Positions 1 through 36,093 of a stretch of DNA of 36,093 nucleotides are shown here, piece by piece. The DNA is taken from positions 1 through 36,093 of the forward strand of contig JANQJE010000183.1 in NCBI GenBank assembly GCA_028281795.1, written 5' to 3'. Numbering within the stretch: the first letter of the stretch is position 1; the number at the start of each line of letters is the position of its first letter. Below the pieces are notes generated by a model. That model saw only the letters and a list, made by a program, of their open reading frames with translations. It was not told the origin of the DNA and searched no databases. Origin of the DNA: Cohaesibacteraceae bacterium. GTDB lineage: Bacteria; Pseudomonadota; Alphaproteobacteria; Rhizobiales; MH13. Both the position numbers and the translations under genes were made by a program.

Positions 1-1
1 G

Positions 2-1132
2 ATAGAGGCGCGCGAACCGGTTGCTGCCTCGGATGCCGATGCAAGTCTGCTGGACCCGCTTGAAGCTGAGCTCGCCGCACTTCGCGGCGAACTGGAGACG
101 TTGCGTGCGGGGTCTGGTGACGGGGCTCCGCTTGATGTGGATGCAGCGGTTTCATCAGTTCTTGACCCGCTGGAAGCACGCGTGGCGGTCGTTGAGACCG
201 AGCTTCAATCCGCCCTTGATGCACTTGCGGCTCTCGACCAGCAGGAGACGCCATCGGCGGTGGCGGAAACCGCGGATCCGGCGCTTGCCGACGGTCTGGA
301 TGACCTGGCCAGCGATTTCGCGGCGTTACGGTCCGAGGTGACGGACCTGCAAAGTACGGTTTCGGGCCTGCAATCGGCCATGGCTGATCTGTCACCACAG
401 ATCAGCGACCGTCTCGACGGGCTGGATGGATTGGCTACCGAGACCGGTGCGCAGATCAGCGCTTTGAATGAGCGTGTTTCGGGCCTTCTCAGTGATGTTG
501 AGACGCTTGGTTTGCAGACCAGCGCGTTGGGCGATGATCTGACGGCCCTGGCTGAAGCACCGGTCACGCAGGCGCCGGATCGGCTTGCTCGTCTGGGTGT
601 TGCGCTCGACGCACTGGTGGCCGCGCGGGATTCCGGTGCTGATGTGGCTCCACCTCTGGCAGCGGCACAAGGCGCAGCCTCCTTTGATGGCCAGCTTGCG
701 GATGCCTTGGCGCCGCTCTCGTCGGCCCAGGTGTCCGGTGCGTTAAGCGACGCTGCCATTCTGGCCATGTACGAAGACGTATACGATGCTATGCGCGCGG
801 CCGTTCCCGGTTCCGAAAGCGATGGTTTGTTGGGCGCTCTGGAAGAGCGGGCGCGTCAGATGGTGACCATTCGTGCGCCGGAAGGTGCGGCGCTGTCGGG
901 TGGTGACAGTCCTTCGGCCCGGCTTGATCGCCTGGGAAGTCTGATTGCAGCCGGTCGCTTTGAGGATGCCCTGGCGCTGAGCACCGGTCTGCCGGTGGCT
1001 ATGCAGCAGGCAAGCGGTTCGCTCGTTGAAACACTGAATGCCCGGGCCGCTCTGGACGATGCCATTGCCAATGCACGTCAGGCGTTGATGGTTCAACTCA
1101 GCGTTCCCGTGTCTGAGGTCAACAGCCAGTAA
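2..1132 (+). CDS. Mitofilin/MICOS-like coiled-coil protein, 5'-truncated at window edge
   Basis: Frame +2 is open from base 2 (IEAREPVAASDADASLLDPLEAELAALRGELETLRAG...) through the listed ORF 101..1132, so the TTG at 101 is probably not the start. Heptad-rich coiled coil then an Ala-rich C-terminal helical domain; lies directly upstream of a HemY-domain gene, as in alphaproteobacterial mitofilin loci. Confidence 0.75.
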   Translation: MEAREPVAASDADASLLDPLEAELAALRGELETLRAGSGDGAPLDVDAAVSSVLDPLEARVAVVETELQSALDALAALDQQETPSAVAETADPALADGLDDLASDFAALRSEVTDLQSTVSGLQSAMADLSPQISDRLDGLDGLATETGAQISALNERVSGLLSDVETLGLQTSALGDDLTALAEAPVTQAPDRLARLGVALDALVAARDSGADVAPPLAAAQGAASFDGQLADALAPLSSAQVSGALSDAAILAMYEDVYDAMRAAVPGSESDGLLGALEERARQMVTIRAPEGAALSGGDSPSARLDRLGSLIAAGRFEDALALSTGLPVAMQQASGSLVETLNARAALDDAIANARQALMVQLSVPVSEVNSQ

Positions 1133-1151
1133 ACCAACGGAGACACGCCCT

Positions 1152-3002
1152 GTGATACGCGTCCTCATCTTTCTCGGCCTTGTTCTTGCGCTGGCGTTTG
1201 GCTTTGCCTGGCTTGCCGATCGACCCGGTACCGTCGCGATCGACTGGATCGGCTATGAGATTGAGCTTTCGGCGATGCTGGCCGTGGTCGTACTGCTGGT
1301 GCTTCTGGTTACCGTGATGGCTGCCTGGTGGGTGCTGAAAGTCATCGTTCGCTCGCCGCAGATGATGGGTGGCTATTTCTCGGCGCGGCGTCGCGACAAA
1401 GGCTATGAAGCCTTGTCGGGAGGCCTTGTGGCTGCCGGGTCGGGTGACAGCAAGGCTGCGCAACGCTATGCGCAACAAGCGCGCAAGCTCGCGCCCGAAG
1501 CTCCGTTGACCCGCGTGCTGGCCGCCTCGGCGGCTGATCTCAATGGCGATGTCGACGCCAAACGGCTTGCTTATCGGCAGATGCTCGACGATCCGAAAAC
1601 ACAGCTTCTGGGCTTGCGCGGGTTGTATCTCGATGCCGTCAAGGACGATGACGAGGAAGCAGCCCGTCATTATGCCGATCAGGCAGCCGCTCTCGCACCC
1701 GCCTTGCCCTGGGCCGGTCAGGCCCAGTTTGAGGACCAGGTGCAGCGCAGTGACTGGCCGGCTGCGCGGGCCGCGCTGGAACGCAATCTGCAGGCACGGG
1801 TCGTTACCAAGGCCGAACGTAACCGTTTGCGGGCTGTGCTGCTGACTGCAGAAGCGATCGATCGTGAAGAAGGAGAGCCTGAATCTGCACGGCCGCTGGC
1901 GCTTGAGGCGCACAAATTGGCACCCGATCTCGTGCCTGCCGGGGCAGTCGCCGGACGGCTTCTCATCCGTGCCAGCAAGATGACCCAGGCGAGCAAGGTG
2001 ATCGAGACGACCTGGCGCAAGGCACCGCATCCGGAGCTTGCCGAGGTTTATCTCTATGTCCGTCCGGGCGATGCGGTGGCAGACCGGGTCAAACGCGCGC
2101 GCAAGCTTGCTCAACTCAGCGCCCATGCGCTTGAGGGGGAGTTGGCACTGGCCCGGGCTTTGATGGAAGCCGGTAAGCTCGATGAGGCGCGGCAGACGCT
2201 TGATCAGCATGCCGGGCCGGATGCAACACAGCGCGTTTGCCTCCTGATGGCGGAGATTGAGGAAAAAGAGGGCGGCGAGACGGCTGCGGTCCGCGGCTGG
2301 ATGGCACGTGCCCTGCGCGCCAAGCGTGATCCGGCCTGGGTGGCCGACGGCTACATCTCATCGACATGGGAGCCGGCTTCGCCGCTTTCCGGCAAAGTGG
2401 ATGCCTTTGAGTGGAAAGTGCCGGTGGAACGCTTCGCTGCACATGATCCGATCGCTATCCCGGATGATGCGATGAGCGATGATGGCCAGGTGTTGCTGCC
2501 TGCACGTCTGCCCGGTGTGGCTGTGGACGCAACTTCCGACGATGATGTTGTTTCCGGTAATGAATCAATGGTCGACGAGGTGAAGCCTGCTGATGACGCC
2601 GAACTGGTGGTCGAGGCCAAGCCGGAACCGGGCGTGCCTGCCGAACCTGCTCCTGAACCCGCTTCAGAGGCGCAACCTGTGCCGGACGCAGAAGCATCTG
2701 AGCCGGATAAGAGTGCTGCTGTTGAAGACAGCGAGTCCGAGAAAGATGAACCGGAGAAGAGCCTTCCGGTTGTCGCCAATGACGATGTCGTCAAAGAGCC
2801 TGCTGATTCATCGGACGCCGAAGACACCTCTCAGAGCGAGAGTGTGGCCGCGCAGCCTGCACCCGATGAAGCTGATGAGCCGGGAGCCGAGGACGAGGCA
2901 GCCTATAGCGGGCTGCCGCGTGGCCATGCACCAGACGATCCGGGGTCGGATAATGACCAAGAGGACACCGTCAGCGAACGGCGCAGGTTCCGTCTGTTCT
3001 GA
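1152..3002 (+). CDS. hemY: HemY N-terminal domain protein (TPR-like, membrane-anchored) with acidic/Pro-rich C-terminal tail
   Basis: GTG start; two N-terminal TM segments, then a TPR-like region (AAQRYAQQARKLAPEAPLTRVLAASAADLNGD...); adjacent to mitofilin-like gene; long low-complexity D/E/P/S tail. Confidence 0.8.
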   Translation: MIRVLIFLGLVLALAFGFAWLADRPGTVAIDWIGYEIELSAMLAVVVLLVLLVTVMAAWWVLKVIVRSPQMMGGYFSARRRDKGYEALSGGLVAAGSGDSKAAQRYAQQARKLAPEAPLTRVLAASAADLNGDVDAKRLAYRQMLDDPKTQLLGLRGLYLDAVKDDDEEAARHYADQAAALAPALPWAGQAQFEDQVQRSDWPAARAALERNLQARVVTKAERNRLRAVLLTAEAIDREEGEPESARPLALEAHKLAPDLVPAGAVAGRLLIRASKMTQASKVIETTWRKAPHPELAEVYLYVRPGDAVADRVKRARKLAQLSAHALEGELALARALMEAGKLDEARQTLDQHAGPDATQRVCLLMAEIEEKEGGETAAVRGWMARALRAKRDPAWVADGYISSTWEPASPLSGKVDAFEWKVPVERFAAHDPIAIPDDAMSDDGQVLLPARLPGVAVDATSDDDVVSGNESMVDEVKPADDAELVVEAKPEPGVPAEPAPEPASEAQPVPDAEASEPDKSAAVEDSESEKDEPEKSLPVVANDDVVKEPADSSDAEDTSQSESVAAQPAPDEADEPGAEDEAAYSGLPRGHAPDDPGSDNDQEDTVSERRRFRLF

Positions 3003-3112
3003 TCGGAGGGCCGCGTTCGTTGCTGCCTTGCCAAAGGGCAGCGATTGAGCTACCCGTCCGCTCCATTCCTGCATGGCCGGGCCGGTCTTTGTGCCGTCGG
3101 CCCCAGGGCGAC

Positions 3113-3188
3113 GCCGCTTTAGCTCAGTTGGTAGAGCACATCATTCGTAATGATGGGGTCACGTGTTCGAGTCACGTAAGCGGCACCA
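3113..3188 (+). tRNA. tRNA-Thr (anticodon CGT), CCA encoded
   Basis: Cloverleaf readable by eye: acceptor GCCGCTT/AAGCGGC, D-arm GCTC..GAGC, anticodon stem-loop CATCA-TTCGTAA-TGATG, T-arm ACGTG-TTCGAGT-CACGT, discriminator A and CCA at 3186-3188. Confidence 0.95.
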
Positions 3189-3460
3189 CTTTCATCCCTC
3201 TCCGTTCCTGCTTGCGGTTGGTCTAAAAGCCTGACGCCCGCTTCGGATGACCGACCTTATGCCTGTTGAGTTCAGGCTTTGCTGTCTCACCGGCACCATC
3301 AGTCCGCCGGCTTTGTTTCTTCAGGACAGATGTGTTGACCGATCGTGCGCTGACGCCGGGGCTGCTGTTCCTGCTGTCTTAAGGTGCCGAAAGCAACTTT
3401 GCCGTGAGCCAATCGGCACTTTTCGATCATCCGATTCATTGGTGATCATGGCGAACGCTG

Positions 3461-3489
3461 TTGACGTTCCGGCATGTTCTGTCTACAAA
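3461..3489 (+). promoter_or_regulatory. Candidate sigma70-type promoter for the gntR-led operon (TTGACG-N17-TACAAA)
   Basis: TTGACG 3461-3466, 17-nt spacer, TACAAA 3484-3489, directly upstream of the palindrome and SD of the GntR gene. Confidence 0.5.
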
Positions 3490-3524
3490 TCCTCCAAACC
3501 TGTATGACAGGTTTGGAGGATTTG
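3486..3524. promoter_or_regulatory. Perfect inverted repeat (18 bp arms, 3-nt spacer): candidate GntR operator
   Basis: CAAATCCTCCAAACCTGT-ATG-ACAGGTTTGGAGGATTTG; arms are exact reverse complements. Core TGTATGACA resembles FadR-subfamily TGTNNNACA-type operators. Confidence 0.8.
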
Positions 3525-3526
3525 GT

Positions 3527-4246
3527 TTGCAGATACCCGATAGCCAGACGGAAAAAAACGGTTCAGGCCGTGTGAATGAAGCCATCGGTGCGATCACACA
3601 GCACATTCGTGCACATGAATTGATGCCTGGCGACCGCCTGCCTTCCGAGGCGTCGCTGTCGAAGGATCTGAAGGTTTCACGGACCGTTGTGCGGGAAGCG
3701 TTTCGGTCGCTTGCCGCCATGCGCATCATCGAGCTGAATGTCGGCAAGCGCGCCACTGTCGCGAACATCGATCATGGTGCGATGTCGCTCATCATCGAGC
3801 ACGGCGTTCATACCGAGCAGATCAATGTCCAGCAGATCTACGATGTGCGCCGGACTATCGAAACACGCATCGTGACCCTGGCGTCGATCCGCCGATCAGA
3901 TGCTGAGGCCAATCACATTCTTTCGCTCGCCAAAGCGATGCGGGACGCCATCGATGCGCCGGAGACGCTCATGGAACATGATCTTGCGTTCCATGCAGCG
4001 CTTGCCGTGGCCAGCAAGAACCCGGTGTTCGCCCTTATCGTCGGCGCTTTTCAGGGCATCACCCGCCAGACCTGGCCCATCGGCTGGAAGAGCCGGACAA
4101 GCCGGGAAGCGCGTGAGACCATGATCGACACCCATCACCGCATCGCCAGCGCTGTTGCCGCCGGTAATCCTCAACAGGCAGCTGAAGCGATGGGCACGCA
4201 TTTCGATGAGAGTGTTCGTGCGTTGCTGCAGGCCGGTCTGTCATGA
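3527..4246 (+). CDS. GntR-family (FadR/FCD subfamily) transcriptional regulator
   Basis: wHTH motif PGDRLPSEASLSKDLKVSRTVVREAFRSLAAMRIIELNVGKRATVA plus FCD domain. Start set at TTG 3527 with GGAGGA SD at 3515-3520; the listed ORF start (3461) coincides with the -35 box. Confidence 0.85.
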   Translation: MQIPDSQTEKNGSGRVNEAIGAITQHIRAHELMPGDRLPSEASLSKDLKVSRTVVREAFRSLAAMRIIELNVGKRATVANIDHGAMSLIIEHGVHTEQINVQQIYDVRRTIETRIVTLASIRRSDAEANHILSLAKAMRDAIDAPETLMEHDLAFHAALAVASKNPVFALIVGAFQGITRQTWPIGWKSRTSREARETMIDTHHRIASAVAAGNPQQAAEAMGTHFDESVRALLQAGLS

Positions 4247-4256
4247 GGCGTCCGGC

Positions 4257-5462
4257 ATGAAGATAACCGCGCTTGAAACCATCCGGATCGACCAGCGCCC
4301 CAACCTTCTGTGGGTGCATGTCCACACTGATGAAGGGTTGGTGGGTTTGGGCGAAACCTTCTTTGGGGCCGCGACGGTTGAAGCCTACATCCACGAATAT
4401 GTTGCGCCGCGCGTTATCGGGCGTGATCCGTTGGAGATCGATCGCCTGGCGTCAGATCTGGTGGGATATCTTGGCTTCCGCTCGTCAGGAGCTGAGATGC
4501 GCGGCAATTCCGCCTTCGATATCGCGCTCTGGGATCTGTTCGGCAAGGCCACGGGCCAGCCGATTGCCCAACTTCTTGGTGGTTTCACCCGTCAGGAAAT
4601 ACGGACCTACAACACTTGCGCGGGGTCGGAATACATCAAGCGGGCCACCGGCCAGACAACGGCCAACTACGCGCTTGATACGACCGTTAAGCAGTATGAT
4701 GATCTCAATGGTTTCCTGCACAATGCCGATGAATTGGCGCTCTCCCTGCGTGAAGAGGGTATCACCGCGCTGAAAATCTGGCCGTTCGACATGGCGGCTG
4801 AAAAATCGGGCGGCCATTACATTTCAAGTGCCGATCTTGAAACCGCGCTCAAGCCTTTTGAGAAAATCCGCGATGCCGTTGGCAACACGATGGACATCAT
4901 GGTGGAGTTCCACTCCATGTGGCAGCTTCTGCCCGCCATGCAGATTGCCAAGGCCCTGGAGCCGTTCGGCACCTTCTGGCACGAAGACCCGATCAAAATG
5001 GACAGCCTGGCGAGCCTGAAGCGCTATGCCGATGTGTCGCCTGCACCGATTTCAGCGTCCGAAACACTGGCCTCACGCTGGGGCTTTCGGGATCTTCTGG
5101 AAACCGACGCAGCCGGCGTTGTGATGCTGGACATCTCCTGGTGCGGCGGTCTGTCGGAAGCACGCAAGATCGCTTCGATGGCGGAAGCCTGGCATCTGCC
5201 GGTCGCTCCGCACGACTGTACAGGCCCTGTGGTCCTGGCCGCCTCCACGCATCTTTCTCTGAACGCTCCCAATGCTTTGGTGCAGGAGAGCGTCCGCGCC
5301 TTTTACCGCACCTGGTACCGGGACCTCGTCACCGCGCTACCCCAGGTCACGAACGGCATGATCACCGTACCGCCCGGCCCAGGCCTTGGGCTGGAGCTGA
5401 ACCCGGACATCGACCGGGCTTTCACCACGTCGCGCAAAACGTCCGACGCAACCACGGTCTGA
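4257..5462 (+). CDS. Mandelate racemase/muconate lactonizing enzyme family protein (enolase superfamily; probable sugar-acid dehydratase)
   Basis: MKITALETIRIDQRPNLLWVHVHTDEGLVGLGETFFG... typical MR/MLE N-domain; barrel motifs (MVEFHSMW, WHEDP, SASETLASR, APHDCTGPV). Confidence 0.88.
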   Translation: MKITALETIRIDQRPNLLWVHVHTDEGLVGLGETFFGAATVEAYIHEYVAPRVIGRDPLEIDRLASDLVGYLGFRSSGAEMRGNSAFDIALWDLFGKATGQPIAQLLGGFTRQEIRTYNTCAGSEYIKRATGQTTANYALDTTVKQYDDLNGFLHNADELALSLREEGITALKIWPFDMAAEKSGGHYISSADLETALKPFEKIRDAVGNTMDIMVEFHSMWQLLPAMQIAKALEPFGTFWHEDPIKMDSLASLKRYADVSPAPISASETLASRWGFRDLLETDAAGVVMLDISWCGGLSEARKIASMAEAWHLPVAPHDCTGPVVLAASTHLSLNAPNALVQESVRAFYRTWYRDLVTALPQVTNGMITVPPGPGLGLELNPDIDRAFTTSRKTSDATTV

Positions 5463-5499
5463 CAACGGACCCAACCATGTTTCCGGGAGGAACAGAACC

Positions 5500-6474
5500 A
5501 TGAAACTCAAGGCACTTGCACTTGCTGGCCTCATGGCCACCGTTTCGGGACCTGCTTTGGCGCAGGATTCCCTTGATATCGTGTTCGCGCATCATTCGTC
5601 TGCATCCAACACGTTCTGGCAGGCGGTGAAAAAGGGCTTCGACGATGCCTGTGAGCGTATCGACGCCAACTGCCAGATGATCTTCACCCAAACCGAAGGG
5701 GCTGTGCAGGAGCAGCTGGCCAACATGGAAGCCGCGCTCGCCCGCCAGCCTGATGCGATCCTGACCTCGATCGTCGACAACACGGCGCTTGATGAAATCA
5801 TCCAGCGCGCCCGCGATGCAGGCGTTATCGTAATCGGTGTCAATGTCGATGACCTTGAAGGCGCCAACGGCAATGCCCGGCAGGCCTTTATCGGTCAGGG
5901 CTTTCTGGCGGCCGGTTATTCGCTTGGCCGGGCGCAGTCGGCCAATTTTCCCGAGGAGGGTCCGATCAAGGTTCTGGTCGGTATCTCGGCGCCAGGCCAG
6001 AACTGGTCGGAGCAGCGTGGCGGCGGAGTTCTGCGGTTCATGGAGGATTATGCTGCGGCCAATCCGGATCGCGAAGTGACTTTCGAGCGCATTGATTCCG
6101 GCACCGACCTTGCCACCGTCGGAGATCGCGTCGGCGCTTATCTCGGCGCCAATCCCGATACCACCGCTTACTTCGATACGGGCTTCTGGCATGCCGCCGT
6201 GGCGCGGGTTCTTGCCGACCGTGGCGTGGCGCCGGGCGAGGTGCTTCTGGGCGGTTTTGACCTTGTGCCGGAAGCGGTGGAGCAGATGCAGAACGGCTAC
6301 ATTCAGGTTCAGGTGGATCAGCAGCCCTACATGCAGGGCTTCATGCCGGTGATGCAGGTCTATCTGGCGGAAACCGTCGGTCTTGCACCTGCCGATATCG
6401 ATACCGGACAGGGTATCGTCACGCCGGAAGATGCTGATGCCATCATGGATCTGTCGGCCCAAGGCCTTCGGTAA
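5500..6474 (+). CDS. Sugar ABC transporter substrate-binding protein (RbsB/FrcB-type, periplasmic binding protein type 1)
   Basis: Signal peptide MKLKALALAGLMATVSGPALAQ; PBP1 motifs (QMIFTQTEGAVQEQLANMEAALARQPDAILTSIVD; VIVIGVNVDD). Confidence 0.88.
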   Translation: MKLKALALAGLMATVSGPALAQDSLDIVFAHHSSASNTFWQAVKKGFDDACERIDANCQMIFTQTEGAVQEQLANMEAALARQPDAILTSIVDNTALDEIIQRARDAGVIVIGVNVDDLEGANGNARQAFIGQGFLAAGYSLGRAQSANFPEEGPIKVLVGISAPGQNWSEQRGGGVLRFMEDYAAANPDREVTFERIDSGTDLATVGDRVGAYLGANPDTTAYFDTGFWHAAVARVLADRGVAPGEVLLGGFDLVPEAVEQMQNGYIQVQVDQQPYMQGFMPVMQVYLAETVGLAPADIDTGQGIVTPEDADAIMDLSAQGLR

Positions 6475-6477
6475 GCC

Positions 6478-6563
6478 GGTTCTCTTCGAACCAACAGGTT
6501 CTCCCAGCGTCCAGGCGGATCTTCTGCGGACGTAACGGCGATCGGCATCCTGTGCCGGTCGCC
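6478..6563 (+). promoter_or_regulatory. Intergenic stem-loops between binding-protein and permease genes
   Basis: GGTTC-TCTTC-GAACC (6478-6492) and an 11-bp stem GGCGATCGGCA-tcctg-TGCCGGTCGCC (6537-6563, one T.G pair); no U-tract. Confidence 0.5.
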
Positions 6564-6596
6564 ACTCATTCCTTCACATTGGGGGCGCATAGGCCA

Positions 6597-7577
6597 ATGA
6601 AACGGCTGCTCAAACTCTCGTTACAAAAGCCTGAGCTGGCAGCGCTCCTGCTTCTGCTTATTCTGGTCGGTGTTTTTCAGATCACCTCGGGCGGCTTCTT
6701 TCTGAGCTATGCCAATATGCGCGGTCTTCTCGGGTTTCTGCCCGAAATGGCGCTTGTTGCGGTCGGTGTGACGCTGCTGATGATTTGCGGCGAGTTCGAT
6801 CTTTCGGTCGGCTCGGTCTTTGCGTTGATGCCCATGACGATGGCCGTGCTGATGGTGGATGGCTGGGCCTTTCTTCCCGCCGTCGCCGTGGGCATGGGAT
6901 TTTGCGCCCTGATCGGTTTCGTCAACGGGTTTCTCACCATTCGTTTCGGCATTCCCTCGTTCATCACCACGCTCGGCATGCTGTTCATGGCACGCTCGCT
7001 GACCGTGGTGATCTCCGGCGGTTTCCCGCCGCGCCTGAAGCTTGATGAGATCCCGGAGCACCTGTTCATTGCATTCGTCGGGCCTGGCGATCTCTTCCGT
7101 GCCTCGTTTCTCTGGTTTGTCGGCATCGCGCTGTTCGTTGCGTTTCTGCTCGGCAAAACCAATTTCGGCAACTGGGTCCGTGCGACCGGCGGATTTCTGC
7201 CCGCAGCGCAGGCGATGGGCATTCCGACGGCGCGTGTGAAGATCGCCTGCTTCATGCTGTGCTCCATGCTGGCGGGCTTTGCCGGCCTGATCCAGGTTCT
7301 GCGCCTCGGCTCGCCATTGCCATCCATCGGAGAGGGGTTGGAGCTTCAGGCTGTTGCGGCAGCCGTCATCGGCGGTACGTCGCTGTTCGGCGGGATCGGC
7401 TCGGTCCTTGGAGGTGTTATCGGGGCCACGCTGATCCGGGTCATCGATAACGGCATGGTGCTCAGTCAGGTTGACAGCAACTGGTTCAAGTTCGCCGTCG
7501 GTGCGCTCACCATCCTGGCCGTCGTTGCAAACGCCTGGCTGCGCAAGCGGGGCCGAGCAATGAAGGTGGAGACGTGA
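6597..7577 (+). CDS. Sugar ABC transporter permease (RbsC/FrcC-type)
   Basis: Multi-TM; motifs GEFDLSVGSVFAL, GFVNGFLTIRFGIPSFITTLGML, GGTSLFGGIGSVLGGVIGA. ATG at 6597. Confidence 0.88.
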   Translation: MKRLLKLSLQKPELAALLLLLILVGVFQITSGGFFLSYANMRGLLGFLPEMALVAVGVTLLMICGEFDLSVGSVFALMPMTMAVLMVDGWAFLPAVAVGMGFCALIGFVNGFLTIRFGIPSFITTLGMLFMARSLTVVISGGFPPRLKLDEIPEHLFIAFVGPGDLFRASFLWFVGIALFVAFLLGKTNFGNWVRATGGFLPAAQAMGIPTARVKIACFMLCSMLAGFAGLIQVLRLGSPLPSIGEGLELQAVAAAVIGGTSLFGGIGSVLGGVIGATLIRVIDNGMVLSQVDSNWFKFAVGALTILAVVANAWLRKRGRAMKVET

Positions 7578-7579
7578 TC

Positions 7580-8314
7580 ATGAGCAGCGAAGCCATCATC
7601 TCAGTGCGCAATCTGCACAAATGGTATTCCGGTGTTCACGCGCTGAAAGGCGTTTCACTCGACTTCAAACCGAACGAAGCGGTCGGTCTGGTCGGCGACA
7701 ATGGTGCAGGGAAATCTACCCTTATCAATATTCTCTCAGGTCTGCACATGGCTGATGAGGGTGAGGTGTTCGTGGAGGGCGAGAAGGCCTCCATCGCCAA
7801 TCCGCGCGATGCGATGGATCTGGGTATCGAGACGATCTACCAATACAATTCAATGGTCCCGATCATGTCCATCGCCCGGAACATGTTTATCGGGCGCGAA
7901 CCTTTGACATTCTCGCTCGGCGGTATCGGCATCCTGGATGAAACCAAGATGCGCCAGCAGAGCGTCGACGCCATCGCCGATGTCGACCTTCATCTCCGCT
8001 CACCTGATGCGCTCGTTGGAGAGCTTTCCGGCGGTCAGCGGCAGGGCGTTGCCATTGCCCGTGCCATGCATTTCCGCTCCAAGGTTATGATCCTCGATGA
8101 GCCAACCAACCATCTCTCGGTGAAAGAGACGACCAAGGTGATCGGGTTCGTCAAATCTCTCAAAGAGCAGAATGTCACGGGCATCTTCATCAGCCACAAC
8201 ATGCATCACGTGTTTGCCTGCTGCGACCGGATCATCGCCATGGCATTGGGCGAAGTCGTTCTCGACAAGCCCATCGGTGAAACAAACATCGATGAAGTCC
8301 ACGATCTGCTCTGA
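7580..8314 (+). CDS. Sugar ABC transporter ATP-binding protein (single-domain, FrcA-type)
   Basis: Walker A GDNGAGKST, signature LSGGQRQGVAIARAM, Walker B VMILDEPTNHLS; single ABC domain. Confidence 0.9.
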   Translation: MSSEAIISVRNLHKWYSGVHALKGVSLDFKPNEAVGLVGDNGAGKSTLINILSGLHMADEGEVFVEGEKASIANPRDAMDLGIETIYQYNSMVPIMSIARNMFIGREPLTFSLGGIGILDETKMRQQSVDAIADVDLHLRSPDALVGELSGGQRQGVAIARAMHFRSKVMILDEPTNHLSVKETTKVIGFVKSLKEQNVTGIFISHNMHHVFACCDRIIAMALGEVVLDKPIGETNIDEVHDLL

Positions 8315-8328
8315 CGGAAGGAAAACCC

Positions 8329-9051
8329 ATGACCGATTTTCTCAAAATGGATTTGTCCGGAAAGCGTGCGTTGATCACCGGTGCTCTGGGCACTCTGGGC
8401 AGCGCCATGGCGGAGCAGTTCAAACACGCGGGCGCCGATGTCACCATTCTTGATCGGCCAGACGGCGAGTCACGTGATGGGTTTGGCTATCTTGGCGTCG
8501 ATCTGAACGATCTTCCAGCTGCTGAAGAGGCTGTCAGAGCGGCTACGCCGTTCGATGTTCTGATCAACAATGCGGCGTTGATCATCAACAAGCCGCATGA
8601 GGCTTTCTCGCTGGCCGAGTATGAGGACCAGATTCGTGTCAACTCGTCCGCGGCCTTCGCGTTATCGCGGGTTTGCGCTCCTCATATGAAGGAGAAAGGC
8701 TGGGGCAAGATCGTCAACCTTACCTCCATCACGCTCAACGGGCAGTGGGACGGGTATGTGCCTTATGTTGCGTCCAAAGGTGCGATGCTGGGTCTCACCA
8801 AAGGGTTGGCGCGAGAGCTTGGACCGTTCGGCATCAATGTGAACGCCATTGCGCCCGGTGCGGTGAAGTCCGAGGCGGAAAACCGCGTCTTCGCCGACCG
8901 GTTGGACGAATACAATGACTGGGTGCTGGAACGGCAGTGCCTCAAATCGCGTATTGAAGCGAGCGATGTTGCCGATCTTGCGCTTTTCCTGTGTTCGGAT
9001 GCAGCGCGCATGATTTCCGGTCAGAACATGGCGATCGATGGCGGTTGGTGA
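8329..9051 (+). CDS. SDR-family oxidoreductase (probable sugar dehydrogenase)
   Basis: TGALGTLGSA Rossmann motif, NNAA, S..YxxxK (YVASKGAMLGLTKGLARELGPFGINVNAIAPG). Confidence 0.88.
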   Translation: MTDFLKMDLSGKRALITGALGTLGSAMAEQFKHAGADVTILDRPDGESRDGFGYLGVDLNDLPAAEEAVRAATPFDVLINNAALIINKPHEAFSLAEYEDQIRVNSSAAFALSRVCAPHMKEKGWGKIVNLTSITLNGQWDGYVPYVASKGAMLGLTKGLARELGPFGINVNAIAPGAVKSEAENRVFADRLDEYNDWVLERQCLKSRIEASDVADLALFLCSDAARMISGQNMAIDGGW

Positions 9052-9908
9052 TGCTCACGCTGACGGCTGACGATGCGGAGGCCCGCCTTGTTCCCGACCT
9101 TGGGGGCGGTCTTGCCGGTCTCTGGGTTGACGGAAAGCCTGTACTGCGGCCCTGGTCGGGTCATGAGAGCGAAGGTCCGTTTGCGTTGGCATGCAATATC
9201 CTGGTGCCGTTCTCCAACCGTATCGCGGGCGGTTTCACCTTTCAGGGCACGTATCACGCGATGCCGCCCAATCTCGACATCGATCCATTTGCCATTCACG
9301 GCGATGGCTTCCAGAAGCGTTGGTTGATCGATGAAGCGGATGGCACGAAAGCTGTTCTGCGCCTGACGGATGGGGCTTTCGGTCCCTATCGGTATGAAGC
9401 CGTCCAGACAGTGACGCTGACGGAGACGCGCCTGACGCTTGAGCTTGATATGACGAACCAGGCCGCTTTTGCACTGCCCTATGGGGGCGGGTTTCATCCC
9501 TGGTTTCCCCGCAGCGACGACACAGTGTTGCAGTTCAACGCACCGAACCATTGGCCGGAAGACGAGAGGCATCTGCCTGCAACGGACAGGCCGCAGGCCG
9601 CGCCTGATGATTTTGATTTCACGACCGCAAAACCGCTGCCGCAACGATGGATCAATTGCGGCTATTCCGGATGGGACGGTCGAGCCTGCATCGTGCAGGG
9701 GGAGGACGCTTTGTCTTTGACAGTCACCAGTGGATTGCTGACATCCGCCATTGTCTATTCTCCCGAACCCGATTGCGGGTTTTTTTGTTTCGAGCCGGTC
9801 AGCCATCCGGTGAACGCCCACAATCTGCCCGGTTTGCCAGGGCTTGCCATTCTGGAGCCGGGGAAAAGTCTCGCGATGCAGATGGTCTTGGACTGGAGCG
9901 GATCATGA
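9051..9908 (+). CDS. Aldose 1-epimerase (mutarotase) family protein
   Basis: NRIAGGFTFQG, AIHGDGFQKRW, PYGGGFHPWFPR; ATG overlaps SDR stop (TGATG). Confidence 0.85.
   Translation: MLTLTADDAEARLVPDLGGGLAGLWVDGKPVLRPWSGHESEGPFALACNILVPFSNRIAGGFTFQGTYHAMPPNLDIDPFAIHGDGFQKRWLIDEADGTKAVLRLTDGAFGPYRYEAVQTVTLTETRLTLELDMTNQAAFALPYGGGFHPWFPRSDDTVLQFNAPNHWPEDERHLPATDRPQAAPDDFDFTTAKPLPQRWINCGYSGWDGRACIVQGEDALSLTVTSGLLTSAIVYSPEPDCGFFCFEPVSHPVNAHNLPGLPGLAILEPGKSLAMQMVLDWSGS
9766..9786 (+). terminator. Intrinsic-terminator-like hairpin inside the epimerase coding sequence
   Basis: AACCCG-ATTG-CGGGTT followed by TTTTT (gaacccgattgcgggtttttttg), in frame within ...SPEPDCGFFCFEP.... Confidence 0.35.
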
Positions 9909-10804
9909 TGGATTTCAGGCCGATCAGCGAAGAACGCTATGCCGTCGCCGAGGGTCCGGTTTGGGATGGTCAGAAGGGAAAGCTCTTCTGGGTCGATATC
10001 ATCGGCAAGACGATCCATGCCCATGATCCAGCGTCGGACCGTAGTAAGAGATGGCTGTCGGAGGATTTTCCGACCGCTCTTGCCCTCTCCCAAGACGGCA
10101 ACCGCGCCATGGTCGCCCTGGCTGACGGTATGGCATGGTTGGACTTTGACGATGGTGTTTTCAAACCGTTTACCGCAGTGGATCCGATGGACGGTAACCG
10201 GCTCAATGAGGGCAAATGCGACCCGCAAGGCCGGTTCTGGACGGGTTCCATGCAGACCAATCTCAACCCCGATGGCTCCGGCCGTACCATGGACCGCAAT
10301 TCCGGTGCGCTGTTTCGTATCGATCCCGACGGTACTGTCAGTCCTCGCACCGAGCATGTGTTCGGTATCTCCAACACATTGGCCTGGTCGCCTGATGGCA
10401 GGACGTTCTATTTCGGCGACAGCGTTCGCAATGTCATCTTTGCCTATGACTGGCACGCCGACGACGGCGCGATCAGCAACCCTCGTGTTCATCTGGAAGG
10501 TTTCGAGCGTGGGGCACCGGACGGGTCGGCGATCGATGAGCATGGCTGCCTGTGGAACGCGCGCTTCGGCGGGTCCTGTCTTGTCCGCATCACCCCGGGC
10601 GGGGAGATCGATCGGATCGTCGAACTGCCGGTTACCAACCCCACCAGTTGCACATTCGGTGGTCCGGATCGTAAACAGTTGTTCGTTACGTCAGCTCAGT
10701 TCACCTTGAGCGATTATCAACTGGCAGCCAACCCGATGGAAGGTGCCGTGCTTTGTGCGGCCGTCGATACGCCGGGCGTGCCAGATCACCGTTTTGGAGC
10801 CTAG
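9905..10804 (+). CDS. SMP-30/gluconolactonase family protein (sugar lactonase)
   Basis: AVAEGPVWDGQKGKLFWVDI, NRLNEGKCDPQGRFWTGSM, SNTLAWSPDGRTFYFGDS; ATGA overlap with epimerase stop. The TAG stop is made by the inserted repeat element. Confidence 0.9.
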   Translation: MMDFRPISEERYAVAEGPVWDGQKGKLFWVDIIGKTIHAHDPASDRSKRWLSEDFPTALALSQDGNRAMVALADGMAWLDFDDGVFKPFTAVDPMDGNRLNEGKCDPQGRFWTGSMQTNLNPDGSGRTMDRNSGALFRIDPDGTVSPRTEHVFGISNTLAWSPDGRTFYFGDSVRNVIFAYDWHADDGAISNPRVHLEGFERGAPDGSAIDEHGCLWNARFGGSCLVRITPGGEIDRIVELPVTNPTSCTFGGPDRKQLFVTSAQFTLSDYQLAANPMEGAVLCAAVDTPGVPDHRFGA

Positions 10805-11112
10805 AGCATACCTTGTTTAGATTGGAGCGATTTGATGGACGAGGTTTTGTGTGTCCCACAAGGAAAAGACCGCAGCGCGATGCTGCGCATCGTGCGAGGA
10901 TTTTGACGAAGTGGGTCTGCAAAAGATCGCCAAGCCGGAGGTCATAACACATTGGAACAAAACATTTTCTCGCAATCGTCTGAGCTTGGTCTTTTCCGCA
11001 CCGGACAGCGTCGCGCGAAGCTAACGGTGCCCGCACCGCGTCGCCTCACGCTCCTTGCCGGACCGAAAAACTCCGGCGCTCAAACGATTCAATCTAAACA
11101 AGGTATGCTCTA
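10802..11112 (+). mobile_element. MITE-like element, copy 1 (311 bp including terminal TA dinucleotides)
   Basis: Perfect 23-bp terminal inverted repeat TAGAGCATACCTTGTTTAGATTG / CAATCTAAACAAGGTATGCTCTA; second copy of identical length at 18183..18493 in opposite orientation; no transposase ORF. Confidence 0.88.
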
Positions 11113-11116
11113 ACGT

Positions 11117-12253
11117 ATGAGTCACCCTGTTTGTCTTGGCCGCGTCTGGCGCGATGGTGTCGGGCCGTGCGTTGTGACAGTGCGTGGCGGTGACGATGTT
11201 GTCGACATCACCAGCAAGGTTGCACCCACGGTGCGTGATGTCTGTGAGATGGATGATCCGGCAGGCTTTGTTGTGTCCGCTGCGGGCGAGACGGTCGGCT
11301 CGCTGAAAGCGCTTCAGGATGCAGTTATCGGCGACCCTGCCATCACCCATCTTCTGGCTCCGTGTGATCTGCAGGCGGTCAAAGCATGCGGTGTGACGTT
11401 TGCCGGCTCGATGGTCGAGCGCGTCATCGAAGAGCGGGCCGCCGGTGATCCATCCGCCGCGCAGGCCATTCGCGAGCGTATTGGTGCCTTGATCGGTGAA
11501 AGTCTGCGCAACATCACGCCGGGTTCGGATGAGGCGATGGCCGTGAAGGAAGCGTTGATTGCTGAAGGCCTCTGGAGCCAGTATCTTGAGGTTGGCATCG
11601 GCCCGGATGCAGAGGTTTTTTCCAAAGCACAGGTCCTGTCCTCGGTGGGCCATGGCGCGAAAATCGGCCTGCATCCGGCATCGCAATGGAACAATCCCGA
11701 GCCTGAGGTGGTGCTGGCAGTTGCCTCCACTGGTACGATCGTCGGCGCGACGCTGGGCAATGATGTAAACCTGCGGGACATTGAAGGCCGCTCTGCGCTG
11801 TTGCTGTCAAAGGCGAAGGACAACAATGCCTCCTGTGCAATCGGTCCATTCATTCGCCTGTTCGATGAGGCGTTCACGCTGGATGATGTTCGTCGTCAGA
11901 CGCTCACCCTGCATGTTGAAGGACTCGATGGTTTCGTCTTGCATGGCTCCTCGGACATGGCCCAGATCAGCCGCGATCCGGCCGATCTGGTTGCGCAAAC
12001 ACTCGGGCCGCATCATCAATATCCCGATGGCATCATGCTGTTTCTCGGAACCCTGTTTGCCCCGACGGAGGACCGCGATCCGGACGGTGCGCCGGGCGAC
12101 GGCTTTACCCATCGGCTTGGCGATCTCGTTACCATCTCGTCACCCGATTTGGGCAGCCTTACCAACAGTGTCGATCTCTCGACCAACTGTCCCCCCTGGA
12201 CCTTTGGTGTCCGGGCTCTGATGGCCAATCTGGCCGACCGTAACCTTCTCTAA
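11117..12253 (+). CDS. AraD1 family / fumarylacetoacetate-hydrolase-fold protein (probable 2-keto-3-deoxy-sugar-acid dehydratase)
   Basis: FAH-fold motifs (GIGPDAEVFSKAQVLSSVGHGAKIGLHPASQWNNPEPEVVLAV; GNDVNLRDIEGRSALLLSKAKDNNASCAIGPFIRLFD); neighbourhood with SMP-30 and semialdehyde dehydrogenase. Confidence 0.8.
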   Translation: MSHPVCLGRVWRDGVGPCVVTVRGGDDVVDITSKVAPTVRDVCEMDDPAGFVVSAAGETVGSLKALQDAVIGDPAITHLLAPCDLQAVKACGVTFAGSMVERVIEERAAGDPSAAQAIRERIGALIGESLRNITPGSDEAMAVKEALIAEGLWSQYLEVGIGPDAEVFSKAQVLSSVGHGAKIGLHPASQWNNPEPEVVLAVASTGTIVGATLGNDVNLRDIEGRSALLLSKAKDNNASCAIGPFIRLFDEAFTLDDVRRQTLTLHVEGLDGFVLHGSSDMAQISRDPADLVAQTLGPHHQYPDGIMLFLGTLFAPTEDRDPDGAPGDGFTHRLGDLVTISSPDLGSLTNSVDLSTNCPPWTFGVRALMANLADRNLL

Positions 12254-12267
12254 CTGAAAGACATTCC

Positions 12268-13791
12268 ATGCTGCAGAAACGCTCGTTGTCTGGCAAACAT
12301 CTGATCGCCGGTTCCTGGGTTGGCGCATCCACAACATTTGAAAACATGCCGGTAGAAGGCGAGGCGGACAGCTTTGCCGCCGGGACACCGGACCTTGTGA
12401 ACCAGGCTGTGGAAGCCGCCGAAGAGGCCTTCTGGCCGTTCAGTGCGACGAGCCGAGGCGAACGCGCGAACTTCCTACGCACGATCGCCGATGAGATCGA
12501 TGCGCGTGGTGATGCCATCACGGCGATGGGCATGAAGGAAACCGGCCTACCGGAAGCTCGTCTGGTTGGCGAGCGTGGCCGCACGGTCGGTCAGCTTCGT
12601 TTGTTCGCCGATCACATCGAAAAGGGCGACTACCTGGATCGTCGCCGTGACGGCGCTTTGCCCGACCGCCAGCCGTTACCGCGCCCCGACTTGCGGCTGA
12701 TGCAGGTGCCGACCGGCCCGGTCGCCGTGTTTGGTGCCTCAAACTTTCCGCTCGCCTTCTCCGTTGCCGGAGGTGATACAGCTTCCGCGCTGGCGGCGGG
12801 TTGTCCGGTGGTGGTCAAAGGGCACTCAGCGCATCCGGGCACAGGTGAGCTCGTTGCTCAGGCGATCGATGCGGCCATCCAAGCAACCAAGATGCATCCC
12901 GGCGTTTTTTCTCTGATTCAAGGCGGTAACCGGTCTGTGGGCGAAGCGTTGGTGCAGCATCCCCTGATCCGTGCCGTCGGCTTCACCGGTTCCCTTGGTG
13001 GTGGCCGGGCGCTGTTCAACCTGTGTGCTGCACGGCCTGATCCGATTCCGTTTTTCGGTGAGCTCGGTTCGGTCAACCCGATGTTTGTCCTGCCGCATGC
13101 TATAGCCAACAGAGCCGACCAGATTGGCGCAGGTTGGGCAGCTTCGTTGACCATGGGTGCCGGACAGTTCTGCACCAATCCGGGCATTGCCGTGGTGCTG
13201 GATGGCGCCGATGCCAGTGCTTTCGTGGCGGCCACCCGCAAGGCCCTGGAACCGCTGACTGCCCAGACCATGCTGACCGATGGCATGGCCGAGGCTTACA
13301 CGTCCGGTCGCACCATCATCGCGACGGCAGACGGCGTGAAAGAAGTGCTGTCGAACAGCTGTCAGGGCCGGCAGGCAACAGCCGATCTTTATGAAGTTTC
13401 CGGCGATGACTGGTTGGCCAACCATGCGCTGTCCGAAGAGGTATTCGGACCGCTGGGTCTGGTCGTTCGGTCCAAGGATGCCGATCAAATGCTGACGATC
13501 GCGAGGAGTTTGCAGGGTCAGTTGACCTGTACGTTGCATCTGGACGACGCAGACGCAGAGCTTGGGCAGAGCCTGATGCCGATTTTGACCCGCAAGGCTG
13601 GCCGTTTGCTGGCCAATGGCTACCCGACGGGCGTTGAGGTCTCCGACACGATGGTCCATGGCGGACCTTATCCGGCATCGACCAATTTCGGAGCGACCTC
13701 GGTCGGAACATTGTCGATCCGCCGTTGGCTCAGGCCGATCTGCTATCAGAACATGCCCGATGCTTTGCTTCCTCAGGACGTTAAGAGCTGA
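12268..13791 (+). CDS. Aldehyde dehydrogenase, probable alpha-ketoglutarate semialdehyde dehydrogenase
   Basis: ALDH motifs VAVFGASNFPLAFSVAGGDTASALAAGCPVVVKGHSAHPGT, FTGSLGGGRAL, ELGSVNPMFVLP, MGAGQFCTNPG, EEVFGPLGLVV. Confidence 0.85.
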   Translation: MLQKRSLSGKHLIAGSWVGASTTFENMPVEGEADSFAAGTPDLVNQAVEAAEEAFWPFSATSRGERANFLRTIADEIDARGDAITAMGMKETGLPEARLVGERGRTVGQLRLFADHIEKGDYLDRRRDGALPDRQPLPRPDLRLMQVPTGPVAVFGASNFPLAFSVAGGDTASALAAGCPVVVKGHSAHPGTGELVAQAIDAAIQATKMHPGVFSLIQGGNRSVGEALVQHPLIRAVGFTGSLGGGRALFNLCAARPDPIPFFGELGSVNPMFVLPHAIANRADQIGAGWAASLTMGAGQFCTNPGIAVVLDGADASAFVAATRKALEPLTAQTMLTDGMAEAYTSGRTIIATADGVKEVLSNSCQGRQATADLYEVSGDDWLANHALSEEVFGPLGLVVRSKDADQMLTIARSLQGQLTCTLHLDDADAELGQSLMPILTRKAGRLLANGYPTGVEVSDTMVHGGPYPASTNFGATSVGTLSIRRWLRPICYQNMPDALLPQDVKS

Positions 13792-13805
13792 TGCTCCGAT
13801 AGGAA

Positions 13806-13837
13806 AAAAGGCGCATGGCTTCTGCCATGCGCCTTTT
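13806..13837. terminator. Bidirectional intrinsic terminator between convergent ALDH and coxM genes
   Basis: 14-bp perfect stem AAAAGGCGCATGGC-ttct-GCCATGCGCCTTTT with A-tract/T-tract flanks. Confidence 0.85.
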
Positions 13838-13869
13838 CTGAGAGGTTTTATGTGGCCTTTGTTGCAAGG

Positions 13870-14667
13870 CTAGCCTGCAGCGGCGACCGCCCGTTTCGCC
13901 ATGACCTTCACCAGATTGGCGCGGTACGCCGCGTCACCATGGATGTCCGAGAGCATGTCACCGGCATCCACGGAAACACCATCGACGGCGTCGGGTGAGA
14001 AATCACTGGAAAGGGCCGCTTCGATCCCGGTATGGCGGAACACGCCGTCCGAGCCCGCCCCTGTGACCGCAGCGCGAACCCCGCCGCCGGTCTGGGCAAC
14101 GAACACGCCCGCCATGGCGTAGCGCGAGGCCGGGTTGGGGAACTTGGCGTAGGCTGCTTTTGCGGGTTTGGGGAACCTAACAGCAGTGATGATTTCATCC
14201 TCGTCGAGAACCGTAGCGAACATGCCGTCGAAGAAGTCGTCCGCTGCGATTTCGCGTTTTGATGTGACCACCGTCGCGCCCAATCCAAGAACGGCTGACG
14301 GGTAATCGGCGGCAGGGTCATTGTTGGCAATCGATCCACCAAGGGTTCCCATGTGGCGGACCGCCGGGTCGCCAATACCCTCAGCAAGGCTGGCAAGCGC
14401 TGGGATATGCGCCTTGACGTCGGCGCTGCTGGCCACCTCAGCATGGGTTGTCGCTGCGCCGATGGTGAGCATGTCACCGTCAACCGACACACCGACCATG
14501 CCGTCAATCCCGCGGATGTCCACCAGATCGGACGGGGCGGCCAGATGCTGTTTCATCGTCGGCAGAAGCGTCTGCCCGCCAGCCAGAACCTTGGCGTCTT
14601 CGTTGCTGGCAAGCGCGGCCACGGCGTCGGCCAGAGAGGAGGGTTTGTGATAATTGGCTGCGTACAT
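13870..14667 (-). CDS. coxM: FAD-binding medium subunit of CODH-like molybdenum hydroxylase
   Basis: MYAANYHKPSSLADAVAALASNEDAKVLAGGQTLLPTMKQHLAAPSDLVDI; GTLGGSIANNDPAADYP. Start placed at MYAANY (ATG 14667-14665). Confidence 0.88.
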   Translation of the reverse strand: MYAANYHKPSSLADAVAALASNEDAKVLAGGQTLLPTMKQHLAAPSDLVDIRGIDGMVGVSVDGDMLTIGAATTHAEVASSADVKAHIPALASLAEGIGDPAVRHMGTLGGSIANNDPAADYPSAVLGLGATVVTSKREIAADDFFDGMFATVLDEDEIITAVRFPKPAKAAYAKFPNPASRYAMAGVFVAQTGGGVRAAVTGAGSDGVFRHTGIEAALSSDFSPDAVDGVSVDAGDMLSDIHGDAAYRANLVKVMAKRAVAAAG

Positions 14668-14680
14668 AACTGTGTCCTCC

Positions 14681-17041
14681 TTACTCGGCCGCCACGGGCA
14701 TCTGGGTTGCCTGAATCGCCGCCCAAACGCGCTGCGGGGTTGCCGGCATCTCGATATTCTCCGTGCCAATGGCATCGACGATGGCGTTGATCACGGCAGG
14801 CGGAGCGCCGATGGCGCCAGCTTCACCGCAGCCTTTCAGACCGAGCGGGTTGTTCGGCGACGGTGTGCAGCCATGGCCGATGACATAGCTTGGTACGTCG
14901 TCGGCGCGCGGCATGGTGTAGTCCATATAGGATCCCGTCAGCAGCTGGCCTTCATCGTCATAGACAACGCCTTCCAGCAGCGCCTGACCGATGCCCTGGG
15001 TGACGCCGCCATGCACCTGGCCTTCCACGATCATCGGGTTGATGATGGTGCCGAAATCATCGGCCGCCACAAATTGCACGATCTGCGTAACGCCGGTTTC
15101 GGGATCGACTTCGACTTCGCAGATGAACGTGCCGGACGGGAAGGAGAAGTTCACCGGATCGAAGAAGCTGGTTTCCTTCAGGCCCGGTTCCATGCCTTCG
15201 GGCAGATTGTGCGCCATGTAGGCAGCCAATCCGATCTCATGCCAGGCCATCTTCTTGTCGGTACCGGCAACCTTGGCCTCGCCGCCTTCGATGACGATGT
15301 CGTCCTCGGACGCTTCCAGCGAATGGGCGACGATCTTCTTGACCTTGGCTTCGACTTTGTCGAGCGCCTTCATAACCGCCGACATCCCAACCGGCCCGGA
15401 GCGTGAGCCATAGGTCCCCATGCCGAACTGGACCTTATCGGTGTCGCCATGGACGATGGAGACGTTCTCCACCGGGATGCCGAACCTGTCGGATGCAAGC
15501 TGACAGAAGGTGGTTTCGTGACCCTGGCCGTGGCTGTGCGTGCCGGTCAGGATTTCGATGGTGCCGACCGGGTTCACCCGCACTTCTGCGCTTTCCCAAA
15601 GGCCGACGCCAGCGCCCAAAGATCCTGCGGCGGCTGACGGGGCCAGCCCGCAGGCTTCGATGAAGCAGGAATAGCCCAGGCCACGCAACTTGCCGCGAGA
15701 CGCAGCCTCGGCTTTGCGAGCCGGGAAGCCGGCCACGTCAGCCGCCTTTTGTGCCATGTCGAGCACGGTGTCGAAGTCGCCGCTGTCATAGGCGAGCAGT
15801 ACCTGGGTCTGATAGGGGAACGCACGAATGAAGTTCGTCCGGCGGAGATCGGCCACGTCCCGGCCCATCTCGCGTGCGGCCTTTTCTACGATCCGTTCAA
15901 TGAGGTAGGTGGCTTCGGGCCGCCCGGCGCCGCGATAGGCATCCACTGGAACCGTGTTCGTGTAGACTGCTTTCACGTTGCCGTAGATGGCGGGGATGTC
16001 GTACTGGCCCGACAACAGAGTGCCGTAAAGATAGGTCGGCGTGGCGGTCGCAAACAGGGATGCGTAAGCGCCGATGTTGGCGATCGTGTCCACCTTGAAA
16101 CCGACGATCTTGCCGGTGTCGTCGAAGCCCATGCGGGCCTTGGTGACGTGATCGCGGCCATGGGCATCGGTCATGAAGGCTTCGGAGCGGTCGGCTGTCC
16201 ATTTCACCGAGCGTCCGGTTTTCATCGATGCCCAAAGACAGGTGATTTCTTCAGGGTAGATGTAGATTTTCGAACCGAAGCCGCCGCCCACATCGGGTGC
16301 GATCACGCGCAGCTTGTGCTCCGGTGCGACGTTGTAAAACGCCGACAAGACCAGGCGTGCCACGTGGGGGTTCTGCGATGTCGTGTAGAGCGTGTAGTGA
16401 TCCTCGGCGCTGTCGAACACCGCAATGGCCGCCCGCGGCTCCATGGCGTTGGGCGAAAGGCGATTGTTCGTCAGCTCGATCTCGGTGATGTGTGCCGCGC
16501 CGGAGAGCGCCGCGTCGGTCTTGGCCTCATCGCCGATCTCCCAGTCGAAACAGAGATTGTTGGCGATCTCGTCATGCACGAGCGGCTGATTGTCTTGCAG
16601 CGTCTTTGCGGTGCTGACGGAGGGAGCAAGCTCCTCATAGTCCACGTCCACCGCTTCAGCAGCCAGACGCGCCTGCGCCTGCGTTTCGGCGATGACTACT
16701 GCAACCGCATCGCCGACATAGCGCACCTTTTCGGTCGCCAGGGCAGACCAGGCGCCGATGTTCATCGGCGAGCCGTCCTTGGACGTGATGGCCCACCCGG
16801 TGATGATGTTGCCGATGCCATCGCCTGTGAGTTGCGCGCCGTTGAGAACCGCGATCACGCCATCCATGGCCTCAGCGGCCGATGCGTCGATCCCGGTTAC
16901 CTTTGCATGGGCGTGCGGTGAGCGCACAAAGGCTGCGTAAGCCTGGTTCTCCATACGAATGTCGTCGGTGTACTTGCCCTTGCCGGTGATGAACCGCTTG
17001 TCTTCCTTGCGCTTGACGCGCGCGCCGATCCCGTCGCTCAT
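14681..17041 (-). CDS. coxL: Molybdopterin-binding large subunit, CODH-like form II
   Basis: Xanthine dehydrogenase/CODH large subunit motifs; active-site loop AYRGAGR (15920..15940) typical of form II (BMS) CoxL, not AYx[23 protein letters not shown]. Confidence 0.9.
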
Positions 17042-17062
17042 TGTTCTCTCCCTTCAGCTCGC

Positions 17063-17533
<471 letters not shown>

Positions 17534-17619
17534 TCTTGTCCTCCCCTGTGCGCGAAGGTTTTCCTTCGCTTGGCTCTTATCCGCCCGGTTGTTCCGGCCG
17601 GTTATTCCAGATCCAGCCG

Positions 17620-18081
17620 TTAAGCCGTTTCTGCCGCAGGCTCCGGGTTCAAATGGGCCTGAAAATTGTCGAAAAACTTGCCGGCCAGTTTCCGGGCAGT
17701 GGAATCGATCAAGCGGCTGCCCAACTGCGCCAGCTTGCCGCCGACGGTTGCATGAACCGTATAGGCGAGCAGCGTTTCGCCAGCCTCCTCGGCAAGCGTG
17801 ACGTCGGCGCCGCCTTTGGCAAACCCGGCCACGCCGCCCTTGCCTTCGCCCTGAATGGTATAGCTTTCCGGCGCTTTGATGTTGGTGAGTTCAACTTCGC
17901 CTTCAAAGCGTGCCTTAACCGGTCCGATCTTCTGCACAACGATGGCGTGAAAACCTGTCTCGGAGGTCTTGTTCAGTTCTTCGCAGCCAGGAATGCAGGC
18001 GCGCAGGACATCCTCATCATTGAGGGCCGTCCACACCGTCTCCCGAGATGCCGCAATCCGGTGTTCGCCATTCATGTCCAT
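17620..18081 (-). CDS. coxG: CoxG-family carbon monoxide dehydrogenase subunit G (SRPBCC fold)
   Basis: [65 protein letters not shown]. Confidence 0.88.
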
Positions 18082-18182
18082 GGCGGAGCACCTCCCAGTT
18101 TGTTCCCGACAGGAAGCGTATCGGCAGAAAAAAAGAAATCAAGCAGCAACCCGGCGTAAGAGCCTGTTCGTTTATGCAACCT

Positions 18183-18493
18183 TAGAGCATATCTTGTTGA
18201 GATTGAATCGTTTGAGCGCCGGAGTTTTTCGGTTCGGCAAGGAGCACGAGGCGACGCGGTGCGGGCACCGTTAGCTTCGCGCGACGCCGTCCGGGACGGA
18301 AAAGACCAAGCTCAGACGGTTGCGATACCTGGTTCTGTATCAGCATGGAACCACCCGCAGCTTGGCGATCTTTTGCGCACCCACTTCGTTAAAATCCTCG
18401 CACGATGCGCTGCATCGCGCTGCGGTCTTTTCCTTGTGGGACGCACAAAATCTCATCCATCAAATCGCTCCAATCTCAACAAGACATGCTCTA
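18183..18493 (-). mobile_element. MITE-like element, copy 2 (311 bp including terminal TA dinucleotides)
   Basis: Imperfect (22/23) terminal inverted repeat TAGAGCATATCTTGTTGAGATTG / CAATCTCAACAAGACATGCTCTA; homologous to 10802..11112 in reverse orientation, same total length. Confidence 0.88.
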
Positions 18494-19753
18494 GGCTGGA
18501 AGCACCGCAGCATGCTGATAGACCGGCACGCGAGATCGAAGGAAACTTGGTCCGTGCAGTGCCTGAGTCAGATCGCTCAGGCTTTCGACATTGTGGCATG
18601 CGTGCAGGCGATCAACATGCGGGAGCATCGTGCGGATGCCTCCCGCCAAAGGAGCAAAACCATCCCAGCGCAGCAAGGGGTTCAGCCAAATCAGCCTGCG
18701 CGAGGATAGCGCCAGACGCTCCATCTGTGCGTCCAGCAGATCGAGATCGGCGCGTTCCAGACCATCGGTAACAAGCAGCACCATGGCGCCCCGTCCCAGC
18801 ACGCGGCGGCTCCACTGTTTGTTGAAACGCTCAAGGGCCGGGCCAATGCGTGTGCCGCCCTCCCAATCTGTTACCTCCCGCCCGATTTGCTCGAGCGCGG
18901 CGTCGGCATCGCCGCGCGCCAGAGCACGGGAAATGTTGGTCAATTCGGTGCCGAAGGTGAAGGCGTGCACCCGGCCCCAGTCCTGATGAGGGTTGTGCGA
19001 CAGCGCATGCAAGAAGCGCATCAGGATGCGGGCGTAGGCGGCCATGGATCCGGAGATATCGCAGATGGCCACCAGATCCGGTGCGCGGACTTCCGGAGCC
19101 CGCTGCGCCAACCGCAGAACTTCGCCGCCGCGGCGCATGGAGGCCCGCATCGTCGCGCGCGCATCGGGCCGTGCCCGACGCGATGTCGGGGACAGGCGTC
19201 GGGAAGGGTGGCGCGGTGCTGGAAGGTTGAGCGATGCCACGGCTTTTTCCGCCTCACGCAACTCCGCCGCCGACATTTGCTCAAAGTCTTTGGTTCGGAT
19301 GACTTCCAATGCCGACCAGCTCAAGGCCGCGTCGGTTTCCACCCGGTTTTCTTCCGGTCTGTTGTCCGCCTTGGGCGGGTCGCCGAGCGCATCGCCAGCC
19401 CGGCGGGTGCCGGCGTCGCGTTTCTTCGGCGGTGTCTCGTCGCGCAGTTGCGGCGAGAGCATGTGCATCATGGCGTTCAAGAACTCCGGGTCGCGCCAGA
19501 ACATCGCGAACACTTGATGGAACACCTCAAGCTGATCGGACCGGTGGATCAGCGTTGCCCGCAGCGTGTGGTAGAAATCGACGCGGCTTGTGAAACCGGC
19601 CTGCTCGACCGCCTGTATCGCTGTTTCCACCTGGGCCGTTCCAACACGGATACCGGCCTTCCGCAGGGCGCGGGCGAAGTGGATAACGTTCTCCACCAGC
19701 CGCCCGTCAAGCGCATCAAGCTGTCGGCTTGTTGGGTCGTTGGCTTCCGGCAT
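18491..19753 (-). CDS. coxE: VWA domain protein, CoxE-like
   Basis: MIDAS motif AICDISGSMAAYARILMRFLHAL; GTRIGPALERFNKQW; overlaps the CoxD-like stop (TGATG). TAG stop is supplied by the element terminus. Confidence 0.88.
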   Translation of the reverse strand: MPEANDPTSRQLDALDGRLVENVIHFARALRKAGIRVGTAQVETAIQAVEQAGFTSRVDFYHTLRATLIHRSDQLEVFHQVFAMFWRDPEFLNAMMHMLSPQLRDETPPKKRDAGTRRAGDALGDPPKADNRPEENRVETDAALSWSALEVIRTKDFEQMSAAELREAEKAVASLNLPAPRHPSRRLSPTSRRARPDARATMRASMRRGGEVLRLAQRAPEVRAPDLVAICDISGSMAAYARILMRFLHALSHNPHQDWGRVHAFTFGTELTNISRALARGDADAALEQIGREVTDWEGGTRIGPALERFNKQWSRRVLGRGAMVLLVTDGLERADLDLLDAQMERLALSSRRLIWLNPLLRWDGFAPLAGGIRTMLPHVDRLHACHNVESLSDLTQALHGPSFLRSRVPVYQHAAVLPA

Positions 19754-20691
19754 CAGGATGCTTTGGCGAGCATGGCCTGCGCGTCGTCCAGCAGGCGTGT
19801 GGTTTCGGCGCCAGCAATACGGGCGATGTCGTCCTGGTACTTCAGGACAGCTCCGAGCGTGTCGGTGATGAGGTCTGGTGACAGGGCCACGGCGTCCAGC
19901 GCGACCAGGCAGCGCGCCCAGTCGATGCTTTCGGCTACGCCTGGACCCTTGAAGAGGTCTTCATTGCGCAGGCCCTGTACGAACGCGACGATTTGAGCGG
20001 AAAGGGTTTCCGTGGCCTCCGGGACGCGGGCGCGGAGGATGGACAGTTCCCGTTCAAACGCCGGGTAGTCCACCCAGTGATAGAGACAACGTCGTTTCAG
20101 CGCATCATGGACTTCGCGGGTGCGGTTTGAGGTGAGAACCACGACAGGCGGTTCAGCGGCCCGGATCGGCCCGAGTTCGGGGATCGTGACCTGGAAGTCG
20201 GACAGAACTTCGAGCAGGAAGGCCTCAAAGGGTTCATCAGTCCGGTCGATTTCGTCGATCAGCAGGACCGGCGGGCCTTCCGCGTGGGGCTGGAGTGCCT
20301 CAAGCAAGGGACGGCGAACAAGGAACTGATCGGAAAAGAGTTCAGTTTGCAAAGCCGTGCGATCCGTGTTGCCGGCCGCTTCGGCCGTGCGGATCGCGAT
20401 CATCTGTGCGGCAAAGTTCCACTCGTAGATCGCCGAGGCTGCGTCCAAGCCTTCATAGCATTGCAAGCGAATGAGCCTCCGACCTAGGGCGCCGGCCAGG
20501 GCTTTGGCAATCTCGGTTTTGCCGACGCCTGCTTCGCCCTCCAAGAAAAGCGGTTTGCCAAGGGACAGGGAGAGGAATGCAACTGTGGCCAGATCGCGCC
20601 CGCAGACATAATTCTGCTCGGCCAGAAGCTCGATCGTCCGGTCAATCGAAGACGGCATGGCTGCGGGCTGGTCGGTCTCGGGGCTGGCCAT
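19753..20691 (-). CDS. coxD: MoxR-family AAA+ ATPase, CoxD-like
   Basis: Walker A EGEAGVGKTEIAKALA, Walker B PVLLIDEIDRTDEPFEAFLLEVLSD, VLTSNRTREVHDALKRRCLYHW. Confidence 0.9.
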   Translation of the reverse strand: MASPETDQPAAMPSSIDRTIELLAEQNYVCGRDLATVAFLSLSLGKPLFLEGEAGVGKTEIAKALAGALGRRLIRLQCYEGLDAASAIYEWNFAAQMIAIRTAEAAGNTDRTALQTELFSDQFLVRRPLLEALQPHAEGPPVLLIDEIDRTDEPFEAFLLEVLSDFQVTIPELGPIRAAEPPVVVLTSNRTREVHDALKRRCLYHWVDYPAFERELSILRARVPEATETLSAQIVAFVQGLRNEDLFKGPGVAESIDWARCLVALDAVALSPDLITDTLGAVLKYQDDIARIAGAETTRLLDDAQAMLAKAS

Positions 20692-20791
20692 GGCGTTTCC
20701 ATTTTGGTTCTTTCTTGATGATGAAGCCTAAAACGACGACTGTGACACTGTCCATCAAGGCGTTCTGACCGCGCTTTGCAAAAAGGTGCCC

Positions 20792-21733
20792 ATGACGATC
20801 CTCAACACCACAACGAACCCGGCACGCGATCCGATTAAGGCCCTGCTCAATGGGCCGGAGGATGCGGTTCTGACGGTGATCGCCGGGGTGGAAGGACCGT
20901 CTTACCGGCCAGTTGGTGCCATGATGAGCGTTCTTGGACCGCGCGAGCGTGCCGGCACGCTTTCATCGGGTTGCGTGGAATCAGATATTGCGCTCCACGC
21001 AATGGAGGCGCGCGAGACCGGAAGACCGGCTCTCGTGCGCTACGGGCAGGGCTCGCCCTTCATGGACATCCAGCTTCCTTGTGGCGGCGGGCTGGATATC
21101 GCGCTGCTGCCGCAGCCGGACCGTGCCATTCTGGCCAAGGTGGCAGAGAACCGGCAGGCCCGCATTCCATGCACGCTGACCATCGATCTGACGAGCGGCG
21201 CAATGGCGTTGGGTGCGCATGAGGCAACCGGTCGGGTTGGCGATGTGCTGCATGTGCTGTTCGAGCCCGACATCAGGTTTCTGGTCTTCGGCAAGGGTCC
21301 GGAGGCAAGCACCTTTGCCGCTTTGGTTCAGTCAGCCGGTTATCCGAACATGCTGTTCTCGCCAGACGAGGAAACCCTGGAGGATGGGCGAGCGTCGGGC
21401 TGCCCGACCCGGCATCTATCCGTGCAGGAGTTTCCCGGGGATGAAACCGTCGATGATCGAACGGCTGTGGTGCTCTTTTTTCATGACCACGATTGGGAGC
21501 CCCCGCTTTTGCAGGGTGCCTTGAAAACCAAGGCGTTCTATATTGGCTCGCAAGGCAGCCAGCGCGCCCGGGATGCACGGTTGGCCACATTGTCGGCGAT
21601 GGGTGTTACACAAGCCGACCTGGATCGGCTCACCGGGCCGGTCGGGCTTATCCCGTCGGCACGTGATGCTGGCACTTTGGCTGTCTCCGTGCTTGCCGAA
21701 GTGCTTGCCCGGGCGATGCCTGAGCGATCATGA
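20792..21733 (+). CDS. XdhC/CoxI family molybdenum hydroxylase maturation factor
   Basis: VIAGVEGPSYRPVGAMMSVLG, GTLSSGCVESDIALHA, IQLPCGGGLDIALLP, FYIGSQGSQRARDAR. Confidence 0.88.
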   Translation: MTILNTTTNPARDPIKALLNGPEDAVLTVIAGVEGPSYRPVGAMMSVLGPRERAGTLSSGCVESDIALHAMEARETGRPALVRYGQGSPFMDIQLPCGGGLDIALLPQPDRAILAKVAENRQARIPCTLTIDLTSGAMALGAHEATGRVGDVLHVLFEPDIRFLVFGKGPEASTFAALVQSAGYPNMLFSPDEETLEDGRASGCPTRHLSVQEFPGDETVDDRTAVVLFFHDHDWEPPLLQGALKTKAFYIGSQGSQRARDARLATLSAMGVTQADLDRLTGPVGLIPSARDAGTLAVSVLAEVLARAMPERS

Positions 21734-22281
21734 GAACCGTCGGTCTGCTGCTTGCTGCCGGGCATTCGCGACGGTTTGGGCCGCAGAACAAGCTGCTTGC
21801 CGATTTCCGTGGGAAGCCGCTTGTGATCCACTCGGCGGAAGCGATGCGAAACGCCGGGCTTGATGGTTTGGTTGCCGTCGTGACCGATCAGGCCGTTGCT
21901 GATCATCTTGCTGATTTCACTCTTGTATGGCCTGAAGAGGCTGATCCGGAACAGTCCGACAGCCTTCGCGCCGGTGTGCAGGCCGCGCTGGATATCGGCT
22001 GGGATCGGCTTTTGATTGGTCTTGGCGATATGCCGCTCGTCACTGCTGTTCATGTGCGGGCTGTCGTAGACCGTTGCACACAAAAGCGGGCATCTGCCAG
22101 CACAGACGGAACGCACCGCACACCACCGGCCTGTTTTCCCACATCCATGGCTGATGCGCTTCTGGCTTTGCGTGGCGATCGGGGCGCCGGATCGCTTTTG
22201 CAGGCCTTGCCGGCAGAGGCGCTCGTCGAAGCTCCTGCCGGGATGCTAAAAGACGTTGATCTGGTTACCGATCTGGACTGA
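21730..22281 (+). CDS. MobA-like NTP transferase / molybdenum cofactor cytidylyltransferase-like (MocA-type)
   Basis: LLLAAGHSRRFGPQNKLLADFRGKPLVIHSAEAM; IGLGDMPLVTAVHVRAVVD; ATGA overlap with the XdhC-like gene. Confidence 0.85.
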   Translation: MRTVGLLLAAGHSRRFGPQNKLLADFRGKPLVIHSAEAMRNAGLDGLVAVVTDQAVADHLADFTLVWPEEADPEQSDSLRAGVQAALDIGWDRLLIGLGDMPLVTAVHVRAVVDRCTQKRASASTDGTHRTPPACFPTSMADALLALRGDRGAGSLLQALPAEALVEAPAGMLKDVDLVTDLD

Positions 22282-22473
22282 GGCGAGAGCTCACCGAACA
22301 TCCGAGTTGACGGTTCCTGGCAAAATTCTGGTGACAAGTGCGGCCTGTGTGCTCGTTGTCCAAGCCTTCATCGAACCGTCACGGACCCGTCGCAAAACTT
22401 TGAAAATCCCCGACTAGCTTCCCCGCTCGCGAGGAGGCGACGACCGTCTCCGATTAGGGCAACGGAGAATCCC

Positions 22474-23775
22474 ATGTCGCTGAAAACACTTCTGGCCGCA
22501 GGTCTGCTGACCGGCGCGCTGGCCACGCCTGCTGTGGCACAAACCGAGATAACCTGGTGGCACGCCATGGGCGGTCAACTTGGCGAGTCGCTCAACCAGA
22601 TCGCTGAAAACTTCAACGCCAGCCAGGACGACTATTTTGTTACGCCTGTCTTCCGTGGCACGTACGAAGAGACATTGACTGCCGGTATCGCAGCGTTCCG
22701 CGCTGGCGAGCAGCCGAACATCATCCAGGTTTTCGATGCTGGTGCGGCCACGGTCATCGGTGCTGAAGGTGCCGTGATCCCGGTGGAAGAGATGATGGCA
22801 TCCAATGGTGTCGATTTCGACATCAACGACTACATCTCCGGCGTTCGCTACTTCTACGCCGATGCTGACGGAACCATGATCGGTATGCCGTTCAACTCCT
22901 CAACGCCCGTCCTTTATTACAACGAAGCCGCGTTGGAAGAAGCTGGTGTGTCTGCTCCGACTACCTGGGAGGAATTTCAGGATGTGACCGGCCCGGCACT
23001 GCGCGATGCTGGCTACATCCCGCTTGCGCAGTCGCATCTGCCCTGGATCTTCACCGAGAATTTCTTCTCGCGTCATGACCTGCAATTTGCATCCAACAAC
23101 AATGGTTATGAAGGCCTCGACACCGAAATTATGGTCAACCACCCCGCGATCCGCTCTCATTTTGAAGCGCTTGTTCGCTGGCAGGACGAAGGCCTGTTTT
23201 CCTGGTATGGCACCGGCTGGGGCGACAACCAGCAGCCTTTCCAGCAGGGTGAAGTTGCCATGTGGTTGGGTTCGTCGGCATCCTGGGGCGGCCTGCTTGA
23301 AACGACCGATTTCCCCTTTTCGGCGACCATGCTGCCTTATTGGGAAGCTGTGAACCCCGAGCCGACCCAGACCTTCATCGGTGGTGCAGCCCTGTTCGCC
23401 ATGGCTGGCCATTCCGATGATGAAAATGCCGCCACGGCCGCCTTCTTTGAGTATCTTGCATCGGCTGAAGCCCAGTACGACTGGCACACGGCGACGGGTT
23501 ACGTGCCGATCACCCAGGCTGCTTATGAACTCGCGACCGAGCGTGGTCACTACGAAGAGTTCCCGGCTGCTGAAGTTGCCATCAATCAGCTGACTTTGCC
23601 TGCTGGCGAGTTCACACGCGGCTACCGCATGGGTTTCTACGTCCAGATCCGCGACGTTATGAACCGTGAGTATGGCCGCATCCTCACCGATGAAACCGAT
23701 GTGGACAGCGCCTTCGAGGCCATTGAGGAGGAAGCCAACCGCTTGCTTGCGCGCTTCGCGCAGACCCAGGGCTAA
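22474..23775 (+). CDS. ugpB: sn-glycerol-3-phosphate ABC transporter substrate-binding protein
   Basis: Signal peptide; EITWWHAMGGQLGESLNQIAENFNASQDDYFVTPVFRGTYEETLTAGIAAFRAGEQPNIIQVFDAGAATV; PFNSSTPVLYYNEAALEEAG matches remembered UgpB sequence pattern. Confidence 0.88.
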   Translation: MSLKTLLAAGLLTGALATPAVAQTEITWWHAMGGQLGESLNQIAENFNASQDDYFVTPVFRGTYEETLTAGIAAFRAGEQPNIIQVFDAGAATVIGAEGAVIPVEEMMASNGVDFDINDYISGVRYFYADADGTMIGMPFNSSTPVLYYNEAALEEAGVSAPTTWEEFQDVTGPALRDAGYIPLAQSHLPWIFTENFFSRHDLQFASNNNGYEGLDTEIMVNHPAIRSHFEALVRWQDEGLFSWYGTGWGDNQQPFQQGEVAMWLGSSASWGGLLETTDFPFSATMLPYWEAVNPEPTQTFIGGAALFAMAGHSDDENAATAAFFEYLASAEAQYDWHTATGYVPITQAAYELATERGHYEEFPAAEVAINQLTLPAGEFTRGYRMGFYVQIRDVMNREYGRILTDETDVDSAFEAIEEEANRLLARFAQTQG

Positions 23776-23796
23776 TCCGCCTTAACCAGACACGCG

Positions 23797-23822
23797 TGGT
23801 GGCCGCCGAATGGTGGCCACCA
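23797..23822 (+). promoter_or_regulatory. Intergenic hairpin between ugpB and ugpA
   Basis: TGGTGGCC-N10-GGCCACCA; alternative overlapping 14-bp palindrome ATGGTGGCCACCAT (23810-23823). Confidence 0.45.
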
Positions 23823-23838
23823 TGCTCTTTTGTGAGGG

Positions 23839-24729
23839 GTGCCGACGTTGAAGCGGGCTGTCTTTTCCAATCCCTGGCTGCCGATCCTGATCTTGTCGCC
23901 GCAGCTGGCGATCATTGCGGTGTTTTTCTATTGGCCGGCCGGATTTGCCATCCAATCGTCTTTCTTCCTGCAAGATCCGTTCGGCTTCGGGTCAACCTTT
24001 GTCGGCGTTTCCAACTATACCGACCTGTTCGCATCATCCGAATATCTGCGCGTGGCCTGGTTCACGATCATCTATACGGTGCTCGTTACCTTCTTTTCGC
24101 TGGCCATCGCGCTCCTTCTGGCCGTGAAAGCCGACAATGTTCTGCGAGGCGCCAAGACCTATCGAACGCTTCTCATGTGGGTGTATGCCATCGCGCCGCC
24201 GGTCGCCGGTCTCATGGGCGTGATGCTCTTCGATCAGAGCACCGGTCCCATCACGGAACTGTTCGGCGCTTTCGGCTGGGATTTCAGGCTGGGTGTGAAT
24301 TACTGGGACACCGCCACGGCGATGATCATCGTGGCCGTCTGGAAGCAGGTTCCCGTGAACTTCATCTTTTTTCTGTCCGGCCTTCAGTCGATCCCGCGCT
24401 CGGTGCGCGAAGCTGCACTGATCGACAACCGCTCGGCTTCGGGCCGGTTTTGGGATGTGATCTTTCCGCTGCTGGCGCCGACTGCCTTCTTCCTGCTGAT
24501 CATCAACATCACCTATGCCCTGTTCGATACGTTCGGCGTCATCGATACTCTGGTGAAGGGCGAGCCGGGCAACAATCCGATGACCCTGGTTTACAAGGTT
24601 TTCATCGACGGATTCCGTGGCAATGACCTTGGAGGTTCATCGGCCCAGTCCGTGGTGCTGATGGTGTTGGTTCTGATTCTGACCATTGTGCAGTTCCGCA
24701 TGATGGAACGGCGAATCCATTACACATGA
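23839..24729 (+). CDS. ugpA: sn-glycerol-3-phosphate ABC transporter permease
   Basis: MalF-like multi-TM protein with EAALIDNRSASGRFWDVIFPLLAPT (EAA motif); between ugpB and ugpE. Confidence 0.87.
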   Translation: MPTLKRAVFSNPWLPILILSPQLAIIAVFFYWPAGFAIQSSFFLQDPFGFGSTFVGVSNYTDLFASSEYLRVAWFTIIYTVLVTFFSLAIALLLAVKADNVLRGAKTYRTLLMWVYAIAPPVAGLMGVMLFDQSTGPITELFGAFGWDFRLGVNYWDTATAMIIVAVWKQVPVNFIFFLSGLQSIPRSVREAALIDNRSASGRFWDVIFPLLAPTAFFLLIINITYALFDTFGVIDTLVKGEPGNNPMTLVYKVFIDGFRGNDLGGSSAQSVVLMVLVLILTIVQFRMMERRIHYT

Positions 24730-24738
24730 GGCACGATG

Positions 24739-25647
24739 ATGGCTGATATCACCGACACAACGCCGGCAATCATCGCCGCCCCCGCCTCAAAGCCGACCAG
24801 GCGCATCAAATGGGGGCTGGTCGGCGACCATGCCATTCTCATTCTCGGTTCGCTCTTTATGGTGGTGCCGGTTTTCCTGGTGTTCATGACAGCCAGTCAC
24901 ACGCCGGTGACGGTCCATACTGAAGGCATGCAATGGTGGCTGGGCGACCAGCTTGCCGAGAATTTCCATGCCGCAATGTTCGAAAAAGGCGGTTTCACAG
25001 ACACCGTCGACGGCATGCGTATGCTGATGAACTCGATGATCCTCGGTATCGGTTTCGCGGTCGGCAAGATCATTATCTCCATGTTTGCCGCCTATGCGAT
25101 CGTCTATTTTCGACTGAAGTTCGCAACGCTTGCCTTCTGGATCATCTTCACCACTCTACTTCTGCCGCTCGAGGTGCGCATTCTGCCGTCCTACGAAGTG
25201 ATTCAGGGTATGGGTCTCACCAACACCTATACCGGCCTCATCGTGCCGCTTATCGCATCGGCCACCGGGACGTTCTTCTTTCGGCAGTTCTTCCGGTCCG
25301 TGCCGGAGGAGCTGGTGGAAGCCTCGCGGATCGACGGAGCAGGGCCGGTCAAGTTTTTCATCGATATCCTGATTCCGCTGTCACGCACCATGATCGCCGC
25401 GATCTTCATCATCATGTTCGTCTTCGGCTGGAACCAATATCTCTGGCCAACACTGATCACGACCGAAGAGGGCTTCTTTACGCTGGTGCGGGGCATTCGG
25501 CAGATCGTGCAGACCTATACCGATTCATCGATCCCGGAACACGGCCAGGCTATGGCGCTCGCCATCATCGCCATGTTGCCGCCGGTCCTGATCGTCATTT
25601 TCTTCCAAAACTGGTTCGTCAAGGGACTTACCGAGTCCGACAAGTAG
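24739..25647 (+). CDS. ugpE: sn-glycerol-3-phosphate ABC transporter permease
   Basis: Multi-TM; EASRIDGAGPVKFFIDILIPLSRTMIAAIFI; FVFGWNQYLWPTLIT typical of UgpE. Confidence 0.87.
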   Translation: MADITDTTPAIIAAPASKPTRRIKWGLVGDHAILILGSLFMVVPVFLVFMTASHTPVTVHTEGMQWWLGDQLAENFHAAMFEKGGFTDTVDGMRMLMNSMILGIGFAVGKIIISMFAAYAIVYFRLKFATLAFWIIFTTLLLPLEVRILPSYEVIQGMGLTNTYTGLIVPLIASATGTFFFRQFFRSVPEELVEASRIDGAGPVKFFIDILIPLSRTMIAAIFIIMFVFGWNQYLWPTLITTEEGFFTLVRGIRQIVQTYTDSSIPEHGQAMALAIIAMLPPVLIVIFFQNWFVKGLTESDK

Positions 25648-25672
25648 GGAACCCCGGGTGGGGTAGTGCGCC

Positions 25673-26725
25673 ATGTCAAAAGTGACGCTTGATCGCGTTC
25701 GTAAAGTCTATCCGAACGGGGTCGAAGCCGTTCGACCGTCAAGCTTTGAGATACCCCATGGCGAGCTGGTCGTGATGGTGGGTCCTTCGGGCTGTGGTAA
25801 GTCCACGCTTCTGCGCATGGTGGCGGGGCTTGAAGACATCACCGACGGAACGCTCTCGATCGGAGACCGGGTGGTGAACGACGTCGATCCGGCCGATCGG
25901 AACATCGCCATGGTGTTCCAGAATTATGCGCTTTATCCGCACATGACGGTGGCCAAAAACATGGGTTACGGCCTGAAGAACCGTGGCCTGCCCAAGGCGG
26001 AGATCGACGCAAAGGTGCGCGAAGCGGCCAGGATGCTGAATCTGTCGGAGTATCTCGACCGCCGCCCGAGCCAACTGTCCGGTGGGCAGCGTCAGCGCGT
26101 CGCCATGGGCCGCGCCATTGTGCGCTCGCCGGAGCTGTTTCTGTTCGATGAGCCTTTGTCGAACCTCGATGCGAAGCTGCGCAACCAGATGCGTATCGAG
26201 ATCCGATCCTTGCAGCGCCGTCTTGGCGTGACGGCGATGTATGTGACGCATGACCAGGTCGAGGCGATGACCATGGCGGACCGGATCATCGTGCTGAATG
26301 CCGGTCAGATCGAGCAGATCGGGAAACCGTCGGAAATCTACAACCGGCCTGCGTCCACCTTTGTGGCCAGCTTCATGGGTGCGCCGCCGATGAATCTTTT
26401 GCCAGCCAGCTACAATGGCAATGGCCATGTGGCGTTGGGCGATGATCTGGCGTTGCCGATCCAGGCCGATGCCGACCATGCCGGTGAGGTCCAGCTTGGT
26501 ATCCGACCCGAAGAGGTTCACCTGTCCGACAAGGGCAAAACGCCGTTCCAGCTTGACCTGATCGAGGAACTGGGTGCCAGCCGCCTGCTGCATGGTAAAC
26601 TTGCCGGGCATGAGTTTACCGTGAATGCACCAAACGATGATGCGCCGCTGGAAGGCACGTTGATGCTCGACCTGCCGCAGCATGCGCTGCATCTTTTCCA
26701 TGGCGAAACGGGGCGTCGCCTTTGA
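25673..26725 (+). CDS. ugpC: sn-glycerol-3-phosphate ABC transporter ATP-binding protein
   Basis: GPSGCGKSTLLRMVAGLEDITDGTLSIGDRVVNDVDPADRNIAMVFQNYALYPHMTV; LSGGQRQRVAMGRAIVRSPELFLFDEPLSNLDAKLR. Confidence 0.9.
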   Translation: MSKVTLDRVRKVYPNGVEAVRPSSFEIPHGELVVMVGPSGCGKSTLLRMVAGLEDITDGTLSIGDRVVNDVDPADRNIAMVFQNYALYPHMTVAKNMGYGLKNRGLPKAEIDAKVREAARMLNLSEYLDRRPSQLSGGQRQRVAMGRAIVRSPELFLFDEPLSNLDAKLRNQMRIEIRSLQRRLGVTAMYVTHDQVEAMTMADRIIVLNAGQIEQIGKPSEIYNRPASTFVASFMGAPPMNLLPASYNGNGHVALGDDLALPIQADADHAGEVQLGIRPEEVHLSDKGKTPFQLDLIEELGASRLLHGKLAGHEFTVNAPNDDAPLEGTLMLDLPQHALHLFHGETGRRL

Positions 26726-27717
26726 CGGAAACGGTTGCGTCCCTGCCGCGTGTTTCTCAGAGCCAGCATGATGCGATCCTGAGTGCTCCCCGCACCAGCG
26801 ATGATCATCGCCGCCTGATGGGCGAGCTTTCGGTGATGGATCTGCTGGAAGTCGGAGGCCAGGGCACCAGGGCATCACTCAACTGGCCCGTCACGACCGT
26901 GGCCTGGAATCTCGAACGCTGCCTTTTTCCCGAGGCAAGTGCTGCGCACATTGCCGGTTACAATCCTCAGATCGTTCTTCTGTCAGAGATGGACAAAGGC
27001 ATGGCCCGTACCGGTCAGCGCCACACGACCGCCGACATGGCAGCGGCTCTCGGGATGCACTTCGTTTATGGCGTGGAGTTCCATGAAATGGATCTGGGCG
27101 GCAAAACGGAGCGGCGTTTCTGCGAGGACGATTTCAACGCCGAGGGCTGGCATGGAAACGCCATTCTTTCCGTTGCGCCGTTTGAACGGGTGAAACTCAT
27201 CCGGTTGGATGACCACGGACATTGGTTCGTACCGCAGGACGGTGCTGCCAATGCTGGCCAACCGCGTGTCGGCGGACGCATGGCCATTGCAGCGGTCATC
27301 GCGGTGGATGGTGGTCGGGCCTGTTTTGTGTCAACCCATCTGGAGAGTGCTGCGGATGCCGGGCATCGCGACACGCAGATGCAGGTTTTGCTGGCCGCAA
27401 TCGAAGACTTTGCTCCCGACCTTCCCGTCATCATCGGCGGCGATCTCAACACAGGGAACCATGTGCCGAACTTCGACTGGCGCAAGGAAACCCTGTTCGA
27501 GACCGCGCGTCAGGCAGGCTATCACTGGGACGCCAATGCCGAAGGCACCACGACCCGGCCCAGCCTGATCACGCTCAACCCTTCAGCCGCCATGAAGCTT
27601 GATTGGTTCTGTGCCCGTGGGGTTGCCGTTAGCGACAGTCTCATTCTGCCCTCTACGGACAAGACCGGCCGCCCGCTGTCTGACCATGATGCCGTCGTTT
27701 CGACATTCCGGCCTTGA
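26722..27717 (+). CDS. Endonuclease/exonuclease/phosphatase (EEP) superfamily hydrolase
   Basis: TVAWNLERC, LLSEMDKGMARTG, FVSTHLES, VIIGGDLNTGN, LSDHDAVV motifs; TTG start overlaps ugpC stop (TTGA). Confidence 0.8.
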   Translation: MTETVASLPRVSQSQHDAILSAPRTSDDHRRLMGELSVMDLLEVGGQGTRASLNWPVTTVAWNLERCLFPEASAAHIAGYNPQIVLLSEMDKGMARTGQRHTTADMAAALGMHFVYGVEFHEMDLGGKTERRFCEDDFNAEGWHGNAILSVAPFERVKLIRLDDHGHWFVPQDGAANAGQPRVGGRMAIAAVIAVDGGRACFVSTHLESAADAGHRDTQMQVLLAAIEDFAPDLPVIIGGDLNTGNHVPNFDWRKETLFETARQAGYHWDANAEGTTTRPSLITLNPSAAMKLDWFCARGVAVSDSLILPSTDKTGRPLSDHDAVVSTFRP

Positions 27718-27724
27718 GGCGTTG

Positions 27725-28198
27725 TCAGTCGACGGGCTTGATGCTGCTGTTCAGGGCCACATGGCCCGGTGCAAGCACCTTGGCCGTCACACCGCCATGA
27801 CCACGCACAGCCGAATAGCCACCATGTCCCAACGCCTCTTCCATCCGGCTGCAGGGCGCGCACGGGCCGGTGATCTCCATTGTTGTTGTTCCTATCAGGA
27901 CCGCACGCCCTTTGAGAGCGAGCAGATTGATTCCCGATACCGCGATGTTGCGGCGCAGGATACGGGGGTCCACCGGACTGCGACCGAGGAATGCGCCGAT
28001 GACCGCCAGGTGCTCATGTTGGATAAGTGTGATGGCACGTTTACCCGGGCGTCCATGATCGCCGATCAGACCGTCTTCCGTGATGTCGGCACCGTCCACG
28101 ATCTGCATGGGTTCACGCCGTGCGCCACGCAGGCCGATCCATTCCACACGCCCGGTTTGGGCCGTAGCATGGATCAGGTCCTGAAGGCCGCTAACCAT
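27725..28198 (-). CDS. MOSC domain-containing protein
   Basis: GLIGDHGRPGKRAITLIQHEHLAVIGAFLGR, RRNIAVSGINLLALKGRAVLIGTTTMEITGPCAPCSRMEEALGHGGYSAVRGHGG with conserved Cys. Confidence 0.85.
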   Translation of the reverse strand: MVSGLQDLIHATAQTGRVEWIGLRGARREPMQIVDGADITEDGLIGDHGRPGKRAITLIQHEHLAVIGAFLGRSPVDPRILRRNIAVSGINLLALKGRAVLIGTTTMEITGPCAPCSRMEEALGHGGYSAVRGHGGVTAKVLAPGHVALNSSIKPVD

Positions 28199-30467
28199 TC
28201 AGTGTCAGGGATTGCGGTTCGAAAACACCGGAGGTTGGCGTTGCCGTCACCTTGACGGGATCGTCCCCCACAACACGCACCCAGAAGCCCGCGACACCGC
28301 TGATCAGAGGAATGGATGGCGTGCCCTGCAGCACCGCCGGTCCATCTACCGAGATTGCCAGTTGGTCCATCAAGAAGGGTAGCCGGTTACCAGCCTGATC
28401 GCGTGCTGTGATCTGGACCAACCTGTCCTGATAGGCATCGTGCGTTCTGATGACGGGCCGGCATGCCATTTCGAGCACGGTGGGGACCGGGTTTGCGGCA
28501 TACGTCCGGCGGATCAGCTCCTGTCCGCCCAGATAGCCCCTGATGACGCCGCCTTTCCATTTGTCGCCCCAGGCGACTCGCTTGTCCTCGGGCAGATCCG
28601 CCGCCTCAATCACAACGGGCGGGTGGGGCAAAAAAGGGAAACGGTCATACGCCGGCTGGAAGCTCAAAGGCTCATCGTCACCGTACTGGAACGTGATCTC
28701 ATCGCAGTTGGTGAGGATGATCAGCGGGAAGATGCCGCCGACCTTGCGGTCTCCGAACGACCAGTGGGTCACCGGTTCGAGAACAGGCTGGATCAACGGA
28801 TCAAGCCCCTGGCTGGCATAAACGGATGCGGCGAATTTGGGTGCGCGCGTCATCGTCGTTACGCCGTGGTAACAGATGCGATCGCCGGACCCGAAGTCGG
28901 CATGGGTGTTGTAATCGAACATGCACCAGCCGATGGAGCCTGCGATATGCGGGTCGCCATGGGCAGCGTTCACGACCTCCAGATGGCGCAGCACATGTTC
29001 CTCCTGGCGCTCCTCGCCATCGAAGATTTTGGTCGGGTACATGTGGCCGCCATACTCCGTCACCATATAGGGAACGTGCTTCGTCAGCCCTGTCACCTCG
29101 CGTTGATCACGCAAGGGTGTACGCGGGCGATTGACCCCCGGCAGATGTTCTTCGCCAAGCACAAAGTCATTCATCGTGTAGACATCTTCGAGCAATGAGG
29201 AATTGGTGTGCTTGCGCACTCCGGCTGTCTGACGTGTCGGGTCGAGCTGGCGCGCGCGCTGGTTGGTGGCCGTGTAGAATGCGTCATCGTCCGGCGACTC
29301 GTTGATCCGCACGCCCCACAGAATAATGGACGGGTGGTTCCAGTCGCGCCGGATCATGGCTTCGACATTGGCCAGGCTTTGCGCCTTGAACGCCTCGCCG
29401 CCGATATGCTGCCATCCGGGAATCTCCTCAAAGACCATCAGCCCGATTTCATCGCATCGGTCCAGAAAAGCCTTGGACTGCGGATAGTGGGAGGTGCGCG
29501 CCAGATTGCAGCCAAGCTGATACTTCAGCATGTCGGCATCCTGCGCCTGCGCTTCCGGGCCCAGAGCATAGCCGACAGTCGGGAAGCTCTGGTGACGGTT
29601 GAGCCCCATGATCTTCAAGGGCCGATCGTTGAGAAAGAACCCGTCCGGCCGGAACTCGGCCTTGCGGATACCCAGACGCACTGTGACAGAGTCCTCGCCG
29701 TCCTCGGCGCGGTAGGTGATCTTGAACCTGTGCAGCGTCGGGTTGTTGGGTGACCATCGCGCAAGACCTGACCCAAGCTCCAGTTCCGCCTCGCCGTGAT
29801 CGTTGATCAGGGTGAAGCCGGGCGTCTTGCCGACCGGCTGACCATCTTCGTCCAGGCGGGAAAGGATTACGGCACCGGCGACAGGCCGGGCCTGTGGATT
29901 CGACATCCATATACGGACCGTGGCGTGGACGGTTTCGGCCATCGGATCGATGAGCTCGATCTTGACGTTTTCAATGGTGATGGCCGGCCGCACGTCGAGC
30001 CAGACATCGCGGTAGATACCGGCATAGGTCAGGTAGTCGATGCGGCCCCCGAAGGGCGGAATGTCACCGTTTTCGCTGCCATCGATGGCGACGGTAATGA
30101 GATTTTCCCCGTCGATCAGGTGATCCGTCAGGCGCGCTTCAAAGGGCGTGTAGCCGTCGGGGTGGTCGGCAACCTGATGACCGTTGATCCAGACTTTGCT
30201 GCCCGCCAAGACGCCTTCAAAACACAGAACCACCTCGCGACCCTCGAAGTGTGGTTCCCAATGCAGGATGCGCTGATAAGTGAAGGGCCGCTGATAGGAA
30301 CGCTCATCGCCGTAGTTCCAGGGCAGGTCGACCGCATTGTGTGGCAGGCGAACCGTCGGGCCGGGCAGAGGAAGCGTAATCCAGGCCGGATCGAACCCGT
30401 TATGGAAAACCCAGCCGGTGTTGGCCGGGGAGCGCTGACGCTGGAAGTACGGATGAGGGGATGACAT
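28191..30467 (-). CDS. Glycoside hydrolase family 2 protein (beta-galactosidase/beta-glucuronidase-like)
   Basis: Sugar-binding jelly roll (VWINGHQVADHPDGYTPFEARLTDHL), GLNRHQSFPTVGYAL, RTSHYPQSKAFLDRCDEIGLMVFEEIPGWQHIG, VTEYGGH. Confidence 0.9.
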   Translation of the reverse strand: MSSPHPYFQRQRSPANTGWVFHNGFDPAWITLPLPGPTVRLPHNAVDLPWNYGDERSYQRPFTYQRILHWEPHFEGREVVLCFEGVLAGSKVWINGHQVADHPDGYTPFEARLTDHLIDGENLITVAIDGSENGDIPPFGGRIDYLTYAGIYRDVWLDVRPAITIENVKIELIDPMAETVHATVRIWMSNPQARPVAGAVILSRLDEDGQPVGKTPGFTLINDHGEAELELGSGLARWSPNNPTLHRFKITYRAEDGEDSVTVRLGIRKAEFRPDGFFLNDRPLKIMGLNRHQSFPTVGYALGPEAQAQDADMLKYQLGCNLARTSHYPQSKAFLDRCDEIGLMVFEEIPGWQHIGGEAFKAQSLANVEAMIRRDWNHPSIILWGVRINESPDDDAFYTATNQRARQLDPTRQTAGVRKHTNSSLLEDVYTMNDFVLGEEHLPGVNRPRTPLRDQREVTGLTKHVPYMVTEYGGHMYPTKIFDGEERQEEHVLRHLEVVNAAHGDPHIAGSIGWCMFDYNTHADFGSGDRICYHGVTTMTRAPKFAASVYASQGLDPLIQPVLEPVTHWSFGDRKVGGIFPLIILTNCDEITFQYGDDEPLSFQPAYDRFPFLPHPPVVIEAADLPEDKRVAWGDKWKGGVIRGYLGGQELIRRTYAANPVPTVLEMACRPVIRTHDAYQDRLVQITARDQAGNRLPFLMDQLAISVDGPAVLQGTPSIPLISGVAGFWVRVVGDDPVKVTATPTSGVFEPQSLTLNG

Positions 30468-30533
30468 GAAAGAAGCTCTGCGGGTGTGTTCTGCGAACGT
30501 TTATGCGTTCTCTAGGAAAGAGAAGATGGTCAG

Positions 30534-31160
30534 TCAGCGTTCCTGAAACGCCAGGCGAACGCCCAGTGCGCAATAGACGCTTCCGACGATTTTGCTCTGC
30601 CAGCGCAGGACGGATGGATTGCGGCGCAGGAAGCTGCCGACCTTGCCTGCGGTGAGCGCAAAAACGACAGTGCTGAAAAGGCCCAGAAAGACGAGGATGA
30701 CGCCGAGCGTTGTCAATTGCAGCATGACCGAACCGTTCTCCGGGTTCACGAACTGCGGCAGGAAGGCGAGGAAGAAGAGCGCCGTTTTCGGATTGAGGAC
30801 CTCAGCCAGGATCGCCTGACGGAAGGCCGTTGGCGCCGAGATTACAATCGTCCGGCTGTTTGTGGCCGCCGGCATTTTTTCCAGAAGCGCTTTGATCCCA
30901 AGATAGACCAGATAGGCCGCTCCCAGATATTTGATGACACTGAACAGAAAGGCCGACGCGAGGATGATCGCCGAGATACCGATCACTGCCAGGGCCGTGT
31001 GGATCAGGTCACCGACCGCAATGCCAAGACCCGTGGCAATGCCAACCCGTGTTCCTGATGTGGTGGCCCGCGCCACGGTAAGAATGGTGGCCGGACCCGG
31101 AATGAAGACGAAGCCCAGCACAATCAGAATGTAGGTGATCAAGGTTGCCTGATCGATCAC
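30534..31160 (-). CDS. LysE family translocator
   Basis: FIPGPATILTVARATTSGTRVGIATGLGIAVGDLIHTALAVIG, QAILAEVLNPKTALFFLAFLPQFV. Confidence 0.9.
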   Translation of the reverse strand: MIDQATLITYILIVLGFVFIPGPATILTVARATTSGTRVGIATGLGIAVGDLIHTALAVIGISAIILASAFLFSVIKYLGAAYLVYLGIKALLEKMPAATNSRTIVISAPTAFRQAILAEVLNPKTALFFLAFLPQFVNPENGSVMLQLTTLGVILVFLGLFSTVVFALTAGKVGSFLRRNPSVLRWQSKIVGSVYCALGVRLAFQER

Positions 31161-31199
31161 GAGTGCACCCCGCAGCTGGAACGGTGAAAACGGGCGTGT

Positions 31200-32282
31200 T
31201 TAGCGCACACGCTTGCCGTCTGCATTGAAGAGAAAGGCTTTTTCCGGCGGGATACCGATCTTGAACTGCGCGCCGTGACGGGCATCGCGTCCTTCGTCGG
31301 TTTCGATGGTCAGTGTCTCGCCCGCTGAGGATGCGGCGTAGATGTAACTGTCGGATCCCAGATGCTCGGCAACATCGACGTTGAGGGTGAGCATGGCCCC
31401 GTTCTCGCGGCTCAAATGCTCGGGCCGAATGCCAACTTGACAGGCATCGCCGACGGACAGCCCATTTCCCGCAACGGACAGTGTGACAGGTACATCCCCT
31501 TGCTTCGTCAACTTCACGCTGACGCCGCCATCGGTGCTGGTGACTTCACCGTCCAGGAAGTTCATGCGCGGCGAACCGATGAAGCCTGCCACAAAAGCGT
31601 TGTCGGGATCATCATAAAGAGTCAGAGGGGCTCCGACCTGTTCGATGATACCGCCGCGCAGCACCACGATCTTGTCGGCCAGCGTCATGGCCTCGGTCTG
31701 GTCGTGCGTTACATAGATCATGGTCGAACCGGCCAGCTCATTGTGCAGGCGGGAGATTTCGACGCGCATTGCCACACGCAGTTCGGCATCAAGGTTGGAG
31801 AGAGGCTCATCGAACAGGAAGACATCCGGTTTGCGGACGATGGCGCGGCCAATGGCAACACGCTGGCGCTGACCGCCGGACAGGGCGGCAGGCTTGCGTT
31901 TAAGAAGCGCATCAAGTTGCAGAATATCGGCCGCTTCGGTGACACGCTTGTCGATATCGGCTTTCGGGTGGCCGTTCATCCGCAGGCCGAACGACATGTT
32001 CTCTTCGACGGTCATATGCGGATAGAGGGCGTAGGTCTGGAACACCATGGCAACGCCGCGTTCGGCCGGATCGACATCGTTCATGGTGTTCTCACCGATC
32101 GCGATGGTCCCGCCTGTGATCGCTTCCAGTCCCGCAATCATGCGCAGCAAAGTCGACTTGCCGCAGCCTGACGGGCCGACGAATACGACGAATTCGCCGT
32201 CACCGATATCCAGATCCACACCGTGAATCACATCCACCGGACCATAGCTTTTTTTGACGTCGCGGAGTGTTAGGCCAGCCAT
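31200..32282 (-). CDS. Carbohydrate ABC transporter ATP-binding protein (UgpC/MsmK type)
   Basis: FVGPSGCGKSTLLRMIAGLEAITGGTIAIGENTMNDVDPAERGVAMVFQTYALYPHMTV; LSGGQRQRVAIGRAIVRKPDVFLFDEPLSNLDAELR; TOBE-like C-terminus. Confidence 0.9.
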   Translation of the reverse strand: MAGLTLRDVKKSYGPVDVIHGVDLDIGDGEFVVFVGPSGCGKSTLLRMIAGLEAITGGTIAIGENTMNDVDPAERGVAMVFQTYALYPHMTVEENMSFGLRMNGHPKADIDKRVTEAADILQLDALLKRKPAALSGGQRQRVAIGRAIVRKPDVFLFDEPLSNLDAELRVAMRVEISRLHNELAGSTMIYVTHDQTEAMTLADKIVVLRGGIIEQVGAPLTLYDDPDNAFVAGFIGSPRMNFLDGEVTSTDGGVSVKLTKQGDVPVTLSVAGNGLSVGDACQVGIRPEHLSRENGAMLTLNVDVAEHLGSDSYIYAASSAGETLTIETDEGRDARHGAQFKIGIPPEKAFLFNADGKRVR

Positions 32283-32293
32283 GTGCGTCTTCC

Positions 32294-33187
32294 TCAGGTT
32301 AGTGTCGGCGCCATACGCATGGTGGCGTCTGCCGCAATGATGCGGGCAGCTTCCTTCAGCGTTGGGGCCAGTTTTTCCAGTTGCTTGATGTCGTCGACGG
32401 TGCCCGGACTGGTGGCGGAAAGGCCACCAAACAGAGCACCGTCCGTGGAGAGAATGGGAACCGCGATGCAGACGATGCCGGGCTCATGCTCCTCGCGGTC
32501 GAGCGCATAGCCGCGGCTGCGGATTGCCTCCAGTTCGCGGAGCAGAGCTGCGCGACTGGTCAGTGTGGTGGCGGTGAAACGCGCCAGTGTCTGCCGGTGC
32601 AGGCAGTCTTGCAGTGCGCCTTCCGGCAGATAAGCCATCATGGCTTTGCCGACGCCTGTGCAATAGGCCGGACCGACTTTGCCGGGCCGTGAAAACATGG
32701 CCAGGCCACGGTTGCCGATACGTTTGTCGAGATAAAGCACCTGACCGCTGTCGAGCTGGGCCAGATGGATCGTCTTGCCGAGCTCTGCATGCAGGCTGTC
32801 GAGAACCGGGCGGGCGGCATCGGACAGGGAGCTGTGTGCCCAGGCGGCGTGTGCCAGCCGGATGAGACGAGGGCCAAGCTGGTAGCTGCCGCTGGCTTCA
32901 TTGTGTGTAAGCATACGCTCGTCGGCCAGTGCTTTGAGCATGCGGTGGAGCGTGGCTTTGGGGAAAGGCAGGCGCTCTTTCAGATCGGAAAAACGCAAAG
33001 GCTGTTCCGCCTCGGCGAATGCATCGAGAAGCATGAGCGACTTGGTTACCGGGCCATCGCCGGCCATGCGGCCCTGGTTGCGATTGGATTCGCGCGTGCC
33101 AGCCGACGCCGACATAGCGCTGCCGGGGCGAGCCTGTGTGCTCACACCATTGTCCTGCGCTAATGTGGATCGCTCCTGGCGCCCCAT
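32294..33187 (-). CDS. IclR family transcriptional regulator
   Basis: wHTH (RFSDLKERLPFPKATLHRMLKALADERML) and IclR effector domain (GQVLYLDKRIGNRGLAMFSRPGKVGPAYCTGVGKAMMAYLPEG; DREEHEPGIVCIAVPI). ATG 33187 preceded by GGGAGGTG. Confidence 0.88.
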   Translation of the reverse strand: MGRQERSTLAQDNGVSTQARPGSAMSASAGTRESNRNQGRMAGDGPVTKSLMLLDAFAEAEQPLRFSDLKERLPFPKATLHRMLKALADERMLTHNEASGSYQLGPRLIRLAHAAWAHSSLSDAARPVLDSLHAELGKTIHLAQLDSGQVLYLDKRIGNRGLAMFSRPGKVGPAYCTGVGKAMMAYLPEGALQDCLHRQTLARFTATTLTSRAALLRELEAIRSRGYALDREEHEPGIVCIAVPILSTDGALFGGLSATSPGTVDDIKQLEKLAPTLKEAARIIAADATMRMAPTLT

Positions 33188-33205
33188 ATGCGTTCACCTC
33201 CCACT

Positions 33206-33223
33206 GAACCGGTATACCGGTTC
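33206..33223. promoter_or_regulatory. 18-bp perfect palindrome upstream of iclR-type gene, candidate operator
   Basis: GAACCGGTATACCGGTTC, immediately upstream of the SD of the - strand regulator gene, in the divergent intergenic region. Confidence 0.55.
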
Positions 33224-33493
33224 CGGCGCTTGCAGCCTCGTTGAGCGGGCCATCAATGCGCCTTGACAGACGGTAGGCAATGATGCGTAACATTTCAACC
33301 ACCAAAACAAAGTTCCGTTGAGTGAGACCCAAAATCGGTTTTTGACGGAGTTTGTGACGGTGCACCAAACGCGTTCGCGCCCGAAGGGTTTCCTTCAGGC
33401 GACAAGCCGCAAAGGCGTGAACGTATGGGAGAAACACAGCGGACCTGACACACGGTGGTTGCACTCACCGCCGGTCCGCATGGGAGGATTAGA

Positions 33494-34750
33494 ATGAACC
33501 GTACCCTGAAAGCATCCGTGCTTGGGTTGGCTGGCCTTGGCTTGCTGACCTCGACTGCGCTTGCCGAGCTTACCGGCGATCTGCGCATTATCTCTGACAT
33601 GTCCAACCCATCACCGCGCGCGGTGATGGAAAGCCTGGCAGCTGAGTTCGGTGAGATGCATCCCGATCTCAACATCGAGCTGGAAATCGTCGATCGCGAA
33701 GCCTGGAAAACGCAGATCCGCAATGCGCTGTCTGCCAATCCACCGGATGTGATCAACTGGTACGCTGCCAACCGCATGCTGCCTTATGTGAACGCTGGTC
33801 TGTTCGAAGACATCACCGACATGTGGGACGATGGCTCGCTGACGGGCCTCGATGCCGTCAGGGGCGCGATGACCATCGATGGTCGGCAGTGGGGCGTGCC
33901 CTACACCTATTATCAGTGGGGAGTGTACTACCGCGAAGATATCTTCAACGAGCTTGGCCTGTCGGAGCCGACAACGTTCGAAGAAGAAATTGCCAACTGC
34001 CAGGTGATCCTGGATTCCGGGCGCAAATGCTATGCCATCGGCACCAAGTTCCTTTGGACAGCCGGTGGTTGGTTCGATTATCTGAACATGCGCACCAACG
34101 GCTTTGATCACCATATGGCGCTGGCACAAGGCGAGCTTTCGTGGACGGAAGATGAAGGCGTTCGCGAGACGTTTGCAAACTGGCGCCGTCTGATCGACAT
34201 GGGCGCGTTTGTCGATGATCATCAGTCCTACAGCTGGCAGGAAGCCCTCACATTCTTCACCGATGGCGACGCAACCGCTTACCTCATGGGTAACTTTGCT
34301 GTAGCGCCCATGCGTGACGCAGGGTTGTCGGATGATCAGATCGACTTCTACCAGTTCCCGGTCATCACCGAAGGTCTGCCGCAGGGTGAAGATGCGCCGA
34401 CCGATACGTTCCACATTCCTTCAGGTGCCCAGAACAAGGAAGCCGCCCGCGCTTTCCTTCAGTTCGTGACGTCGCCCGATGTGCAGACGCGGATCAACAA
34501 TGGCGACAACCTCGGTCAGTTGCCTGTGAACGCCAACTCCTCGGTTGATGCCGACGAATTCCTCGAGCAGGGCTTCGAAATGCTGTCGCAAAACGCTCAA
34601 GGCGGTGTGGCGCAGTTCTTCGACCGTGACTTCCCCGCTGAGATGGCCTCGGTCGGTATGGAAGGTCTGCAGGAGTTCATGGTGTTCCCGGACAATCTGG
34701 ACGACATTCTGGAGCGTCTGGAAGACGCACGCCAGCGCATCTACCAATAG
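33494..34750 (+). CDS. Sugar ABC transporter extracellular substrate-binding protein (family 1)
   Basis: Signal peptide MNRTLKASVLGLAGLGLLTSTALA; SBP motifs (AAEFGEMHPDLNIELEIVDREAWKTQIRNALSANPPDVINWYAANRM; GVPYTYYQWGVYYREDIF). ATG 33494 preceded by GGGAGG. Confidence 0.9.
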   Translation: MNRTLKASVLGLAGLGLLTSTALAELTGDLRIISDMSNPSPRAVMESLAAEFGEMHPDLNIELEIVDREAWKTQIRNALSANPPDVINWYAANRMLPYVNAGLFEDITDMWDDGSLTGLDAVRGAMTIDGRQWGVPYTYYQWGVYYREDIFNELGLSEPTTFEEEIANCQVILDSGRKCYAIGTKFLWTAGGWFDYLNMRTNGFDHHMALAQGELSWTEDEGVRETFANWRRLIDMGAFVDDHQSYSWQEALTFFTDGDATAYLMGNFAVAPMRDAGLSDDQIDFYQFPVITEGLPQGEDAPTDTFHIPSGAQNKEAARAFLQFVTSPDVQTRINNGDNLGQLPVNANSSVDADEFLEQGFEMLSQNAQGGVAQFFDRDFPAEMASVGMEGLQEFMVFPDNLDDILERLEDARQRIYQ

Positions 34751-34765
34751 GCTGATCGGATGCCT

Positions 34766-34796
34766 TGTCCTGCCTCGGCATGCCCGAGGCAGGACA
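34766..34796 (+). promoter_or_regulatory. Strong intergenic hairpin between binding-protein and permease genes
   Basis: 13-bp perfect stem TGTCCTGCCTCGG-catgc-CCGAGGCAGGACA without a U-tract, 15 bp after the SBP stop. Confidence 0.65.
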
Positions 34797-34916
34797 TCCT
34801 GCCACGGTGTGCATTCAACTTATTCGAGAAGCCGACGATGATGGCCTGACGCCGCGCCACGTCGCTTGTCGCATACGTTGAACGTCCCTTAAGCCCGATC
34901 TGTAAGGAGCACGCCC

Positions 34917-35837
34917 ATGGTATCCGCGACCGCCACAGTGCAACGACGGAGTTGGTACAAGCGCAACGAGATTGCGACCACGCCGTGGCTGTTCCTCTTG
35001 CCTGGCATCCTGTTTTTTTCCGTCTATGTGGTCATTCCGATCTTTCAGTCTGTCTGGATCAGTTTCCACGAGTGGGACGGTCTGGGTGAGATGACATGGG
35101 TGGGGCTTGGGAATTACGAGCGCCTGCTCACCGATGACCGGAAGTTCGATACCTCTTTCTGGAACAACGTCAGATGGCTGATTCTCTACCTGTTGGCGAT
35201 TCCGGCAGGCCTGTTCATTGCCTTGTTCCTGAACCAGACGGTACGCGGCATTCGATTGTACAAGTCGATGTTCTTTTTCCCGTTTGTGCTCAGTCAGGTA
35301 GTAGTCGGGCTGGTCTTTTCCTGGTTCTACCTGCCGCGCGAGGGCCTGTTGAACGCGATGCTTGCGCTTGTGGGGCTGGGACCCGTCAACATTCTGGGTG
35401 ATCCCACCCTGGCGACCTATGGCATCATCGCCGCCGGGCTTTGGCCTCAAACCGCCTACTGCATGATCCTCTATCTTACGGGCCTCAACGCCGTTGATCC
35501 CGAGCAGATCGAAGCAGGACGGCTGGACGGCGCCAAAGGCTTCAAAATGCTCTGGTATGTGATCCTGCCGCAGCTTAAGCCTGCCACGTTCATCGCTTTC
35601 GTCGTAACGATCATCGGTGCGTTGCGGTCCTTCGACCTTATCTCCGTTATGACCAATGGCGGGCCGTTCGGCTCGACCCGGGTTCTGAGCTTCTACATGT
35701 TCGAGGAATCCCTGTCGGAATTCGGATTCCGTATGGGCTACGGCGCGGCCATCGCGGTGGTGCTGTTCTTCCTCATGCTCGGCTTCATTGTTTATTTCCT
35801 CTACTCCATGTGGCGCGAAGAAAAGGGGGCACGCTGA
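34917..35837 (+). CDS. Sugar ABC transporter permease (MalF-type)
   Basis: Multi-TM; EAGRLDGAKGFKMLWYVILPQLKPATFIAFVVT EAA motif. Confidence 0.9.
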   Translation: MVSATATVQRRSWYKRNEIATTPWLFLLPGILFFSVYVVIPIFQSVWISFHEWDGLGEMTWVGLGNYERLLTDDRKFDTSFWNNVRWLILYLLAIPAGLFIALFLNQTVRGIRLYKSMFFFPFVLSQVVVGLVFSWFYLPREGLLNAMLALVGLGPVNILGDPTLATYGIIAAGLWPQTAYCMILYLTGLNAVDPEQIEAGRLDGAKGFKMLWYVILPQLKPATFIAFVVTIIGALRSFDLISVMTNGGPFGSTRVLSFYMFEESLSEFGFRMGYGAAIAVVLFFLMLGFIVYFLYSMWREEKGAR

Positions 35838-36093
35838 TGTTTCCCAGACCGATAGAAAAATCCTCACGTGCCTGGCAGCTTGGCTACCAAGGTCTGTTGC
35901 CGATTGCGTTGCTGCTCTGGTTGTTGCCGCTGGTTGCCGTTGCCGTTTTTTCGGTGAAGCCGGATGCCGACTTCACCAACGGTAATTATTGGGGGCTGCC
36001 GTCGAGTTTCGAGCTCTTCTCCAACTATGGCCGGGTGTTCTTCGAGTCCGATATGCCCCGCTACATGGTGAACTCCTTTCTGATCACCGTGCC
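35837..36093 (+). CDS. Second sugar ABC transporter permease (MalG-type), 3'-truncated at window edge
   Basis: ATG overlaps previous stop (TGATG); frame open to window end: MFPRPIEKSSRAWQLGYQGLLPIALLLWLLPLVAVAVFSVKPDADFTNGNYWGLPSSFELFSNYGRVFFESDMPRYMVNSFLITV. Missing from the ORF track because it has no stop in the window. Confidence 0.85.
   Translation, partial: MFPRPIEKSSRAWQLGYQGLLPIALLLWLLPLVAVAVFSVKPDADFTNGNYWGLPSSFELFSNYGRVFFESDMPRYMVNSFLITV

Follow-up and report, generated by a model that had tools for sequence, protein, structure and literature searches.

What is a perfect 39-base palindrome doing between the -10 element and the start codon of a bacterial regulator gene? The palindrome occupies positions 3486-3524 of the window, by which we mean the whole 36,093-nucleotide stretch of DNA analysed here. 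Our reading, which we hold to be probable, is that two things are superposed in it: a core that is the self-repression operator of a GntR/FCD regulator, and outer arms that are the product of a replication template switch.

A perfect palindrome far beyond chance

Both direct reading and a repeat search return an inverted repeat between positions 3486-3503 and 3507-3524, with 18-nt arms that are 100% complementary and a 3-nt centre, ATG, exactly as the preliminary description had it. Its 39 bases fall into two parts, a 19-base core (3496-3514) and 10-bp outer arms, and the left arm begins at the third base of the -10-like TACAAA. The overlap with the -10 element, the Shine-Dalgarno sequence GGAGGA inside the right arm and the TTG start at 3527 also read as they had been described. 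The features of the locus are as follows.

3461..3466, + strand: putative -35 element TTGACG (from sequence; TTGAC(A/G) lies similarly distant from the operator in most orthologs)
3484..3489, + strand: putative -10 element TACAAA (17-nt spacing; aligns, at 6 nt ahead of the operator, with TACATA, TACACA and TACAGG in the closest orthologs)
3486..3495, + strand: left outer arm CAAATCCTCC, lineage-specific, overlapping the -10 element and discriminator
3496..3514, + strand: core operator AAACCTGT-ATG-ACAGGTTT, GT-N3-AC, FadR type (found at 63 of the 64 orthologous loci, and at two plasmid loci of Sinorhizobium/Ensifer)
3515..3524, + strand: right outer arm GGAGGATTTG with the Shine-Dalgarno GGAGGA (3515-3520), ancestral, conserved in G003 and L043
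3527..4246, + strand: GntR/FCD (FadR-type) transcriptional regulator, TTG start (Pfam GntR, FCD and FadR_C; model and fold search; TTG and spacing kept in G003)
4257..5462, + strand: mandelate racemase / muconate lactonizing enzyme-family dehydratase of the enolase superfamily, the conserved partner gene (Pfam)
5500..13791, + strand: rest of the likely operon (Pfam/NCBIfam)

The palindrome is far beyond chance. When 60 sequences matched in length and composition were generated with an order-1 Markov model, their longest perfect arms measured 8-13. As a background for perfect repeats, we used the window together with 236 kb of other contigs from its own genome (G000), and 200 kb of G003. Within the ~272 kb of its own genome, the 39-base palindrome is the longest perfect inverted repeat, and the runner-up is a terminator-like repeat of 17 bp. 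The 39-mer occurs once in its own genome and, allowing up to 3 mismatches and a free centre, is absent from 397 other genomes of the order. Given the conserved core alone, complementarity at all ten flank pairs is expected with P ~1e-6 per locus. We rejected a terminator because no T-run lies 3' of the palindrome, and we also rejected readings as an RNA switch or as a multi-dimer array; an Rfam search returned only the tRNA and chance hits.

The regulator and its operon

The regulator carries an N-terminal GntR winged helix and a C-terminal FCD domain, which places it in the FadR subfamily (PF00392, 1.2e-14; PF07729, 2.6e-24; PF07840, 2.2e-8), and a fold search with its model gave FadR-DNA complexes as the best matches. 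FadR-subfamily proteins have seven C-terminal helices and VanR proteins six; the model has seven, the first of which (84-92) lies within a low-confidence stretch. The metal site of FCD domains follows the pattern D-x3-H, H, H, and the corresponding residues D152, H156, H203 and H225 are invariant across 29 orthologs.

The dehydratase gene adjoins the regulator gene on its downstream side in 63 of 64 loci. Its nearest solved structures are 4dx3/4dxk, and a literature search on these PDB codes found nothing relevant. The remaining genes encode a sugar-binding protein, a permease, an ATPase, an SDR, a mutarotase, an SMP-30 lactonase, a FAH-family protein and an aldehyde dehydrogenase, and the gene order from GntR to FAH is kept in G003 (L133). 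Going by known pathways, we take the operon to serve an oxidative, Weimberg-like catabolism of sugar acids. A perfect 14-bp inverted repeat 3' of the aldehyde dehydrogenase gene (AAAAGGCGCATGGC/GCCATGCGCCTTTT, 13806-13837) is likely the operon's terminator.

Directly upstream of the operon, on the same strand, stands a tRNA-Thr (CGT) gene (3113-3188). No tRNA was found beside the operon in nine relative loci tested, and the operon therefore has a different neighbourhood here. Farther downstream, the window holds a CO-dehydrogenase-like molybdoprotein gene accompanied by CoxE-type VWA and AAA ATPase genes (14681-20691, - strand), and a second sugar ABC transporter cluster beside a glycoside hydrolase family 2 gene (22474-30467).

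The core reads as a conserved FadR-type operator

We compared the core across 64 orthologous loci obtained from one scan (Rhizobiales, Rhodobacteraceae and others). We found that AAACCTGTNNNACAGGTTT, with at most 4 changes, is present upstream of the FadR-type GntR gene in 63 of them, and the plasmid loci of Ensifer and Sinorhizobium likewise carry the core operator. It is not recognisable at L073, the single locus that is also without a detected homologue of the partner dehydratase. A GT-N3-AC dyad is therefore kept together with the regulator and in the regulator's own promoter. Judged by its sequence, the core is an ordinary autoregulatory FadR-type operator ahead of a dehydratase / sugar-ABC operon. 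The proposal of an autoregulatory operator for a FadR-subfamily GntR protein is borne out in this respect by the constant position of the core, the GntR and FCD domains and the match to the FadR-DNA fold. Poor conservation in close relatives, against which that proposal was to be judged, is true of the outer arms and untrue of the core.

Of the one-sided changes in the core, 36 give mismatches (with both C.C and G.G at pair 4/16) and 11 give wobble pairs. Because they are mostly non-wobble changes, they fit the recognition of DNA half-sites and not the upkeep of an RNA stem. A search of the genome for a second operator gave 8 pattern matches (at most 3 mismatches) versus 21 for the reversed control, none of them claimable, and no second site was found within the ortholog loci; the regulator therefore looks local.

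Several relatives have an SMP-30 lactonase gene oriented divergently from the GntR gene (L038, L039, L041, L045-L048, L051, L056, L063, L070 and L093), and there the operator may serve a two-way promoter. At L144 (S. meliloti pSymA), a 50%-identical regulator is accompanied by a variant operator, AAACCTATCTGATAGGTTG, within a larger sugar-acid cluster that holds further GntR genes.

A literature search for the motif strings found nothing relevant. The operator motif AAACCTGT-N3-ACAGGTTT is well supported and apparently undescribed in the literature searched; it applies to FadR-type regulators of enolase-superfamily dehydratase / sugar-ABC operons, a large family in the alphaproteobacteria, and opens the regulator and its ligand to direct tests.

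The predicted transcript leaves out the left outer arm

Most orthologs have a TTGAC-N17/18-TAnnnA promoter ahead of the core. The gap between the two is 6 nt in the nearest relatives and, for the most part, 10-11 nt elsewhere; the promoter is weaker or different at the Agrobacterium loci and at some Rhizobium loci. The window's own promoter did not pass a generic sigma-70 scanner because TACAAA has no T at position 6, and the case for a TTGACG/TACAAA promoter rests on conservation. Given the conserved spacing between promoter and core, the RNA should start at the core or a few bases before it, and the 5' end of the transcript is probably at or near the operator's first base, at about 3495-3497. 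The Shine-Dalgarno GGAGGA is followed by 6 nt and then by TTG.

The position of this start bears on the second layer of control that had been suggested, in which the Shine-Dalgarno sequence is locked in a hairpin. In the predicted fold, RNA from 3496 forms an 8-bp 5' hairpin in which GGAGGA is essentially unpaired, while transcripts that begin at 3486 or above fold into the full 18-bp hairpin with the Shine-Dalgarno inside (-28.4 kcal/mol for the 39-mer). A transcript that starts at about 3496 would leave out the left outer arm, so that only one strand of the outer stem would be transcribed; a lock on the Shine-Dalgarno is therefore only possible in RNA that reads through from upstream. Compensatory or wobble upkeep of the stem is likewise not seen, either in the core, with its excess of plain mismatches, or in the unconserved outer arms. 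An RNA hairpin that locks the Shine-Dalgarno is unlikely, since the left arm would be -10 and discriminator DNA, and the suggested second layer falls away for RNA from the conserved promoter.

The outer arms are private to one genome and have a polarity

The outer arms are perfect in their own genome alone, and no ortholog keeps the outer sequence. The long arms, which had been counted as part of the operator, are thus absent from all orthologs. The window has the outer flanks TACAAATCCTCC (left) and GGAGGATTTGGT (right); in the same order, the same-genus G003 has TACAGGAATAAA and GGAGGAAATGGT, and L032 has TACATAAATTCA and GGGGAAATTGGT.

The two arms differ in their relation to these relatives. 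The right outer arm is identical at 8/10 positions to G003 and at 9/10 to L043. The left outer arm agrees at 2/10 positions with the left arm of G003 and at 8/10 with the right arm of G003 once this is reverse-complemented; the two positions left over are those at which the right arms of the window and G003 differ. The recipient arm is therefore the reverse complement of a kept donor arm and unlike the relative's own arm, as a template switch would leave it. Over the left side and centre together (21 nt), 17/21 positions agree with G003 in the reverse-complement comparison versus 10/21 in the direct one. All three bases of the centre ATG are unlike those of G003, L032 and L033. Reverse-complementing ATG gives CAT, the most frequent centre (19 of 63 orthologs, including L032 and L033); ATG itself is also present in 3 other orthologs.

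We sought the same signature in 71 loci, requiring a kept donor arm, an unlike recipient arm and a cross-match of at least 7/10. With the window as recipient it appeared in 4/4 informative comparisons, in 3 of which the left arm was the recipient, and in 0/210 others; this result partly restates the perfect symmetry and the conserved right arm, and what it adds is the polarity.

Among the orthologs minus the window, flanks pair slightly more than expected (P ~0.016), and a partial flank dyad, TTTTCC/GGAAAA, is present in Agrobacterium; given these two observations, symmetric flanks may have some function. The operator flanks of L081-L083 (TTATGG/CCATAA, TTGTGG/CCGTAA and AGTGG/CCACAA) are near-symmetric despite sequence change and are possibly further cases of arm homogenisation.

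Origin of the outer arms and competing explanations

In the mechanism that we infer, a GntR/FCD dimer would bind the 19-bp core and repress its own promoter together with the downstream sugar-acid (Weimberg-like) operon, and the pathway's sugar acid would presumably free the repressor from the operator. With the RNA starting at the operator, bound repressor would cover the start site adjoining the -10 element. The core quasi-palindrome would then have been the place of a replication template switch that copied the flank on the Shine-Dalgarno side, reverse-complemented, onto the -10/discriminator side and, probably, flipped the 3-nt centre so that CAT became ATG. Cells would have tolerated this because a usable -10, TACAAA, was left. 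In E. coli, template switching renders quasi-palindromes perfect (PMC7202029), and in a yeast case 5-bp arms became 16-bp perfect arms with inversion of the spacer (PMC8604942).

Template switching appears to be the likeliest origin of the outer arms, and selection for symmetric flanks is its main rival. Only one same-genus ortholog exists among 5 family genomes; the ancestral left arm is therefore poorly fixed, which leaves room for selection. The whole 39 bp could be a selected extended operator, in which outer-arm contacts or a second dimer strengthen repression in its own species. Ten flank pairs are very improbable by chance, the other orthologs have their slight pairing excess, and the outer arm AAATCCT resembles the half-site AAACCT with one inserted base. 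However, the outer sequence is kept in no ortholog, the outer arms form no second GT-N3-AC site, and the regulator model has an ordinary wHTH and a disordered N-terminus without an additional DNA-binding domain, so that we consider an extended operator rather unlikely. It is unlikely, too, that the extended arms are functional in a combined sense, with one dyad serving as repressor site, as -10/discriminator and as a Shine-Dalgarno lock in read-through RNA; if this were true, one palindrome would both autoregulate the operon and insulate it from upstream transcription.

Two-layer control would have the 18-bp RNA hairpin lock the Shine-Dalgarno in upstream-started transcripts, such that the local promoter alone gives translatable mRNA. 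The stable predicted fold of RNA from 3486, with the Shine-Dalgarno paired, is what such control would use, and the tRNA-Thr gene is a possible source of read-through, and has only a weak terminator-like site. Yet RNA from the conserved promoter would begin at the core with a free Shine-Dalgarno, the relatives tested have no tRNA ahead of the operon, their flanks are not consistently paired with the Shine-Dalgarno, and core variation does not track RNA pairing; we regard this control as quite unlikely. The perfect symmetry is private to one fragmented genome (a 79%-complete assembly of 298 contigs), as a fold-back chimera of assembly or library origin would be. Such chimeras are usually longer, and an intact promoter is not expected to remain in them. 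Here, short arms lie inside a 36-kb contig, with the -10 element, Shine-Dalgarno and TTG start normally spaced on either side, and an artefact is very improbable. Finally, Shine-Dalgarno-like purine runs and pyrimidine-rich discriminators do pair at 8-9/10 positions in 8/1482 cross-pairings, but a 10/10 pairing has its P of ~1e-6 per locus, or ~1e-4 over 39 non-redundant loci, which makes chance pairing of the two sequences extremely improbable.

If template switching produced the outer arms, the locus is a likely natural example of a transcription-factor dyad that seeded a template-switch mutation and so gave rise to a long perfect palindrome. It also cautions that long perfect arms should not be taken for function without a comparison with relatives. 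We found no paper that links GntR, an extended palindrome and autoregulation.

Comparison with known systems

E. coli FadR and other FadR-subfamily (GntR/FCD) systems share with this locus the protein fold, the GT-N3-AC dyad and an operator at the promoter's start site, here a predicted one. Compared to the E. coli FadR-type operators, the half-sites are CCTGT/ACAGG in AAACCTGTNNNACAGGTTT, a sugar-acid operon is controlled, and the arms are lengthened to 18 bp. NanR, LldR (CGL2915) and DhdR/PdhR are similarly GntR/FCD local repressors of carboxylate or sugar-acid catabolism (NCBIfam and PDB hits). The regulator is none of these, since its NCBIfam scores are far under every equivalog cut-off, and there is a single dyad here in contrast to the NanR-type repeats. 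Atu1419 of Agrobacterium fabrum (VanR type; PMC7797058), from the same order, is also an FCD regulator of a catabolic operon with an autoregulatory palindrome within its own promoter. Unlike the present locus, it uses 10-bp ATGTATACAT sites and a tetramer that loops two of them, whereas we find one site and, with the first helix at low confidence, seven predicted C-terminal helices.

The outer arms resemble the quasi-palindrome template-switch mutations described with E. coli QP reporters (PMC7202029), at yeast REG2 (PMC8604942) and in RNA stems (PMC8794818). In those cases, an imperfect repeat becomes longer and perfect, the donor arm is unchanged and the spacer can invert. In contrast to them, the sequence here is a natural operator, and the proposed change is deduced from distant relatives and not from a dated event.
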